64,000 nucleotides of DNA from Alphaproteobacteria bacterium (GCA_021776075.1 JAJFGQ010000018.1:1-64000); one strand, 5' to 3'; positions 1 to 64,000 are shown, counted from the first letter of the stretch. Made by a program: numbers and translations. The notes: generated by a model not told the origin, from the sequence alone.

Positions 1-86
1 CGTTCTCTGATCCACGCCCATATGATGCGTGTCATTTCATCGCCGTCTATTTCGACAACCGGATTATCAACTTTGATCTTGGACAT
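1..86 (-). CDS. icd: Isocitrate dehydrogenase (NADP+), N-terminal fragment
   Basis: Only the first 28 codons are inside the window; the gene runs off the left edge. The translation begins [20 protein letters not shown] and continues IIWAWIRE, which matches the conserved N-terminus of the alphaproteobacterial/eukaryotic type NADP isocitrate dehydrogenase (motif [12 protein letters not shown]). That TCA enzyme oxidatively decarboxylates isocitrate to 2-oxoglutarate in the cytoplasm. The ATG at 86 is preceded by an AGGGAG ribosome binding site a few bases upstream, which supports the start. Bases 87-363 upstream hold no gene that I can support. Confidence 0.88.
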
Positions 87-363
87 GATGCAGGCTCCCT
101 TTTTCACGAATTAATTCGCTTCCATCCTAAAGAAGATTACAGAGGAGATAAAGGCGTATAAACACATATTCTGCCAATAGTCCGTTTGTAAAAAAAATCC
201 GGTTTTTTTGCTAATCCTTTGATTTTATAGAGTTTTCTAATAGTTCGTTTTTGAATTGTTTTTCCATGGCGTCCGGCTCCCTGTTTTTTCAAGTCCATAT
301 TAGGATAGTATTCCTATTTTGGCAAAAAAGAAAGGGTTTTATGACCGTTTCCGTTATTGGCTA

Positions 364-1743
364 TCACAGTTTCAGGGGTGATAATGTTGGTTGGGTTTCT
401 TCAATTGTCAGATCGGGTGCAATATCAGGTTTCGTATCATGCGGATCACTTGTGCCGCCTATTTTATGAAATTGTGACTCAGGATTCCCGGCGTCTTTTT
501 CATAGGCAGAAATCTTCGTTTTATGATCCTCTCCCAGCGTGACATCAAATTTATATGTTTTGCCGTTCAGCCTGTCCTGATAGATCGTGGAAGGGTTGAC
601 ACAGTCCTGTTCCAAAGCATGGCGATCCTTATAATCATCGGCAACTCTCATATATCCTTCCTGCGGTGTTCCTATATCGATTTTTTGATGAACCGAGAGC
701 TGCATATCGCCATTTTCTAAAACTGTGGCATCTATTGCCAAATTTTGTTCGTCCAGAAACAGCGCATCGTCTGCTATACCCGGATAAAAATTATTACCAA
801 ACTGCCCCATTGTTTCCTGTGATATTCCTGTGCCCCCGGATTGGCGGGTTGCGGCATGGCTTTTATCCTGCCAGCTGCCATAGACAGATTTTTTGGCACC
901 CGGTGCTTTGCCAATGAAATTTTCTCCTCTGGCCAGTTTTTCCAGACTGTAAGCACCGGCGCTTTCTATATATGTCTTTGACCTTAACCATGGCTGGTCT
1001 TCAGGCAATGTGTAATCTGTCGACTCCACGATATTGCCTAGGGGCGTTACAATAAAGGTATGACCGCCTGCGTCGCCGTCCTTATCATTAAATGTAATGC
1101 CGCCTGAGGCGTGAAAATAATTACCGCCTTGTTTGTAATCGGCGCTTAACCCTCTATATTTACTTGCAAAAAGACCTTCTGATGCGGTTTCCGGTAATAA
1201 AGCATTATCGACTTTTTGTAGCAGAATGCCTTCTACGACAGACATTGTTTCGCAATCAAATTCTATGTTTTTTGTGCCATTCTCTATGTCTTCTGATAAA
1301 TCATTAAGACGGATAGCCCGCCTGGCTCCGTCTCTACCGATCCTGTATTCCTCAAAACCGGGAGTCTTTTTTACAACGTCAGAAACAATTTCACTGACGT
1401 GCCGTTCCCAGTCCCGCCGGTCCCCATAGGTCCATTTTTCTTTTTCCAGGAGATTAACCATCCCTGGATGCTTTTCTATTTCTGCAAATACTTTTTGTTC
1501 AATGTCACCGAGAGTGTGTGTGAAAGCATCATCAGACTCCCAGTCTATGTATTGGTTTGCAGACTGATATTTATCTAAATCACTTGCATAGCTCGGAATC
1601 TTTCCTGTTTCGATAATATGATTGAAATTAACGGCATTTGTTTTATGCCCTTCAAGGGTATCGTCTTTGCGATATATTCGGAAAATGGCGCGGTCACGCA
1701 GCGGTGTCGCCGCTTTTTTGAAATCATCTTTGGCTTCGTCCAT
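364..1743 (-). CDS. Unknown 459-residue protein, possible papain/transglutaminase-like fold
   Basis: I do not recognise a family. The protein is hydrophilic, has no signal peptide or membrane segment, and is rich in charged residues. Two patches resemble a Cys-His hydrolase: FDCETMSVVEGILLQ around Cys164, and GGHTFIVTPLGNIVEST around His228, followed by Asn237 and Glu240. In transglutaminase-like and papain-like enzymes a Cys at a helix start is followed some 60-80 residues later by a His on a strand and then an Asp/Asn, so the arrangement is suggestive only. The C-terminus is a Pro/Thr-rich tail. It stands alone: icd lies downstream on the same strand, and a zinc-ribbon gene is divergent upstream. 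Confidence 0.6.
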   Translation of the reverse strand: MDEAKDDFKKAATPLRDRAIFRIYRKDDTLEGHKTNAVNFNHIIETGKIPSYASDLDKYQSANQYIDWESDDAFTHTLGDIEQKVFAEIEKHPGMVNLLEKEKWTYGDRRDWERHVSEIVSDVVKKTPGFEEYRIGRDGARRAIRLNDLSEDIENGTKNIEFDCETMSVVEGILLQKVDNALLPETASEGLFASKYRGLSADYKQGGNYFHASGGITFNDKDGDAGGHTFIVTPLGNIVESTDYTLPEDQPWLRSKTYIESAGAYSLEKLARGENFIGKAPGAKKSVYGSWQDKSHAATRQSGGTGISQETMGQFGNNFYPGIADDALFLDEQNLAIDATVLENGDMQLSVHQKIDIGTPQEGYMRVADDYKDRHALEQDCVNPSTIYQDRLNGKTYKFDVTLGEDHKTKISAYEKDAGNPESQFHKIGGTSDPHDTKPDIAPDLTIEETQPTLSPLKL

Positions 1744-1911
1744 GCATTATCATCCTCATCAAGGGTAATTATTCCATAATAGTTCTAATATTTAGTGAAT
1801 TATACTGCATTGTCAGGAGATAAAGATTCTGCTTTGGCTAAAGTCTTTGCAGGGTTACAATAGTGAGGTCTGTTGTTAAGTTTCAAATAATTTTATCGGG
1901 AGAATTGCAAA

Positions 1912-2100
1912 ATGATTACAGGATATTGCGTTAAATGTAAGAAAAAAGGCGTGGAGCTGAATGCTCCTGTTATTCACAAAACGAAAAAAGGCGGCTTCAT
2001 GGCGAAGGGCGCTTGCCCGACCTGTAGCACTGTAGTGTGCTCCATCATGTCAAAAGACAATGCCGAGAAAGCTATTGCCGGCGGTGCTGCACAGGCCTGA
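1912..2100 (+). CDS. Small zinc-ribbon protein, DUF5679-like
   Basis: This 62-residue protein has two Cys pairs, GYCVKCKKK near residues 6-9 and GACPTCST near residues 35-38, with a KKGGFMAKG stretch between them. The layout is that of the small DUF5679 zinc-ribbon proteins, which resemble the C-terminal zinc fingers of topoisomerase I and have no assigned function. A GGGAG ribosome binding site lies nine bases before the ATG. The gene is monocistronic and is followed by a very strong stem-loop terminator that reaches into the end of the convergent desaturase gene. Nucleic acid or metal binding is an inference. Confidence 0.8.
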   Translation: MITGYCVKCKKKGVELNAPVIHKTKKGGFMAKGACPTCSTVVCSIMSKDNAEKAIAGGAAQA

Positions 2101-2135
2101 TTATACGCAGCCAGAGTACTCTTTATTGATATTAT

Positions 2136-2190
2136 GATGGTCCGGTTTAAACTGTTTCGACAGGTTTGAATCGGACCATCTTATTTTTTT
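2136..2190 (+). terminator. Intrinsic terminator of the zinc-ribbon gene, inside the desaturase 3' end
   Basis: GATGGTCCG at 2136-2144 pairs with CGGACCATC at 2172-2180. The inner part continues with paired GTTTAAA and GTTTGAA segments (one bulged G) and closes with CTGT-TTCG-ACAG, a UUCG tetraloop. TTATTTTTTT follows on the plus strand. The last codons of the convergent desaturase lie within the hairpin. Confidence 0.85.
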
Positions 2191-3214
2191 GCTCATCCCA
2201 GAGCTTAAGAGGAAGGCTTTTTAAGCTTTCCCGTAGCGTGAGCCGGTTTATGTTTTTCAGTTCCGGCCTTGCATCCATGCATTCCTGAAGCTTGTAATTT
2301 GGTATTTTGCTGCACAAATGATGGATGTGGTGCAGGCCGATATTGCCCGTAAACCATTGCAGAATTTTAGGAAGGGCGTAATAGGAACTGCCCATTAAAG
2401 CAGCTTCCTGCCTGTCCCAGTTTTTATTGCCCTGCCAATAGGCGTCTTCGAACTGGTGTTGAATAAAAAACAACCAACCCCCGGCCCATGAGGTAACAAT
2501 GAGGATCGGCAGGTAAATGGTCAGAAGCGGCCCAAGGCCCACAAACAAGGACAGCGTGCCGTAAAAAACGACAATGGCGGCATTTGTAAACATCATGCTT
2601 TTCCAGATGGACGCCATCGGAAGCGTTTTGTAGCCTTCGTGAAAATGAGTGGATTGATTGTGTGGAATACGCTGAAGAATCATCACATAGAAAGGCGTCC
2701 CCAGTATCAAGAGAACAAGCGGGTTACGATAAAGCCGGTACGTGAATTTCCGCCATTTTGACAAGGACTGATATTCCCGCACGGTGATTGTATCAATCCC
2801 GCCAATACTGCGGCGATCCAGATCACCGGATGTTGCGTGGTGCAAATTATGTGCCCGTCGCCAAAAATCATAGGGTGTAACGGTCAAAAGACCTAAAAAA
2901 CGGCCGGTCCAGTCATTGGCCTTTTTAGAGGCAAAAAACGATCCGTGACCGCAATCATGCTGGAAAATAAAGATTCTCGTCAGTAAACCCGCAGCGGGGA
3001 GAGTTAGAAAAGCCGTAATCCAGTAAGAGATATCCATGCTATAGAGCATAAGCCCGCAGGTTATAGCAAAAAGGACAAGTGTTGTAATGAGCTGGGAAAT
3101 GCTGCGTTTTGCATCAGACCCTTTATAGCTATTACAATGTGCCGCTATGTCTTTAACGGACACAGAATCAACGCCATCAGGCGTTTCGGTTATTTCAACA
3201 TGATGTGTTTGCAT
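2147..3214 (-). CDS. Membrane fatty acid desaturase
   Basis: An integral-membrane di-iron desaturase of 355 residues that introduces a double bond into lipid acyl chains. The three histidine boxes are present: HDCGH at 86-90, HNLHH at 122-126 and HHIHH at 295-299. Hydrophobic spans lie around residues 42-58, 62-82 and 200-250. The pattern fits the delta-12/omega-type acyl-lipid desaturase family; regiospecificity cannot be read from sequence. The reaction needs O2, which contrasts with the anaerobic genes nearby. It is divergent from moeB, and an inverted repeat lies in the shared intergenic region. The gene end overlaps the terminator of the convergent zinc-ribbon gene. Confidence 0.9.
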   Translation of the reverse strand: MQTHHVEITETPDGVDSVSVKDIAAHCNSYKGSDAKRSISQLITTLVLFAITCGLMLYSMDISYWITAFLTLPAAGLLTRIFIFQHDCGHGSFFASKKANDWTGRFLGLLTVTPYDFWRRAHNLHHATSGDLDRRSIGGIDTITVREYQSLSKWRKFTYRLYRNPLVLLILGTPFYVMILQRIPHNQSTHFHEGYKTLPMASIWKSMMFTNAAIVVFYGTLSLFVGLGPLLTIYLPILIVTSWAGGWLFFIQHQFEDAYWQGNKNWDRQEAALMGSSYYALPKILQWFTGNIGLHHIHHLCSKIPNYKLQECMDARPELKNINRLTLRESLKSLPLKLWDEQKNKMVRFKPVETV

Positions 3215-3267
3215 TTAATATACTCTGTGCTGTTTCGATATTCAGGGCCAGAATCTAAAGCTAATGG

Positions 3268-3285
3268 TAACGATCAAGATCGTTA
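3268..3285. repeat. Inverted repeat between desaturase and moeB, operator-like
   Basis: TAACGATC-AA-GATCGTTA is a perfect 8-2-8 inverted repeat in the intergenic region between the divergent desaturase (start 3214) and moeB (start 3374). Its core GAT-N4-ATC is the same as that of FNR/CRP-family sites, but the outer bases (AC/GT rather than TT/AA) differ from the two clean FNR boxes in this window. It may be a regulator site for either gene. Confidence 0.45.
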
Positions 3286-3373
3286 TTGCAATAGGCTAAA
3301 GAAATTATTTGTTTATAGAGCGCTTTCCCTTAATAATCAAACGGTTTGCAGGGGCCTGTGTTGGGATGATGCT

Positions 3374-4453
3374 ATGGATAGAACGATAAAAAGATATAGC
3401 CGTCAGACCGTCTTGCCTGAAATCGGTGAAGAGGGGCAGATGCGTCTGTCGCAGGCCAGAATTCTTTGTATCGGAGCCGGTGGTCTGGGCTGTCCGGCGC
3501 TTCTCTATCTGGCTGCGGCGGGTGTGGGCACGATCGGTATTGTGGATTTTGATGTTGTTGATGTTAGCAATCTGCAGCGGCAGATATTATTTACGGACGC
3601 ACAGCGGGGGCAATTGAAGTCAGAGGCGGCACGGGATGCTCTGTTGGCCCTGAATCCGGATATTACGGTGAAGGCTTATACTGAGAAACTCGTTGTGGAT
3701 AATGTGCTATCTCTTTTTGCAGAGTACGACATCATTCTTGATGGCACAGACAATTTTCAGGCTCGTTTTTTGATTAACGATGCGGCTGTGAAATCAGGAA
3801 AACCGGTTGTCTATGCGTCTGTTGACGGGTTCGAGGGGCAGTTGTCTGTCTTTGATGCAGCGCGCGGCCCGTGCTATCGCTGCCTTTATCCCCTGCCGCC
3901 AACTGCTGCCGTTCCCAATTGTGCAGAGGCCGGTGTGATAGGGGCGCTGGCCGGTATAATGGGCGCGATGCAGGCCATGGAAGCCGTGAAGTTGGTGGTG
4001 GCGCATGCGGCGCTTAAACCGCTCATCGGTAAATTATTGATGATTGAGTCCCGTACCATGGAAACCCGGCATCTTGCTTTGCCGAAAAACCCGGACTGCC
4101 CCGTATGTTCTTTAAAACCAGAGGAGGTGAACTTGACTGACGAACCGCAAATTTGTGCCGTATTGCGCACCATTACAACTGATGAAGCCGTAAAGAGGGA
4201 GAATGCTCTTTTTGTGGATGTCCGCGAACAGCATGAATGGGATGAAGGCCATATCCCGGATGCTTTGCATGTGCCGCTCTCTGCCTTGCAGGAGAACGCG
4301 TCTTGCGTTGATTTACCACAAGACCGCGACTGTATTATCTATTGCCGGAGCGGCAAGCGTTCTCAGGTTGCCATACAGATTTTGAAAGAGACCGGTTGTG
4401 ACAATTTGTTTAATCTGGAGGGGGGCTATCTTAGCTGGTCTCAGGCCGCCTGA
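3374..4453 (+). CDS. moeB: MoeB-type sulfur-carrier adenylyltransferase with C-terminal rhodanese domain
   Basis: This E1-like enzyme adenylates the C-terminal glycine of MoaD so that it can receive sulfur for molybdopterin synthase. The ThiF/MoeB domain (about residues 5-250) shows the nucleotide motif GAGGLGCPALLYLAAAGVG, the RQILF segment and zinc-binding Cys pairs CYRC and CPVC. Residues about 255-359 form a rhodanese domain with the active-site loop YCRSGKRS, a possible persulfide donor. The ATG at 3374 has GGGA seven bases upstream and gives 359 residues starting MDRTIKRYSRQTVLPEIG, the usual N-terminus; the frame is open further upstream without similarity. The end overlaps a convergent gene by 13 bases. 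Confidence 0.92.
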   Translation: MDRTIKRYSRQTVLPEIGEEGQMRLSQARILCIGAGGLGCPALLYLAAAGVGTIGIVDFDVVDVSNLQRQILFTDAQRGQLKSEAARDALLALNPDITVKAYTEKLVVDNVLSLFAEYDIILDGTDNFQARFLINDAAVKSGKPVVYASVDGFEGQLSVFDAARGPCYRCLYPLPPTAAVPNCAEAGVIGALAGIMGAMQAMEAVKLVVAHAALKPLIGKLLMIESRTMETRHLALPKNPDCPVCSLKPEEVNLTDEPQICAVLRTITTDEAVKRENALFVDVREQHEWDEGHIPDALHVPLSALQENASCVDLPQDRDCIIYCRSGKRSQVAIQILKETGCDNLFNLEGGYLSWSQAA

Positions 4454-4773
4454 CGTTTTTGTGACCGCACATCCACTTGCAGCGAAATCGTCAGTTCATT
4501 CCGCCGGCTTTCAAGCCCTTCTTTTGAACGGCCTTTTTGTTCCAGCATTTGTAACTGTTCCGGCGATATGGTCATCCGGATGAAGGTGTCGTCCGTATTG
4601 TTCATCATAGCCGCCTCCATTTCAGAGTTGCTGCTAACAGGATCAATCATGACAATTAATTTTTTTCCCGTTATATCTGTGATCTCTTCCAGAGCTTGCC
4701 CGGTTAGCAATGTTTGTAACTCACTCTCGGTAATACGAAAGCGCAGGCCGTTATTTTCTATTTTTAGATTCAT
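4441..4773 (-). CDS. Small uncharacterised protein of the moa operon
   Basis: A 110-residue soluble protein, last gene of the minus-strand moa operon, overlapping mobA by four bases (ATGA). The N-terminus, MNLKIENNGLRFRITESELQ, recalls small proteins of about 110-130 residues found beside Moco genes in other bacteria (I recall them as DUF7009). I know of no function for them. No cysteines or obvious metal ligands are seen; the second half is charged with a C-terminal RSQKRQAA tail. Translational coupling to mobA suggests a Moco-related role. Confidence 0.72.
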   Translation of the reverse strand: MNLKIENNGLRFRITESELQTLLTGQALEEITDITGKKLIVMIDPVSSNSEMEAAMMNNTDDTFIRMTISPEQLQMLEQKGRSKEGLESRRNELTISLQVDVRSQKRQAA

Positions 4774-5306
4774 CCTGTAATCCTTTCTTTATAGTCTTCC
4801 GGTGTATTCAGATTGACAAAATATTGTTCCTGTTCTGCGGGCAGCGGGAGCGCTGGTATCTTCATGTTTTGCAGCAATCCTTTAACAGACACATTTTCAT
4901 TATCTTGTTGCAGAGAAGGCATGAAGGCGGGCAGCGGCCATTTCTCAAAATAAGCGCCTTTATTATGCTGCATTAATTGCCTCAGAATTTCAGGTGTTAA
5001 AAAGGGCATATCTACCGGCACAAAGAGGAAAGAGCGAAATGCTTTCAGTGTCGATGAGCGCATCACATGACTCATGGCTTTGGCCGGACCGGGGAAATCA
5101 GCATTGTCAGGAATGCATTCATAACTGTCCAGATCACCGCTGATATAGATGTTTTGAAGGCCGCTTTGTTGTAACAGAGCCATCATATGCTCAATCAAAG
5201 GGAGGCCATGATAATCCAGAAGGGCTTTGTTCTGTCCCATGCGGGACGAACGCCCTCCGGCCAGCACGACACCGGCTATGTTATTATGCATGTTGGCAGA
5301 GTGCAT
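4770..5306 (-). CDS. mobA: Molybdenum cofactor guanylyltransferase MobA
   Basis: Transfers GMP from GTP to Mo-molybdopterin, making the guanine dinucleotide cofactor used by NarG and other DMSO-reductase family enzymes. The nucleotidyltransferase signature LAGGRSSRMGQNKALL is near residues 15-30, followed by the metal-site segment FVPVDMPFL and the C-terminal NLNTPEDY, all typical of MobA. Length (178) is slightly short for the family (about 190-200). The gene overlaps moaE upstream and the small unknown gene downstream. The ATG at 5306 has AAAGG very close to it; the ATG at 5291 is an alternative start. Confidence 0.92.
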   Translation of the reverse strand: MHSANMHNNIAGVVLAGGRSSRMGQNKALLDYHGLPLIEHMMALLQQSGLQNIYISGDLDSYECIPDNADFPGPAKAMSHVMRSSTLKAFRSFLFVPVDMPFLTPEILRQLMQHNKGAYFEKWPLPAFMPSLQQDNENVSVKGLLQNMKIPALPLPAEQEQYFVNLNTPEDYKERITG

Positions 5307-5730
5307 GGCCTTTGACCCATTCGCTGTCGCCGTCTGTGTAATGTTCCTGCTTCCAGATAGGCGCGTGGTGTTTCAGTTCTTCGATTAAATGGCGGCAGGC
5401 GTCAAAGCTTTCCGCCCGGTGTGGGGAACTGACAGCAATAATAACGCTGATCCCGCCGACATCAAGGCGGCCTTTGTAATGGGCGATATAGATGTTGAGT
5501 TTCCCCTCCCATTTGGCGAGCGCCTCCTGCGATAATTTTTGCAGGGTCTTTTCCGCCAGCTCTTCAAAGACATCGTAACTGACGCCCAGAACAGGCTTAC
5601 CCATATTGAAATCGCGGACGGCTCCGACAAAGGAGTCAATCGCTCCATGGGCCGGGTCGGCAACAAACTCATGAGCCTGTGCAATATCCAGAGCGTATTC
5701 GGTTATGCTGACATGTATCTTTCCCGGCAT
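5284..5730 (-). CDS. moaE: Molybdopterin synthase catalytic subunit MoaE
   Basis: The large subunit of molybdopterin synthase, which with thiocarboxylated MoaD converts cyclic pyranopterin monophosphate to molybdopterin. Conserved MoaE segments are visible: FVGAVRDFN near residue 40, SYDVFEELAEK, VSSPHRAESFDACRHLIEELK and APIWKQE with the catalytic Lys. I chose the ATG at 5730 (148 residues), seven to eight bases after GGGGGA; an in-frame GTG at 5745 would overlap moaD. It lies between moaD and mobA. Confidence 0.93.
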   Translation of the reverse strand: MPGKIHVSITEYALDIAQAHEFVADPAHGAIDSFVGAVRDFNMGKPVLGVSYDVFEELAEKTLQKLSQEALAKWEGKLNIYIAHYKGRLDVGGISVIIAVSSPHRAESFDACRHLIEELKHHAPIWKQEHYTDGDSEWVKGHALCQHA

Positions 5731-5734
5731 TTGT

Positions 5735-5977
5735 TTATCCCCCACAGACAGGTGGCAGGATGGCTAAAGCCGTATCCTCGTTGAAAATAGTGTTATCCGG
5801 CAAGACCGTGTTGTCATTGGCCATAGCCGAGTCATTAACCAGAGCATTGCCGGTCTTTTCTTTGAGCGCATCTTTGATAGCCGTAACAGAGCTTCCGGCG
5901 GGAACGGTAAAGCACAGTGTTTCACCATATTGGCGAAAGCTTCCAAAGAGTTTTACGGTGATGGTGATGTCATTCAT
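5735..5977 (-). CDS. moaD: Molybdopterin synthase sulfur carrier MoaD
   Basis: An 80-residue ubiquitin-fold sulfur carrier. It begins MNDITITVKLFGSFRQYG and ends in the Gly-Gly that is adenylylated by MoeB and converted to thiocarboxylate (PPVCGG). The ATG at 5977 follows AAAGGAGACGGGC, an excellent ribosome binding site, and overlaps the end of the moaC-moaB fusion by eight bases. An unusual stretch rich in Asn and Asp (NDSAMANDNTVLPDNTIFN) lies before the C-terminal strand. The Cys just before the GG is also unusual. Confidence 0.92.
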   Translation of the reverse strand: MNDITITVKLFGSFRQYGETLCFTVPAGSSVTAIKDALKEKTGNALVNDSAMANDNTVLPDNTIFNEDTALAILPPVCGG

Positions 5978-6998
5978 GCCCGTCTCCTTTGACCATGTGT
6001 AAAGCATGGGGCAGTATTGGCAATAGCGCATCAAGCCCCTCATTGACGGCTTTGGGGCTACCGGGCAGGGCGATGATGAGCGTTTCTCCGATCACGCCCG
6101 CCATTGAACGGGATAGCCATGACGCTTTCGTGAAGTTTGCACCGTCAGAGCGTAGTAATTCACCAAAGCCGGGAATGGTTTTGTCGCAGATGTCTTTCAG
6201 TGTTTCCGGCGTGACATCACGAGGACCGGGGCCCGTACCACCGGACAGGATAATCAAATCCGGATTGTTTGTTTTACGAAGCTCATCAACATTTGATTTT
6301 ATTGTTTCGCTGTCATCGGGAATAACGACAATACCGGAAACAGACGCGCCTTTGTCCGTTAGCAGGCCCGATATAACAGGCCCGGAACGGTCTTCATACG
6401 TGCCGGCAGAGGCCCGGTCGCTCATGACGAGAATGGCGGCGCTTACACCGGGCAGCGTTTGTTCATCGGGCAATTGTTCTGCCAGCCAGTTTGGAATACC
6501 GTCCGGGTGAACCCATAACCCGCTTTTTCCGCCTTCTTTAACCAATAGCCGGATGTCAGACATGTGTAAGGCCGGGTCTGTGCCTTTGGCTAAATCCCAG
6601 ATGGTCAACAACGCAGCATTGACCCCGGCGACGGCTTCCATTTCCACACCGGTTTTGGCAAAGCAGGTCGCCAGACAATAAGCCGTGACGCTGTGATCCG
6701 TATCATTGAGTTCCGTATAAATATTCACCTGATCCAGAGGCAAAGGATGGCAGAGCGGAATCAAATCCGGTGTTTTTTTTGCGCCTGTAATGCCGGCGAT
6801 TTCTGCCAGAGCGAGTGCATCGCCCTTTGGCAGGGTACGCGTTTTTACTTTTTCGTAGGCAAGCGGTCCCAGATAGATCGTACCTGATGCAACAGCGCGT
6901 CGTTGTGTGGCGCGTTTGCGGCCCACGTCAATCATGCTGAATCCCGGCTGTTCCGATATAGGCAGCTCAACCACGTTTTTTGAATGGTTCTGTGACAT
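5970..6998 (-). CDS. moaCB: Fused MoaC (cPMP synthase) and MoaB/Mog-like molybdopterin adenylyltransferase
   Basis: A two-domain Moco enzyme. Residues 1-160 are MoaC, which with MoaA makes cyclic pyranopterin monophosphate: FSMIDVGRKRATQRRAVASG, PLCHPLPLDQV and GVEMEAVAGVNAALLTIWDL are diagnostic. Residues about 180-342 are a MoaB/Mog domain that adenylates molybdopterin before metal insertion, with SDRASAGTYEDRSGP, LSGGTGPGPRDVTPE and the LPGSPKAVNE loop. A linker of about 20 residues rich in Pro joins them. Such MoaC/MoaB fusions occur in several proteobacteria. It lies between moaA and moaD, overlapping moaD. Confidence 0.93.
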   Translation of the reverse strand: MSQNHSKNVVELPISEQPGFSMIDVGRKRATQRRAVASGTIYLGPLAYEKVKTRTLPKGDALALAEIAGITGAKKTPDLIPLCHPLPLDQVNIYTELNDTDHSVTAYCLATCFAKTGVEMEAVAGVNAALLTIWDLAKGTDPALHMSDIRLLVKEGGKSGLWVHPDGIPNWLAEQLPDEQTLPGVSAAILVMSDRASAGTYEDRSGPVISGLLTDKGASVSGIVVIPDDSETIKSNVDELRKTNNPDLIILSGGTGPGPRDVTPETLKDICDKTIPGFGELLRSDGANFTKASWLSRSMAGVIGETLIIALPGSPKAVNEGLDALLPILPHALHMVKGDGHE

Positions 6999-7003
6999 TT
7001 TTC

Positions 7004-7984
7004 TTATCCTCCTACGGATGCCAGATGGGGCGTTATGCCTGTATCGCCTTGTTGCAGAAAATGCGATGAGCGCTTGAATTGCATGGCCTTCATGATGCTG
7101 TCCTGCAACTCTTCCTGTTGGCTGTCATCCTGCAATAAAGGTCGCAGGGGAAAACCCGCTTCTCCAAACAGGCACAGACGCAGATCACCGCGTGCCGTGA
7201 CGCGTAAGCGGTTACAGCTTTTGCAGAAATCCTTGGCATAGGGGGCAATAAGTCCGATCGTTCCCTTGTAATCGGGATGAGTATATTCCACGGCAGGTCC
7301 GGCGCCTTCCCGGCGTTCTGTGTCCTGCCAGCCCTGTGTAATGAGTTTTTGTTTTATAACGTCACTGCTCAGGTGATATTTTTTGAAATATGCCTGATTG
7401 TCGCCTGTTTGCATCAACTCAATAAAACGGATGCTGACCGGAATATTTTTGATCCATTCCAGATAGGAGTCCAGTTCGTTATCATTCTGTCCTTTGAGTA
7501 GGACGGCATTTATTTTTACAGCTTCAAATCCGGTGTCCAGAGCCGCGTGCACGCCGTCCATGGCTTCCTGAAAACGATTATGCCCTGTGATGTCATGAAA
7601 ATTAGCCGGATTCAGACTGTCTATGCTGACATTAATGGCGCGCAGTCCGGCATCGTAATAGCTTTGCACTTTTTCAGGAAGTTTATAGCCGTTGGTGGTA
7701 AAGGCCAGCTTGCGGATGCCGGGTGTGTTTGAAACAAGGCGGGCAATATCCACAAAATCGGGTCGCAGGGTAGGTTCCCCCCCTGTCAGACGTATTTTCC
7801 ACGTTCCCAGTTTTGCAAAAGCCCTGACCAGACGTTCAATTTCAGGCAGGGTCAGGAATTGTTCTTTTCCTGTTTTTTGATAGCCATTAGGGAGGCAATA
7901 TGTACAACGGAAGTTGCAAACATCTGTGACAGATAGCCGCAGGTACGGGAATTTACGCCCGAATGAATCTTCAAGTGTCTTCAC
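7004..7984 (-). CDS. moaA: GTP 3',8-cyclase MoaA
   Basis: A radical SAM enzyme catalysing the first Moco step, conversion of GTP to 3',8-cyclo-dihydro-GTP. It has the N-terminal cluster motif CNFRCTYC, the GGEPTLRPD segment, the C-terminal cluster CKSCNRLR with the later CLFG Cys, and the conserved Gly-Gly C-terminus. I place the start at the GTG at 7984: it has AAAGGGG six bases upstream and begins KTLEDSFGRKFPYLRLS after the initiator, aligning with the usual MoaA start. A longer frame opens at an ATG at 8050, but that stretch matches the Moco riboswitch instead. First gene of the moa operon. Confidence 0.92.
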   Translation of the reverse strand: MKTLEDSFGRKFPYLRLSVTDVCNFRCTYCLPNGYQKTGKEQFLTLPEIERLVRAFAKLGTWKIRLTGGEPTLRPDFVDIARLVSNTPGIRKLAFTTNGYKLPEKVQSYYDAGLRAINVSIDSLNPANFHDITGHNRFQEAMDGVHAALDTGFEAVKINAVLLKGQNDNELDSYLEWIKNIPVSIRFIELMQTGDNQAYFKKYHLSSDVIKQKLITQGWQDTERREGAGPAVEYTHPDYKGTIGLIAPYAKDFCKSCNRLRVTARGDLRLCLFGEAGFPLRPLLQDDSQQEELQDSIMKAMQFKRSSHFLQQGDTGITPHLASVGG

Positions 7985-7990
7985 TTTTAA

Positions 7991-8096
7991 CCCCTTTCCA
8001 AACACGGGAGGCTGCTGCGTTTCCACACACAACCCCGGCTTAAGGCCCATATCCCGTAGTGTAGAGAGGACTTAGGGTCCGGAAGCTCGGAGTAAT
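7991..8096 (-). promoter_or_regulatory. Moco riboswitch in the moaA leader
   Basis: Read on the minus strand, the moaA leader contains ACTCCGAGCTTCCGG (8079-8093) at its 5' side. At its 3' side it has GCCTCCCGT, then TTTGGAAAGGGG (7991-8012). From memory, the E. coli moaA Moco RNA has GCCTCCCGTATCTGGAAAGG at the same place, differing at only two positions. The GGAAAGGGG end is also the ribosome binding site of the GTG start at 7984, so cofactor binding could control translation by hiding it. A GNRA-capped stem (TGTG-GGAAAC-type) precedes the GCCTCCC segment. A covariance-model search has not been done. Confidence 0.8.
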
Positions 8097-8107
8097 TTTA
8101 CGTTCTT

Positions 8108-8113
8108 ATTATA
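8108..8113 (-). promoter_or_regulatory. Predicted -10 element of the moa operon
   Basis: Perfect TATAAT on the minus strand. It predicts a transcription start near 8101, about 117 bases before the moaA GTG, so the riboswitch is entirely within the transcript. The FNR box centre (8142.5) is then 41.5 bases upstream, the classic position for FNR class II activation. Confidence 0.75.
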
Positions 8114-8135
8114 CCGAAGGAGGGTGGCATCTTAA

Positions 8136-8149
8136 TTGATCCGGATCAA
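8136..8149. promoter_or_regulatory. FNR-type operator shared by moaA and the beta-helix gene
   Basis: TTGATCCGGATCAA is a perfect consensus FNR/ANR/FixK site (TTGAT-N4-ATCAA). It is centred 41.5 bases from the predicted moaA transcription start. On the other strand TATGAA at 8171-8176 would place a start near 8183 for the divergent gene at 8245, again about 41 bases from the centre. One site may therefore activate both directions. Confidence 0.88.
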
Positions 8150-8244
8150 GCCGCATGATGCGTCTGTTTTTATGAAACTTGCCAAATTAAAAAAAAGGGA
8201 CATATATATGGGATAATACCATAGGGAATATAGGGATAAGCGAT

Positions 8245-8727
8245 ATGTCAGTAGCCGCAAAGGCAAAAGACACAGGGTGTTTTGATTTTCAGGATGGTGC
8301 CGGTTTGGTAGCGGCGCATCGTCACCTGAACGGGGGCGGTTGGGTTGCTGATACGGCCTGCGTTGCTTCGTCTGTTTATATAGGGCAGCAGGCCCGTGTA
8401 CGCGGTGCTGCCAAAATAAACGAGTCTGTTCGTATCACAGGAGCAGCGGAGATTTCCGGCTGGGCGGTTTTAAATAAAAACGTGATTATACAGGATAATG
8501 CCAAGATCAGCGGACATGCTGTGGTCACCGATGAGGCTATTATTGGCGGGCATGTTTTTGTCGGCGGTCTGGCCGTTGTGAGTGGTATGACGCATTTGAT
8601 GGGTGCAGAGATATTATTCGACACAAAGCATTGTTTGCAGTGCCCGGTTATGTTGAATGAAAATTACGGCAGCATGCATAATTGCCCTTGCCTCACTTGC
8701 TTGCGGGCTTTGAAACAAGACATATAG
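8245..8727 (+). CDS. Hexapeptide-repeat left-handed beta-helix protein with Cys-rich tail
   Basis: A 160-residue protein, cytoplasmic by appearance. Residues about 35-120 consist of imperfect hexapeptide repeats (AVLNKNVIIQDNAKISGHAV and similar) that build a left-handed beta-helix, as in YdcK-like and polymer-forming proteins. The last 35 residues carry five cysteines, Cys130-x2-Cys133 and Cys147-x-Cys149-x2-Cys152, a possible metal site. It is divergent from moaA across a shared FNR box and convergent with the nar operon, ending ten bases from ppiC, so an anaerobic or nitrate-linked role is likely. Acyltransferase activity is not supported, since no catalytic His context is clear. Confidence 0.82.
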   Translation: MSVAAKAKDTGCFDFQDGAGLVAAHRHLNGGGWVADTACVASSVYIGQQARVRGAAKINESVRITGAAEISGWAVLNKNVIIQDNAKISGHAVVTDEAIIGGHVFVGGLAVVSGMTHLMGAEILFDTKHCLQCPVMLNENYGSMHNCPCLTCLRALKQDI

Positions 8728-8736
8728 AGCCATTTA

Positions 8737-9498
8737 TCATTGCATCAGAGGTGTTTCAGCCGCGTTGAGTGTCAGGCCGTTTATCTCGGCTTTTTGAATG
8801 AGTATCTGGATATAGTGATTGACTGCGCGCTGCCACGAGCTCTGGCGTAAATAGTCCCGAATCCATTTTTCCACGGCCTCAAGGGGAAGGCGTTCGCCCG
8901 TGCTGCATTCATGGACTTTAATGATATGGAAGCCAAATTGTGTTTCGACAGGCGTTGTACTGATTTCTTCTTTTTTCATTTGAAATAGAGCGCTTTCAAA
9001 ATCCTCTGTCGTTTGCCCCTTTGAAACCTGCCCCATAAAACCGCCATCAGCTGCCGAGGTGCAGGCCGAATGTTTTTTGGCCATGTCTGCAAAACATTCC
9101 GGCGTTTTTTTGATTTTAAGAAGAATATCTTCTGCTTTTTTCTGTGCTGTTTCCCCCGCCTTGAAAAGGATATGGGAGATTTCAAAGAGCGGTGATGTTT
9201 GAAAATGTTTCTTATTTTGTTCGTAATAGCGTTTGCAGGTTTTTTTATCCGGTTCCGGAATTTCGATCTCTTTTTCCAGTAAGGTTTCTATCGTTGTTTC
9301 TTCCGTCTCCCCATGAATCTTCTTTTGCCGGGCTTCCTGTAATAAGAGTTCACGGATGACGAGGGCCTGCATAGCGTCTTGCTTTGCTGAAGGGAGGTTC
9401 TCGGACGGGTGGTGCTGCACCTCTTCGTTAATTTGCGTTTGTGTAATAGGCGCGCCGTTAACCGTTATGCGCGCTTCTTCTGTGGTGGTTGTATCCAT
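8737..9498 (-). CDS. PpiC-type (parvulin) peptidyl-prolyl isomerase of the nar operon
   Basis: Last gene of the nitrate reductase operon, overlapping narI by one base. The 253-residue protein has an N-terminal helical SurA/NifM-like region (residues 1-110) and a parvulin domain (about 112-210) with ISHILFKAG, GGFMGQVSKGQ and FGFHIIKVHE, the usual substrate-pocket segments. No signal peptide is seen, so it should act in the cytoplasm. Similar ppiC genes follow narI in several denitrifiers and are thought to help fold or mature NarGH, as NifM does for NifH; the exact client is unknown. Confidence 0.88.
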   Translation of the reverse strand: MDTTTTEEARITVNGAPITQTQINEEVQHHPSENLPSAKQDAMQALVIRELLLQEARQKKIHGETEETTIETLLEKEIEIPEPDKKTCKRYYEQNKKHFQTSPLFEISHILFKAGETAQKKAEDILLKIKKTPECFADMAKKHSACTSAADGGFMGQVSKGQTTEDFESALFQMKKEEISTTPVETQFGFHIIKVHECSTGERLPLEAVEKWIRDYLRQSSWQRAVNHYIQILIQKAEINGLTLNAAETPLMQ

Positions 9499-10187
9499 TA
9501 TGTCGGCCTCCGTCTGACGATTTGATATTGCTTGCGGAAGAGGTAACCGACCGGAGCGCTTAAAATATGGACCAGACGGGTGAAGGGAAAGATCAGAAAG
9601 AGAAACATGCCCAGTGTCAAATGCAGTTTAAAGACCATATCGACATCACGTACGTACTCTGCTGCGCCGCTGCGGAAGGTGACGATATGCTGTACCCAGT
9701 TCATAAATTTGACCATTTCTTCACCGTCCAGATGGTGCAGAGAGGCCGGGATCGTCAACATGCCAAGTATGAGCTGCGCATAAAGCAAAAGCAAAACGGC
9801 AATATCTGCAAAAGAGCTGTTTTGGCGAATGCGCGGGTCAAACAGGCGGCGGTGAATGAGCAGGGTCAGGCCGATAAAGCAGAAAACACCGGCAACGCCC
9901 CCGGCGACAATGGCTAAAATTTGCTTGGCTCCATGGGATATACCCATGGCTTCAAATAGGGCAATGGGGGTCAGTAGACCGGCGGCGTGGCCGGCAAGAA
10001 TGACAAGAATACCGAGGTGAAACAGGATACTGCCGACAATCAGGCTTTTCCGCCGTAATAGCTGGCTTGATTTGCTGCGCCATGAATAGGGGTCGCGGTC
10101 AAAACGCAGAACACTGCCGATAATCATTATGGCAAGGGAGATGTAAGGGAATATCTGAAACAGGATATAATTGAAATCCAGTGTCAT
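9498..10187 (-). CDS. narI: Respiratory nitrate reductase gamma subunit (cytochrome b)
   Basis: The diheme membrane subunit that oxidises quinol at the periplasmic side and passes electrons to NarH. The 229-residue protein has five hydrophobic spans. Candidate heme-ligand histidines are in FHLGILVILAGHAAG on helix 2 and KLHLTLGM plus TRLVHILSAP on helix 5, matching the family. It overlaps narJ by four bases and ppiC by one, so translation is coupled through the operon. Confidence 0.94.
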   Translation of the reverse strand: MTLDFNYILFQIFPYISLAIMIIGSVLRFDRDPYSWRSKSSQLLRRKSLIVGSILFHLGILVILAGHAAGLLTPIALFEAMGISHGAKQILAIVAGGVAGVFCFIGLTLLIHRRLFDPRIRQNSSFADIAVLLLLYAQLILGMLTIPASLHHLDGEEMVKFMNWVQHIVTFRSGAAEYVRDVDMVFKLHLTLGMFLFLIFPFTRLVHILSAPVGYLFRKQYQIVRRRPT

Positions 10188-10897
10188 GGTGCGGTCTCCT
10201 CTTTTATCAATTCATCGTCTTCCATGCGGGCGAGAATATCGTGAGCTTTTGGGCAATCGCCACCACCACCGGAAGGCGGTGTTTCCAGTGCAAATTGTTC
10301 TTCCCAGATGTTATCAATCTCTTCCGGCGTTTGTGCCAACCCTGAGGCTTCGGCCAGTGCTTTTTCAATGGCTTTGGGATCGGGCTTGCATTGCGCGGCA
10401 CTTTCCAGAGCCTTGAACAGGAAGGCATAAGGGCTTTCCCGTTGTTCCAGTCGTGCGCCGATAGCGGCGGTGACATTAATGATTTCCGCTACATTTTCCT
10501 GCGCTTTATCGACAGGCAAACAGGACAGGTACTCCAGAAAAGCGGGAAGATAGTCCGGGGTTTCATCGGTACAAATTTGCAATCCTGCTTCGGTATAGAG
10601 CATACCCAGATCAACCAGAGCCTGTCCCCTGTCTCGTGAATCGCCGTGTATATGTTCGAATAAATGTAGCGATAGAGAGGGTGTGCGATCAAAGAGAGCC
10701 ACGTAGTCCTCCTGTAGATCCATTAAATCCTGCGTCTGCATGTGTTTTATAAATTCACAGACAGACAAATATGATTCTTTTGCAATCCAGTCTTCCTGCT
10801 CCAGAATCTTTTTCATTTCCGGCAGGGCCTCTAGCAAGTCCATCCGTGGATAGCTGAGCAAAAGAGAAAGTATTTTTAGTGTTTTCATGCCGGTCAC
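10184..10897 (-). CDS. narJ: Nitrate reductase molybdenum cofactor assembly chaperone
   Basis: A private chaperone that binds apo-NarG, allows insertion of the molybdenum cofactor and FS0 cluster, and controls docking to NarI; it is absent from the final enzyme. The 237-residue all-helical protein belongs to the TorD/NarJ family, with the segments LSLLLSYPRMDLLEALPEM, YVALFDRTPSLSLHLFEHIHG and RGQALVDLG. The start overlaps narH by four bases. Confidence 0.93.
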   Translation of the reverse strand: MTGMKTLKILSLLLSYPRMDLLEALPEMKKILEQEDWIAKESYLSVCEFIKHMQTQDLMDLQEDYVALFDRTPSLSLHLFEHIHGDSRDRGQALVDLGMLYTEAGLQICTDETPDYLPAFLEYLSCLPVDKAQENVAEIINVTAAIGARLEQRESPYAFLFKALESAAQCKPDPKAIEKALAEASGLAQTPEEIDNIWEEQFALETPPSGGGGDCPKAHDILARMEDDELIKEETAP

Positions 10898-12459
10898 TCT
10901 GCCTTTGTGAATAACGTGTTGATCCGGTTATCTTTCCGGGAGGAGGCTTTTCCGCCATAGGGAATGTCGGATTCAAAGATTTCGGTTTTGTTATTGCTGT
11001 GTGAGGAGCAGCCATTACCGAATGAAAAGCCGCAGGAACCGCGTTCGCCATAAGCATCCATCGTTTCTTCCTTATGGCCCGTGGGAATGACATAGCGGTC
11101 TTCATAGTTGGCAATGGCCATGTAACGATACATTTCCTCAACCATTTCTTTGGTCAGGCCGGTTTTATCGAGCACAACCGTGTCTTCTTTGCCTTCAACG
11201 TGACGGCTGCGCATGAAATGGCGCATGGCCATCATCCGTTCCAATGACTGTATGACCGGCTCTTCTTTACCTGCCGTGAGCAGATTGGCCAGATATTTCA
11301 CAGGAATACGTAAGGAGCGCACATCAGGCAACAGGCCGTCTTTGAGCTCCAATACGCCGTTTTCAGCGGCATTTTGAACGGGGCTAAGCGGTGGAATATA
11401 CCAAACCATCGGCAGGGTTCTGTATTCCGGGTGCAATGGCAGTGCGACCTTCCATTCCTTCGTCATTTTATAGACCGGAGACTTTCGGGCTGCTTCCATC
11501 CAGTTATCGGGAATACCGTCTTTTCTGGCCTGCTCAATAATCTCGGGATCGTTGGGGTCGAGGAAAATATCCATCTGAGCTTCATACAGGTCTTCTGTAT
11601 TTTCAACGCTGGCGGCTTCTTCAATCCGGTCGGCATCATAGAGCATAACACCCAGATAACGGATGCGGCCCACACAGGTTTCAGAACAAACCGTCGGCTC
11701 TCCGTTTTCAATGCGCGGATAGCAGAAGGTACATTTTTCGGCCTTGCCGGATTTCCAGTTATAATAGATTTTTTTGTACGGACAGCCGCTAATGCACATC
11801 CGCCAGCCCCGGCATTTATCCTGATCGACCAGAACAATACCGTCTTCTTCGCGTTTATAAATTGAACCGGAAGGGCAGGCCGCAACACAGGCCGGGTTCA
11901 GGCAGTGTTCGCACAGGCGCGGCAGGTACATCATAAAAGTATTTTCGAATTGCCCGTAAATTTCTTTTTCCATGTCGTCGAAATTTTTATCGCGTTTGCG
12001 GGATTCAAATTTTGTGCCGAGAAGCTCTTCCCAGTTAGGCCCCCACTCGATCTTCTCCATGCGCTTGCCTGTTATCAGGGAGCGGGGGCGTGCAACAGGC
12101 GGTGCTTTTGATTCTTTTGCCGTGTGAAGGTGATCATAATCGAATGTAAAAGGCTCGTAATAATCGTCAATTTGAGGCATATCGGGATTGGCAAAAATTT
12201 TAGCCAGAACACGCCATTTTCCGCCTATTTTAGGATATATCTTGCCGTTGGGTTTGCGTTCCCAGCCGCCCTTCCATTTATCCTGATTTTCCCATTCTTT
12301 GGGATACCCGATACCCGGTTTGGTTTCTACATTATTGAACCAGGCATATTCCATGCCTTCGCGGGAGGTCCACACATTTTTGCAGGTGACAGAACAGGTA
12401 TGGCAGCCGATGCATTTATCCAGATTAAGTACTTTTCCGATTTGCGCCCGTATTTTCAT
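10894..12459 (-). CDS. narH: Respiratory nitrate reductase beta subunit (Fe-S)
   Basis: Carries four iron-sulfur clusters linking NarI hemes to NarG. The four Cys groups are visible: CIGCHTCSVTC near residue 16, CEHCLNPACVAACP, CRGWRMCISGCP and CTFCYPR with CSETC. In the third group a Trp replaces a Cys (CRGWRMC), the hallmark of the [3Fe-4S] cluster in NarH. Length (521) is normal. It overlaps narG and narJ by four bases each and works at the cytoplasmic membrane face. Confidence 0.95.
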   Translation of the reverse strand: MKIRAQIGKVLNLDKCIGCHTCSVTCKNVWTSREGMEYAWFNNVETKPGIGYPKEWENQDKWKGGWERKPNGKIYPKIGGKWRVLAKIFANPDMPQIDDYYEPFTFDYDHLHTAKESKAPPVARPRSLITGKRMEKIEWGPNWEELLGTKFESRKRDKNFDDMEKEIYGQFENTFMMYLPRLCEHCLNPACVAACPSGSIYKREEDGIVLVDQDKCRGWRMCISGCPYKKIYYNWKSGKAEKCTFCYPRIENGEPTVCSETCVGRIRYLGVMLYDADRIEEAASVENTEDLYEAQMDIFLDPNDPEIIEQARKDGIPDNWMEAARKSPVYKMTKEWKVALPLHPEYRTLPMVWYIPPLSPVQNAAENGVLELKDGLLPDVRSLRIPVKYLANLLTAGKEEPVIQSLERMMAMRHFMRSRHVEGKEDTVVLDKTGLTKEMVEEMYRYMAIANYEDRYVIPTGHKEETMDAYGERGSCGFSFGNGCSSHSNNKTEIFESDIPYGGKASSRKDNRINTLFTKAE

Positions 12460-15400
12460 TCTGCTGCCTCCAGATCGCCTTCCAGCCAGTCAACTTTAGC
12501 CATTTTCCTGACAACGACGAATTCATCGCGGTTGGAACCGACCGTACCGTAATAATTAAACCCGTATGATTGCTGGGCGTAGCCGCCGATCATATGGGTG
12601 GGTTTGAGTGTGGTTCGTGTCACCGAATTGTGGATGCCGCCCCGGCTTCCTGTAATTTCGCTGCCCGGCATATTCACGATTTTCTCCTGCGCATGATACA
12701 TCATGAGTATTCCTTCTGTAATACGCTGGCTGACCACGGCGCGGGCGACCAGAGCACCGTTGCTGTTAAAGGCTTCGACCCAGTCATTGTCTTCGATTCC
12801 TATTTTTTTTGCGTCAATTTCGCTCAACCATATAATCGGTCCGCCGCGTGATAAGGTGAGCATAAGCAAATTATCCGTATAGGTGCTGTGAATGCCCCAT
12901 TTCTGGTGTGGCGTAATAAAATTCAGAACCAATTGCTTGTTGCCGTTATCGTGTGTAGCCATCATGTCTTTGACCGTGCGGGTATTGATCGGCGGTTTGT
13001 ATGATACAAGTGTCTCGCCAAAGGCCCGCATCCACGGGTGATCCTGATAAAGCTGTTGCCGTCCGGTCAAAGTACGCCACGGAATGAACTCATGGACATT
13101 GGTGTATCCGGCGGTATAGCTCACATGCTCGGATTCAATGCCGCTCCATGTCGGAGAGCTGATAATTTTGCGCGGTTGGGCCTGCACATCACGGAATCGG
13201 ATTTTTTCATCTTCTTTAGGGCGGGCGAGATGGGTATGATCCCGGCCTGTAATTTTCCCCAGGGCTTCCCATGATTTAACAGCGACTTCGCCATTGGTTT
13301 CCGGCGCCAGTGAAAGGATAACCTCACAGGCATCAATATCGGTTTCAATTTTGGCGCGCCCCTCATGCTCGCCATTGAGCTGTTTTAGAAAGGCAACTTC
13401 GCGATCGGTGTTCCAGCCGATGCCTTTGCCGCCATTGCCGAGTTTTTCCAATAAGGGACCCAGTGTGGTGAAGCGTTCGTAAATCGCCGGATAATCTCGT
13501 TCCACGACCTTCATGGCGGGCATGGTCAGGCCGGGAACGGCCTCGCATTCGCCTTTTTTCCAGTCTTTCACATCAATGGGCTGTGCTAGTTCCCCCGGTG
13601 TATCATGTTGGATCGGCGTTAAAACAAGCTCTTTCTCCACACCCAGATGGCCGGGGACAAGTTCAGAGACTTTTTTTGCCAGTCCTTTGTAAATATCCCA
13701 GTCCGAACGGCTTTGCCAGACCGGATCAATGGCGGCTGACAAAGGATGAATAAAGGGATGCATGTCAGAGGTGTTCAGATCATGTTTTTCATACCAGCTT
13801 GCTGTCGGCAAAACGATGTCCGAATACAGGCAGGTCGTGGACATACGAAAATCCAGCGTGACCAGCAGATCAAGCTTGCCTTCCGGGGCTTCGTCATGCC
13901 AGACAACTTCCGTTGAGTCGCGTTTTCCTTCCTTTCCCAAATCCTTGCCCTGTACGCCGTGTTGCGTGCCCAGCAGGTGCTTGAGGAAATATTCATGCCC
14001 TTTGCCGGAAGAGCCGAGCAAATTAGAGCGCCAGACAAACATGTTGCGCGGCCAGTTGGCCGGGTCATCAGGATCTTCGCAGGATAGCTGCAAATCACCG
14101 GACTTCAGTTGAGAAACGGTATAGTCAACCGGGTCTTTGCCTTGTTCTTCCGCCTGTTTCACAATATCAAACGGGTTGGTTTTCATTTGCGGAGCGGAAG
14201 GAAGCCAGCCCATACGCTCGGACCGGATATTGCAATCAATCAAGGTCCCTTCCCAATCTTTTTTATTCGCCAGCGGGGAAAGGATTTCCTCCAGTTTCAG
14301 GCTTTCATAACGCCACTGGTCTGTATGGGCGTAGAAAAAGGAGGTGCTGTTTTGTTGCCGTGGGGGACGGGTCCAGTCCAGCGCAAAGGCCAGCGGTAGC
14401 CAGCCCGTTTGCGGGCGCAGTTTTTCCTGTCCCACGTAATGCGCCCAACCGCCACCGGATTGACCGACACAGCCGCACATCACAAGCATATTGATGCAGG
14501 CGCGGTAGTTCATGTCCATGTGATACCAGTGATTCATCGCCGCACCGATGATGATCATCGATTTGCCCTTGGTCTTTTCGGCATTATCGGCAAAGGCACG
14601 GGCGACCTGAATGACTTTGGAAGGATCGACGCCGGTGATTTTTTCCTGCCATGCCGGTGTATAGGGAACATTATCATCGTAACTGGAGGCAACATGTTTT
14701 CCCCCCAGTCCGCGATCTACACCGTAATTGGCGCAGAGTAGGTCGAAAACCGTAACAACCGGCATTTTCCCGTCTTTAAGATTGAGGGTCTTAACGGGAA
14801 GATTGCGAAGCAAAACGTCTTCCTGCTCATTATTTTGAAAATGCTCATGTTCTATGCCGCCGAAATAAGGGAAAGCGACAGGCAGGATTTCATCGTGACT
14901 ATCCAGAAAGGATTTTTGAAGCTTTGTTTCTTTGCCGCTTTTTGAATCGGCAGGAACGATATTCCATTTGCCTTCTTCGCCCCAGCGGAAGCCGATGGAG
15001 CCGTTTGGAGCAATGACATTGCCGCTATTTTCATCAAAGGCGACCGTTTTCCAGTCCGGGTTATTGTCTTCGCCCAGCGCATCATCAAAATCGGAAGCGC
15101 GGAGCATCCGGCCCGGTACATATCGTCCATCCTGTTCTTCAAGCATGACGAGGAAGGGCATATCGGTATAGGTGCGGGCATATTCGTCAAAATAGGCGCA
15201 CTCTTTATCAACATGGAACTCTTTCAGGATGACGTGGCCCATGGCCATACCGAGGGCGGCATCTGTGCCCTGTTTCGGGTTCAGCCATATATCGGCGAAT
15301 TTAGAGGCTTCGGAATAATCCGGACAAACTGTAACGGTTTGCGCGCCCTTATAGCGCACTTCTGTCATAAAATGGGAGTCCGGCGTGCGCGTTTGCGGCA

Positions 15401-16169
15401 CGTTCGATCCCCACATCATGATGAAACTGGAATTGTACCAGTCCGCGCTTTCCGGCACGTCAGTTTGCTCACCCCATGTTTGCGGAGAGGCCGGCGGCAA
15501 ATCGCAATACCAGTCGTAAAAACTCATACAGGTGCCGCCCATTAAAGACAAATAGCGCGATCCGGCAGCGTAGGACACCATCGACATAGCGGGAATGGGG
15601 GAGAAACCAATGATACGATCCGGCCCGTGTTGTTTCGCCGTGTATATATTGGCGGCGGCTATTATTTCGTTCACTTCATCCCAGTCGGCACGAACAAAAC
15701 CACCATGCCCGCGCACTTTTTGATAGTCAGAGCGCTTGGCGTCATCGGCCTGAATAGCGGCCCAGGCATTAACCGGGTCAGTATTCTTTTCTTTTTCCTG
15801 CCGCCATGTTTTAAGAAGTCGTTTGCGGATCAACGGGTATTTCAGGCGGTTAGCACTGTAGATATACCAGCTATAGCTTGCGCCCCGTGAGCAGCCGCGC
15901 GGTTCGTGGTTTGGCATATCCGGCCGTGTGCGCGGATAATCCGTTTGCTGCGTTTCCCATGTGACAAGCCCGTTTTTGACGTAAATTTTCCAGCTACAGG
16001 AGCCGGTGCAGTTCACACCGTGCGTAGACCGGACAATCTTGTCATGGGCCCACCGTCCACGATAAGCGTCTTCCCATTTACGGTTTTCATTTGTGGTTAC
16101 GCCATGCCCGTCGGAGAAGTTTTCTTTCTCCTGCTTGAAGAACATGAGGCGGTCAAGAAAGTAGCTCAT
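12456..16169 (-). CDS. narG: Respiratory nitrate reductase alpha subunit
   Basis: Catalytic Mo-bis-MGD subunit reducing nitrate to nitrite in the cytoplasm, 1237 residues, full length. The N-terminus has the vestigial leader-like MSYFLDRLMFFKQ and the FS0 ligands in THGVNCTGSCSWKIYVKNG (His plus Cys) and PRGCSRGASYSWY. The molybdenum-ligand Asp lies in FYDWYCDLPPASPQTWGEQT. The C-terminal dinucleotide-binding domain (NKQLVLNFITPHQKWGIHST and following) is intact. The gene starts 28 bases after narK2 ends and overlaps narH by four bases, so it is probably transcribed from the narK1 promoter with its FNR box. Confidence 0.96.
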   Translation of the reverse strand: MSYFLDRLMFFKQEKENFSDGHGVTTNENRKWEDAYRGRWAHDKIVRSTHGVNCTGSCSWKIYVKNGLVTWETQQTDYPRTRPDMPNHEPRGCSRGASYSWYIYSANRLKYPLIRKRLLKTWRQEKEKNTDPVNAWAAIQADDAKRSDYQKVRGHGGFVRADWDEVNEIIAAANIYTAKQHGPDRIIGFSPIPAMSMVSYAAGSRYLSLMGGTCMSFYDWYCDLPPASPQTWGEQTDVPESADWYNSSFIMMWGSNVPQTRTPDSHFMTEVRYKGAQTVTVCPDYSEASKFADIWLNPKQGTDAALGMAMGHVILKEFHVDKECAYFDEYARTYTDMPFLVMLEEQDGRYVPGRMLRASDFDDALGEDNNPDWKTVAFDENSGNVIAPNGSIGFRWGEEGKWNIVPADSKSGKETKLQKSFLDSHDEILPVAFPYFGGIEHEHFQNNEQEDVLLRNLPVKTLNLKDGKMPVVTVFDLLCANYGVDRGLGGKHVASSYDDNVPYTPAWQEKITGVDPSKVIQVARAFADNAEKTKGKSMIIIGAAMNHWYHMDMNYRACINMLVMCGCVGQSGGGWAHYVGQEKLRPQTGWLPLAFALDWTRPPRQQNSTSFFYAHTDQWRYESLKLEEILSPLANKKDWEGTLIDCNIRSERMGWLPSAPQMKTNPFDIVKQAEEQGKDPVDYTVSQLKSGDLQLSCEDPDDPANWPRNMFVWRSNLLGSSGKGHEYFLKHLLGTQHGVQGKDLGKEGKRDSTEVVWHDEAPEGKLDLLVTLDFRMSTTCLYSDIVLPTASWYEKHDLNTSDMHPFIHPLSAAIDPVWQSRSDWDIYKGLAKKVSELVPGHLGVEKELVLTPIQHDTPGELAQPIDVKDWKKGECEAVPGLTMPAMKVVERDYPAIYERFTTLGPLLEKLGNGGKGIGWNTDREVAFLKQLNGEHEGRAKIETDIDACEVILSLAPETNGEVAVKSWEALGKITGRDHTHLARPKEDEKIRFRDVQAQPRKIISSPTWSGIESEHVSYTAGYTNVHEFIPWRTLTGRQQLYQDHPWMRAFGETLVSYKPPINTRTVKDMMATHDNGNKQLVLNFITPHQKWGIHSTYTDNLLMLTLSRGGPIIWLSEIDAKKIGIEDNDWVEAFNSNGALVARAVVSQRITEGILMMYHAQEKIVNMPGSEITGSRGGIHNSVTRTTLKPTHMIGGYAQQSYGFNYYGTVGSNRDEFVVVRKMAKVDWLEGDLEAAE

Positions 16170-16197
16170 TTTTTGTCTTTCCTTGTTTTACTCGTCT

Positions 16198-17805
16198 TTA
16201 CGGGTTTTTGTGTTCAGCGCCGGGGCGCAGGTAAAACCACCAGTTCAAAATAACGCAAACGGCATAAAAAGCAGCAAAGCCGTAAAGCGCGATTTCCGGT
16301 GTGGTGGCTTTGATCTGTTCCCCGAATACTTTCGGAATGATGAAGGCGCCATAAGCGGCAACGGCTGATGTCCAGCCCAGAACCGGTCCTGTTTGTTCCT
16401 TGTCAAAAACCATAGCGATCGTACGGAAGGTTGAGCCGTTGCCAAGACCCGTTGCCGTGAACAGGATCAGAAACAAAATAAAAAACGGTACGAAGAACTC
16501 TTCAGGCGTTGCCGAAGAGTAGGCTTCCTTCATGAAATAGGCGACGCCCAAAGCGCTGGCAACCATCACAATGGAAATGATTTGTGTAACCAGAGCTCCG
16601 CCGACTTTATCGGCAATCCAGCCGCCGACAGGACGGATCAGAGCGCCGATAAACGGCCCCATCCAGGCAAACATTAAGGCGCTGGGTCCGTTGGCATTGG
16701 CAATATTGTGAGTCATTTCACCGTCAACCATCGTGTGTTGAAAGCCGAAAATGACCTTGATGGCTAGCGGGAAGGCCGCCGAAAAACCGATGAAGGATCC
16801 AAAAGTCATAGTGTAAATGACTGTCATCACCCATGTGTGCGGATGTTTGAATATTTTATATTGCCGTTTCAGGCTTTGGCCTGTTTCACCGGGGATCATT
16901 TTCAGCAACATAACCGTCGCAGCAATGACCGCAGGCAGGACAAGCCATTTGCTAATACCGAAGCCCGAACCATTGGCACTTTCCGGCAGCATAAGCCAGA
17001 GCCCGGCTATGGCTGTGATAAAGCCGATCAGCAACATGATGGAGATTTGTGAAAAGGCGACCGGTGCCGCGCTGATTTTCGGTGACACATGCTCCGCCCG
17101 GATATTGTTCATGCCAAACCATCCTGCAAAAGCCAGCGGGATGAGAAAGATCAGCCAGATAAAACCGGCATTGTGGATGAAGGTTTCCGTACCGGCAGGA
17201 ATTTTCCCAATTAACGTACCACTGGTATTTTTCAGGATCATGGACGTGCCGCCAAAGATACCCATCGTCATGGCCAGAGGGACAAGGATTTGCATCGTGG
17301 TTACACCGAAATTACCCAGCCCGGCGTTCAGACCCAATGACAAGCCCTGCATTTTTTTCGGGAAGAAAAAGCTGATATTTGACATGGAGGAGGCGAAATT
17401 CCCGCCGCCAAAACCGGACAGCAGGGCCAGAATTTGAAATATCCAAAGCGGTGTGTCTCTGTCCTGTAAAGCGATGCCCGCGCCGACAGCCGGAATCATC
17501 AGAAGGGCCGTGGTAAAGAAAATTGTATTGCGGCCACCGGCAAGTCGGATAAAGAATGTGCTGGGAATACGCAGTGTAGCGCCGGACAATCCGGCAATCG
17601 CCATCAGGGAAAATAACTCGGCCTTTTCAAATGCAAAGCCCAGATTAAGCATCTGTACGGTAATAACACCCCAGTAGAGCCATACGGCGAAACCGCAAAG
17701 CAGGGAAGGGATGGAAATCCACAAATTGCGGAAAGCCGTTTTTTTGCCGCCGGATTCCCATTGTTCTTCATTTTCCGGGTCCCATTCGATGAGGTCTTTA
17801 GCCAT
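16198..17805 (-). CDS. narK: NarK2-type nitrate/nitrite transporter
   Basis: A major facilitator protein of 535 residues with about 12 or more membrane segments. It belongs to the long NarK group that exchanges nitrate for nitrite during respiration. Both nitrate signatures are visible: GFGGGNFASSMSNISFFFPK with GLNAGLGNFGVTTMQ in the first half, and a related GLGNGSTFRTIAMVF in the second. The ATG follows AAAGGACCTTCATC. It is the second gene after narK1 (23-base gap); in Paracoccus and relatives the two types are fused into one protein. Confidence 0.92.
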   Translation of the reverse strand: MAKDLIEWDPENEEQWESGGKKTAFRNLWISIPSLLCGFAVWLYWGVITVQMLNLGFAFEKAELFSLMAIAGLSGATLRIPSTFFIRLAGGRNTIFFTTALLMIPAVGAGIALQDRDTPLWIFQILALLSGFGGGNFASSMSNISFFFPKKMQGLSLGLNAGLGNFGVTTMQILVPLAMTMGIFGGTSMILKNTSGTLIGKIPAGTETFIHNAGFIWLIFLIPLAFAGWFGMNNIRAEHVSPKISAAPVAFSQISIMLLIGFITAIAGLWLMLPESANGSGFGISKWLVLPAVIAATVMLLKMIPGETGQSLKRQYKIFKHPHTWVMTVIYTMTFGSFIGFSAAFPLAIKVIFGFQHTMVDGEMTHNIANANGPSALMFAWMGPFIGALIRPVGGWIADKVGGALVTQIISIVMVASALGVAYFMKEAYSSATPEEFFVPFFILFLILFTATGLGNGSTFRTIAMVFDKEQTGPVLGWTSAVAAYGAFIIPKVFGEQIKATTPEIALYGFAAFYAVCVILNWWFYLRPGAEHKNP

Positions 17806-17828
17806 GATGAAGGTCCTTTTCCGTTTTG

Positions 17829-19124
17829 TTATTTGTGTTTCAGTATTCCGAGTTCCGGCAGAAATTTAGGCCCCCGTAATTCAGGATGAATGCGATGCTC
17901 CATAATCAGTATGGCGAAATGCATCCATGTCAGCGCAATGGCGGTGATCGCAAAAAGCAGCATGAAGCAGCTTGTCCAGACACCGATCATGTCGTTCATG
18001 ACACCAAAGGCGATAGGCAGGCAAAAACCGCCCAGTCCGCCGATCAGGCCGACAACACCGCCCACGGCGCCGACATGATCCGGGTAATAAACCGGAATAT
18101 GCTTGTAGACGGCGGCCTTACCGAGCGACATAAAAAACCCGAGAATCATCGTCAGCACAACAAAGGGAACAAGCCCGATGGCGATTGTAAAGTCGATAGG
18201 GCCTTCAATGCCATGGATGCGGTAATCCGTTGCCGGATAGGACATAAAGAAAAGGCAAATGACAGAGGCCGTGAAGGTCCAGTACATGACATGCCGGGCG
18301 CCGAATTTGTCCGACATCCAGCCGCCGAGTGCACGAAACACACTACCCGGCAGGGCATAGGCTGCGGCTAGTGAGCCGGCGAGTCTAATATCCAGTCCGT
18401 ACATACCGACATAATAGCGCGGCAGCCACAATGCCAGAGCGACAAAACCGCCGAAGACAAAGAAATAATAGAGAGAAAAGCGCCAGACCTGAATGTTTTT
18501 AAGGGGCTCCAATTGTTCCAAAATAGGGCGCGGTTTTTCGTTCTTTTCCTTACGGGCGACCAGTTTGGGGTCATCTTTACTAAACAGGAAGAAAAGGATG
18601 GCTGTGCAAAACAGAACAGCCGCATATATTTGTGCCGTATTTTCCCAACCATAGGCCACCAGTAAGAAAGGGGCACCAAAATTGGTAATGGCCGCGCCGA
18701 TATTCCCGACGCCGAAGATACCCAAAGCCGTACCCTGTTTTTCTTTTTCATACCATTGGGACACATAGGCTATGCCGACGGCAAAGGAACCGCCTGCCAG
18801 CCCAACCCCCAGAGCCGCGAACAGAAACATGTGATATGTTGTTACGCTTGAAAGCAGGTAAGTCGCCACAGCGGAGCATAACATTGTTAAGGTAAAGACA
18901 AGGCGTCCGCCGTACTGATCCGTCCAGATTCCCAGGAGCAAGCGGCTCAATGATCCGGTAAGAACGGGCGTTGCCACTAACAAACCAAACTGCGTGTCCG
19001 ATAACCCCAGATTTTCTTTAATCTGAAGGCCCAGAATAGAAAAAATCGTCCATACGGCAAAACAGACTGTAAAGGAAAAGGTGCTGAGGGAAAGGGCCCG
19101 GGTTTGTTCTGTTTTTGTGGTCAT
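17829..19124 (-). CDS. narK: NarK1-type nitrate/proton symporter
   Basis: A major facilitator protein of 431 residues, shorter than its neighbour and of the NarK1/NasA type, thought to import nitrate with protons and so start respiration. It shows GVGLAGGSFAVGIAYVSQWY and GIFGVGNIGAAITNFGAPF in the first half and the signature-like GGVVGLIGGLGGFCLP in the second. First gene of the narK1-narK2-narGHJI-ppiC unit; the FNR box at 19244-19257 lies about 120 bases upstream of its ATG. Confidence 0.92.
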   Translation of the reverse strand: MTTKTEQTRALSLSTFSFTVCFAVWTIFSILGLQIKENLGLSDTQFGLLVATPVLTGSLSRLLLGIWTDQYGGRLVFTLTMLCSAVATYLLSSVTTYHMFLFAALGVGLAGGSFAVGIAYVSQWYEKEKQGTALGIFGVGNIGAAITNFGAPFLLVAYGWENTAQIYAAVLFCTAILFFLFSKDDPKLVARKEKNEKPRPILEQLEPLKNIQVWRFSLYYFFVFGGFVALALWLPRYYVGMYGLDIRLAGSLAAAYALPGSVFRALGGWMSDKFGARHVMYWTFTASVICLFFMSYPATDYRIHGIEGPIDFTIAIGLVPFVVLTMILGFFMSLGKAAVYKHIPVYYPDHVGAVGGVVGLIGGLGGFCLPIAFGVMNDMIGVWTSCFMLLFAITAIALTWMHFAILIMEHRIHPELRGPKFLPELGILKHK

Positions 19125-19243
19125 TGCCGTCTTCCATCCTCAGTTTTACGCTTATGGCGATTTTGTCGTTGACTGTTGCCTGTCACAGCAGATTTTCGCT
19201 TGCCGCCATATTAGATTCTTGTCATGAATATGAGGTAATGGAC

Positions 19244-19257
19244 TTGATTAAGATCAA
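19244..19257. promoter_or_regulatory. FNR-type operator between the nar operon and the regulator gene
   Basis: TTGATTAAGATCAA is a perfect FNR-type site. Toward narK1 a -10-like AAGAAT (plus-strand 19215-19220) would put a start about 42 bases from the box centre, close to the class II spacing; the adjoining TAATAT at 19208-19213 is an alternative. Toward the regulator gene the box ends only 14 bases before the ATG at 19272 and abuts its ribosome binding site, a position suited to autorepression. Confidence 0.88.
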
Positions 19258-19271
19258 GAAGGGATTAATGA

Positions 19272-20048
19272 ATGTCTGCCAACTGTGCTCCTCTTTCTGC
19301 ATCGTCACCCGGTATTACGACAGATGTATTTCACTTAAAATCGGGAGAAGCCCTTTTATTCAAAGGACTCTCAGAAGAAAGCCTGCAAACGCTTTTGCAA
19401 TATTCTGTAATAAAAGAGTATGAAACGGGCTCCTTTTTGTTGCAGCAGGGTGACAATCCGTCGCACCTTTATCTTGTCCTGGATGGTGCGGTGAAGACAA
19501 TGCGTCATGGCGAAAACGGAGAGGAAGCCGTCATCCGTATGTTGCAGGCAGGCGACACCTTTATGGAAGACGCTTTGTTTATGGACTGCCCTTCTCTGGT
19601 GACGGTGCAGATTGTAGATGAGGCACGGCTCTTGTTAATTCCGGCCCGCATTATCAGGGCATTGGTTATGGTGGATCAGAACTTTTCTCTTAATCTTCTT
19701 AAAATTGCGACTCGTCATTACAAAGAAGCCATTCACCAGATTGATAGTATTTTGATGAAATCACCGGTTCAGAGAATTGGTTATTATTTGCTGGGTTTAT
19801 ATCTGGAGCAGGATGCTCATGGTTTGGAGATTGTTCTACCCCATAAAAAGGCAACGGTTGCCAGCCATTTGGGGATGAAACCGGAAACGTTTTCGCGCGC
19901 TTTGAATCAGATCCGGCAAATGGGGGTTGATATTGAGGGTGACCGAATCCTTTTGAAAGATTCCTATGCGCTCTGTCAGTTTTGTGATTCCGATTCCGCT
20001 TTTCATTGTGAACAGTGCGATACAACCGGGTGCTCTTTTTGTCAGTGA
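19272..20048 (+). CDS. CRP/FNR-family regulator with three C-terminal CxxC pairs
   Basis: A 258-residue regulator. Residues about 25-145 form the cyclic-nucleotide-type beta-barrel (SFLLQQGDNPSHLYLVLDGA); 170-230 form the winged HTH, whose recognition helix KPETFSRALN has the E-xx-SR residues of FNR that read TTGAT. The N-terminus has only one Cys (Cys5), so the FNR-type N-terminal iron-sulfur ligands are missing. Instead the last 24 residues carry six cysteines: Cys235, 238, 246, 249, 254 and 257, as three CxxC pairs. A C-terminal cluster senses oxygen in Bacillus Fnr, so a similar arrangement is possible. It is divergent from the nar operon and probably controls it and moa. Confidence 0.9.
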   Translation: MSANCAPLSASSPGITTDVFHLKSGEALLFKGLSEESLQTLLQYSVIKEYETGSFLLQQGDNPSHLYLVLDGAVKTMRHGENGEEAVIRMLQAGDTFMEDALFMDCPSLVTVQIVDEARLLLIPARIIRALVMVDQNFSLNLLKIATRHYKEAIHQIDSILMKSPVQRIGYYLLGLYLEQDAHGLEIVLPHKKATVASHLGMKPETFSRALNQIRQMGVDIEGDRILLKDSYALCQFCDSDSAFHCEQCDTTGCSFCQ

Positions 20049-21283
20049 AACAAGGGCAAAAGCGGATAAAACTCTATGATGTCTCCCGCTGTTAGCTGTG
20101 TTTCCTCTTCCGGCAGGACGGCCCAGCTATTCGCTGTTAAGAGCGGATGAACCATGAATGATTGTTGGCCGTCCAGTATTTCGATTTCTGTTGTGGCTGC
20201 GCCGGTGTTTTTGGTGACCGCTTTCATAAAGAACCTGAAATCGGCCTTTCGTTTCGTATAGTCATGGGTGAGCCTTGCTTTTAAAGAGGCCTCCATCGGC
20301 TGACCTCTCATGGTTTGCAGACAGGGCGAGACAAAAAAGCGTAATCCTGTGGCTGTGGCAACCGGGTTGCCGGGAAGACCAAAGAACAAAGGGCCGTTAT
20401 CCGGAAAGCGAGCGCACAGAATGGGTTTCCCCGGCCTGACCTTCACTTTATGAAACAGGATTTCGGCCCCCATATCTTCCAGTGCTTTCCGCACAAAATC
20501 GTGAGCACCGGCGGATACAGCTCCGGTGGAGACGATCAGATCCATGCCGTCATCTCTCATTTTGTTGACAGCACGGGCAAAGCTGGTTTCGTCATCAGGG
20601 ATACTGCCGTAACTGTGTGTGTCGGCGCCAAGAGCGGGTAGCATGGCTTTGAGGTAGGGACCGGTCGAATTATAGATTTGTCCCGGTTCCAGATTGTCAT
20701 TGAGATCATCAACGATTTCACGCCCCGTAGAGACATAGCCCACTTTTGGTTTGCAATAGACGGGAATTGTCCCGAGTCCTAAAGTCGCCAAAAGCAAAAC
20801 ATGTTGTTCATTTAAAATATCTCCCGGAGACAGAACAGGGGCGCCCGCTTTGAAATCCTCCCCCGCAAGGCGTATGTGATCACCTGTGGCAGCCGGTTTA
20901 TTGAAGAGAACCGTCTTGTTTTTCTTTATTGTGTCTTCAACCGGTACAATTGTGTCGCATCCCGGTGGCAGGGGTGCGCCGGTCATAATTTCCAGACAGT
21001 CTCCCTGTGATAAGGGCTGCGAAAAAGGCCGGTCTCCGGCGGCAATTTTTCCGGCAATATTGAGAGGGACAGGGTTGTCATTGCCCGCTGCGGCGATATT
21101 TTCTGCACGCAGGGCAAAGCCATCCATGGCTGAATTATCAAAGGGCTGAACGGCTATGGGCGCTTTGATGTCCTGTGTGCCTATACGATTGACGATATGC
21201 TCCAGAGAGACATGCTCTTCTGCTAAAAGGCGTTTTTGACCTTCTCGCCGGATGATTTTAAGGGCGTCGTCGTAGGAAATCAT
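20042..21283 (-). CDS. moeA: Molybdopterin molybdenumtransferase MoeA
   Basis: Inserts molybdate into adenylated molybdopterin. The 413-residue protein has the family segments QPFDNSAMDGFALR near residue 43, ITGAPLPPGCDTIVPVEDT, STGREIVDD, STGAVSAGAHDFV and FFGLPGNPVATATG, and a C-terminal MoeA domain IV. The gene converges on the FNR-type regulator gene and overlaps its last seven bases. It has no Moco gene directly upstream and is divergent from the SDF transporter. Confidence 0.94.
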   Translation of the reverse strand: MISYDDALKIIRREGQKRLLAEEHVSLEHIVNRIGTQDIKAPIAVQPFDNSAMDGFALRAENIAAAGNDNPVPLNIAGKIAAGDRPFSQPLSQGDCLEIMTGAPLPPGCDTIVPVEDTIKKNKTVLFNKPAATGDHIRLAGEDFKAGAPVLSPGDILNEQHVLLLATLGLGTIPVYCKPKVGYVSTGREIVDDLNDNLEPGQIYNSTGPYLKAMLPALGADTHSYGSIPDDETSFARAVNKMRDDGMDLIVSTGAVSAGAHDFVRKALEDMGAEILFHKVKVRPGKPILCARFPDNGPLFFGLPGNPVATATGLRFFVSPCLQTMRGQPMEASLKARLTHDYTKRKADFRFFMKAVTKNTGAATTEIEILDGQQSFMVHPLLTANSWAVLPEEETQLTAGDIIEFYPLLPLFH

Positions 21284-21313
21284 GGTGCGCTCTCTTTCCT
21301 GAGTGTGATTTTT

Positions 21314-21343
21314 TTGACATATTGCTTAATTTAATGATATGAC
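21314..21343 (+). promoter_or_regulatory. Predicted sigma-70 promoter of the SDF transporter gene
   Basis: TTGACA at 21314-21319 is a perfect -35 element; TATGAC at 21338-21343, 18 bases further on, matches the -10 consensus at four of six positions. It would start transcription near 21350, about 30 bases before the coding region. Confidence 0.5.
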
Positions 21344-21383
21344 AATAGACGGCATATTTTAGGAAATTAAAAAGCAATTGGCA

Positions 21384-23177
21384 ATGAACATTCAGTCTTT
21401 TATGGAGAGTTCTTCTTTAAATCAAAATGCGTTCCAGAAAAAACTTCTGGAGGTTTTAGCGCATGGTAATCCGGCGCAGGAAGAGCTTCTCGTCCGGATT
21501 CTTGAGAAAAAGTTTTTTGGCGCTAAAAACGGAGCGTCGGCGCTGACTTTTTCTGACTTGTCTTATATCCTGGAAGTCTTTCACCGGCACGGTCTTGATA
21601 TTGACCCGACCCGACTTGAATCAAAAACACCCTTTTCCCAGCCCGCTTTTTACCGGTCAATCCGTGAGAATTTTGAAGATACTGTCGCTCTGAAGGATCA
21701 GCTCCGTATTTTACAGGAAGAGGGCAAAACGGAAAAAGGTTTCTTCAGAACGCATTTTAATCTTTTTACCAGTCAGGACCCGATCGAAAAAGCTGTTCAG
21801 GATATTGTGGAGTTTGAAAAATATTGCCGCAAAAACGGGATTACGTTTGATGAGGTGAGTCAGCAGCTTGTTGTTGGCAAAAAACCGGATACGGCATGGA
21901 CGAAGATCAAGGATTATCGCTTCTTGCTGACGGCTGTTGCCGGTGGTGCTTTGGGAATGGGCGGCATTAATCTGGCAGAGCAGGTCCCTGTTCTGGGCGC
22001 ACTTCCCGGTTTCTTTTTTCAGGCCTTGCCCTATATTGCCCTGCCTTTTATCAGCCTGAATATTTTCCGAGCTTTTTCAGAAAAAAGCATGATGAAGGAA
22101 ATCGGTACATTTGGCCGCTTTGCAGCCTTGATGGGGATGGGTGTTTTGATCGGTCTGGGTGTAACCAGTGCGATGTCGGGGCTTCTGACGCCTCTCAATG
22201 AGGTTGCCGAGATTGTGGAGGCCGCCGTAGAGACGCCTTTCAGCCCTTCGCAATATATCCTGCACGGCATTGGTTTGTTTGCCATTTTCTCCAGTGTTTA
22301 CAAGGCGGCCAGGTCCCGGGTTTCCAAAGGTTTTAATGAGGTATCAGAGGCAGGGGGCCAGTTAAGCGCCGGGTTAAGCGCAGTATTTCGGAAGGCCGTA
22401 GAGAAGACTGTGGAAACGGGAAAACTGTTTGAAAAAGCAGCCCGCTTTGTTGATAAGCTTTTTATTAATTATCTGGATTTTGTGGGTATGCCGGCGATTG
22501 CTGTCATGCTTTCCAAAACGTTGGCCGAGGGCGGATTCAAAGAGATGATGGCCAGTTACGGCGGCTACTATGCGACTGTTGCTGTGGGTATGCTAACCTG
22601 CGCGGCGGCATTGGGGGGCGCGGCCCGTCTTTATGGCTGCCGCAAAAAAGAATTCAGGGAAATGGCAAAAACAACGGCGACGGCTTTCGGCATTTCATCA
22701 AGTGCGGCAACGATGCCGGTTACCAAGGAAAGCCTGAAACAGATGGGTGTTTCAAAAGCCACAAGAAATTCTGTTGTGCCGCTGGGTGCCAATTTTAACA
22801 TGATGGGAACGTCTTTATATCTGGGTGTTACGGCGTCTTGCGCCACAGTGATGTACGGTCTTGATCCGACATTGGGGCAAATGGCCGGTATTATGGGGCT
22901 TTCCGTGGCGACGGCCTTTGGTATGCCGGGGACTCCGGCTTCGACGATCCTGTTTCTTGACCCGGTCTTGCAAAAAGCAGGGCTCTCCCCGGAACAGGCA
23001 GCTAAAATATATGAAATGGTTATACCGATGGATCGTTTCTTTGATATGGGACAAACGGCGCTGAATGTAACCGGTGATATGGTGGTGTCTCTGGATACGG
23101 ATCGGGCGTTGAAAATAAAACGGGCGCGTAATATGGACCGTATACGGACAGAAAAGCTGTCCTTAAATCAAGCTTGA
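21384..23177 (+). CDS. SDF-family (dicarboxylate/amino acid:cation) symporter with N-terminal extension
   Basis: Residues about 170-580 form a GltPh-like transporter. The HP1 region SSAATMPVTKESLKQMG, the TM7 segment VPLGANFNMMGTSLY (NMDGT in relatives, here NMMGT) and the TM8 segment FFDMGQTALNVTGDMV are recognisable. The HP2 region reads GMPGTPASTILF, unlike the usual glutamate or C4-dicarboxylate carriers, so the substrate is unknown. The first 170 residues are soluble, helical and charged, with no family I recognise. The ATG at 21384 is used here; an in-frame TTG at 21378 is also possible, with AGGA at 21361-21364 as the only nearby ribosome binding site. It precedes argS by 60 bases. Confidence 0.85.
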   Translation: MNIQSFMESSSLNQNAFQKKLLEVLAHGNPAQEELLVRILEKKFFGAKNGASALTFSDLSYILEVFHRHGLDIDPTRLESKTPFSQPAFYRSIRENFEDTVALKDQLRILQEEGKTEKGFFRTHFNLFTSQDPIEKAVQDIVEFEKYCRKNGITFDEVSQQLVVGKKPDTAWTKIKDYRFLLTAVAGGALGMGGINLAEQVPVLGALPGFFFQALPYIALPFISLNIFRAFSEKSMMKEIGTFGRFAALMGMGVLIGLGVTSAMSGLLTPLNEVAEIVEAAVETPFSPSQYILHGIGLFAIFSSVYKAARSRVSKGFNEVSEAGGQLSAGLSAVFRKAVEKTVETGKLFEKAARFVDKLFINYLDFVGMPAIAVMLSKTLAEGGFKEMMASYGGYYATVAVGMLTCAAALGGAARLYGCRKKEFREMAKTTATAFGISSSAATMPVTKESLKQMGVSKATRNSVVPLGANFNMMGTSLYLGVTASCATVMYGLDPTLGQMAGIMGLSVATAFGMPGTPASTILFLDPVLQKAGLSPEQAAKIYEMVIPMDRFFDMGQTALNVTGDMVVSLDTDRALKIKRARNMDRIRTEKLSLNQA

Positions 23178-23237
23178 GATCATGATGGCTTTCCCCTACT
23201 ATCCGTCACTTAATTTCACAGACTAGAGTAATATCTT

Positions 23238-24941
23238 ATGTTTCACGAACAGGCCGGACTGGTTATCGATGCGATTGCGAAAAACAGCGCTTACGGGGCT
23301 TTTGTTTCGCAGATACAAATAGCGCGTCCACCTCAACTGAAAGCGGGAGACCTTAGTCTCGCCCTTTTCAGAATGGCCAAAGAGCTCGCGATGACGCCTC
23401 CCGCACTGGCACAGGAAATTGCTGATAACACGGTATTTCCTGATTGTGTTGAGTCCGTTTCTGTGGCCGGTCCGTATCTCAATATCTTTTTCAAACGCCC
23501 GGCTTTTGCGCAGGCGCTTTTGAAGGCCGTTCAGGATAAAAATTATGGCACGACTGATGAAGGCAAGGGACAAAAAGTCTTAATTGAGCATACCAGTATT
23601 AACCCGAATGCCAGCCCCCATATAGGGCGGGCGCGTAATGCCATTATTGGTGATAGCGTTTCGCGTCTTATGCGGTTTTTGAATTATCAGGTGGAAGTTC
23701 ATTACTATGTGAACGATATGGGGAAGCAGATTGCCATGCTGGTTCTGGCATGCCGTGATAAACCCGATGTCGTATTTCATGAAATTCTGGATATTTATGT
23801 TGAGGCGAACAAGCGTTTGGAAGAAGATCCCGCTTTCGAGCAGGAGGTGTTCGGCCTTTTGAAAAAATTTGAGGAAGGCGATCAAACCGTCAGGAACGAT
23901 TTCCGCCGGATTGCCGATATTTGTGTCGCAGGGCAGAAGGGTATTCTGAACGGTATTAATATTGATTATGATGTTTTCGATTATGAATCCGACTTTCTGC
24001 GTAATGAGGAGCTGGAAGAAAAGCTGGCAGTATTGGAAAAGTCCGGTACGGTTTTTCTTGATGAAGATAAACGTCTGGTTCTGGATTTACAAAAGCTCGG
24101 TTTTTCAAGAGAAGAGGGGCGCTATTCCGTTCTGAAAAGAGGGAATGGCAGCACGATGTACGGCTATCGTGATTTTGCCTATCATATGTACAAGCTCGCG
24201 ATTGCGACGGGGAAAGAGAATAATATCGTTGTTTTGGGAGAAGACCATAAACTCTATTTTGAGCAGCTTTCCCTTGTTCTGGAGGCCTTTGGTTATACGC
24301 CCCCCAGTGCCATCCATTACTCTTTCATTCGTTTGAGTGAGGGAAAGATGTCGACCAGAAAAGGCAGTGTTGTGCTGCTGGAAGATTTTCTTGAGGAAGC
24401 GCATCAACGGGTTAAGGAAAAAATAAAAACGAATACGAGTGATCTTTCTGAAACGGAACTTGATGAGCTTGCCCATATTATTGCTGTGGGGGCCGTTCGT
24501 TTCGGTGTCATTAAGGTGAAGCCGAACAGTAATATCGTCTTTGACTGGGATCAGGCGTTGTCATTTGAAGGTGATACGGGACCGTATATTCAATATAGCT
24601 ATGTCCGGGCGCAGTCTATTTTAAGGGCTGCGGGGGCTTATGTTGCGCCATTGGACGGTTTAACCTGCGCAATATCAGACGAAGCCTGGGAGCTACTTTT
24701 ATCACTGTCTTTATTTGATGATGTGTTGCTGCGGGCAAAAAAGACAATAAACCCGGCAATGATTGCGCAATATATGATAGAGATTGCCCAGAAATTTAAT
24801 AAGTTTTATCACAGTGTTCATATTCTCAGTAATGAAGATCAGAACGTTGTTGCGCTGGGATTGGGGCTATGTCAGGCAACCGGACGAGTCATTGAAAACG
24901 GGATGATGCTTTTGGGCATTCAATTGCCCGAAAAGATGTAG
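23238..24941 (+). CDS. argS: Arginyl-tRNA synthetase
   Basis: Class I synthetase charging tRNA-Arg, 567 residues. It has an N-terminal Add1-type domain (about 1-110), then EHTSINPNASPHIGRARNAI, where the HIGH motif reads HIGR, the KMSTRKG signature near residue 372, and FDWDQALSFEGDTGPYIQYSYVR, which is diagnostic of ArgRS. The C-terminal anticodon-binding DALR domain ends with KFYHSVHIL. The sequence resembles the archaeal/clostridial branch more than the E. coli branch. No second argS is in the window. Confidence 0.93.
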   Translation: MFHEQAGLVIDAIAKNSAYGAFVSQIQIARPPQLKAGDLSLALFRMAKELAMTPPALAQEIADNTVFPDCVESVSVAGPYLNIFFKRPAFAQALLKAVQDKNYGTTDEGKGQKVLIEHTSINPNASPHIGRARNAIIGDSVSRLMRFLNYQVEVHYYVNDMGKQIAMLVLACRDKPDVVFHEILDIYVEANKRLEEDPAFEQEVFGLLKKFEEGDQTVRNDFRRIADICVAGQKGILNGINIDYDVFDYESDFLRNEELEEKLAVLEKSGTVFLDEDKRLVLDLQKLGFSREEGRYSVLKRGNGSTMYGYRDFAYHMYKLAIATGKENNIVVLGEDHKLYFEQLSLVLEAFGYTPPSAIHYSFIRLSEGKMSTRKGSVVLLEDFLEEAHQRVKEKIKTNTSDLSETELDELAHIIAVGAVRFGVIKVKPNSNIVFDWDQALSFEGDTGPYIQYSYVRAQSILRAAGAYVAPLDGLTCAISDEAWELLLSLSLFDDVLLRAKKTINPAMIAQYMIEIAQKFNKFYHSVHILSNEDQNVVALGLGLCQATGRVIENGMMLLGIQLPEKM

Positions 24942-24943
24942 GA

Positions 24944-25315
24944 TCAGTCGGTAAGAACATCAACAATGTGTCCGATTTTTTCTTTGAGGTGAGGGTCTTC
25001 TATATGCGCTATTTTATAAAAGAGCTCCCGTGTGTCGCCGTCCATTTCAATTAGTGAAATCTTTTCAGAGTCTTCAGCCCATTCGATACCTTTGAAAAAA
25101 CGCTCATAAGGAACGTCGAGGAGATGTTTGAGTTTGTACAGGGAAGAAACGGGCAGGCGATTGCTTCCTCTTTCATACTTTTGAAGCTGTTGATAGGAAA
25201 CGCCCAGAATCTCACCCATCTTTGTTTGGGAAATGCCGGCTGTGAATCGTAGGTTTTTCAGGTTACGACCCACAAAAACATCAATTTTTTCCGGTTTTGC
25301 TTTCTTTTTAGACAT
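24944..25315 (-). CDS. XRE-family HTH regulator
   Basis: A 123-residue transcription regulator with a Cro/CI-type HTH at residues about 15-70: GRNLKNLRFTAGISQTKMGE then GVSYQQLQKYERGSNRLP. The C-terminal 45 residues are acidic and may dimerise. Proteins of this size and layout are common in alphaproteobacteria. The ATG at 25315 has AAGG eight bases upstream. It is divergent from the S24-like regulator gene and probably acts at the three palindromes between them; its end is three bases from the end of argS. Confidence 0.88.
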   Translation of the reverse strand: MSKKKAKPEKIDVFVGRNLKNLRFTAGISQTKMGEILGVSYQQLQKYERGSNRLPVSSLYKLKHLLDVPYERFFKGIEWAEDSEKISLIEMDGDTRELFYKIAHIEDPHLKEKIGHIVDVLTD

Positions 25316-25340
25316 TTTCACAACCTTTGCGCTCTTGTTA

Positions 25341-25418
25341 ATTTCTTGAATAACAATATATTTTTAGTTAATTTCTAAAACAGAAATCAATCTATTCGTT
25401 TATTTCTAAAATAGCAAT
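25341..25418. promoter_or_regulatory. Three operator-like palindromes between two HTH regulator genes
   Basis: Three copies of ATTTCT-N5-AGAAAT occur at 25341-25357, 25371-25387 and 25402-25418. The middle copy is perfect; the others have one and two mismatches in the right half. Each is preceded by GTTA or GTTT. The centres are 30 and 31 bases apart, about three helical turns, so bound dimers would lie on one face of the DNA. Confidence 0.68.
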
Positions 25419-25444
25419 ACTTAAAGTTGAAAAAGGGTCTCATA

Positions 25445-26053
25445 ATGCCGTTTATGGATGATGAGTGGCTGAAAACGCAATTTTTGTTAAACCCGGATAA
25501 AAGCAAGGCGGATCTGGCAACGGCACTGCGTCTTGATCCTCCGGCTATCAGCAAGATTTTGGCCGGTAAACGGCAGATTAAAGCTCAGGAATATATGTCA
25601 ATGCGCCGCTATTTTGGTCTACCTGTGGATGGGGAGCGGGCTGTCGGAATGCATTCTTATCACCTGAAACCGCTGGCTTCCGGGTTGCAGGAACAGGCGG
25701 TGGATCAGGATGACGCGGCCTGGGTTATGCCGGCGAGCCTGTTTGAAACGCGCACCAAAGCGCCGCCGGAACAGATTAGGATATTTGCTATTCAGGAAAG
25801 TGCTATGGCACCGGATTTTATGCCGGGGGAGCAGGTTCTGGTTGATTTGTCAGATAGGCAACCTTCGCCGCCCGGTGTTTTTATTGTCTCAGATGGGTTG
25901 GGTCATATTATCAGACAGTGTGAATATGTATCGCATTCCGAACCGCCGGAGATCAAGCTGTCTGCCAATAACAGGAAATATGACCCTTATACATTGCTGT
26001 TGGAAAAAGCCGATATTATCGGCCGGGTTATTGCCAAGCTGGAATGGTTGTAG
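25445..26053 (+). CDS. HTH regulator with degenerate S24/LexA-type C-terminal domain
   Basis: A 202-residue CI/LexA-like protein. Residues about 5-55 form a HTH (KSKADLATALRLDPPAISKI); residues about 105-202 form an S24-like fold with AIQESAMAPDFMPGEQVLVD around the nucleophile Ser and IIGRVIAKLEWL at the end. The position of the catalytic Lys, normally in a VKR-type motif, reads GHIIRQ, so autocleavage looks impossible. The ATG at 25445 is seven bases from AAAGGG; an in-frame TTG at 25427 is less likely. It is divergent from the XRE gene. Confidence 0.85.
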   Translation: MPFMDDEWLKTQFLLNPDKSKADLATALRLDPPAISKILAGKRQIKAQEYMSMRRYFGLPVDGERAVGMHSYHLKPLASGLQEQAVDQDDAAWVMPASLFETRTKAPPEQIRIFAIQESAMAPDFMPGEQVLVDLSDRQPSPPGVFIVSDGLGHIIRQCEYVSHSEPPEIKLSANNRKYDPYTLLLEKADIIGRVIAKLEWL

Positions 26054-26062
26054 ATGTCAAAA

Positions 26063-26084
26063 AAGGCGCCCTGTGAGGCGCCTT
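26063..26084 (-). terminator. Intrinsic terminator of rpmG
   Basis: AAGGCGCC (26063-26070) and GGCGCCTT (26077-26084) pair around a six-base loop. On the minus strand the stem is followed by TTTTTTGAC, so it terminates transcription from rpmG. On the plus strand no T-run follows. Confidence 0.85.
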
Positions 26085-26110
26085 CGTAAAAAATGGTAAT
26101 CCGTCCGATT

Positions 26111-26293
26111 CTAGTTTTTCTTCGCGGGCGGCATTTTCTTTTCTTCAAATATAACATGCTTGCGTACAACAGGGTCATATTTGCTCATCCGCAGTTTTTC
26201 GGTGGCGCCTTTCCCTTTTCTTTTGTAATAGCGGTAGCCCGTTCCAGCCGTGCTTTCCATCCGAACTTTTACCGCAACACCTTTTCTAGCCAT
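26111..26293 (-). CDS. rpmG: 50S ribosomal protein L33
   Basis: A basic 60-residue ribosomal protein with the L33 segments STAGTGYRYYKRKGKG and EKLRMSKYDPVVRKHVIFEE. The four-Cys zinc motif of some L33 forms is absent, as in the usual proteobacterial type. Last gene of the minus-strand run from pyrB; a terminator follows. Confidence 0.95.
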   Translation of the reverse strand: MARKGVAVKVRMESTAGTGYRYYKRKGKGATEKLRMSKYDPVVRKHVIFEEKKMPPAKKN

Positions 26294-26374
26294 ATCTAAT
26301 AAACCTTGCTTGTCGTATTTTAACGAAGATAGAGGCGCAATTTAAGGATTTTCTCGAAAATGTCAAGAAAATCA

Positions 26375-28534
26375 TTATGGGCGAGGGCCTTTCCCTTTAT
26401 TTTTACGGCCCCGGCCTTTGTCGCCGCCTTTCCCTTTATGCTTTTTACGGTTGTTGTTGTTGTCTTCACGGGAATGGCGTGATGGTCCCGATTTATTACC
26501 AGACTTTTTACCGGGATTTTTACCGGACTTTTTAAATGTAGCACCCGGTATATCTGCGCCTTCCAGACTGCTGCCGGAGAGTGCAAGTATCGTATTGCCG
26601 GACAGGCCGTTGGCCTCTGTCAGGCGGACTGTGACAGGGGCACCGAGGCGGAATAGGCGCTTGTCATGCCGTCCGATCAACGCGTGCCTGTTCTCATCAT
26701 GAATGTAATTGTCCCGTGGCAGTGTACGGACAGGAATAAGCCCGTCTGCGCCGTTACCATCTAGCCTGACAAACAGGCCAAAGCGGGTGACGCCGGAAAT
26801 GCGTCCTGTGAAATCGGCACCAATTTGCTCCGATAAAAACGAAGCTGTAAAGCGATCAACGGCATTGCGTTCGGCTTCGACAGAAAGGCGCTCCATGCTG
26901 GAAATATGGTCGGTTATTTCTTCCAGCCGCGCTGCCTCTCCCTCGGATAACTCTCCTGTGCCCAAATTGTACGCTTTAATCAGGCTGCGATGGACCAGAA
27001 GGTCGGCATAGCGCCGGATCGGCGATGTGAAGTGGGCATATTTCGGTAAAGCCAGCCCAAAATGACCGATATTGTTGCGGCTATAGCGGGCCTGCGCTTG
27101 TGCGCGTAAAATTGTCTGGCTGATCAGGTGGCTGTGCGGGTGGTTTGCCGCTTTGTGTAGAATTTGGTTGAGTTTCTGCGGTTGTATTGCTTCACCCTTT
27201 GGCAGGGAAAAATCGAAGGCGTCAAGAAATTCACGGGTGCTTTCAAGCTTGACCGGGTTTGGGCGGTCATGGATGCGGTAAACACAAGGTGCTGTTTTTT
27301 CTTCAAGTCTTTCAGCTGAGGCCACGTTGGCGGCAACCATAAATTCTTCGATCAGTTTGTTGCTGTCCAGGCTTTCCCGTTCCCTGATATCCGTGACATT
27401 GCCTTTTTTATCAACGATAACTCTGCGTTCCGGCAGGTCCAGATCAAGCGCACCTCGTTTTTCACGGGCCTGTCTTAATATTGTGTAGGCGGCATAGAGC
27501 GGATTGATAACGTCTTTCATTAAGGGTGCTGTCGTATCATCTGTTATACCGTCTTTGGCGGCCTGCACCTGTTCATATGTCAGGCGGGCTGTTGAACGCA
27601 TCAAAGCGCGTACAATCTTATGTTTTTGCAGTTGCCCTTCATTATTGATCCACATATGCATAGCCATACAGGCGCGGTCTTCATGTGGTTTCAGAGAGCA
27701 TAGGCCGTTGGATAATGTTTCCGGCAGCATCGGCAGGACTCGATCCGGGAAATAAGTGGAATTGCTCCGTAAATAGGCTTCCTCATCCAGTGCGGAGCCG
27801 GGACGGACGTAATGCGCGACATCGGCAATGGCGACAATCAGGTGAAAGCCTTCGTCTGTTTTTTCAGCAAATACGGCATCATCAAAATCGCGGGCATCGG
27901 CGCCGTCAATGGTCACAAGCGGTATATTGCGCAAATCTTCCCGGTTGCCCAGTTCCGGTACTTTCATGTTTTCCGTTTCTTTCAGGACGGCTTCGGAAAA
28001 TTCACTGCGCAGGCCTGTTTCATGCAGGCTAATCAGGCTGATGGCTTTAGGGTCATCGTGACGGCCAATGATTTCTGTTATTGTTGCTTTTCTATGGTGT
28101 TTGTTTTCGTCACTTTGTGTTCTTGCAATAACCAGATCGCCGTCTTTTACATCGTCCAGCCCTGTTTGCGACAGGCGATATTCCTTACGATCTTTTTTGT
28201 TCGTAGATTGCAGGACAAAGCCGGTTTTTGTTTTTTTAATAAGGCCAATAACACGGTCTTCTTTTTGCTGACTTCCCAGATGCTGAATTGTACGGGCTTC
28301 ATAGGTGCCATCGTCCTGCAGGGTTAGTTGCGCCAGAACTTTGTCGCCGGGAATGAGGGCCGGGTGGCCCTTGTCGTCCGGTTGTATTTCAATGCGTGGA
28401 GGGGGACCGTTTCGTTTTTTATCCCATTTCACCGGGAGGGCGAAAACATCACCGTCAATGCTGATTTCAGTGATCTCCAGAACAGTAACGTTCGGCAGAC
28501 CATTTGACTCTTTATTTTTACTCATGAAATACAT
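26375..28534 (-). CDS. rnr: Ribonuclease R
   Basis: A 3'-5' exoribonuclease of 719 residues that degrades structured RNA. It has cold-shock-like domains (about 25-180), the RNB catalytic domain with TIDGADARDFDDAVF near residue 210, and an S1 domain (GRISGVTRFGLFVRLDGNGA) near 580. The strongly basic, low-complexity C-terminal tail is rich in Gly and Lys. The N-terminal HTH domain of many RNase R proteins is not evident; the protein starts almost directly with the OB-fold region. The ATG at 28525 is an alternative start. It lies between a small membrane protein gene and rpmG, the usual alphaproteobacterial order. Confidence 0.93.
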   Translation of the reverse strand: MYFMSKNKESNGLPNVTVLEITEISIDGDVFALPVKWDKKRNGPPPRIEIQPDDKGHPALIPGDKVLAQLTLQDDGTYEARTIQHLGSQQKEDRVIGLIKKTKTGFVLQSTNKKDRKEYRLSQTGLDDVKDGDLVIARTQSDENKHHRKATITEIIGRHDDPKAISLISLHETGLRSEFSEAVLKETENMKVPELGNREDLRNIPLVTIDGADARDFDDAVFAEKTDEGFHLIVAIADVAHYVRPGSALDEEAYLRSNSTYFPDRVLPMLPETLSNGLCSLKPHEDRACMAMHMWINNEGQLQKHKIVRALMRSTARLTYEQVQAAKDGITDDTTAPLMKDVINPLYAAYTILRQAREKRGALDLDLPERRVIVDKKGNVTDIRERESLDSNKLIEEFMVAANVASAERLEEKTAPCVYRIHDRPNPVKLESTREFLDAFDFSLPKGEAIQPQKLNQILHKAANHPHSHLISQTILRAQAQARYSRNNIGHFGLALPKYAHFTSPIRRYADLLVHRSLIKAYNLGTGELSEGEAARLEEITDHISSMERLSVEAERNAVDRFTASFLSEQIGADFTGRISGVTRFGLFVRLDGNGADGLIPVRTLPRDNYIHDENRHALIGRHDKRLFRLGAPVTVRLTEANGLSGNTILALSGSSLEGADIPGATFKKSGKNPGKKSGNKSGPSRHSREDNNNNRKKHKGKGGDKGRGRKNKGKGPRP

Positions 28535-28568
28535 TTACCGTAAAACATAGGGAAAAGGAAAGCTTTTT

Positions 28569-28763
28569 TTACGGTGCGGGATGAGTGGGGAGTTTGATTT
28601 GGCTGTTTTCCGAAGGTTTTGGTGGTGTTGTCTGCTCCGTATCCAGATTCGTATAAGCAACAGTCATGATGATCGCAAAAGGGATTAAAAGCCTTGCCAT
28701 CCATTTGCGCAAAGGGTCATTTTCACGGGCATCCTGCATGGCCTTGTAAAAGGAATCTTTCAA
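28569..28763 (-). CDS. Small single-span membrane protein
   Basis: A 64-residue protein between topA and rnr. One hydrophobic segment, WMARLLIPFAIIMTVAY (about 21-37), follows a charged N-terminus and precedes a Pro/Thr-rich tail. The TTG start at 28763 is supported by GGGAG eight bases upstream; an ATG eight codons later is possible. I recognise no family. Confidence 0.62.
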   Translation of the reverse strand: MKDSFYKAMQDARENDPLRKWMARLLIPFAIIMTVAYTNLDTEQTTPPKPSENSQIKLPTHPAP

Positions 28764-28851
28764 AATCTTTACTCCCTGTTTCTTTTTTTTATTTTTCTAT
28801 AAGGCGTATTCTACAGGATTTTTTGTTATTTGGGAAATTTGAGTCCTAATT

Positions 28852-31356
28852 CTAGCTCGCCTTCTTTTTCTTTGCGGCAGATTTCTTCTTTGCCGGTTTT
28901 TTCTTTTTCGTTGTTTTCTTTTTTGTTGTTTTTTTCTTGGTTGTTTTTGTTGCCTCCGGTTTTTGCCCTCCTTTTGCGGCTCTTTCCGCCTTTCTTATGG
29001 CAGCCTCGGCAATTAAGGTAACGGCCCGGTTTAAGCCGATGGTCAGCACATCATCGCCATCGCTTTTGCGGATAGAAGAATAGACACCATCATGCAGGAG
29101 GAAGGGACCAAAGCGGCCAATGCCGGACGTAATCATTTTACTCGTTTCCGGATGATTGCCGACGTCACGCGGCAGGGCCAGTAATTTTAGAGCAGCGGGA
29201 AGATCTATATCGGCTATTGGTGTGCCACGGGGAATGCCTTGACGCTTGGGTTTGTCTTTGGATTCCGGGGCCGGGTCAATCTGAACGTAAGGGCCGTAGG
29301 GCCCACGCCTTAATGATACGGTACGGCCCGTTACGGGGTCAACACCCAGCTCTTTCGGTTCATTGGCAAGCTGTATGCCGCCATCTTCGCTGTCATCTCC
29401 ATTGGATGACACAAGAAGCGGACGGGTGAATTTGCATTCCGGGTAGCTTGAACAACCGACGAAAGCGCCGAATTTTCCGAGTTTCAGGGACAGTTGTCCT
29501 TCTTTACAGGTAGGGCAGATGCGTGGATCTTTCCCTTTTTCAACTTCCGGAAAAAAGTGATGTCCGAGTTCTTCGTTTAAATGATCAATGACTTCGGTAA
29601 TCGTCAGGCCTTTGGTTTCTTCAACGGCTTTGGAAAAATCTCCCCAGAACTGGCTGAGTGCTTCTTTCCAGGCGACGTGACCGGCGGCAATGGCATCCAG
29701 CTCTTCTTCCAGATTGGCTGTGAAATCGTAATCAACATAGCGGGTGAAAAATTTCATCAAAAAGGTTGTGACCAGTCGTCCCCGGTCTTCAGGAACAAAA
29801 CGCCGTTTTTCCAGTATAACGTAGTCTCTGTCACGCAGAACCTGAAGGATAGAGGCATAAGTCGAAGGGCGGCCAATGCCGAGCTCTTCCATCTTTTTGA
29901 CCAGTGAGGCTTCGCTATAGCGCGGCGGCGGCTGGGTAAAATGCTGGTTCGGGTCGACTTTTTTAAGCTTCACGTTATCGCCTTGATTCATAGGCGGCAG
30001 GCGGCGGTCTTTCTCATTTTTTTCTGCTTCATCATTGTTATTCTCGTCATCATCTTCGGTGTTATCCTGATAAAGAGTCAGGAAGCCGTCAAAAGAGACA
30101 ACGGAACCGGTGGCGCGCAAGATGACATCATCCGTACCGTCTGAAATGTCGGCCTTGACCTGATCCATAACGGCGTTCTCCATTTGGGAAGCCATGGTGC
30201 GTTTCCAGATCAACTCATAAAGCTTTGCCATCTCGTCATTGAGATATTTCTTCATATCGTCCGGTGTGCGGGACAGGTCGGTTGGCCGGATCGCTTCGTG
30301 CGCTTCCTGCGCGTTTTTGGCTTTGGATTTAAACAAACGCGGTGAATCGGGCAGGTATTTATCGCCATATTTGCTTTTGATGAGATCACGGCACTGATTA
30401 ACGGCGTCTTCGGAGAGGGTTGTGCCGTCGGTTCTCATATAGGTGATCAGGCCGGTAAGTTCGCCGCCGATTTCTACACCTTCATACAGTTTTTGCGCTG
30501 TGCGCATGGTTTGCGAGGCAGAAAAGCGTAAGCGTCCCGAAGCATCCTGTTGCAGGGTTGATGTAATAAAGGGCGGGTAGGGGTTACGCCGTACCTGTTT
30601 CTTTTCCAGTTTCTGGATGGTCAGGTTTTTGTTTTCAATACGGTCGACCGCTGTTTGCGCTTCTTTTTCGGATTTGATGTCCAGTTTTCCGAGCTTGTTT
30701 CCTGCCAGATGTGTCAGGCGTGCCGTGAAGGGCGCACCCTCTGGTGTTTTAAGCTGTGCGGCAATGGACCAGTATTCTTGCGGATTGAATTTTTCAATTT
30801 CGGATTCGCGTTCGCAGACCAGACGCAGGGTTACTGACTGTACCCTGCCGGCTGAGCGGGAGCCGGGCAATTTCCGCCATAAAATCGGCGAAATGTTAAA
30901 GCCAACCAGATAATCCAGTGCGCGGCGTGCCAGATAAGCTTCGATTAATGGCGTGTCAAGCTCACGGGCATTTTTAAAGGCTTCCTGTACGGCTGTTTTT
31001 GTGATTTCATTAAAGGCAACACGGTGGACTGTTTTGCCCTCCAGTAAGTTATCTTCTTTCAGAATTTCCTGTACATGCCATGATATGGCTTCCCCTTCAC
31101 GATCCGGGTCGGTTGCGAGATAAAGAGTTTTTGCTGTTTTGACAGCTTTTTTGATTTCTTTTATTTGTTTTTCGGCGCGCTCCCCCGCTTGCCACTTCAT
31201 GGCAAAATCATCGTCCGGCTGAACGGAGCCATCCTTGTTTACCAGATCGCGCACATGGCCGTAAGAGGCAATGACAACATAGTCTGGGCCAAGATATTTA
31301 TTGATCGTTTTCGCCTTGGCCGGGGACTCGACGATAACCAGGTTTGATGCAGTCAA
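28852..31356 (-). CDS. topA: DNA topoisomerase I
   Basis: A type IA enzyme relaxing negative supercoils, 834 residues. The N-terminal Toprim domain begins NLVIVESPAKAKTINKYLG and contains the acidic TDPDREGEAISWH; the active-site Tyr is in LITYMRTDGTTLSE. One complete four-Cys zinc ribbon (CPTCKEGQ to CSSYPECKF) follows, then TOPRIM-type C-terminal repeats and a Lys-rich tail rich in TKKKTTKKK repeats, common in alphaproteobacteria. The start is a TTG with AAGGA nine bases upstream. Confidence 0.95.
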   Translation of the reverse strand: MTASNLVIVESPAKAKTINKYLGPDYVVIASYGHVRDLVNKDGSVQPDDDFAMKWQAGERAEKQIKEIKKAVKTAKTLYLATDPDREGEAISWHVQEILKEDNLLEGKTVHRVAFNEITKTAVQEAFKNARELDTPLIEAYLARRALDYLVGFNISPILWRKLPGSRSAGRVQSVTLRLVCERESEIEKFNPQEYWSIAAQLKTPEGAPFTARLTHLAGNKLGKLDIKSEKEAQTAVDRIENKNLTIQKLEKKQVRRNPYPPFITSTLQQDASGRLRFSASQTMRTAQKLYEGVEIGGELTGLITYMRTDGTTLSEDAVNQCRDLIKSKYGDKYLPDSPRLFKSKAKNAQEAHEAIRPTDLSRTPDDMKKYLNDEMAKLYELIWKRTMASQMENAVMDQVKADISDGTDDVILRATGSVVSFDGFLTLYQDNTEDDDENNNDEAEKNEKDRRLPPMNQGDNVKLKKVDPNQHFTQPPPRYSEASLVKKMEELGIGRPSTYASILQVLRDRDYVILEKRRFVPEDRGRLVTTFLMKFFTRYVDYDFTANLEEELDAIAAGHVAWKEALSQFWGDFSKAVEETKGLTITEVIDHLNEELGHHFFPEVEKGKDPRICPTCKEGQLSLKLGKFGAFVGCSSYPECKFTRPLLVSSNGDDSEDGGIQLANEPKELGVDPVTGRTVSLRRGPYGPYVQIDPAPESKDKPKRQGIPRGTPIADIDLPAALKLLALPRDVGNHPETSKMITSGIGRFGPFLLHDGVYSSIRKSDGDDVLTIGLNRAVTLIAEAAIRKAERAAKGGQKPEATKTTKKKTTKKKTTKKKKPAKKKSAAKKKKAS

Positions 31357-31436
31357 ATTCTGTATTCCTTATAATAATGCGAATCGTTCTCTTTCTAGGA
31401 AGTGACATGAGAAAGCCCGTTCGTCAATAGTTTGCT

Positions 31437-32600
31437 TCATTCTTCCAGAAGAATTATACGATTTCCCGGCAGACGCTGGACGGTTCCCGCAAGTTCTAGT
31501 TCCAGCAGAATCGTTTGTACGACGGGGACGTTCAGGCCGCTTTGGCGAATAAGTCCGTCAAGGTCTGATGGCGTGAAGGAGAGTCCGTCCAGAAGCGTTT
31601 GGCGCGCCGTTTCAAAAAGTTGCGGATTATTTTCATGAGGCTCTATATCTACGGGTTGAGGCTCGAAATGTGAAAAAGAGGTGTCCTGCAGGGCTTGCCC
31701 TCCTGTGAAATTATTCAGATGCTCTAATACATCATCGGCTTGCCGGATCAGAACGGCTCCGTCGCGGATCAGGCTATTGGGGCCGGCAGCTCGGGGGTCA
31801 AGGGGGTGACCGGGAACCGCATAGACATCCCGGCCCTGTTCCCCTGCTAGCCGGGCCGTAATCAGAGAACCGGATTTAAGCGTTGCTTCCACGACGACGA
31901 CGCCGGTGGACAGACCGGAGACAATCCGGTTGCGGCGGGGGAAGCTCTGAGCAAAAGGTTTTTGACCCAGAGGGCTTTCAGCCACGACCAGCCCCTTTTC
32001 ACAAATTTCATCATACAGGGCTTGATTTTCCGGTGGATAGACAACGTCAACGCCACCCGCGACAACGGCAATGGTTCCCGTGGAAAGAGCGCCCACATGG
32101 GCGGCTGTATCGATACCGCGCGCCAGGCCGGAGACGATAATCTGCCCGGTCCCACCTAAGTCACGGGCGAGTTTTTCAGCAAATTTTCGGCCGTTCAGAG
32201 AGGCATTGCGGGCACCCACCATGCCGATACAGGGTTTGTTCAGGAGGGCGGCCTGCCCGCGCACGGAAATGACCGGCGGGGCATCTTCCAGCGCACTCAG
32301 TGCCAGCGGGTAGTCCGGCTCGCAGGCTGTAATAATATAGCCGCCTTTTTTACGCAGAGCTTCATATTCCCGTTCAACAAGAGACAAAGGCGGGATTTTG
32401 AGAGGTTTTTTCCGTCCGCCGCGTTTGGCTATTTCCGGTACGGCTTCCAGTGCCTTGGTCGCAGTACCGTAGGCCTCGATCAGTTTGAAAAAATTAACCG
32501 GCCCGACATTCTCGGTTCGTGTGAGTTGCAGCCATGCCAGTTTTTCTTTTGCGGTAAGCGCTTTCCCGTCTGATGTAGGATTTTGGTGAAAGAGGTTCAT
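31437..32600 (-). CDS. dprA: DNA processing protein DprA
   Basis: Loads RecA on incoming single-stranded DNA in transformation. The 387-residue protein has a SAM-like N-terminal domain, a Rossmann-type DprA domain with GMVGARNAS, SGLARGIDTAAHVGAL, VVAGGVDVVYPPEN and SFPRRNRIVSGLS, and a C-terminal winged helix (about 325-385). It lies between plsY and topA, two bases from the end of plsY. With the pilus-like genes nearby, natural transformation is possible but not shown. Confidence 0.94.
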   Translation of the reverse strand: MNLFHQNPTSDGKALTAKEKLAWLQLTRTENVGPVNFFKLIEAYGTATKALEAVPEIAKRGGRKKPLKIPPLSLVEREYEALRKKGGYIITACEPDYPLALSALEDAPPVISVRGQAALLNKPCIGMVGARNASLNGRKFAEKLARDLGGTGQIIVSGLARGIDTAAHVGALSTGTIAVVAGGVDVVYPPENQALYDEICEKGLVVAESPLGQKPFAQSFPRRNRIVSGLSTGVVVVEATLKSGSLITARLAGEQGRDVYAVPGHPLDPRAAGPNSLIRDGAVLIRQADDVLEHLNNFTGGQALQDTSFSHFEPQPVDIEPHENNPQLFETARQTLLDGLSFTPSDLDGLIRQSGLNVPVVQTILLELELAGTVQRLPGNRIILLEE

Positions 32601-32602
32601 GT

Positions 32603-33187
32603 TTATGTTCTTTTCCCGATTTTCGGTTCTTCACCTTTGATCAGGCGTTTAATGTTGTCTTTGTGCCGCCACCATATAAGCGCCGTGATGAGCAGGGCGA
32701 TGGTTGCGGGTGCGGGCCCATAAACAAAAAACGTGACAAGGGGGACTGTGAGAACGGCGATGAGGGCGGACAGGGATGATGTTTTTGAGATAAGCGCGGT
32801 GGTAAGCCATGTCGCGCAGGCAATAGCTCCGGCGAACGGTACGGCAGCCAGAAACACACCAAGGGCTGTTGCTACGCCTTTGCCGCCCTTGAATTTTAGC
32901 CAGACCGGGTAGCAGTGACCAATGATGGCAAAGATGCCTGCTATGAGAGCGCTCTCCTGGTTGACGAAAGTGCCGGTAATGAAAATGGCGAAAGCGCCTT
33001 TGCTTCCATCCAGCAGAAGAGTTAGGATCGCCAGCTTTTTATTACCCGTGCGCAGGACGTTGGTCGCGCCGATATTGCCGGAGCCTATGTTGCGAATATC
33101 GCCATGCCCGGCCAGTTTTGCCAGCAATAATCCGAAGGGGATAGAGCCAAGCAGGTATCCAAGTATGGCGGCGATGAGTTCAATCAT
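32603..33187 (-). CDS. plsY: Glycerol-3-phosphate acyltransferase PlsY
   Basis: An integral membrane enzyme that transfers acyl groups from acyl-phosphate to glycerol-3-phosphate in phospholipid synthesis. The three family motifs are seen: GSIPFGLLLAKLAG, GSGNIGATNVLRTGNKK and KFKGGKGVATALG. Five hydrophobic spans are apparent in 194 residues. I used the ATG at 33187; an in-frame TTG at 33196 is also open. Confidence 0.94.
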   Translation of the reverse strand: MIELIAAILGYLLGSIPFGLLLAKLAGHGDIRNIGSGNIGATNVLRTGNKKLAILTLLLDGSKGAFAIFITGTFVNQESALIAGIFAIIGHCYPVWLKFKGGKGVATALGVFLAAVPFAGAIACATWLTTALISKTSSLSALIAVLTVPLVTFFVYGPAPATIALLITALIWWRHKDNIKRLIKGEEPKIGKRT

Positions 33188-33196
33188 ATTATTCAA

Positions 33197-34153
33197 TCAT
33201 TGTTTCGTTAACAGTAAATCCAGAACAGCCATACGGACGGGAACGCCGTTGCGGACTTGTTCGAGAATAAGGCTGCGGTCCGGGTCGTCGGCGACTTCAT
33301 CGGCAATCTCGACACCGCGATTCATCGGGCCGGGATGCATGACCAGCACGTCCGGTTTGGCGTGTTTTAGTTTTTCCAGTGTCAGGCCGTATGCGGCAAA
33401 ATAGGATTGTTCCGACTGGACCAGCCCCTCTTCCATGCGCTCTTTTTGCAAACGGAGCGCCATGACGATATCGCAGTCTTTGAGGCCTTCTTCCAGAGAA
33501 TCAAAGGTTTTAATGCCGTCCACCGGGAACTTGTCCGGTATCAGTGTTGGCGGGGCGATAACACGGACATGAGCGCCCATTTTGCTGAGAAGGGGCATGT
33601 TGGCATGTGCCACGCGGCTATGGGCGACATCACCGCAAATGGCGATATTCAGGCCCTCAAGCCGGCCCTTGCGGCGGCGGATTGTCAAAGCGTCCAGCAA
33701 AGCCTGTGTGGGGTGTTCCCGCCATGAATCGCCGGCATTGATGACAGGGCAATCAACATGCTGTGCGATGAATCCCGGTGCGCCGTATTCTTTATGGCGA
33801 ATAATAATGGCATCCGGGCGCAGCATGGCATGGAGAGTCAACACCGTGTCCAGAAGGCTTTCCCCCTTTTTGACGGAGCTTTGGTCGATGTCGATATTCA
33901 CAACATCGGCCCCGAGCCGCTTGGCCGCCATTTCAAAGGAGGTGCGTGTGCGGGTTGAATCTTCAAAAAAAAGGGTCAGGATAATCCGGCCCCGTAGAAT
34001 ATCAGGGCGAAACGCTTTTTCATCCAGCCGGTCGGCGTAATAATCCGACAGGTCGAGAATTGTTTCTATCTCTTCGACAGAAAGAGGCTCTATGCCAATC
34101 AGATGGGCCTGTGAAAAAGCCTGTTTGTCCGCTGTCATGATCGCTGTACTCAT
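33197..34153 (-). CDS. pyrB: Aspartate carbamoyltransferase catalytic subunit
   Basis: Catalyses carbamoylation of aspartate, the committed step of pyrimidine synthesis. The carbamoyl-phosphate motif FFEDSTRTRTSFE, the segment VINAGDSWREHPTQALLD and MHPGPMNRGVEI are diagnostic. The ATG at 34153 gives 318 residues; an upstream in-frame TTG and a downstream ATG at 34138 are alternatives, with no strong ribosome binding site for any. plsY follows at once; pyrC, which lies between pyrB and plsY in many alphaproteobacteria, is absent. Confidence 0.94.
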   Translation of the reverse strand: MSTAIMTADKQAFSQAHLIGIEPLSVEEIETILDLSDYYADRLDEKAFRPDILRGRIILTLFFEDSTRTRTSFEMAAKRLGADVVNIDIDQSSVKKGESLLDTVLTLHAMLRPDAIIIRHKEYGAPGFIAQHVDCPVINAGDSWREHPTQALLDALTIRRRKGRLEGLNIAICGDVAHSRVAHANMPLLSKMGAHVRVIAPPTLIPDKFPVDGIKTFDSLEEGLKDCDIVMALRLQKERMEEGLVQSEQSYFAAYGLTLEKLKHAKPDVLVMHPGPMNRGVEIADEVADDPDRSLILEQVRNGVPVRMAVLDLLLTKQ

Positions 34154-34197
34154 AAAAACCGCACTATACGCCAATTTATCCGGTACGCAAGAGTCCT

Positions 34198-34758
34198 TTA
34201 AAAAGGGTTGAATTCCCGGAATTTCCAGATGCCAATAAGCACAATACCAATAGCAAAACCCGGACCGGCAGGGATTTGCAGTTGAGAGAGATTAAAGTGG
34301 CTTTCTGTTTTTTTTGCGATTCCTGCGGCGTGGATCAGGCCGTGGATAAGAGAGGCGCAGGCGCCAGCCGCCATAGCCAGCATCACGGTCTCCGGTCCCA
34401 GCCATATACCGGCCGCACCAATCAGTTTAACGTCCCCCAGCCCCAGTGCGTCAGCCTTGTATAGATGGTTGGCGGCAGCTCTTAACAAATACAGGGTTGA
34501 AAAACCGATAATGCCGCCCAGAATGATGTGGGGTACGGATACATACTGTGCGAGTGTCGTCAGATGAAAGACAATACCCAGTGTGGCAAAGCCCAGAACA
34601 AGTTCGTTTGGCAATAATCGTGTCTTAAGGTCAACTACCGATAATGTAGCCAGCACGGCTACGCCCCCTACGAGGCATGTGAACGCAATCCAACTAAGCA
34701 TAAGCCAATGGTTCTCTTGTAGGTTGATGTGCTGATAGCAGGTTACACAGCCTATCAT
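34198..34758 (-). CDS. Prepilin peptidase (A24 family)
   Basis: A membrane aspartyl protease of 186 residues that cleaves prepilin leaders. The two catalytic Asp residues are in VVDLKTRLLPNELV near residue 43 and GLGDVKL near residue 106. About five hydrophobic spans are seen. Like CpaA/TadV it lacks the N-terminal methylase domain of PilD. It is divergent from the response regulator that heads the pilus-like operon and is the likely processing enzyme for the two prepilin-like proteins there. Confidence 0.92.
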   Translation of the reverse strand: MIGCVTCYQHINLQENHWLMLSWIAFTCLVGGVAVLATLSVVDLKTRLLPNELVLGFATLGIVFHLTTLAQYVSVPHIILGGIIGFSTLYLLRAAANHLYKADALGLGDVKLIGAAGIWLGPETVMLAMAAGACASLIHGLIHAAGIAKKTESHFNLSQLQIPAGPGFAIGIVLIGIWKFREFNPF

Positions 34759-34928
34759 CGTGAAACAATCCTAAATACGACTGAATTTTAGATCTCCTAT
34801 GTGGATAGCTTGTGGATAGCTTGATGAGGATGATTGCCAGTTCTTGCCGACTTGTTCTAACTTCTATCTTAGGAGACTCCTAATTTTCCTGCTGAAAGGG
34901 TCACAATTTGTCCGGATCGAGTTCATAC

Positions 34929-35315
34929 ATGTCTGAAAAAGCTATAGTTCTTGTCGTAGAGGACAATGATTTTATAAGGAAACAGATTGTAACTTATCTG
35001 AGTGATTCTGATTTTGCGACGCTGGAGGCCTCTGAGGGCGGAGCCGCTATGGATCATATGATGTCGAATGACGGGATTGCGCTGGCGATTGTGGATGTGA
35101 GGATGGAGCCCGTTGGCGGGTTTGATTTTATACGGATTCTGCGGAGCGAAAATATTAATGTGCCTGTTGTTCTCGTAACGGGTGACCAGACTCCTGATAT
35201 TCTGGAGCAGGCAGGAAAGCTGGATGTGAGTGCTGTTTTGATGAAGCCGGTGGAGAAAGACAGGTTGGTGAAAACGGTCGAACGCACGATAAATCACGGG
35301 AAAGGGGCGCGGTGA
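34929..35315 (+). CDS. Single-domain response regulator (CheY-like)
   Basis: A 128-residue receiver domain with no output domain. The acidic pocket is VVEDND near residue 9, the phosphoacceptor Asp is in LAIVDVRMEP near residue 56, and the conserved Thr and Lys are in VLVTGDQ and VLMKPVE. The ATG at 34929 has GGA-rich sequence upstream; a TTG at 34908 is open but less likely. Its stop codon overlaps the GTG start of the secretin gene (GTGA), so the two are translationally coupled. No histidine kinase lies in this operon. Confidence 0.9.
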   Translation: MSEKAIVLVVEDNDFIRKQIVTYLSDSDFATLEASEGGAAMDHMMSNDGIALAIVDVRMEPVGGFDFIRILRSENINVPVVLVTGDQTPDILEQAGKLDVSAVLMKPVEKDRLVKTVERTINHGKGAR

Positions 35316-36964
35316 TCTGTATGGAAAGGCATTCTAATATCTGCTGTTCCGAGGTACGGATACATTTGAAGACGGGTGTGTCGGGTTTCTGTGCGAGAAA
35401 GTCTCTTTTATCGCTGTTCTCTGTCTTGCTGCTGCTGTCTTGTGCGCAGGCAGATGTCCCAAATCCGCGCAATGTCAACATTCCCGCACCTGCCACGGCA
35501 GATGAAAGGGCGGAAGCCGTGAACGAACGACCGGATAGTGTTTTGTTTCTGCCTTTGGGTCAGGATGTTCTCGTGCCGGAGGTGAGCGCTAATGATCCTC
35601 TGCCTTCTGTCCATGTGGGGCCGTTTGAGCTGCGTTCCGAGACATTGGCCGGGGCGTTGCAGCTTATTTTAGCCGATTACGAGGTGCCGTTGGCGTTTGA
35701 GACGGATGAAGGCCTGAACAGGCGTATTACAGTGGCGAATTTGCACGGTCCGGTGAATAAGGTTGTGCGTCAGATTTGCTCTCTCGCTGATTTATATTGT
35801 GCTTATGAAGATGGTTTGTTGATCGTTAAAGAGACGCAGACTTTTACGGTCAGGATACCGCCTATCAGTCAGGATGCAGCTTTCATGACTAACGTAGCGA
35901 CGGGACTGCAGGCGATTATTGGTGCTTCTGCTATCGTTGATTTGTCGACACGGACGCTTATTTATGAGGCAACGCAGCGCACCGCCGAGATGGCTGAGCG
36001 TTATTTTCAGCGTATGCGCTCCAGCACGGCTCTGATTGTTTTTGAGACCTATATCTGGGAGGTTCAGCTTAATAACGGGAATTCCACAGGTGTCAAATGG
36101 GAGCTGATTGATAGTTTTGGAAAGTTCGCGTCGAATGTTAAGCTTTCCGGCGCTGTAGGGGCTGATTTCTTAAATCCGGTCAGTATTGGATTGCCGACAA
36201 CGCAGGGTGCTACCGGCGGTCCGTTTGCGCCGTCTGACGTCTTTACGTTTTTGTCGACTTTTGGTGCTGTTAAGACTGTTTCCCAGCCGCAAATTACTGT
36301 GTTATCCGGCTCGTCTGCCCGTTTGCGCGCGGCAGATACGCAGAATTTTGTCGCTCGTGTTGCGGAAACGATTGATAACGGACAATCGACAACGTCTGTT
36401 GAGACAAGTTCTGTGGATACCGGTTTTACACTTGATATTGCCAGTGCCTGGGATAATGCAACGGTTTATGCGGATATTGAGATTGCGTTGACTGATGTGT
36501 CTGATATTAAAGATTTTGATTTTACATCGGGCGGTGGCGGTACGACAACGGTGCAGCTTCCCGAAACAACGGAGCGGGAATTGTCGACGCAGGTTAGAAT
36601 CAGGCCTGGTGATTCTCTTCTGATCGCGGGACTAGTCAGGGAGAATGATGCTTTTAAATCATCAGGTCCCGGCTTTATGGAGCCGTTTTTTCCAACCAGC
36701 AGGGAGGCAACGACGTCAAATCTTGAACTTGTCTTTCTTTTGCGTCCGCGGGTTATTGTGTTTACCAGCCCCAGTGAAGGGGATCATTACAACTCTGTAC
36801 GGGGGGCGGCTCATAGAGAGAAGGATTCTTTTGATTATGATTTTGAACCTTTGTTGGAGCTTCCTTCTGTTTCCAGTGACATTGATTTAACGGAAACCCC
36901 TATGGGGTCTTTGTCGTCCGATCTTTTGGATCCTGCTTCTGTGCCGTATGGGGGAGTGAGGTAA
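35312..36964 (+). CDS. Outer-membrane secretin lipoprotein of a type IV pilus/type II-like system
   Basis: A 550-residue protein with a long N-region, then SLFSVLLLLSC, a lipobox-like site with Cys near residue 44. Residues about 100-175 resemble a secretin N0/STN domain, and about 330-490 form the secretin beta-barrel, ending in TSNLELVFLLRPRVIVF; the VRIRPGDSLLIAGLVRE segment is typical. The lipidation resembles PilN/BfpB secretins of type IVb pili. The GTG start overlaps the response regulator stop. First structural gene of the operon; a gene with Ig-like modules follows two bases later. Confidence 0.9.
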   Translation: MICMERHSNICCSEVRIHLKTGVSGFCARKSLLSLFSVLLLLSCAQADVPNPRNVNIPAPATADERAEAVNERPDSVLFLPLGQDVLVPEVSANDPLPSVHVGPFELRSETLAGALQLILADYEVPLAFETDEGLNRRITVANLHGPVNKVVRQICSLADLYCAYEDGLLIVKETQTFTVRIPPISQDAAFMTNVATGLQAIIGASAIVDLSTRTLIYEATQRTAEMAERYFQRMRSSTALIVFETYIWEVQLNNGNSTGVKWELIDSFGKFASNVKLSGAVGADFLNPVSIGLPTTQGATGGPFAPSDVFTFLSTFGAVKTVSQPQITVLSGSSARLRAADTQNFVARVAETIDNGQSTTSVETSSVDTGFTLDIASAWDNATVYADIEIALTDVSDIKDFDFTSGGGGTTTVQLPETTERELSTQVRIRPGDSLLIAGLVRENDAFKSSGPGFMEPFFPTSREATTSNLELVFLLRPRVIVFTSPSEGDHYNSVRGAAHREKDSFDYDFEPLLELPSVSSDIDLTETPMGSLSSDLLDPASVPYGGVR

Positions 36965-36966
36965 GA

Positions 36967-38526
36967 ATGCTGTCTTGTAAAAAAATAAAAACTGTTTTGC
37001 CTCTGCTCTCTCTCTTTTCTGTTTTGTTTGTCTTGACGGTATGGGTTGGTGTTTCTTCTGCGTCGGCAAATGGCTTTTCCGATCCTGATGCACGAGGTAA
37101 GGCGGGACGGGGTGGTGACTTGCTGCCGGTTGACGCGGATGTTGATGGCGGGCAGATTACAATAGGGGCAACGGCGCAAGTGGTTGTTTTGTTCCGTAAT
37201 GATAGCGGACGGCCCGTTACGATGGGTGCTATCCAGCTCTATCCCTCTTCTACGGTGTCGGGTAAGGTTTCTTTGAATCAATGTTCTCAGGAGCCGCTGG
37301 CTTCCGGTGCCGTTTGTGCCGTCGCACTTTCCGTTAAGGCTTTGCAGTCCGGAACCTGGCGTGTTGAAATGTTGATGAGGCATAGCGGTCGTTCACGGCT
37401 TGTGACGTCGACTCTGTCCGGGCAGGTTGATGCCGGAGAGGATGGCGCGGAAAAATTTATCAGTGATATTGAAGCTATTCCAGATGAATTGGATTTCGGT
37501 AATCTGGATACGGCACATCCCATTATCAAAGCGATCGTTCTGAGGAATATTACGTCGGAGCCGGTTGATATTAATGCCGTATATATAGAGGCAGCAGATC
37601 AGGCCGGTTATTCTTTGAAAACGGATTGCGAGAGCCTTGGTCCGGGGCAGGCCTGTATTTTGACTGTAACCTGGTCTCCTGTTTCAAAGGGGCAGGCAAC
37701 GGGTGTTCTTCTTGTGGAGCATACGGGGCCGACGACGGTGGCGAGCGTCAATTTAGATGGGGACTATGATCCTGAAAACACAACAGAAGCCGAACTTTTC
37801 CCCGAGGCTGTTCCCGGGAAAGGGCTTTTGGTGGCGTCACTGAGTGAAGTTGCTTTCGGGTCAGGTATTGAAACAACGTCTGCGATTACGGTGTCTTTGG
37901 TGAATGTTGGTGATGCGCCTCTGGCGATTAAGGATATTCGTCTTGCCAGCACGGATAATGGCCTGAGTATCAGTAAAAAAGGTTGTGCGCCGGAAATGAT
38001 TTTAGAGCCTGTGGAGGCATGTCCTTTGACGCTTGCGTGGTCTCCGGTCAGAGAGGGTGCTATTCTGGATGATGTTCAGATTTTGCATGATGGCGCGCGT
38101 GGTATTCTTGTTTTGCCGGTGCGTGGCGATTCAAGCGGTGTAATTAGCCAGGATACGAAAGCTGTACGTTTGGCGGGGTCGGGCACGGCGACTCTGGCAC
38201 AGGGTGGTGGCGATTCTGATAGGCTGGTGCTAGTCAGGGATGATGATGTTGACCCCGCCAGCGTTTTGGACGGTTTTGTTGTGACGTCGCATTCACCGAA
38301 GCGTTCTATTATATCAGGACCGGGTGGTAGCCGTATTGTTTTTGATGGTGAGGAGGTCGTTTTGGGCGGTTTTCTCTGGTATGTGAATATTCGTTCCAGC
38401 GGCGTTGAGTTTAGAAGTGGCAATGAGAAGGTTCTTCTTCTTTTTGATAGATCTTTATCTTCTATTAACCGGGTTTCGACACAATCGAGTAGTGCCGCCT
38501 CTTCGTCGGGGAGTGGTGGGGGCTAA
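36967..38526 (+). CDS. Exported protein with three Ig-like (choice-of-anchor D) modules
   Basis: A 519-residue protein with a signal peptide (residues 1-35, cleavage near SASA-NG). Three related modules follow at about 60-155, 170-267 and 290-388. Each has the pattern of choice-of-anchor D/ASPM-SPD-2-Hydin domains (PDELDFGNLDTAHP, EVAFGSGIETTSA) and each has one Cys pair about ten residues apart (Cys106/117, Cys221/230, Cys340/352), likely disulfides. The C-terminal 90 residues form a separate unit with GSRIVFDGEEVVLGG and LFDRSLSSINRV, then a Ser/Gly-rich tail. Its place between secretin and ATPase suggests a periplasmic partner of the secretin. Confidence 0.82.
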   Translation: MLSCKKIKTVLPLLSLFSVLFVLTVWVGVSSASANGFSDPDARGKAGRGGDLLPVDADVDGGQITIGATAQVVVLFRNDSGRPVTMGAIQLYPSSTVSGKVSLNQCSQEPLASGAVCAVALSVKALQSGTWRVEMLMRHSGRSRLVTSTLSGQVDAGEDGAEKFISDIEAIPDELDFGNLDTAHPIIKAIVLRNITSEPVDINAVYIEAADQAGYSLKTDCESLGPGQACILTVTWSPVSKGQATGVLLVEHTGPTTVASVNLDGDYDPENTTEAELFPEAVPGKGLLVASLSEVAFGSGIETTSAITVSLVNVGDAPLAIKDIRLASTDNGLSISKKGCAPEMILEPVEACPLTLAWSPVREGAILDDVQILHDGARGILVLPVRGDSSGVISQDTKAVRLAGSGTATLAQGGGDSDRLVLVRDDDVDPASVLDGFVVTSHSPKRSIISGPGGSRIVFDGEEVVLGGFLWYVNIRSSGVEFRSGNEKVLLLFDRSLSSINRVSTQSSSAASSSGSGGG

Positions 38527-38570
38527 GTTTTATACTTGTTTTACCGCAAGGGTTTTCCCAAGGGTTTTTC

Positions 38571-40400
38571 ATGGACGATCAGGATTTACCGATAGATCAG
38601 AATACACCGGACTCTCTTTCCGAAGAAGATGAGTCTGACCGCCGCTCATCGGCGGATGATAGGCGGCTGACGGGTGGTACGCCTCCCGATGGTATAGAGC
38701 GACGGCAATGGCAGAGTCGCCGCAAGATGCGCGCCACTGAGGGGCGTGAGCGTTATCTTGATATGGTGCAGAAAGAGCGCGCCTTGCTTTTGGAGCAGGG
38801 TGTACCCCGTTCGACGGAACAGCTTCTGGATATGGCCGGAGTCAGTGCCTCTTCCGAGCAGGAAGAAGAAGGTGTTCGGGATCGCGCGACGGGCGATCAA
38901 CTGCGTTCAATTTTACCGGTTCAGGCGTGGCTTCCCCTAAGTATCCATTTGATTGGTTTGCAGGGGGGCTTGTTACGCATCGCGCCTTTGCATGATCTGA
39001 ATGACCGTCAGATGAAGGCCCTTATCTCAACAGCGCAACGCAGTGGTTTTCTGGTTGAAAAACTAGAGGTAGAGGTCTGGGATCGGGCCGAATTACTGGA
39101 AACCTTACGGCGGGTGCATGATCTGTCTGCTGACCGTTGTGAAAAAACACTGGCGCAGTGGTTGGCTGATCCTGATAACGGTCTTCTTCTGAATCAGTTT
39201 CAGCGCGATATGTTGGCGGAATCTTTGCAGATGCGGGCCTCTGATATTCATTTGTTACAGGATGGCAATCCCGATACGCCAAACTGGATTAAATACCGCA
39301 TTGACGGTGATATGGTGCCGATGCATCTTTTGCCGGCTGATTCCATGGCGCGTCTGACTACGCTTCTCAAGCGGGATGCCGGGTTGAATTTTGGTGATAA
39401 AACAACGCCGAAAGATGGCCGTTTCGGATTTTCCTGGCAAGGGCGGAATATTGATGTGCGGGTGGCGGCCGGCCCTCAGGCGCAAGAAGGGGAAAAGCTG
39501 ACATTACGTCTTTTGGACCGGGCTGCTTTGAAAGGATTTGATGATCTGTTCCGGCGTCATGAGGATGTGGGTGATTATCTTTCGGCTCTTTTATCGCCGG
39601 AGATTAAAGGTGGAGGCGGTTTGATTTTGCTTTCCGGGCCGACGGGGTCCGGTAAGACAACGACGATGTATGCCTGTGTCCAACAGATTGACAGGCGCCG
39701 TCGTCATGTTTTGACGATTGAAGATCCGATTGAGTATGAATTGCGTTATGCTACGCAGTGGCAGGTGCGTCCGGGGATGGCCGGGGGCGAGTTTTCCGAT
39801 CTTATTCGGGCGGCAATGCGTCATGATCCGGATTATATCATTGTTGGTGAGATGCGGGATGACGATACGGTGGAGACAGCTTTGCGGGCTGCTGAATCAG
39901 GGCATACGGTGATTTCAACAATTCATGCTGATACGGCCCTGCAGACGTTTGAGCGCTTGCGTACTTTGATGCCTTCGGAACGGGAAAGGTCATCAACCTA
40001 TACATTGGCGCAGCAAGTGAAAGCTGTTTTAAACCAAAGGCTCGTTCGAACTTTGTGTCAGGGGTGCGCCCATAAGGTGAAAGCCGAGGATTCTCTGGAC
40101 GAGAATGAATTGCAGGCCTGTGAAATTCCGGGCGACGCCGATATTCGGCGGCATAACACAACGGGTTGCGATTTATGTAACAGGACCGGTATCTCTGGAA
40201 GAACACTGCTTCTGGATGCTATTATGCTGACAATGGGACCGGGCCAAAGAAATGAAGTTTATGAAGCCCTTATGAGGAATGTCAATGATGTCATCAAGGA
40301 GGATGGTGTGATTATCCATACACGCCGGGAAGGCTTGATTGATCTTGTGCTGTCCGGCCTTGTTGATGCTAAACTGGCGATATCTTACATTGAAGAATGA
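38571..40400 (+). CDS. GspE/PilB-type assembly ATPase
   Basis: The cytoplasmic motor ATPase of the machine, 609 residues. Residues 1-190 are a variable N-terminal domain with an acidic, Arg-rich start. The ATPase core has Walker A GPTGSGKTTTMYA near 356, the Asp box TIEDPIEYEL, Walker B YIIVGEMRDDDT and the His box STIHADTA. A four-Cys zinc site, CQGC (about 496-499) with CDLC, is present as in GspE and PilB. The gene follows the Ig-module gene by 44 bases and precedes the GspF-like gene by 12. Confidence 0.93.
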   Translation: MDDQDLPIDQNTPDSLSEEDESDRRSSADDRRLTGGTPPDGIERRQWQSRRKMRATEGRERYLDMVQKERALLLEQGVPRSTEQLLDMAGVSASSEQEEEGVRDRATGDQLRSILPVQAWLPLSIHLIGLQGGLLRIAPLHDLNDRQMKALISTAQRSGFLVEKLEVEVWDRAELLETLRRVHDLSADRCEKTLAQWLADPDNGLLLNQFQRDMLAESLQMRASDIHLLQDGNPDTPNWIKYRIDGDMVPMHLLPADSMARLTTLLKRDAGLNFGDKTTPKDGRFGFSWQGRNIDVRVAAGPQAQEGEKLTLRLLDRAALKGFDDLFRRHEDVGDYLSALLSPEIKGGGGLILLSGPTGSGKTTTMYACVQQIDRRRRHVLTIEDPIEYELRYATQWQVRPGMAGGEFSDLIRAAMRHDPDYIIVGEMRDDDTVETALRAAESGHTVISTIHADTALQTFERLRTLMPSERERSSTYTLAQQVKAVLNQRLVRTLCQGCAHKVKAEDSLDENELQACEIPGDADIRRHNTTGCDLCNRTGISGRTLLLDAIMLTMGPGQRNEVYEALMRNVNDVIKEDGVIIHTRREGLIDLVLSGLVDAKLAISYIEE

Positions 40401-40412
40401 TTGTAGGCCGTT

Positions 40413-41630
40413 ATGCAGCAATGGGTAGCTGAAATTGTATATGACTCCCCGTCCGGCCCCAAAAAAATGGTCGAGTCTTTTTACATGCCATCAGTGAATG
40501 ATGTGCGGGATATTGTGGCCCAGAAGGGCGGTTATCTTTTGTCTGTCCGTCCGCATGAACGCTCTCCGCTGGAGCGGCTTCTGGCGCGTTCTTCCTGGTG
40601 GCAGGTGCAGCTTTTACGGGGGATACAGTTCCGTTCGGCGGCTACATCACCGGGGGTGGCGCTTTGGCGCATTATTCAGGCGGAAACAAATCCTATGCGC
40701 CAGAATATTATGGCGCCGGCGCGGGAGGCTTTATCCCGGGGTATGGGGGTGATCGACGCTCTGAGAGCCCTGCGTATATTTGATCATGGCACGATTGCTA
40801 TTCTGGCTGCCAGCGAGCGGGCGAATAAATTGGTGGAAGGTATTCCTCATGCTATCCACTCCATTACACAAAAACGTAAAAATACACGGGTTTTGGCCGG
40901 TACGATGTCGTGGTTGGGTATCGATGTTGTTATGATTGTCCAGTCTTTGTTTTGGGGCAAGGGGATGGTTCTGGAATGGTTTCGGGGGAACGCACCGACT
41001 GCGCCCGATGAGTTGGAAAGTTACTTGCGTGTTGTCGATAACCTTGAATTAACCTGGAATGTCTTGATTTATATTTCTTTTGCGTCGGGTGCTTTTCTGG
41101 CCTGGACTATTTTCTCCTTCTGGCTCAATAAAGGAAAAATAGATTGGCCAACAGCGCGCGTGGTACGGAAAATCCCTCTGATCGGTGCTTATCTTCGTGA
41201 TCTGGGTTTTGCCGATTCAATGGTGGCGGCATCGCGGATGTTGCGCGGCCTTGTTCCTATCGGCGATGCTTTGAAACAGTCTTCGGAGGCGACGACTGTG
41301 CCGGAAGTTTCGGCTTACTGGACGGAAGCCTCGACTGAACTGGAGCGTGGTGTGATGTTGGGGGCGGCATTGGACCGTAAACCCTTGACGCGGAATGAAC
41401 GTTTGGAACTGGCAAGCTTGTCTGATCTTGCGCAAGTTGCTACAGTGTTAGAGTCTATTGCCGAAATGCGTTCTGGTTCGGCAAAAACCAAACATAGTAT
41501 AATTGTCTGGGCTGCTTTTGGCTTGACTGGTGTATTTCTGGCGATTGCTTTTGGTAGTGCAATTTATGCTTTGACGGTCATGAATATGAGTATGGACAGT
41601 ATGATGGGCGGCTTGATGCAAGGGATATGA
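40413..41630 (+). CDS. GspF/PilC-type inner membrane platform protein
   Basis: A 405-residue polytopic membrane protein with two T2SSF-like domains (about 60-180 and 260-380). Hydrophobic spans lie at about 165-185, 210-240 and 365-395. Segments such as LSRGMGVIDALRALRIFDHG and SRMLRGLVPIGDALKQSSE match the repeated GspF motif (paired-helix domains before each membrane region). It should anchor the ATPase and prepilins. It overlaps the next gene by four bases (ATGA). Confidence 0.9.
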   Translation: MQQWVAEIVYDSPSGPKKMVESFYMPSVNDVRDIVAQKGGYLLSVRPHERSPLERLLARSSWWQVQLLRGIQFRSAATSPGVALWRIIQAETNPMRQNIMAPAREALSRGMGVIDALRALRIFDHGTIAILAASERANKLVEGIPHAIHSITQKRKNTRVLAGTMSWLGIDVVMIVQSLFWGKGMVLEWFRGNAPTAPDELESYLRVVDNLELTWNVLIYISFASGAFLAWTIFSFWLNKGKIDWPTARVVRKIPLIGAYLRDLGFADSMVAASRMLRGLVPIGDALKQSSEATTVPEVSAYWTEASTELERGVMLGAALDRKPLTRNERLELASLSDLAQVATVLESIAEMRSGSAKTKHSIIVWAAFGLTGVFLAIAFGSAIYALTVMNMSMDSMMGGLMQGI

Positions 41631-42604
41631 ATTTGGCGCTGTCGGGGAAAGATAAAGAGGTTTCTAGTAAGGACGCTGCCGATTCCGGTGTGGCGCGTCT
41701 GAAGCCGGGCTTGTCTGACTATATCGCGGGTGAAACCGCTGCCTTTCAAGCGACTTTGTCTCCTTTTTTGCCGAATGATATTGTGGGCGGGTCTATCCCT
41801 CACATACCGGGTACGGAAGAGGAGGGGGTCTGGAATGCCGCGTCTCAGGCCTGCGGGACCGAGCGCGTTCATTATTGTTATTCGGTGGAAGAAAACCGGT
41901 GCTGGTATCTGGCGTGTCCGTCATCCTCTTTGGCTTCAAATCCGGATAGTTGGTGCCCTTTGGCGGCCTCTTTGCCGGGGAATAGCGAGTATTGGGACCG
42001 GGAAACGGTCTATTTGTATGAACAGGAAGGGACGGCTTCGGCCTTGCGCTGGGACCCGGAGACGGCGCGTATGCAGGTTTTTCTGGGTGCGTCGCGGACT
42101 TTGTTGCCCCGTATTCAGAGCATGGATGCCAATTTTGTAACCATTAATCCGGAGATTGCCGTTACGATACCGTGGAAAAACCGGGCATTGAAGTCAGAAA
42201 AATTATCGCGCGCATCGGCCAGTTTGCTTCTTTATTTTGGCTTGCTTGTTAATTTTTTGGCTATACTTACTCTTTTGTTTCAGTACCTTATAACAAATTT
42301 TGTGGATCGGGACCTCTCGAAAGTCAAGGCTGAAACGGAAAAAGCCTCTACGGATTTGATGTTGAAGGCCTATAAGGCTTTGCAGAGTGATACGATTAAG
42401 CATCTGGTGCGTGTGCAGGCGTTGCTGGATGCCTTGCAGAAAATTGACGGCACGTTGGTGCGTTATGAGGTGAATAAGGGCAGCGTAGAGTGGGATGCGC
42501 TCGTACCGCAGTCTTTCAGCGGTTGTACCGGTATTTTGGCCGGTTGTCAGGTGCAGCCGGGGCTGGAAAAGGACGGACGCGTCAGAATTAGAGGAACGCG
42601 TTGA
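41627..42604 (+). CDS. Single-span membrane protein of the pilus-like operon
   Basis: A 325-residue protein that I do not recognise by sequence. Residues 1-190 are soluble with six Cys (ACGTERVHYCYS, CWYLACPSS, CPLAAS), perhaps disulfide-linked. One membrane span lies at about 195-220 (LLLYFGLLVNFLAILTLLF), followed by a coiled-coil-like helix (LSKVKAETEKASTDLMLKAY). Position and layout suggest a PilO- or GspL/M-like inner-membrane assembly protein. It is translationally coupled to the GspF-like gene. Confidence 0.78.
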   Translation: MNLALSGKDKEVSSKDAADSGVARLKPGLSDYIAGETAAFQATLSPFLPNDIVGGSIPHIPGTEEEGVWNAASQACGTERVHYCYSVEENRCWYLACPSSSLASNPDSWCPLAASLPGNSEYWDRETVYLYEQEGTASALRWDPETARMQVFLGASRTLLPRIQSMDANFVTINPEIAVTIPWKNRALKSEKLSRASASLLLYFGLLVNFLAILTLLFQYLITNFVDRDLSKVKAETEKASTDLMLKAYKALQSDTIKHLVRVQALLDALQKIDGTLVRYEVNKGSVEWDALVPQSFSGCTGILAGCQVQPGLEKDGRVRIRGTR

Positions 42605-42687
42605 AATAAATGTAAAATTTTATACTGTATTAAGATTTTAAGACTAAAATCAGTATAAGCAGGATTGTTTTGGGGAGGGAATAGGGT

Positions 42688-43218
42688 TTGGACTTTAAGT
42701 CGATTGATTGGCGCGCATTGCAGCGTTATACCAGCCCCAAAGCTGCCGGGGATCTGAATGATTTTCTTGAAAAACTGCCGCAAACGGCGGGTCAGACCGT
42801 GTTGATTGCGGCCGGGATTGCCTGGGCTTCGGCGGCGGCGATTGGTTTATATACGACGGTACAGATTCAGAGTCTGACAGAATTACGGGCGGAACTAAAG
42901 GATGTACAGGCTTTGCGGCCGATTGTACCGTCTGTGCGGGATATTCCCGTGGGGACGAATGAAGTGAAGAATTTTGCAGCCACTTTGGTTGAAACCTATC
43001 CGGGTCTGAATATAAGGCAACAGGGCGCATCTATTCATATCACATCGAATTCAACTGGTAATTTCGGGCAGTTTCGGGAAGCTATTGGCCATGTGCAGAG
43101 TGGCGGTAACGGCTGGCGCGTGTCCGTGGATCGTTTATGCGTCGGGCGGGAATGTAAACAGAATAAGCTGGCCGCTCTCTTGAAAGTCAATAAGGTTTCC
43201 GTGGATAAACCCCGATAG
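42688..43218 (+). CDS. Small bitopic assembly protein of the pilus-like operon
   Basis: A 176-residue protein with one membrane span at about 37-57 (VLIAAGIAWASAAAIGLYTT), a short helix (LTELRAELKDVQALRP), and a periplasmic domain of about 90 residues with one Cys pair (LCVGRECK). The layout is that of PilO/GspM-type proteins, though no family is certain. The TTG start at 42688 has GAGGG about ten bases upstream. It is 83 bases after the previous gene. Confidence 0.75.
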   Translation: MDFKSIDWRALQRYTSPKAAGDLNDFLEKLPQTAGQTVLIAAGIAWASAAAIGLYTTVQIQSLTELRAELKDVQALRPIVPSVRDIPVGTNEVKNFAATLVETYPGLNIRQQGASIHITSNSTGNFGQFREAIGHVQSGGNGWRVSVDRLCVGRECKQNKLAALLKVNKVSVDKPR

Positions 43219-43280
43219 GAATAATTTTATATTTTTTGTATTTTATGTCGTGCTAGACTGCTGAAGGATTGGAGAATAAA

Positions 43281-44072
43281 ATGGAAGGGAAGATCATGAA
43301 TGATAGTGTAAAGAAAGAGGGCATGAGGAAAGGGGAACGCGGTAATGTCCTGTTCCTGATCCTGATTGCCGTGGCCTTGTTTGCCGCTTTGTCTTATGCC
43401 GTAACGCAATCAACGCGGAGCGGAGCTGGTGATACGGCTGGAGAAACGGCCTTGATTAACAGTTCAACGCTTACGCAGTATCCGGCAGCGATAAGAACGT
43501 CGCTGGTGAGAATGATTGTTAGTAGGGGGACAACGGCAGATGAACTTGCTTTTAATCCACCCTCTGATTTTGGTGCTGGTTTGGCTATTGATGACACGGA
43601 TGCGATTCCAACTGATGAGGAAAGCGCGGTCTTCCATCCAGCAGGCGGAGGGTCGACATATCAGCAGGCGGCAAGTGATGTAAGAAGTGCTGGCTCTTCG
43701 GGGACGTGGCATTATAACGGGAACTTTGAGATAACTCGCATAGGGACGAGTGGTGCCGGAGGGAATGAAGTTATGGCTTTTCTTCCCGGGTTGTCTCTCA
43801 GCGTATGTCGGCGTCTTAATCAGGAGTATGGTATTGTTGCCGGAACTTTTACGGTTGCAGATGTACCTGATGTTGTGATTGCAACGGATACCGATCTTTT
43901 GGATGATCATTTGATTGGCGAAACTCTGCCGACGAATGACAGAGATGATATAGATAACGCTACGAATGATTTGCGTGGGCAGCCTTTTGGGTGTTTCTAT
44001 GATGCGACTTCTGACGTTGATGGTCAAGCTAACGGAGATTATATCTACTACCACGTTCTTTTGGAGCGTTAG
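43281..44072 (+). CDS. Prepilin-like protein with non-canonical N-terminus
   Basis: A 263-residue protein with a short basic leader ending KGERG, then NVLFLILIAVALFAALSYAV, a prepilin-like hydrophobic helix. The Gly before the helix fits prepilin peptidase cleavage, but +1 is Asn and +5 is Leu rather than the Glu of type IV pilins. The rest is secreted, with a Cys pair (VCRRL, GCFYD). The ATG at 43281 has GGAG six bases upstream; a TTG at 43269 and an ATG at 43296 are alternatives. A terminator follows it. Confidence 0.82.
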   Translation: MEGKIMNDSVKKEGMRKGERGNVLFLILIAVALFAALSYAVTQSTRSGAGDTAGETALINSSTLTQYPAAIRTSLVRMIVSRGTTADELAFNPPSDFGAGLAIDDTDAIPTDEESAVFHPAGGGSTYQQAASDVRSAGSSGTWHYNGNFEITRIGTSGAGGNEVMAFLPGLSLSVCRRLNQEYGIVAGTFTVADVPDVVIATDTDLLDDHLIGETLPTNDRDDIDNATNDLRGQPFGCFYDATSDVDGQANGDYIYYHVLLER

Positions 44073-44106
44073 GCTGTAAGGAAGGCCTTGCTATTTTGAT
44101 CTTCGG

Positions 44107-44147
44107 CAACCCGGTCTTCTTGTTTCGAGAGGCCGGGTTGTTTTTTT
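44107..44147 (+). terminator. Intrinsic terminator after the first prepilin-like gene
   Basis: CAACCCGG (44107-44114) pairs with CCGGGTTG (44133-44140), followed by seven T residues. It separates the two prepilin-like genes and may lower expression of the second or mark a second transcript. Confidence 0.85.
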
Positions 44148-44157
44148 AAGGGGACGT

Positions 44158-45072
44158 ATGATTATGATGCCGGATAAAATTATTTCTAAAATCACGCGCT
44201 CTATTTTTTGCCGTCATTCCGGCGCAGGCCGGAACCCATTCATGAGCCTGCTGCGCTATGGGGGTAAATGGACCCCGTCCTCCGACGGGGTGACGGAAGA
44301 CAGTAGACATGCCAATAAGCGTACCGGCGAGTCTGGAAGTGCGCTGGTTTATATCCTGATCGCGATCGCTTTGCTGGCCTTGCTGACCGTTGTGTTTATG
44401 GAGCCGTCCAGCCAGCAGACGCAAAGCCAGAGCATGTTCAAAACCGTGTCCGAACTACGGTCGCAGATTGAATTTGTACGCTCTGCCGCGCAGGAATGCG
44501 TGATTGTCTTTCCGCGCGGGGATACGACTGTTGATACGAGCGGTCCCGGTACGGACCCCGGTGCGAATGACCGTTATCCGCTTAACCCGGATTCAGCCCA
44601 TCTGGCAACGGCTGCCGGGAACCGGAATGTATCCGGTATACGCTGTCCCGGCAGGATGGCGCAGGACGACTTTCTGGACAATTTAGGGGTCATGCAAAAT
44701 ACAGGCAACAACAATCAGCACCCCCTTGTTTTCGGCGGGTCCAGCGGTAAATTCATGCCGCCGGCACCGGGGTTGTTCAATGACTGGAAGTGGTATAACG
44801 GCACAGACGGTATCTTTTTCTGGATTGATACAGATAACACCGATGCGTTTATTACAACGGCTTTGCAGAAGGTCGATGATGAATTTTCCGAGTGCGAAGC
44901 TGATGTTATTGATGCCAGTGGCGGTCTTGTGGAGTTAACGAGCACGGCGACGGGAGCTGACCCCAAATGTGCGGCGGGAAGTACCTGTTTTCGAGTTTGG
45001 ATTATTGCGCAGGCCTCGAATGTATATCTCGGCGATACGGATGGTGAAGAAGCGGCGGTGCCCTGTCCGTAG
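44158..45072 (+). CDS. Second prepilin-like protein, leader contains a palindromic repeat
   Basis: A 304-residue protein. Its leader of about 60 residues ends RTGESG, followed by SALVYILIAIALLALLTVVF, a prepilin-like helix. As in the previous gene, +5 is not Glu. Residues about 18-46, including CRHSGAGRNP, are encoded by a dispersed palindromic repeat. The ATG at 44158 has AAGGGG five bases upstream, and no alternative in-frame start lies between the repeat and the helix, so the repeat is translated. The mature part has several Cys (RSAAQECV, IRCPG, ECEAD, KCAAGSTC) and Gly/Asp-rich loops, like a pseudopilin or minor pilin. Confidence 0.8.
   Translation: MIMMPDKIISKITRSIFCRHSGAGRNPFMSLLRYGGKWTPSSDGVTEDSRHANKRTGESGSALVYILIAIALLALLTVVFMEPSSQQTQSQSMFKTVSELRSQIEFVRSAAQECVIVFPRGDTTVDTSGPGTDPGANDRYPLNPDSAHLATAAGNRNVSGIRCPGRMAQDDFLDNLGVMQNTGNNNQHPLVFGGSSGKFMPPAPGLFNDWKWYNGTDGIFFWIDTDNTDAFITTALQKVDDEFSECEADVIDASGGLVELTSTATGADPKCAAGSTCFRVWIIAQASNVYLGDTDGEEAAVPCP
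44211..44296. repeat. Dispersed palindromic repeat element inside a coding region
   Basis: It begins CCGTCATTCCGGC and ends GACGGGGTGACGG, imperfect terminal inverted repeats. Internal hairpins are TTCCGGC-GCAG-GCCGGAA and ACCCCGTC-CTCC-GACGGGGT. The sequence type is well known as an intergenic repeat in many proteobacteria and translates as RHSGAGRNP. Here it lies within an open reading frame. Confidence 0.8.
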
Positions 45073-45090
45073 TTTTTTATAGTAGGGTCA

Positions 45091-45268
45091 TTTGCGTTAG
45101 AAGCTTGCAAACCTTCAGTGTTGTCACCCCCGCGGTCCGCAAAGCGGACTTAAACAGCGGGGGTCTATAAAGACAGCCGCTTTGCGACTGACATATGGAT
45201 CCCGTCCGTCTAAGCGAGGCGAAGACGCCTCGCCAACGGGATGACGAGTATGGGATTCTTAACGCAAA
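45091..45268. repeat. Composite palindromic element with terminal inverted repeats
   Basis: The ends, TTTGCGTTAGAAG at 45091 and TTCTTAACGCAAA at 45256-45268, are imperfect inverted repeats. Inside are two nested hairpins: CCCCCGC (45127-45133) with GCGGGGG (45157-45163), and ATCCCGT (45199) with ACGGGAT (45236-45242) enclosing GCGAGGCG-AAGA-CGCCTCGC. It ends in GGGATGACG, related to the element at 44211. It fills the gap between the second prepilin-like gene and the amidase; no coding potential. Confidence 0.7.
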
Positions 45269-45273
45269 CGGCC

Positions 45274-46011
45274 TTATAACCCGCGCTTCATCCGCAACAG
45301 GTAATGCAACCGCGCGGCCATCTCCTGATTGGGGTTTCCAACAGATTCCGGGTTTTTAAAATCCTCCGGGCAAAAATGGCGCTGAAAGGCCGTAACAAGA
45401 TCAGTCAAAGAGTTATCCGGGCCATAGCCATATTCTTCCAGAGCATCCTTCAACTGCTTTTCGTCCGCAACATAAGACGAAGCCTTTTCAAAATCTTCTT
45501 TCAACGGCACAGGCCACGCGCCAATGTCGTTATCGGCCAGCATTTGCCAGTCAAACAGCTCCCCCGGATCGACTTTACGCGCCGGCGCCACATCAGAATG
45601 GGCAATCACATGATGCGGCTGAATATCGTGACGGCTTAAAATGCCCTTGCACAAAACAAGCAAGGCCTCCATCTGTTCTGACGGGAAAGGCCGATAGCCG
45701 TATTTGCGGCCCGGGTTAACCAGTTCAATACCGATGGAAGAAGAATTCACATCATCAATGCCATCCCAGTGGGAGACACCAGCATGCCAGGCCCGTCTAC
45801 CCTCCGCCACATAACGCGTTACCGTACCGTCCTCATCCACCATGTAATGGGCGCTGACACGACCGCCACCGGGATGCGCCTTGCGGCCCATAAAATAGGC
45901 ATCGGCTACGTCCGGGCCTTGCGTTTCGGTATAGTGCAATACCAAAAAGACAGGCTTGGCTCCATCACGGCGTTCATCATGATGAGTTGAAGGCTTTTCA
46001 ATGATTTTCAT
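45274..46011 (-). CDS. N-acetylmuramoyl-L-alanine amidase (AmpD/AmiD type)
   Basis: A zinc amidase of 245 residues cleaving the MurNAc to peptide bond. Candidate zinc ligands are in LVLHYTET near residue 26, AWHAGVSHW near residue 75 and the later HSDVAPARKVDPG. A C-terminal helical part (about 180-245) resembles a peptidoglycan-binding domain. No signal peptide is seen, so it may recycle muropeptides in the cytoplasm, although some close relatives are exported. It is convergent with the pilus-like operon. Confidence 0.9.
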   Translation of the reverse strand: MKIIEKPSTHHDERRDGAKPVFLVLHYTETQGPDVADAYFMGRKAHPGGGRVSAHYMVDEDGTVTRYVAEGRRAWHAGVSHWDGIDDVNSSSIGIELVNPGRKYGYRPFPSEQMEALLVLCKGILSRHDIQPHHVIAHSDVAPARKVDPGELFDWQMLADNDIGAWPVPLKEDFEKASSYVADEKQLKDALEEYGYGPDNSLTDLVTAFQRHFCPEDFKNPESVGNPNQEMAARLHYLLRMKRGL

Positions 46012-46114
46012 ACCGGCATGTTAGTATGCTTTTCCGTATCCGTAAATACGACGCTTAACCTTTTTTATCTTTTCAACGAATGTTAAAGTAGGTTGCTGTA
46101 AACAGGAGTGTTTC

Positions 46115-46777
46115 ATGAAAAAAATTCTTAAAGCCTTTCTACCCCTGTTGGTTATTGCCGGATCAGTTGGTGGGTTTATCAAATCTTTTCCTCCGGCAAA
46201 TGCGGAGAATAACGATATGAATGTCAGCACAACGATACCGGAAAACTACCCCGTGGCCACCTTCGCAGGGGGCTGTTTCTGGTGTTTGGAAAGTGTTCTC
46301 ATCCCCCTTGATGGCATTGTTCATACCCGCGTCGGGTATGAAGGCGGCTCCGTAGAAACCCCTACCTACGAACAAGTGAGCACCGGCAGAACCGGCCATG
46401 CGGAAACTGTTGAAATTTATTTCGATCCTGAAAAAACGAGCTATAGCGCCCTGACGGAATTTTTCTTGACAGAAGGGCACGACCCTACGGAACTGAACCG
46501 GCAATGGGTTGATACGGGACCGCAATACCGGTCCGTCATTTTCTATCATGACGAAGAACAAAAACAACAGGCCGAAGACGTTATAGCCCGTCTGACACAG
46601 GATAAATTTTATGACCGGCCTATTGTCACAGATATTGTTCCGGCGCAAATATTCTGGCCTGCGGAAGAGTATCATCAGCAATATTACAAAAAATATGAGG
46701 CGGATAACAAAAAACCGCACCAACGCCTTCTCCTGAAACAACAAAAGAAAAAGAAACAGAAACAGCGTAACAAATGA
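46115..46777 (+). CDS. msrA: Exported peptide methionine sulfoxide reductase A
   Basis: Reduces methionine-S-sulfoxide. A signal peptide (MKKILKAFLPLLVIAG, cleavage near PANA-EN) is followed by the catalytic motif FAGGCFWCLESV and segments GYEGG, TGHAETVEI, HDPTELNRQ and PQYRSVIFY. The C-terminus is a long basic KKKKQKQR tail, unusual for the family. Periplasmic location is inferred from the signal peptide. It overlaps the YggU-like gene by four bases; msrB is about 8 kb away and also exported. Confidence 0.93.
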   Translation: MKKILKAFLPLLVIAGSVGGFIKSFPPANAENNDMNVSTTIPENYPVATFAGGCFWCLESVLIPLDGIVHTRVGYEGGSVETPTYEQVSTGRTGHAETVEIYFDPEKTSYSALTEFFLTEGHDPTELNRQWVDTGPQYRSVIFYHDEEQKQQAEDVIARLTQDKFYDRPIVTDIVPAQIFWPAEEYHQQYYKKYEADNKKPHQRLLLKQQKKKKQKQRNK

Positions 46778-47031
46778 GCGATTTACAAATCAATTTGCGC
46801 CTGACTCCTAAAGCCTCTCAAAACGCCATACAGGGCTGGATCGAAGATGAAAACGGCCAACGTGTTTTAAAGGTCAGCGTCACAGCCGTCCCGGAAAAGG
46901 GAAAAGCCAATAAAGCGCTCATCAAATTACTGGCCAAAGAATGGCATGTCTCCAAAAGCAGCATCGAAATTATAAGAGGTGAAACAGACAAGAATAAGGT
47001 ATTGAAACTAAAGGAACCACCTGTGTTTTAG
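46774..47031 (+). CDS. DUF167/YggU family protein
   Basis: An 85-residue protein of the widespread YggU family (RLTPKASQNAI, VPEKGKANKALIKLLAKEW, IIRGETDKNKVLKL), function unknown. It is translationally coupled to msrA (ATGA overlap). The stop codon lies inside an AT-rich inverted repeat. Confidence 0.92.
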   Translation: MSDLQINLRLTPKASQNAIQGWIEDENGQRVLKVSVTAVPEKGKANKALIKLLAKEWHVSKSSIEIIRGETDKNKVLKLKEPPVF

Positions 47032-47049
47032 AAAAAAAATTTTCTAAAA
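47026..47049. repeat. AT-rich perfect inverted repeat over the yggU stop codon
   Basis: TTTTAGAAAA-AAAA-TTTTCTAAAA is a ten-base perfect stem with a four-base loop. It includes the TAG stop. It lacks GC pairs and so is a poor intrinsic terminator on its own, though the stem is long. Confidence 0.6.
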
Positions 47050-47122
47050 AAATAGGTTTTAGCTTTGAATATTACCCCTTCTTTTACCTTTTTCTGTCAA
47101 AATTTGTAGAGAATAAAAAAAT

Positions 47123-47752
47123 ATGGCGGATACAGATCGGAATAAGGGTTCTTTTTCTATGGGGAAAAGCGTTGAGTTATTGGGTTTGGCAGCGTTTAAC
47201 GTCTTTCTGGCGTTGATTTTGTCAATTATGTTTCTGTCGCAGGCGGATTCAAACGCCATTACAGAATTAACGGATGCCCATGTTGAAACATTCATTCAGG
47301 AGGTGTCCGATATTTCCAGCGGGCAGCGGGAGGATATGGATGCTTATGGCGTTACCAGCTACTTCATGGAGCATCTGGCAGAGGACAGCTCGTTTAAAAC
47401 AACACTGGAATATGATATCCCGGACATACCCTCTGGTGAAAGGGTTATGGAGATGGACAAGCTGAACTTCATCAGTCACGTTCTGCAAGGGTTACAATCC
47501 ATGACCCGCCATGAAACGCTGGTCAGAATTGAAAACATAACGATTGATGAAGAAGGAAAAAATGCCTTCGTACTGACAACAAATTATGAACGCGGCGTTA
47601 TGCCGGTCAGCAATGGAAACGGTGATGTCAGCATGATTCCGGTTGTAGGAACATCCTATTGCGAGCAAAAAATCATTCTGGCCGAAAAGCAAAATATTCA
47701 AATGGCACAGGCTAATTGTAATACAAGCATTAGCTTTACGGACATCTACTAA
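47123..47752 (+). CDS. Unknown membrane-anchored protein, paralogue of the next gene
   Basis: A 209-residue protein with one N-terminal membrane span (about 18-40, LLGLAAFNVFLALILSIMF) and a periplasmic domain. Its periplasmic part aligns with the following gene: EVSDISSGQREDM, YDIPDIPSGERVMEM, GVMP, VVGTSYCEQKI and IQMAQANCNTSISF. Two Cys are conserved between them, C-x-QK and the one before NTSISF. I recognise no family. Confidence 0.8.
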   Translation: MADTDRNKGSFSMGKSVELLGLAAFNVFLALILSIMFLSQADSNAITELTDAHVETFIQEVSDISSGQREDMDAYGVTSYFMEHLAEDSSFKTTLEYDIPDIPSGERVMEMDKLNFISHVLQGLQSMTRHETLVRIENITIDEEGKNAFVLTTNYERGVMPVSNGNGDVSMIPVVGTSYCEQKIILAEKQNIQMAQANCNTSISFTDIY

Positions 47753-47780
47753 AAGCACAAATAGAAAACGGGGTAGGATA

Positions 47781-48395
47781 ATGAAATTTTTAAATATAGC
47801 CATAATATCATGCTGTTGTTTTGTGCTGACAGCCTTCTCCCCCATCACCGCTCACGCACAAGCAAGTGGAAATAACATATTTTCTGCATCCCTGACCCGG
47901 GAAAACATCATGGCATTCCTTGAAGATGTAAAAGATGTCTCCATCGGCAAAAGACCGGAAATGACCCATGATGAACTCATGGACTATTTTAACAGCCATT
48001 TGGCCAATAAAAGCCTCTACAAAAGCATGACACGATTTGAAATTCCGGGATTTCCGGCGAAAGACATTGAAATGAAACTCGGCAAAGAAGAATATATCGA
48101 CAAGATTATCAACGGTCGGGAAACTCTGGAAGAATTTAACGCCAGCCTTGAGGTTAAAGCGCTCGAGATTACCCACGGCGGTAAGCTTGCCACAATTAAA
48201 ACAATCAGTACGGAAACAGGGCGGATGCCTTGGGCTGACCAATCCGGCCAGACAAAGTATATCCCCGTAGAAGGGCACTCTGAATGTGATCAAAAATTAA
48301 TTGTCTCACTGACAGGAACGATCCAGATGGCCGGCGCTGACTGCTTAACGACGATCAGTTTTGCGCCCTTTGGTGACAAACCTCTGGGAGAATAG
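47781..48395 (+). CDS. Unknown exported protein, paralogue of the previous gene
   Basis: A 204-residue protein with a signal peptide (about 1-27, ending AHAQA). It aligns over its length with the previous protein (DVKDVSIGKRPEM, FEIPGFPAKDIEM, GRMP, VEGHSECDQKL, IQMAGADCLTTISF), with the same Cys pair. Predicted soluble and periplasmic, while its neighbour is membrane-anchored, so they could form a pair. The two genes are 28 bases apart. Confidence 0.82.
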   Translation: MKFLNIAIISCCCFVLTAFSPITAHAQASGNNIFSASLTRENIMAFLEDVKDVSIGKRPEMTHDELMDYFNSHLANKSLYKSMTRFEIPGFPAKDIEMKLGKEEYIDKIINGRETLEEFNASLEVKALEITHGGKLATIKTISTETGRMPWADQSGQTKYIPVEGHSECDQKLIVSLTGTIQMAGADCLTTISFAPFGDKPLGE

Positions 48396-48407
48396 AAGAA
48401 CTGTTAA

Positions 48408-48863
48408 TTAATAGGACATCTGCGACAAAACCAGAGCAGTGGGCGCATCGAAATAATCACTCAAAAAAAACATGGCAAAATGAACAACGGCAAATAAGTA
48501 ATACCCGGCCAATTGATAAGCCGAGTCAATAGCCACAGCCTGAAAAGAATACCCCGTATAGAGAGATCCCATTAAAGTTGGTGGCATGGAAAAGGCCACC
48601 CACAGAAGGCATGCCAGACTAATCATTCCACCAAAAGAAGAGACATCCAGTATCCCGATCAAAAATGAGAAGAAACACGCAGACAACAACCAAAGCAGCA
48701 AAGAGATAAGAACAGGCCATTTCGTAAAGGGTTGGTCCACACCATCCTTGCCACGAGCTTCTCTCCAACGTGTCCCCATGACTTTGGGGTGATACCAAAG
48801 GACACCTAAAGCAAAGGCCAATACGGCAGATATAACGGTCTGCAAGTACGGAAATTCAAGCAT
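48408..48863 (-). CDS. DUF1761 membrane protein
   Basis: A 151-residue protein with four hydrophobic spans. It has the DUF1761 features: ALGVLWYHPKVMGTRWRE near the start, LLWVAFSMPPTLMGSLYTG in the middle and a final IDSAYQLAGYYLFAVV. Function unknown. Its start is 21 bases after sdhB ends, so it may be the last gene of that transcript. Confidence 0.82.
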   Translation of the reverse strand: MLEFPYLQTVISAVLAFALGVLWYHPKVMGTRWREARGKDGVDQPFTKWPVLISLLLWLLSACFFSFLIGILDVSSFGGMISLACLLWVAFSMPPTLMGSLYTGYSFQAVAIDSAYQLAGYYLFAVVHFAMFFLSDYFDAPTALVLSQMSY

Positions 48864-48884
48864 TATTTTTTTCCTTCGTTGTAG

Positions 48885-49676
48885 TTAAGCCCGCGAGGCC
48901 AGAAGTTTTTTAATCTCGGCAATGGAACGCGCAGGGTTAAGTCCCTTGGGACAGGTTTTTGTACAATTCATAATGGTATGGCAACGATATAAACGGAACG
49001 AATCATCAAGCTGATCCAGCCTCTCTCCTTTTGCTTCATCCCGGGAATCAGTAAGCCACCGCCATGCCTGCATCAAAATAGCAGGCCCCAAAAAGCGATC
49101 GCTGTTCCACCAATAGCTGGGACACGCCGTAGAACAACAGGCACATAAAATACACATAGCCGGGCCATGCCCGTCATCCCCATTCAACTTGTTGGCATCT
49201 TCTGAACTCTGTAATCTTTCGCGGTCCGGCGGTGCTGATGAGGTTTTCATCCACGGCTCAATCGACTCATACTGAGCGTAAAGATCCTTCATATCCGGCA
49301 CCAGGTCTTTGACCACTTTCATATGGGGAAGCGGCGTCACTTTCACATCACCCTTTACTTCATCAATTGATTTGGTGCAGGCCAGCGTATTGGTTCCGTC
49401 AATATTCATGGCGCAGGAACCGCATATCCCTTCCCGGCAAGACCGGCGCAATGTCAGTGTGCTATCAATATCGTTTTTGATATGGAGAAGGGCGTCCAGC
49501 ACCATCGGTCCACATTTATCGAGGTCAATCTCATATGAATCCAGACGCGGTGTTTCGCCACCCTCCGGGTCCCAGCGGTAAACCTTAAAAGTTTTTTTCC
49601 GCTTAACGTCGTCTTCGGCCGTAAATTTTGTGCCTTCTACGATTTTAGAATTTTTAGGGAGGGTGAATTGAGCCAT
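48885..49676 (-). CDS. sdhB: Succinate dehydrogenase iron-sulfur subunit
   Basis: Carries the [2Fe-2S], [4Fe-4S] and [3Fe-4S] clusters of complex II. Ligand groups are [33 protein letters not shown] and [17 protein letters not shown]. Length (263) is normal. It is separated from sdhA by a gene for a secreted protein and about 670 bases. Confidence 0.96.
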
Positions 49677-49752
49677 TAATTTCTATCCTAAACAAATGCG
49701 ACCAATACAGGATATACGTATCTTCTACCCTTGTGAAGGGGTTTTGGCCTCC

Positions 49753-50133
49753 CTATTCAAGAATTAAAAAACTGTCTGCGGGTGTTGTGACATAAGCATC
49801 AGGCTCTTTCCATTTTCGTTCGATAAATTGCATTTCTTCCTGAATTTCCTCCATACGGGCCGGGGAAAGGCGTTTACGTCCAATTGTCCTTTTGTACATT
49901 GGGCAGGGATACGCCTCATCATAAATAGCAACGTAATGGGCTGTGTCTTCCGTGTATTCATTCAGGATATCCTGCTCTGAGTGTGTCAGGGGTCTTCCCG
50001 TTTGCTCTTTCGTCAGAATGGAGATGACCCTTTCAGGTGCAGAAAAAGGTGGCTGTGAACAAGCTCTGGCCGTTCCGGGGGATAACAAAAACACCCCAAG
50101 CACGCATAAAAATATAATGATTCTGAATCTCAT
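49753..50133 (-). CDS. Unknown secreted protein inside the sdh locus
   Basis: A 126-residue protein with a signal peptide (MRFRIIIFLCVLGVFLLSPG, cleavage near TARA-CS) and two Cys in the mature part (Cys25, and one in AYPCPMY). The mature part is charged and helical. I recognise no family. It lies between sdhA (212 bases upstream) and sdhB (76 bases downstream) on the same strand. A link to succinate dehydrogenase is not otherwise supported. Confidence 0.68.
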   Translation of the reverse strand: MRFRIIIFLCVLGVFLLSPGTARACSQPPFSAPERVISILTKEQTGRPLTHSEQDILNEYTEDTAHYVAIYDEAYPCPMYKRTIGRKRLSPARMEEIQEEMQFIERKWKEPDAYVTTPADSFLILE

Positions 50134-50345
50134 GAATTATATTAGCATGCGAATATAATGATTATTTAACGGTGTCCGGAAAGCTCTATCTTTAAATGGA
50201 ATATATTCCTAATTTGTGATATAGTGAGGCTATCAACAGGAGAAAGGCGCCTTTGTTACAAAATTTCCGTAATGTGTATCAGAGGAAAAAACCACGAACA
50301 AACTGAAGGTCGCTTGTTAATTAAATGAAAACAGTCGCTTAGTGG

Positions 50346-52136
50346 TTAATAAACACGCGCTTTGGGTGGAACATCTTCTACCTCATCTGTTAGGCTTGTC
50401 AGGATCACAGGCCGGTATTCAATCCGTGTCTTGCCTGTTGGGTCACACCAGATCACCGTATGTTTGAGCCAGTCTTTATCATCCCGGTCGGGATAATCTT
50501 CACGGGCATGAGCGCCACGAGATTCTTTACGGTTGGCGGCTGCGTGCATCGCCACAACAGCTTGCGACAGAAGGTTATCAAGCTCCAGCGTTTCCACGAG
50601 ATCAGTATTAAAAATCATGGAGCTATCGTTAATGGATAAATCAGCCTTATCCTGAAAACAGGCGTCAATTTTGTCCACGCCTTCGTCCAAAATCTCTCCG
50701 GTACGAAAGACCGGCGCATGGGTTTGCATGGTTTTTTGCATTTTCATGCGTAATGAAGCTGTTGGCGTAGAGCCCGTGGCGTAACGGAAAGAATCCAGAC
50801 GTTCCAGCGCCCGGTTGCCGTTATCGGCTCCCATGGGTTTATGTTTTGCGCCCGGTTTTAGAAGCTCCGCGCAACGGTTCGCCGCAGCCCGGCCAAACAC
50901 CACGAGATCAAGCAGGGAATTCGACCCCAGCCTGTTTGCCCCGTGAACGGAAACGCAAGCGGCCTCGCCAATCGCCATCAGGCCCGGCACAACATTGTTC
51001 GGGTCTTTCTTTGTCGGGTTAACGACTTCGGTTTTAAAATTGGTTGGAATGCCGCCCATATTGTAATGCGCCGTCGGCAAAACCGGAATTGGTTCCTTCG
51101 TGACATCCACGCCGGAGAAAATTTGGGCTGTTTCGGCAATACCCGGTAGGCGTTCATGAATAATCGCCGGATCAAGATGCTCTAGATGCAAATAAATATG
51201 GTCGTTTTCTTCGCCGACACCCCGTCCTTCACGGATTTCAACCGTCATGGCACGGCTGACAACGTCACGGCTGGCCAGATCCTTGGCGCTCGGCGCATGA
51301 CGCTCCATAAAGCGTTCGCCCTCGGAATTGGTCAGATAGCCGCCTTCACCGCGCACGCCTTCGGTAATCAGGCAACCGGCGCCGTAAATCCCGGTGGGAT
51401 GAAACTGGATAAACTCCATATCCTGCAACGGTAACCCGGCTCGCAAGACCATGCCATTGCCGTCACCCGTGCAGGTATGAGCAGACGTGCAGGAGAAATA
51501 GGTCCGGCCATAGCCGCCCGTTGCCAAAATCGTCTGATGCGCCCGGAAACGATGAATTGTACCATCATCGAGATTCCAGGCCATAACACCCAGACATTCG
51601 CCGTCATCGCCCATAATCAAATCGAGAGCAAAATACTCGATAAAGAATTCGGCCTTGTTCTTAAGAGCTTGCTGATAAAGCGTATGAAGCATCGCATGCC
51701 CCGTACGATCAGCGGCGGCACAGGTGCGCTGCGCAGTGCCTTCGCCATAATGCGTTGTCATGCCGCCAAAAGCGCGCTGATAAATTTTACCGTCTTCGGT
51801 GCGGGAAAAAGGCACGCCGTAATGCTCCAGCTCAATCACCGCCGGAATGGCTTCCTTGCACATATATTCGATAGCATCCTGATCGCCAAGCCAGTCAGAG
51901 CCCTTGATTGTGTCATAAAAATGGAAGCGCCAGTCATCTTCGCCCATATTGCCGAGTGCGGCACTGATACCGCCCTGTGCCGCGACCGTGTGGGAGCGCG
52001 TGGGAAAGACCTTTGAGATCAAGGCCGTGCGCAGCCCCTTTTCCGCACAACCAAACCCGGCACGCAGACCAGCGCCGCCTGCACCAACAACGATAACGTC
52101 ATATTCGTGATCTATAATTTCATAGGAGTGAGTCAT
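50346..52136 (-). CDS. sdhA: Succinate dehydrogenase flavoprotein subunit
   Basis: The catalytic subunit oxidising succinate to fumarate. It has [17 protein letters not shown] for FAD binding, the covalent-FAD His in [30 protein letters not shown] near the active site and [18 protein letters not shown]. Length (596) is normal. It starts 13 bases after the GxxExxY gene. Confidence 0.96.
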
Positions 52137-52149
52137 AAAGTTTTTCCCG

Positions 52150-52635
52150 TCAATTTAATAAGCTATTGGCTGCATCTTTGTTCGTTGCAGCTTGATCCGG
52201 TCGTGTCGTTGCCCGCATGATAAGATGTTTGGGGTCTTCCGCATGGAAATTCAGAAGCAAAGCCTCTGTTTTACCGGATAAACGCAGGGCAGACCCCAGT
52301 TTCATCTTATGAGAGGGAGTTTTAGGCTCCGCCTCTACAAAAACGGCAATCTCGCCTTCAACCAGAAAATCTATGTAGATGGCCGGGTCGATAATTTTGT
52401 TACGAAACTGGATAGAGACAGGAACATTACTCGACACGGTTACGCCTCTGTTCTTGAGTTCTTCATGAAAACATTGTTTGTAAATATCCAGATCAAGACC
52501 GGCCCCCAGCGTCCGGTAAACATAAAAAGCCGCCTTGGCAATCGTGCGGCCCTCATTTTCTGCCGCAGGGTTCAGATTTTCTGATCCCTTGTCGTTTTCA
52601 TACTCAATAATCTTTAAATTTCCGAGTTTTGACAT
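52150..52635 (-). CDS. GxxExxY-family protein inserted in the sdh operon
   Basis: A 161-residue protein of the GxxExxY family, whose function is unknown; the fold is related to PD-(D/E)xK nucleases. The motif region reads [20 protein letters not shown], so the defining Glu is replaced by Asp. [19 protein letters not shown] corresponds to the family ELKA strand, but the Lys is lost. [15 protein letters not shown] matches the typical end. The protein is probably inactive as a nuclease if the family is one. It lies three bases after sdhD and 13 before sdhA. Confidence 0.82.
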
Positions 52636-52638
52636 GGG

Positions 52639-53037
52639 CTACACTCCAAATGAAATTTTCAAAACCGAAAAAATACAAGTCACAGTCAGCGCAAAGAAGA
52701 AGAGCTTGATCCCGATCAGCTTGGTTATTTTCATCCATTCGACGTGGAAATAATCCTCGACAATAACCTGACAGCCCAAAGCCGCATGGTAGAATACGGA
52801 TAGAATAGATAAGATCATAAGAATGCTGTTTACAGGCTGCTCCAGCCAGATGACAAATTCCTGATGGGTCCAGGCCGGAATATGCACCACAGACCAGACC
52901 AGCCATAACATCAAGGGGATGTTGGTAATCGCCGTGATACGTTGATGCCACCAATGTGTCACGCCGTTATGTGCCGCGCCCAGACCTTTTACCTTTCCTA
53001 GCGGCGACTGAATGCTCTCTGTTCCTTTCTCGGACAT
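52639..53037 (-). CDS. sdhD: Succinate dehydrogenase membrane anchor subunit D
   Basis: A 132-residue membrane protein with three spans. GVTHWWHQRITAITNIPLML and the heme-ligand region FYHAALGCQVIVEDY are typical of SdhD. It overlaps sdhC by one base (TAATG). Confidence 0.92.
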   Translation of the reverse strand: MSEKGTESIQSPLGKVKGLGAAHNGVTHWWHQRITAITNIPLMLWLVWSVVHIPAWTHQEFVIWLEQPVNSILMILSILSVFYHAALGCQVIVEDYFHVEWMKITKLIGIKLFFFALTVTCIFSVLKISFGV

Positions 53038-53438
53038 TATTCGATACCTCCTTTATACGGACAGGAAAACCACCATGTCAGGAGTGTGAGTATAACCGTA
53101 GAGGCCAACACAAAATAGCCGGCTCGGTAGGCCTGATTGATCTCAAGCATCCGGCCCGTATCCCATATCAGGTGACGAACACCATTCGATAAATGGTAAA
53201 ATAATGCGACAGACCACCCCAAAAGCATCAGCTTCCCGATGAGCGTATTGCAAAACCAAGTGAATGTTGCAAAAGCCGTCGGCCCGGATGCCGCGGCCAA
53301 TAACAGCCACACCACCATCACAGTCCCCACTGCCAGCGCAAACCCCGTTGCACGGTGTAAAATAGACATCACAGATGTCATTTGCGGCCGATAAACCTGA
53401 AGATGCGGGGATAAGGGACGTTCCACTTTTCCTGCCAT
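53037..53438 (-). CDS. sdhC: Succinate dehydrogenase cytochrome b556 subunit
   Basis: First gene of the sdh operon, 133 residues with three membrane spans. The SdhC signature RPLSPHLQVYRPQMTS with SILHRATGFAL is near the N-terminus, and the heme-b His is in FYHLSNGVRHLIWD. It anchors the complex and forms the quinone site with SdhD. Confidence 0.95.
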   Translation of the reverse strand: MAGKVERPLSPHLQVYRPQMTSVMSILHRATGFALAVGTVMVVWLLLAAASGPTAFATFTWFCNTLIGKLMLLGWSVALFYHLSNGVRHLIWDTGRMLEINQAYRAGYFVLASTVILTLLTWWFSCPYKGGIE

Positions 53439-53572
53439 GCTACAACTCTCTTATGTGTCTCTGAAAAACGAGTCCTTATCATAAGGATTGTGGCTTCGAT
53501 TTCAAATCCTAAATGTATTTCATACCAGTATGTTTTTTTGACACAGACAGGACAGGCTGCTAGGGAAGCCGG

Positions 53573-54316
53573 ATGAAGACTTTTATCAAAATAACTGATC
53601 CGCGATTTATCCCCTTGATCCTGCTGGATGAGGTTGAGGGTGTTTTGTGGAAAAATACGCCGGGTGGAAAACTGCGTGAGGTGCTCCGGCATTTTAACGA
53701 TGCGTCGTTCAAAGCTCTGCTGACAGACGAACGGTTAAGGAATGATCCGGAAAAACATGGGACTGATCCCGGCAGAATCCTGATTACCGCGGAGGAGGAA
53801 CGGCAATTTACAGAGCTGGGGCCTCTCTGGAAAGAACGCATGACTCTGTCACAAACACTGAACAGCGCTCTCAAAACAGATCAAATTCGCACCATGGGTT
53901 TGATGGTCATTCCGCAAACAGACAATGCCGCAGAGCGCGGATTTCACAGGGATTGGGCGACCGGAGACAATATAGCCGAAGAGCTGTTTATCACCGTATC
54001 TCATACCCATGCCGGCAGTGAAGCCATCCCCGCCTGTGATGCGGGTGACTCTGAAAACAGAGCCGATCCTGTTGCCGCGCGGCAGTTCTTTCCCGGCGTA
54101 CAAAGCCTCGAAAATCTCTTGAAGTCCGATATTCATGATGTACTGATTTTCAAAACAGGAAAAAACGGAGCCGTTCACCGCGCCCCGAAAATAGAGAGCG
54201 GCGCACTAAGGTGGTTGAGTTTTTACTTTGCTGACGCCAAGGGTTTAAAGTCTATCCGTGAAAACTTCACACCAAAAGAGCTAAACCGGTTAGGCACTCT
54301 GGAGCTTAAACAGTAA
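53573..54316 (+). CDS. Unknown protein, possible Fe(II)/2-oxoglutarate-dioxygenase-like fold
   Basis: A 247-residue soluble protein that I do not recognise. A candidate metal facial triad is seen: GFHRDWATG (HxD) near residue 124, AVHRAP near residue 204, then Arg in GALRWLSFYF, the order HxD...H...R found in 2-oxoglutarate-dependent oxygenases. Spacing of about 80 residues is within the family range. It is convergent with msrB and overlaps its end by 27 bases. Confidence 0.65.
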   Translation: MKTFIKITDPRFIPLILLDEVEGVLWKNTPGGKLREVLRHFNDASFKALLTDERLRNDPEKHGTDPGRILITAEEERQFTELGPLWKERMTLSQTLNSALKTDQIRTMGLMVIPQTDNAAERGFHRDWATGDNIAEELFITVSHTHAGSEAIPACDAGDSENRADPVAARQFFPGVQSLENLLKSDIHDVLIFKTGKNGAVHRAPKIESGALRWLSFYFADAKGLKSIRENFTPKELNRLGTLELKQ

Positions 54317-54805
54317 TGCAACACCGTTAATGCAGTGACGCTTTCCTGTGGGTTGCGGGCCGTCATCGAAAATATGGCCGAGATGGCTGCCGCAATTGGA
54401 ACAATGCTCCTCCGTTCGTGCGTAGAATAATTTTTGATCAACAGACATGCCGATTGCTTCGGGCCGCGCCGGTTGCCAGAATGAGGGCCATCCCGTGCCG
54501 GAATCAAATTTATGATCTGATGAAAACAAATGGTTATCACAGCCTACGCAATGATACGATCCGTCTCGTTTTTCTTTATTGAGAGGTGATGTGCCGGAAC
54601 GCTCTGTTCCCGCCTCCCGCATCACGTTATATTGCTGCGAAGTCAATTGCTTATGCCACTCTTCTTTACTTAGCTGAAAAGGAAAAACGCTTTTCTTTGC
54701 CGCTGTCTTTTCACTATCAAATAAGCCCATTGCCGCCGCCTTTCCCGCATAAGGAACAATAATTGAAACCGCGCCTAACCATCCTAAAAATAACCGTCGA
54801 TTCAT
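54290..54805 (-). CDS. msrB: Exported peptide methionine sulfoxide reductase B
   Basis: Reduces methionine-R-sulfoxide. The N-terminus MNRRLFLGWLGAVSIIVPYA resembles a Tat signal (RRLFLG), so periplasmic location is likely. Zinc ligands are CVGC and CSNCGSH; the segment GTGWPSFWQPA and the catalytic Cys in KRHCINGVALLF (normally RYCxN) are present. The ATG at 54805 (171 residues) is preferred over an upstream ATG at 54826. Confidence 0.92.
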   Translation of the reverse strand: MNRRLFLGWLGAVSIIVPYAGKAAAMGLFDSEKTAAKKSVFPFQLSKEEWHKQLTSQQYNVMREAGTERSGTSPLNKEKRDGSYHCVGCDNHLFSSDHKFDSGTGWPSFWQPARPEAIGMSVDQKLFYARTEEHCSNCGSHLGHIFDDGPQPTGKRHCINGVALLFKLQSA

Positions 54806-54901
54806 AAAAACACCTCTTTCTATCATAATATTCGCATCTTTTTAAATATGCGTTACAATACAGAAAAAATCGCCTTAACAGCTTCAGGAAAGTACCACGC
54901 A

Positions 54902-55420
54902 ATGACACAAACAAACACATCAGAAGACCATATATTCAGCACCAGTAAATTTTACATGTGGCGCTGCGTTACGGCGATGGCTCACGCTGACGGCATGGTG
55001 CATGAAGCGGAGGAAACTTACCTGAACCGTATCTTTTTAAATATGCGCGAACGGGTTGGCATGCCTGAAGAGTACTACGAAACACTATGCAGCGATCTTT
55101 CCACGCCTCAGAACGTAGAAGATTTTTTGCCTCATATCAATGACCCGGTTTATCGCGGACAGGTTGTCTATTTTGCACGGCTTTTGGCCTTTAAAGATGG
55201 GGAGATGCACCCCAGCGAAGAGCAACTTCTCGCCAAGCTTCATGCTGTCGTTACCGAAGGGCTGGATATGGAGGCTATCCGTAAGACGGTCCATGAAAAC
55301 GTGCAGAAGGAGCTTGTTTTACAAGAGATCGAATCTGATGCTACCCGGCCCACAACCGGACTGATAGGGCTTGTCTATTTTCTGCTCGTACATTTTGGCA
55401 TTGATTTAATGGACGAATAA
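54902..55420 (+). CDS. TerB-like protein
   Basis: A 172-residue protein with the TerB/tellurite-resistance-like acidic domain: MAHADGMVHEAEETYLNRIF and LAFKDGEMHPSEEQLLAKL are the repeated Asp/Glu helix pairs. The C-terminus has a hydrophobic segment (LIGLVYFLLVHFGIDL). The ATG at 54902 has AGGAAAG nine bases upstream; an ATG at 54848 is open. No ter operon is near, so a tellurite role is unsupported. Confidence 0.8.
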   Translation: MTQTNTSEDHIFSTSKFYMWRCVTAMAHADGMVHEAEETYLNRIFLNMRERVGMPEEYYETLCSDLSTPQNVEDFLPHINDPVYRGQVVYFARLLAFKDGEMHPSEEQLLAKLHAVVTEGLDMEAIRKTVHENVQKELVLQEIESDATRPTTGLIGLVYFLLVHFGIDLMDE

Positions 55421-56443
55421 TCAGGCCGCGGCCTTCATGTAATCCTTGACCAGATATTCTGCGATCTGCACGCTATTCAGAGCCGAGCCTTTGCGTAAAT
55501 TATCGGCAATACACCAGAAATTCAGGCCGTTTTCCACCGTCGGGTCTTCGCGTACACGGGATACAAACACGTCATCATCCCCGACAATTTCAGCCGGAGT
55601 CACGTATTCCATCTCGCTCTCAAGGTCAATCAGGGTAATGCCCGGTTCATCACGGAACGCTTTGCGGGCGTCTTTGGCCGATATTTCATTTTCAAATTCG
55701 ACATTTATCATTTCCGCATGGCCGACAAAGACGGGTACTCGCACACAATTGGCACAAACTTTAATTGCCGGGTCGAGAATTTTCTTCGTTTCCGCGACCA
55801 TCTTCCATTCTTCTTTTGTCATGCGGTCATCCATAAACTCATCAATATGGGGAATGATGTTAAACGCAATTTGTTTGGTGAATTCCTGAGGGCGGGGATC
55901 ATCATTCATGTAAATGCTGCGCGTTTGGTTAAATAACTCGTCCATGGCGTCTTTACCCGCTCCGGACACGGATTGATAGGTCGATACGACTACCCGTTTG
56001 ATTTTGGCAATCTCATGCAAAGGCCGCAACGCAACAACCATCTGGATCGTTGAGCAATTGGGGTTCGCTATGATATTTCTCTTATTGTAACCTGCTATGG
56101 CGTCTGCGTTCACTTCCGGCACAATCAAAGGCACATCCGGGTCCATACGAAAATGACTGCTGTTGTCGATCACCACAGCCCCGGCCTTTGCCGCTTTCGG
56201 CACAAATTCAGCGGCTATTTTTGCACTGGTGGAAGACAAAACAAGATCTATACCTGTAAAATCAAAGTTCGCAAGCTCCTGCACTTTCAAATCTTTATCA
56301 CCAAAAGACACTTCCCGGCCCGGTGAACGGCCGGAGGCTAGCGCCATAACATCAGAAGCAGGAAAAGCCCGCTCATGTAAAATATTCAATATTTCATAAC
56401 CGACTGATCCGGTCGCGCCTACAACGGCAATTTTATAACCCAT
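55421..56443 (-). CDS. asd: Aspartate-semialdehyde dehydrogenase
   Basis: Reduces aspartyl phosphate to the semialdehyde in lysine, threonine and diaminopimelate synthesis. It has VVGATGSVGYEILNIL for NADP binding, the catalytic Cys in NPNCSTIQMVVAL, and RVPVFVGHAEMINVEF. Length (340) is normal. It abuts the TerB-like gene end to end and is divergent from the hybrid kinase gene. Confidence 0.95.
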   Translation of the reverse strand: MGYKIAVVGATGSVGYEILNILHERAFPASDVMALASGRSPGREVSFGDKDLKVQELANFDFTGIDLVLSSTSAKIAAEFVPKAAKAGAVVIDNSSHFRMDPDVPLIVPEVNADAIAGYNKRNIIANPNCSTIQMVVALRPLHEIAKIKRVVVSTYQSVSGAGKDAMDELFNQTRSIYMNDDPRPQEFTKQIAFNIIPHIDEFMDDRMTKEEWKMVAETKKILDPAIKVCANCVRVPVFVGHAEMINVEFENEISAKDARKAFRDEPGITLIDLESEMEYVTPAEIVGDDDVFVSRVREDPTVENGLNFWCIADNLRKGSALNSVQIAEYLVKDYMKAAA

Positions 56444-56531
56444 TAAATTCTTCCTATATCCTGTTATGATTCAGAGTTAGCGCTCTATCTGTGATAAGAT
56501 AATCCCCCAAGTCAAGAAGAACACGATTCTA

Positions 56532-58868
56532 ATGGCCATGAAACTTCAGAAACTTTACGATCAAACCCCTATTGGTATTTGCGTTGTCCGGCGTGACGGA
56601 CGCGATATGAATGTACTTTATGCCAATGATGCCCTGATCCATATGATGGGAAAATCACAGGCAAAAGCACAGGATATTATCGGTACGCCGCTGGAAGAAG
56701 CATGGCCCAGCGAAGAGGTAAGGCTACTTACCCGCAAGTTAAAACGCACGACACCGCCAAAAAGCGAGACTTTACCAATTGAAGACGGTGATACGGCGAA
56801 CAAACGCTGGGTACAACTCACTATTCAGGAAAACGAATTCGACGGCGAAGAGGCTTATATTCTCTGGGCCACAGATATTTCCGACAATAAAGAGATAGAA
56901 GCCCGGCTGGAACAGGCCGTAGAAGAAGCGGACGCCGCTGCTGAAGTGAAATCCAATTTCCTCGCCACGATGAGCCATGAAATTCGTACCCCGATGCAAA
57001 CCATCTATGGCTTGCTTGAACTGGTCGGTGAAGAGAAACCGGACATTAAAATAAAGTCCATGATCGACATTGCCAAAACCTCGGCCAGTGGCTTGCTGGA
57101 AATTCTCGATGATATTCTGGATATGGCCAAAATGGATGCCAACAGTATGGAACTGGACCTGTTTGAAGTGCCTGTTCGTACACTTGTCCGTGGTATTAAT
57201 GAGGCTCTGGCCGTTAAAATACACGGGAACGATGTTGAGCTTTTGGATGATATTGACGAAGATGTTCCTTTCGTTGTGATTGGTGATCCCAAACGCCTGC
57301 GCCAAATCATTATGAATTTGGCGGGCAACGCCCTGAAATTCACCTCAGCAGGGACGGTGACCGTCTATGTCAGCAACAAACCGCAAATTCTGGCTCAACC
57401 TGAAACAGGATTTGTCCTGCGTTTTGAAATCATAGATACCGGCATTGGGATGAGCGAAGAAACCTGCGGCAAGCTCTTCCAGTCCTTTACACAAGCTGAT
57501 AACTCGACCTCTCGTAAATATGGCGGTACGGGGCTGGGGCTGTCCATCAGCAAAAAACTTGTTACCCTGATGGATGGGGAAATCGGCGTCACGAGTGTTG
57601 AGGGGCAAGGCTCTGTTTTCTGGTTTGAAATCCCGACAGAAGAAGTGGGCACGGATAATAAAACTGTCGATATGCCGAAGCTTGACGGTATTTCCATTCT
57701 CTCCGTCGAAGACCACCCGCAAGGCGCCAAGGAAATCGTCCGCTCCCTTGAATCCATGGGTGCTACGGTCGAAAGCTGCCCGACTTATAAAGAGGGACTG
57801 GAACTGGTTAAACGCCGTCCCTTTGATGTTGGAATCATTGATCAGGGGCTGCCTGACGGGCTGGGGCTGGAACTGATACGAGAAATTATGAACATCCGGT
57901 CTTTCATGGGCTTGATCATGTATACCGTGCGCGATGATATAGGCATGCAACATACCCTGAATGCATTGGGCGCGACCTATCTTGCCAAACCGGCCAGCCG
58001 CTTGGGACTGGGAGAAGTGGTTAAGGATGCCGCCAGAAAATCCGTCAAAGTCAATATTGACGGTCCGACACGCCTTTTAATCGCCGAAGATACGGAAAGC
58101 GTCCGCGATGTCCTGAGCCGCCAGCTTGAAAAGCTGAATGTTGAGGCCGATTTTGTCGTCAATGGCAAGGAAGCCCTGACCGCCCTGAAAACAGGGAAAT
58201 ACGGTATCCTCTTCACAGATCTCCATATGCCCGAAATAGACGGTTATGAACTCATTGCCAGTATCAGGAAAAAAGAAGCCGAGCAGGCTTCCATGCGCGC
58301 AGAGGGGGAAACAGTTCATCACTTTCCCGTCGTTGTCCTGACAGCCGATGTCCAGATGACACAGCGTCAGACCTATTTGGGGCGCGGCTTTGATGAATGT
58401 CTGTTAAAGCCTGTATCTCTGGGGCAATTCAGGCGGCTTCTCATTCGCTGGGGGCTTCTGGAGGAAACAGAAGAAGACATCTACGACACAGAAGAACCGG
58501 AAAAAATAGAACAGGGTGATGAGATGCCTGAAAAAAATGCCGTTGATATCGAGGCTGTTAAAGCGCAAATGGGAGCGCTGGACGAGGGCACAATTGAAAT
58601 GCTCCATCTCTTTATAGAGATGACAGAAAGCCTGATTGAACGGATTAAAAACGCCCATCAGCATGAGGATTTCAACGACCTGAAGGAAGCCGCACACAGC
58701 CTGAAAGGCGGCGCACGGTCAGCTTGCTGCAATATATTGGGGGACATCGCCGGACAGCTCCAGGATGATGCCGCGGAGCAAAAACCATCCTGCGGCACCC
58801 TCGTCGAAGATATCGCCAGAGAATTTGAACGCGCGCAGGAAGCTATTAAAAATCTGAAGCCTTTGTAG
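56532..58868 (+). CDS. Hybrid histidine kinase (PAS-HisKA-HATPase-REC-REC-HPt)
   Basis: A 778-residue sensor without membrane segments. A PAS domain (1-115) leads through a short coiled coil to the phospho-His at 149 in TMSHEIRTPMQ. The ATPase domain has NLAGNALKFT, DTGIGM and GGTGLGLSI. The first receiver (about 388-500) has a weak acidic pocket and Asp in GIIDQGLPDG. The second (about 513-640) has ILFTDLHMPEIDGYEL and CLLKPVS. The HPt domain has the His in AAHSLKGGARSA near residue 719. The architecture is a BarA/TorS-like phosphorelay. No cognate regulator gene lies next to it. Confidence 0.92.
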   Translation: MAMKLQKLYDQTPIGICVVRRDGRDMNVLYANDALIHMMGKSQAKAQDIIGTPLEEAWPSEEVRLLTRKLKRTTPPKSETLPIEDGDTANKRWVQLTIQENEFDGEEAYILWATDISDNKEIEARLEQAVEEADAAAEVKSNFLATMSHEIRTPMQTIYGLLELVGEEKPDIKIKSMIDIAKTSASGLLEILDDILDMAKMDANSMELDLFEVPVRTLVRGINEALAVKIHGNDVELLDDIDEDVPFVVIGDPKRLRQIIMNLAGNALKFTSAGTVTVYVSNKPQILAQPETGFVLRFEIIDTGIGMSEETCGKLFQSFTQADNSTSRKYGGTGLGLSISKKLVTLMDGEIGVTSVEGQGSVFWFEIPTEEVGTDNKTVDMPKLDGISILSVEDHPQGAKEIVRSLESMGATVESCPTYKEGLELVKRRPFDVGIIDQGLPDGLGLELIREIMNIRSFMGLIMYTVRDDIGMQHTLNALGATYLAKPASRLGLGEVVKDAARKSVKVNIDGPTRLLIAEDTESVRDVLSRQLEKLNVEADFVVNGKEALTALKTGKYGILFTDLHMPEIDGYELIASIRKKEAEQASMRAEGETVHHFPVVVLTADVQMTQRQTYLGRGFDECLLKPVSLGQFRRLLIRWGLLEETEEDIYDTEEPEKIEQGDEMPEKNAVDIEAVKAQMGALDEGTIEMLHLFIEMTESLIERIKNAHQHEDFNDLKEAAHSLKGGARSACCNILGDIAGQLQDDAAEQKPSCGTLVEDIAREFERAQEAIKNLKPL

Positions 58869-58918
58869 CTTCTTAAAAATAAAAGCTTGAAAAACCGCGC
58901 CGAAGTTATCATGGTCCT

Positions 58919-59289
58919 TTCTGTCAGAAGACTGGATGGCCGCCCTGCTATGCTTCGGTAAAGTGGGGAGGAAAGTCCGGGCTTCACGGAAATGCGGCGC
59001 CGGGTAACGCCCGGAGGGAGCGATCCCATGGAAAGTGCCACAGAAAATAAACCGCCTTGTTATGCCTTGGCAAGACAGGGTAAGGGTGAAAAGGTGCGGT
59101 AAGAGCGCACCGCGTTGCCGGTAACGGTAACGGCATGGTAAACCCCGCCGGAAGCAAGACCAAATAGGGACCGCATATGATGGTGTTTCCGCATCGTGGT
59201 CCGGGTAGGTTGCATGAAGCGTTCGGTAACGGGCGCTCCAGATGAATGGCTGTCCTCGACAGAACCCGGCTTACAGGTCTTCTGACATA
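58919..59289 (+). ncRNA. rnpB: RNase P RNA (class A)
   Basis: The catalytic RNA of RNase P. The conserved GAGGAAAGTCCGGGCT is at 58968-58983, ACAGAAAATAAACCGC follows at 59040, and the P1 stem forms between GTCAGAAGAC at 58923-58932 and GTCTTCTGAC at 59277-59286. A terminator follows. Ends are approximate. Confidence 0.95.
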
Positions 59290-59297
59290 TAACATAT

Positions 59298-59336
59298 GAA
59301 AAGCCGTCCAGTTGCCCGGACGGCTTTTCTTTATTT
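59298..59336 (+). terminator. Intrinsic terminator of rnpB
   Basis: GAAAAGCCGTCC (59298-59309) pairs with GGACGGCTTTTC (59318-59329), followed by TTTATTTG. The stem is twelve perfect base pairs. Confidence 0.92.
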
Positions 59337-59353
59337 GTGGTCTTTACGCCTTC

Positions 59354-59500
59354 CTAAAAAGACAGGGGTATATCCCACATTTTTTGAGCGATGCTTAGTA
59401 ACTGGTCCAGTTTAGCGCTTTTATACGCTGAATACAGGATCGTGCCTGTAAACAGCCCGCCATTAACGGCCAGAACCAGCATCAGTATGATAGCCAGCAT
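59354..59500 (-). CDS. Small single-span membrane protein
   Basis: A 48-residue protein starting MLAIILMLVLAVNGGLFTGT, one membrane span, then a short amphipathic tail. The ATG at 59500 has GGGAG seven bases upstream, the reason to believe in it; the frame is open for another 48 codons upstream but without a convincing start. No family recognised. Confidence 0.55.
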   Translation of the reverse strand: MLAIILMLVLAVNGGLFTGTILYSAYKSAKLDQLLSIAQKMWDIPLSF

Positions 59501-59756
59501 AGTAGTTCTCCCCACACACATTTTGGAGTTGATGTACATGTTCATTTGCATGAACGCGCAATTATTACCATAACAATGGCAAGAAAGCAAGTAAATTTTC
59601 ATAATTTGTGTTATTTTGTAATAAGATAAGGCAAGGTTTATCATTCGCAGCCCTTTGTTTCCGTGGAGTTTAGGGGTGTTCGATAATAATAAATTTAGGA
59701 GGGTAATTTTATGATGCCAAAGCTTGAAAATGACTCGTCATTTCGAACATGTTCTT

Positions 59757-59861
59757 CCGTCATCCCGACCGACTTCCCATTCTCCGTCATCCCGAGCGAA
59801 GTCGAGGGATCGTCCTTCGTTGATAGAGGCTCATATCCCTCATATTCATTCGGGATGACGG
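59757..59861. repeat. Palindromic repeats of the CCGTCATCCCGA type
   Basis: CCGTCATCCCGA occurs at 59757-59768 and 59784-59795, and its exact reverse complement at 59850-59861. The inner part contains CATCCCGAGCGAAGTCGAGG, a repeat type found in intergenic regions of many bacteria. A degenerate copy lies at 59737. The terminal arms can form a long stem. Confidence 0.8.
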
Positions 59862-60073
59862 AAAAAGGGGGGGGCTTCGGTGACAAAGGCTTCAGATACC
59901 TTGATTTCACTCGGGGTGGCGGCTTTGTTCCCTTTTCAATCCTCTTGGTGACTTTGTGTCTTGGTGGTTCAAAAAATGTTTATCGCCGCTGGATTTTTAA
60001 TGGCAAGCAAGAAAAGCGCTATATGAAGTTTTCTGTGGTTTATTCAGGGTTTTTGGGGTGAGGTGAATTGACC

Positions 60074-60109
60074 TCCCATGAAATCCCATGGTATCCCATA
60101 TATATCCAT
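60074..60109. promoter_or_regulatory. MraZ boxes (four direct repeats at 10-base spacing)
   Basis: TCCCAT occurs at 60074, 60084 and 60094, with a degenerate ATCCAT at 60104: exactly ten bases apart. On the minus strand these are TGGGA repeats with N5 spacing, as in known MraZ operators of the dcw promoter. The boxes lie 124-159 bases upstream of mraZ, so MraZ should regulate its own operon. Confidence 0.85.
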
Positions 60110-60232
60110 GTCTTTTCCTGCGCTTGTTGGGATTGTCATGGTTTTCCTGATTTTCCCTTGTCCGCATGATGAATAATCATCCGCCAGGGGAGAGAGAATA
60201 TTAAACCGAGAGAGGAGTAGCGGGCAGTTATT

Positions 60233-60712
60233 ATGACACTGTTCCTGTCTTCATATACGAATAAGGTCGACCGGAAGGGGCGCGTATCTGTGCCTGCAAC
60301 TTTTCGGGCGGCTTTGGTCGGGCAAGTGTTTCATGGTGTTGTCCTGTTCCGTTCCCACATCCATATCTGTCTTGAGGGGTTTGCTTATTCACGGATGGAG
60401 GAAATCGGCGCGCGTCTGGAGCATTTTGATTTATTTTCCGCAGCGCAGGATGATTTGGCGACGGCTATTTTCGCGGAATCAGTTCAGCTTCCTTTTGATG
60501 GGGATGGTCGCGTGGTTCTGCCTTCTGACCTTGTGGGATTTTGCGATGTGGCGGATCAGGCTGTTTTCGTTGGTATGGGACGTAAATTCCAGATCTGGAA
60601 TCCAGAAAAATTTGAGAAGCGTCGGGCGCATGCCCGGACAAGTGTGCGGGAGGGCGGTCTGACTTTGCCAGGGGAGAGACGAGGGGAAACACAAAGGGAG
60701 GAAGCGGCATGA
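60233..60712 (+). CDS. mraZ: Transcriptional regulator MraZ
   Basis: First gene of the dcw cluster. The 159-residue protein has two AbrB/MraZ motifs: NKVDRKGRVSVPATFRAAL near residue 10 and LPFDGDGRVVLPSDLVGF near residue 87. It binds TGGGA repeats as a ring-shaped multimer and regulates the cluster. It overlaps rsmH by four bases. Confidence 0.95.
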   Translation: MTLFLSSYTNKVDRKGRVSVPATFRAALVGQVFHGVVLFRSHIHICLEGFAYSRMEEIGARLEHFDLFSAAQDDLATAIFAESVQLPFDGDGRVVLPSDLVGFCDVADQAVFVGMGRKFQIWNPEKFEKRRAHARTSVREGGLTLPGERRGETQREEAA

Positions 60713-61683
60713 CACCTACAGCACCTACAGCGCCGCATATCCCTGTGATGCTTGATGAGGTCATTGCGGCTTTGTCGCTTTGTGATGGTGCGGTGTATGC
60801 GGACGGTACTTTCGGTGCGGGAGGGTATACGAAAGCTATTCTGGAGTCTGCCGATTGTATGGTGATTGCCATTGATCGTGATAAAACGGCCTTAGAGCGC
60901 GCGACGCTTTTGCAGGAAACATATGCGGACCGGCTTTTGCCTGTCCATGGCTGCTTTGGAGATGTGGCGGTGCTTGTGCATGAGACGGAGCAGGGGCTGC
61001 TGGATGGCTTTGTGATCGATATTGGCGTGTCATCCATGCAGCTTGATGAAGCGGAGCGTGGTTTTTCTTTTCGTCATGACGGCCCTCTTGATATGCGTAT
61101 GGATGCCGGCGGGGGCTTTGAGACGGCGGCTGATATTGTGAATACTTATCCTGAAGAGCAATTGGCCAATGTAATTTATGAGTATGGTGATGAGCGTTAT
61201 TCGCGGCGCGTCGCCCGTGCGATTGTGAAAGCCCGTAGCGAGAAGCCGATTGAGCGTACTTTGGAGCTTGCTGATATTGTGCGTCGTGCTTTGCCGAAGT
61301 CATCCAAAGATAAAAAAGATCCGGCCACGAAGACTTTTCAGGCTTTGCGCATTGCTGTGAATGATGAGATGGGAGAGCTGCGCAGAGCGCTTCTTGGCGC
61401 AGAAAAAGCTTTAAAACCCGGAGGGCGTCTGGTCGTTGTTTCTTTTCACTCTCTTGAGGATGGTATTGTTAAAAAATTCCTTTTTGAACGTGCCGGTTAC
61501 GTTAGTGCCGCGTCCCGCCATTTGCCTGAAATCCCTCAGGCGCCAAATCAGCCGACTTTTACGCTCTCCTCCCGCAAGGCTGCTTTCCCCACAGACGAAG
61601 AAATTTCTCTCAATCCCCGTTCCCGTTCGGCACGGTTGCGTGTGGCTGTTCGTACGGACGCGCCGTCATGGGAGGCTGTATGA
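60709..61683 (+). CDS. rsmH: 16S rRNA (cytosine1402-N4)-methyltransferase RsmH
   Basis: Methylates C1402 of 16S rRNA with S-adenosylmethionine. Family segments are HIPVMLDEVI at the start, YADGTFGAGGYTKAIL, FVIDIGVSSMQLDEAERGFSF, DGPLDMRMD, KTFQALRIAVNDEM and VVSFHSLEDGIVKKF. Length (324) is normal. Coupled to mraZ and ftsL by short overlaps. Confidence 0.96.
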   Translation: MTPTAPTAPHIPVMLDEVIAALSLCDGAVYADGTFGAGGYTKAILESADCMVIAIDRDKTALERATLLQETYADRLLPVHGCFGDVAVLVHETEQGLLDGFVIDIGVSSMQLDEAERGFSFRHDGPLDMRMDAGGGFETAADIVNTYPEEQLANVIYEYGDERYSRRVARAIVKARSEKPIERTLELADIVRRALPKSSKDKKDPATKTFQALRIAVNDEMGELRRALLGAEKALKPGGRLVVVSFHSLEDGIVKKFLFERAGYVSAASRHLPEIPQAPNQPTFTLSSRKAAFPTDEEISLNPRSRSARLRVAVRTDAPSWEAV

Positions 61684-62123
61684 AGCTGTTTCGTCTTTCA
61701 GTATTATGTGCGGTGTTGCTGGCGGTGGCGGCAGGCGGTTCTTTGTTCTGGACGTCTCAGAATGTACAGCAGATGGAAAGCCGTTTGCGTGATTTAAGGC
61801 AGGCGACCTCTCAGGAGCAAAAGACCATCCGTGTTTTGCGGGCAGAATGGGATTATTTGAACAGCCCGCAAAGGCTTGAGAGTTTGGCTGCTGAATATAT
61901 GATTCTTGGTGCTTCTGATGTCGCGCGGGTTGGTGTCAATGCTGATATTTTACCGGAGCACATTGCCCCTGTTTTGCCGCGTCGTAAACCCTTGTTCGCG
62001 GTACAGCCTGTCATGCTTCAGGCACCGGTTGCGTCTTTGGCGGTTAAGTCTAAGTACCGTGATAAGAAGACGTTTCAAGCTCTTTTGAACCAACTGGATC
62101 AAGATAAAGGAGGGGCTCCATAG
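61680..62123 (+). CDS. ftsL: Cell division protein FtsL
   Basis: A 147-residue bitopic protein with one membrane span (about 5-27) followed by a coiled coil (QQMESRLRDLRQATSQEQKT) and the conserved LRAEWDYLNSPQRLESLA. It joins the FtsQLB complex at the septum. The ATG at 61680 overlaps the rsmH stop; the long C-terminal tail rich in Pro, Val and Lys is typical of alphaproteobacteria. Confidence 0.9.
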   Translation: MKLFRLSVLCAVLLAVAAGGSLFWTSQNVQQMESRLRDLRQATSQEQKTIRVLRAEWDYLNSPQRLESLAAEYMILGASDVARVGVNADILPEHIAPVLPRRKPLFAVQPVMLQAPVASLAVKSKYRDKKTFQALLNQLDQDKGGAP

Positions 62124-63880
62124 TGTCGACTCATCCTTTTTCCAGAAAAGCCGTTAAGATTAAAGGCTCAAGGCGTTCGGCGCTTGATCTGGCGCGTGGC
62201 CGGTTGGTGCTGATCAGTGCTGTCTTTTCCCTGGCTTATATTTTAATCGCAGCGCGTGTTGTTGATCTTTCTCTCATACAGGGTGAATTGCAGCATTATG
62301 CGGAGAGCGAAGCTGTGGAATCTGATGAAGAAACAGGAGCTATTGTTGAAGAACAGGTGAGGCGGGCGGACATCCTTGACCGGAACGGGGTGTTGTTGGC
62401 GACGTCTTTGGAAATGGCCTCCCTTTATGCCGATCCGGTGATGGTTGCTGATCCTGTGGCTGTAGCGGAGGGGCTTGTCAGAGTTTTCCCGGATATGATT
62501 TACGGTGATATGTTGCAAAAATTGCAACGCAAAAGCCGGTTCGTGTGGTTGAGAAGAAATATTACCCCGCAAGAACAATATGGCGTTTTAGAATTAGGGC
62601 AGCCCGGACTGAAATTTGAGAAAGGGCAGCGCCGGATTTACCCGCAAGGGATGCTGGCTGCCCATTTTATAGGCTATACCAATATAGACGGTAAAGGTCT
62701 GGCGGGCGTTGAGCGTAGTTTTGATTCTTTTTTGAATGAGGCGGCGGGGCCTTTGGCATTAACGTTGGATATCAGGCTTCAGTATATATTGTCCCGTGAA
62801 ATACGGACGGCTTTTGAAAAATTTAGTGCGCAAGGTGCTGTCGGCGTTGTCCTTGATATTACCAATGGTGAAATACTGGCGGCGACATCTTTGCCATCGT
62901 TTGACCCCCATGATCCGGGCGGTGCCGATCAGAAAGCCCTGTTTAATCGTTTGACGTTAGGGGTGTATGAGCTTGGCTCCCCCTTTAAGATTTTTTCAAC
63001 AGCGGCGCTTCTTGAAACGCTTGATGTGCCGATGGGGAAAACCTTCGATGCGCGTAAGCCGCTTAAGCACGGGCGCTTTCACATTTCAGATTTTCATCCT
63101 GAGAAACGTCGTCTGACGGTGCCGGAGGTGTTTGTTTACTCCTCTAATATCGGGGCGGCATTGATGGGGGAAATGGTCGGAACGGAAGCGTTGAAGGATT
63201 TTTACAAAGATCTTGGCCTTTTTTCTTCACTGTCTCTGGAAATTGGTGAAATCGGGCATCCTATTCTTCCTGAAACCTGGCGGGATATTAATACCTTAAC
63301 GGCTTCTTACGGCCATGGCATAGCGGTCAGTCCTTTGCAGATGGTCGTAGCGGCGTCCACGATTATGGGTGGGGGCACGTTGCTTCAACCGACTCTCATT
63401 CTGGACAAAAATAAGGCAGAAAAGCCACGAGAAAATCTTGATTTGCGCGTTGTTTCGCCGCAAACCGCCCATAGATTGCGGCAGTTGATGCGTTTGACGG
63501 TAACGAATGGGACGGGCGCAAAAGCCGATGTGCCGGGTTACCGTGTGGGCGGCAAGACGGGAACGGCGGAAAAGCCGGGTCCGAAAGGGTATGACAGAAA
63601 ACGCCTGCTATCGTCTTTTATCGGGTTTTTTCCCATGGAAGCGCCGCGTTATGCCGTGTTTGTGATGCTGGATGAGCCCAAAGGGACAAAGGACAGTTTT
63701 AATTATGCGACGGGCGGCTGGGTTGCAGCTCCCGCTGTCGGTCGGATTATTGCTTCTATGGGGCCGTTATTGGGTGTCAGGCCGTTGCCTGATGGAACAA
63801 CGGATGATTTGGCAGTGTCGTTGAAGCATTATCTGCATAAAGAAGAGAAAAAAGGGAAGAAGAGTCTTGCGTCTTACTGA
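62123..63880 (+). CDS. ftsI: Peptidoglycan transpeptidase FtsI (PBP3)
   Basis: Septal class B penicillin-binding protein, 585 residues. One N-terminal membrane span (about 28-48), a PBP dimerisation domain with RRADILDRNGVLLATS, and the transpeptidase domain with SPFK in ELGSPFKIF (nucleophile Ser), SSN in VYSSNIG and KTG in GGKTGTAEKPG. The GTG start at 62123 overlaps the ftsL stop by one base. Confidence 0.95.
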   Translation: MSTHPFSRKAVKIKGSRRSALDLARGRLVLISAVFSLAYILIAARVVDLSLIQGELQHYAESEAVESDEETGAIVEEQVRRADILDRNGVLLATSLEMASLYADPVMVADPVAVAEGLVRVFPDMIYGDMLQKLQRKSRFVWLRRNITPQEQYGVLELGQPGLKFEKGQRRIYPQGMLAAHFIGYTNIDGKGLAGVERSFDSFLNEAAGPLALTLDIRLQYILSREIRTAFEKFSAQGAVGVVLDITNGEILAATSLPSFDPHDPGGADQKALFNRLTLGVYELGSPFKIFSTAALLETLDVPMGKTFDARKPLKHGRFHISDFHPEKRRLTVPEVFVYSSNIGAALMGEMVGTEALKDFYKDLGLFSSLSLEIGEIGHPILPETWRDINTLTASYGHGIAVSPLQMVVAASTIMGGGTLLQPTLILDKNKAEKPRENLDLRVVSPQTAHRLRQLMRLTVTNGTGAKADVPGYRVGGKTGTAEKPGPKGYDRKRLLSSFIGFFPMEAPRYAVFVMLDEPKGTKDSFNYATGGWVAAPAVGRIIASMGPLLGVRPLPDGTTDDLAVSLKHYLHKEEKKGKKSLASY

Positions 63881-64000
63881 ACTGGTTAAAACATACCGGG
63901 GTGAAAGAAACCCGGAGATTAAAGGCCTGACGCAGGATAGCCGTCAGGTCCATGAGGGCTGGCTTTTTGCGGCTCTGCCGGGCGTCAAGGTGGATGGCCG
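63867..64000 (+). CDS. murE: UDP-N-acetylmuramoyl-tripeptide synthetase MurE, N-terminal fragment
   Basis: Cut by the window end. The TTG at 63867 begins a frame reading (M)RLTELVKTYRGERNPEIKG, then LTQDSRQVHEGWLFAALPGV and KVDG, the conserved start of MurE, which adds meso-diaminopimelate or lysine to UDP-MurNAc-dipeptide. The overlap of 14 bases with ftsI and an AAGGGAAGA stretch upstream support the start. Confidence 0.88.
   Translation, partial: MRLTELVKTYRGERNPEIKGLTQDSRQVHEGWLFAALPGVKVDG

Follow-up and report, generated by a model that had tools for sequence, protein, structure and literature searches.

The locus lies within a window of 64,000 nucleotides, the whole stretch of DNA that was analysed, and comprises a plus-strand operon for a type IV filament machine, a divergent gene for a prepilin peptidase and, further downstream, a gene for a hybrid histidine kinase. 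The features are as follows.

34198–34758, minus strand: short prepilin peptidase, 186 residues (Peptidase_A24, 69 bits, Pfam), conserved beside the operon in related loci
34929–35315, plus strand: stand-alone receiver-domain response regulator (Response_reg, 72.9 bits, Pfam)
35312–36964, plus strand: lipoprotein secretin, forming the outer-membrane ring (Secretin, 58 bits, Pfam)
36967–38526, plus strand: exported Ig-like/HR-like protein (ASH and HYDIN Ig domains, 52.7 and 37 bits, Pfam; choice-of-anchor D, NCBIfam)
38571–40400, plus strand: GspE/PilB-type assembly ATPase with CxxC...CxxC motifs (T2SSE, 262 bits, Pfam)
40413–41630, plus strand: GspF/PilC-type inner-membrane platform protein (T2SSF, 24.1 bits, Pfam; GspF, 26.8 bits, NCBIfam; position)
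41627–42604, plus strand: putative GspL/BfpC/PilO2-like bitopic protein, 325 residues (AlphaFold2 fold comparison)
42688–43218, plus strand: putative GspM/PilO-like bitopic protein, 176 residues (position, architecture and AlphaFold2 fold)
43269–44072, plus strand: PilA1 prepilin, cleavage ...GERG/NVLFLILIAVALFAALSY, no Glu5 (alignment, with G, N+1 and L+5 invariant)
44105–44147, plus strand: intrinsic terminator-like hairpin with a U7 tail between the PilA1 and PilA2 genes (RNA fold −24.7 kcal/mol, z = −4.4)
44158–45072, plus strand: PilA2 prepilin, cleavage ...GESG/SALVYILIAIALLALLT, no Glu5
56532–58868, plus strand: hybrid histidine kinase, PAS-HisKA-HATPase-REC-REC-Hpt (64% identity, 1056 bits, to the kinase of related locus L008)

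The operon is tightly coupled, with 4-nt overlaps between the response regulator and secretin genes (GTGA) and between the genes for GspF and the 325-residue bitopic protein. A preliminary description of this DNA had listed a lipoprotein secretin, an ATPase, a GspF-like protein, two bitopic proteins and two prepilin-like proteins, and all of these genes were recovered at the same position and on the same strand; the Ig-module protein and the coupled response regulator heading the operon, which it had also named, are borne out by the domain matches given above. Its characterization of the system as T4P/T2SS-like and unusual agrees with the family searches, in which the peptidase, secretin and ATPase were matched and every NCBIfam naming cut-off was missed. 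The prepilin peptidase gene, absent from that description, is divergent from the operon and belongs to the same set; in Pfam its product is a Peptidase_A24 domain only, with no N-methylation domain. The response regulator has the active-site motifs VEDN, VDVRM, VTG and MKP. The secretin carries the lipobox LLSC, as read from the sequence, and its top NCBIfam matches are MshL (91.6 bits against a cut-off of 250.2) and the T4b PilN (80.9 bits, cut-off 287.65). The GspF protein falls just below the T2SSF cut-off of 25.2 in Pfam; it is found at the expected position, and 98 ORFs homologous to it were gathered. Neither of the bitopic proteins and neither of the prepilins matched a Pfam family.

The 325-residue bitopic protein was modelled with AlphaFold2 from 75 relatives (pLDDT 91.5), and the model is laid out as an actin-like cytoplasmic domain (~43–190), a transmembrane helix, a coiled coil and a ferredoxin-like periplasmic domain (~255–325). 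In comparisons with VIA, the cytoplasmic domain gave Z scores of 8.1 with PilO2Bp (4byz/4bz0), 6.5 with BfpC, 6.3 with EpsL and 5.3 with PilM, where the PilO2Bp match, a likeness at the level of fold only, spans 132–137 residues and stands ahead of unrelated folds. The periplasmic domain was compared with XcpY, PulL and EpsL and gave Z scores of 5.4–6.3, the highest being XcpY at 6.3. Since the two halves of the protein point separately to the GspL type, the assignment is stronger than either Z score alone. As modelled, the protein is of the GspL/BfpC/PilO2 type and fills the role of PilM, with Z scores that are middling and reach 8.1 at best; Foldseek alone gave no match below an E value of 0.001, the best being PilM at 0.017. 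The 176-residue protein is predicted to consist of a transmembrane helix and a ferredoxin-like domain, with an invariant C-x-G-x2-C motif (AlphaFold2, pLDDT 86.5). Its VIA Z scores were 6.5 with PilO (2rjz) and 5.7–6.3 with GspL and GspM, values equalled by unrelated folds, and its name as a GspM/PilO-like protein therefore rests on position and architecture.

The Ig protein is composed of approximately three Ig-like modules followed by a C-terminal domain, at ~38248–38480, that resembles the HR domain of GspC and PilP. Alignment of its last 90 residues with GspC HR domains by hhalign gave probabilities of 60–80%, and six distant relatives of the protein gave 79% with PilP and 77% with GspC. 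Control windows taken from the other operon proteins gave 6% or less, the sole high control being an Ig-protein window that shares residues with the HR-like domain itself. When every member of the alignments was searched against Pfam, only scattered chance matches were obtained, save for one of the 55 HR-domain members, which matched T2SSC (E = 9e-4). PF11356 had no match anywhere in this genome, and a sequence search of the PDB with profiles of the HR domain and of both bitopic proteins returned nothing useful. In three distant loci (L098–L100) the gene at the Ig/HR position encodes a signal peptide, a Pro-rich linker and the HR-like domain only, which argues that the HR-like domain is the conserved core and the Ig modules an addition. 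The profile alignments thus point to a C-terminal HR-like domain in the GspC/PilP role. In T4aP, PilP connects the inner-membrane complex to the secretin (PMC10191384), and by analogy the Ig/HR protein would join the two here. The earlier statement that the operon has no recognised PilM or GspC-like protein consequently stands for sequence searches and fails at the level of fold and profile, where a GspL-type fold and an HR-like domain appear.

PilA1 and PilA2 both have a leader ending in Gly, a 20-residue hydrophobic segment and no Glu at position +5. In type IV pilins Glu5 is one of the best-conserved residues, and current models of assembly give it a central place. Reviews count its salt bridge as part of assembly (PMC10191384). 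Glu5 was present in none of 158 different prepilins of the system, which mostly have Leu or Tyr at this position; a further 19 ORFs were not placed automatically, and the prepilins inspected by eye among them have no Glu5 either. The N-terminal helix of PilA1 is nearly invariant, with the remainder of the protein 30–57% identical. The hairpin between the two prepilin genes may favour PilA1 transcripts. The 5' part of the PilA2 ORF contains a repeat-like stretch, GTCATTCCGGCGCAGGCCGGAA, at 44213–44234, because of which the true start of PilA2 is probably internal, at a GTG near 44290; this 22-mer occurs once in the window, and a look-alike stretch lies at ~45115–45250.

A search with the PilA1 profile, which is not an exhaustive survey of prepilins, revealed seven copies in this genome, spread over six contigs, and 8–9 in two other genera, giving about 7–9 PilA1-type prepilins per genome. 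Enlarged families were seen in G371 (24 copies) and G367 (15 copies). Away from the operon, most copies stand singly amid unrelated genes. Each scattered site in this genome has at least one counterpart with conserved neighbours in another genus (three genera compared), so that these are old, distinct subunits and not a recent repertoire. Among 104 Micavibrionaceae genomes, 83 have both the machine and PilA1, two the machine only, ten PilA1 only (mostly incomplete or fragmented genomes) and nine neither, an association with a Fisher p value of 1.5e-6 (1.6e-7 in the good genomes) in which shared ancestry is ignored. The dispersed PilA1 set is lost together with the machine.

With the ATPase as query, 80 related loci were identified in Micavibrio-like and other alphaproteobacterial MAGs, their ATPases being 63–82% identical. 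All ten genes were found in the same order and orientation at 44 Micavibrionales loci, usually beside pyrB-plsY-dprA, and conservation of the whole block over dozens of genomes rules out chance; the machine headed by a response regulator is typical of Micavibrio-like genomes, where the preliminary description had proposed that synteny be examined. The GspL-like gene is present in 85 of the 104 Micavibrionaceae genomes (67 of the 79 good ones). A sample of 289 genomes drawn from the whole of Alphaproteobacteria has it in 10, one doubtful match being left out. Distant families retain the order secretin, Ig/HR, ATPase, GspF, L, M, prepilins and have no response regulator, which is the first operon gene in Micavibrionales loci and is absent at the distant loci L095–L101. 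The same gene order is found on the plasmids with the best matches, those of Rhodoferax ferrireducens T118 (NC_007901) and Methylibium petroleiphilum (NC_008826), whose proteins scored, respectively, 361 and 271 bits with the secretin profile, 440 and 386 with ATPase, 222 and 207 with GspF, 80 and 94 with the GspL-like protein and 31 and 67 with the GspM-like protein; the prepilins reached 100 bits with PilA1 and 75 bits with PilA2. The plasmid protein at the Ig/HR position scored an unconvincing 7.6 bits with the Ig/HR profile. The operon was earlier described as possibly lineage-specific, and this is contradicted by the relatives in other alphaproteobacterial families and on the two plasmids.

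Several loci depart from the common arrangement. The Rhodoferax plasmid operon (L203, 10443–13827) has two tandem secretin-like genes, scoring 290 and 361 bits with the profile. Two loci of divergent Micavibrionaceae, L102 and L103 (genomes G375 and G376), have the secretin, Ig, L and M genes and no ATPase or GspF gene at the locus, and these genomes carry few or no PilA1 copies. In L044, L045, L047, L057, L060, L064 and L067 no M or prepilin gene was found at the locus after the GspL-like gene, which in six of the seven is followed by a sugar-phosphate transferase-like gene.

In about 45 related loci, as seen in the neighbour clusters, a hybrid kinase gene faces PilA2, and the seven such kinases examined have a HATPase domain, two receivers and an Hpt domain. 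In this window an amidase gene occupies the place of the kinase, and the kinase orthologue is found at 56532–58868. Compared with the related loci, the stretch at 45274–58868, which runs from the amidase gene over sdhBADC, msrB and asd up to the kinase gene, appears to be inverted, and it is this inversion that separates the kinase from the operon here. We infer that the kinase and the response regulator, the latter absent at the distant loci, form a phosphorelay dedicated to the machine.

The components that define the type IV filament superfamily, namely a peptidase, an AAA+ ATPase, GspF, prepilins and a secretin, are encoded together at the locus. The operon is a complete type IV filament machine, an identity that is well supported, and it fits no named T4F system. 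With T2SS it shares the GspE-type ATPase, GspF, a secretin and the GspL-like/GspM-like pair, and it may share an HR domain; T2SS GspK likewise lacks Glu5. It differs from T2SS in that the HR-like domain is carried by the Ig protein, all prepilins lack Glu5 and the gene order is another; the T2SS equivalog cut-offs in NCBIfam were missed (33 of 351 bits for GspD, 230 of 630 for GspE and 27 of 424 for GspF), and no family match to the GspG–GspK pseudopilins was found at the locus in Pfam or NCBIfam. As to T4aP, the PilB score was 228 bits against a cut-off of 675.65, and the locus holds no family match to PilM, PilN, PilO or PilP. Type IVb pili (the R64 thin pilus; BfpC) resemble it in the lipoprotein secretin and in the actin-like cytoplasmic domain of PilO2/BfpC type, which is nearest to PilO2Bp and BfpC and is recognised at fold level only. 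The order in R64, however, is secretin, PilO2, PilP, ATPase, GspF, pilin, whereas here it is secretin, Ig/HR, ATPase, GspF, L, M, prepilins, and the operon has no PilL, PilM or PilV and misses the PilN cut-off. MshL is the best family match of the secretin, but the MSHA model has both mshL and mshM as mandatory genes (PMC6668835), and here the MshL cut-off was missed and the locus has no MshN and no second P-loop ATPase gene of the MshM type. The short prepilin peptidase without a methylase domain recalls Tad/Flp, from which the operon differs in its ATPase, of GspE/PilB and not CpaF type, and in having one GspF protein in place of TadB and TadC; the TadA-family ATPase model gave 61 bits against a cut-off of 373, with GspE and PilB the best ATPase matches. 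The two plasmid operons, mostly annotated as hypothetical genes, agree with it in gene order and encode homologues of the secretin, ATPase, GspF, L, M, PilA1 and PilA2, their prepilins too having no Glu5. These differ in having no Ig modules and no clear homologue of the response regulator, and the Rhodoferax operon has a second secretin together with a peptidylprolyl isomerase.

In an ATPase tree the members of the system, including the distant versions, form a group of 14 with support of 82/72, which is moderate and involves long branches; the group lies apart from GspE, HofB, PilB, PilT, R64 PilQ and CpaF. Two other pilus loci are found in the same genome, a Tad locus and a T4aP-like one that encodes PilT, PilU, a PilO-like protein, a PilM-PilN-like fusion and a prepilin with Glu5 (names read from the sequence). 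Each of these has its own ATPase and secretin and one of the two further A24 peptidases of the genome, so the operon encodes a third, separate system.

Conceivably, every Glu5-less prepilin is a minor or tip subunit, like GspK or PilX, and the filament itself is built from an ordinary Glu5 major pilin encoded elsewhere. In known T4F tip complexes the cap is a subunit without Glu5 (PMC10191384), and a Glu5 prepilin does exist in the genome. That prepilin, however, belongs to the T4aP-like locus, which encodes a separate PilT, PilU, ATPase and peptidase, while the operon machine has a peptidase of its own; moreover, the absence of Glu5 from all 158 prepilins extends to both plasmids. Together these points render the explanation rather unlikely.

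A secretion machine resembling T2SS, in which a short Glu5-less pseudopilus pushes exported proteins such as prey-digesting enzymes through the secretin, would be in keeping with the GspL/GspM-type inner-membrane proteins, an HR-like domain as in GspC and the lack of a PilT gene at the locus. In RNA-seq of M. aeruginosavorus, most "type II secretion" genes were raised in the attachment phase and GspCGHK were not found (PMC3189940), and that annotation may include this locus; the same study names GMV0530, 0902, 0903 and 1530 as pilus genes with high expression, which are given no weight here. On the other side, the equivalog scores of GspD, GspE and GspF fall far short, the locus has no GspG-, H-, I- or J-like pseudopilin, and several scattered prepilins per genome are ill-suited to a pseudopilus. 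Secretion is thus an unlikely function, yet it ranks second to an adhesive pilus. DNA uptake through a competence pilus, suggested by dprA ~2.3 kb upstream, is very improbable, because ComEC, present in 97 of the 104 family genomes, is kept in the nine from which machine gene and PilA1 are both absent, and a second locus with PilT and PilU is available for the purpose.

The best reading of the locus, and probably the correct one, is an adhesive pilus under the control of a phosphorelay, whose machine represents an unassigned branch of the T4F superfamily. Prepilin cleavage by the short peptidase would occur at G/N or G/S, with N-methylation probably absent. The GspL-like protein would offer its actin-like domain as the docking site for the ATPase, which would drive the GspF platform; the platform, we infer, assembles a filament from subunits without Glu5. 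The HR domain of the Ig protein could then clamp the inner-membrane complex to the lipoprotein secretin, with the Ig modules spanning or bracing the periplasm. The main subunit is likely to be PilA1, given the terminator that follows it, its duplication in some loci and an N-terminal helix that hardly varies; minor or alternative subunits may come from PilA2 and from the PilA1 paralogues scattered over the genome. The kinase phosphorelay is predicted to switch the machine through the stand-alone receiver. As for its role, a contact pilus for adhesion would be the most likely, with other cells as a plausible target; contact with cells is a guess from the lineage, and the predatory setting justifies a test of prey contact without being evidence for it. 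The wider proposal, that a distinct T4F branch builds true filaments entirely from Glu5-less subunits, with at least about seven scattered orthologous pilins and a dedicated phosphorelay, as the contact pilus of Micavibrio-like bacteria, is a tentative one and falls somewhat short of an even prospect.

What is new here is the set of Glu5-less prepilins, the dispersal of PilA1 and the kinase beside the operon, inverted away in this window. If the wider proposal is true, this branch does without the neutralisation of the N-terminal amine by Glu5 that occurs in ordinary type IV pili. A self-contained machine without Glu5 in any of its known subunits, found in two classes of proteobacteria, would test the need for that contact. 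The locus also shows how a GspC/PilP-type clamp may be fused to Ig modules, and puzzles of the kind in which GspCGHK seem to be missing could be answered by naming divergent equivalents. Micavibrio biology, in turn, would gain a defined candidate for contact with prey.
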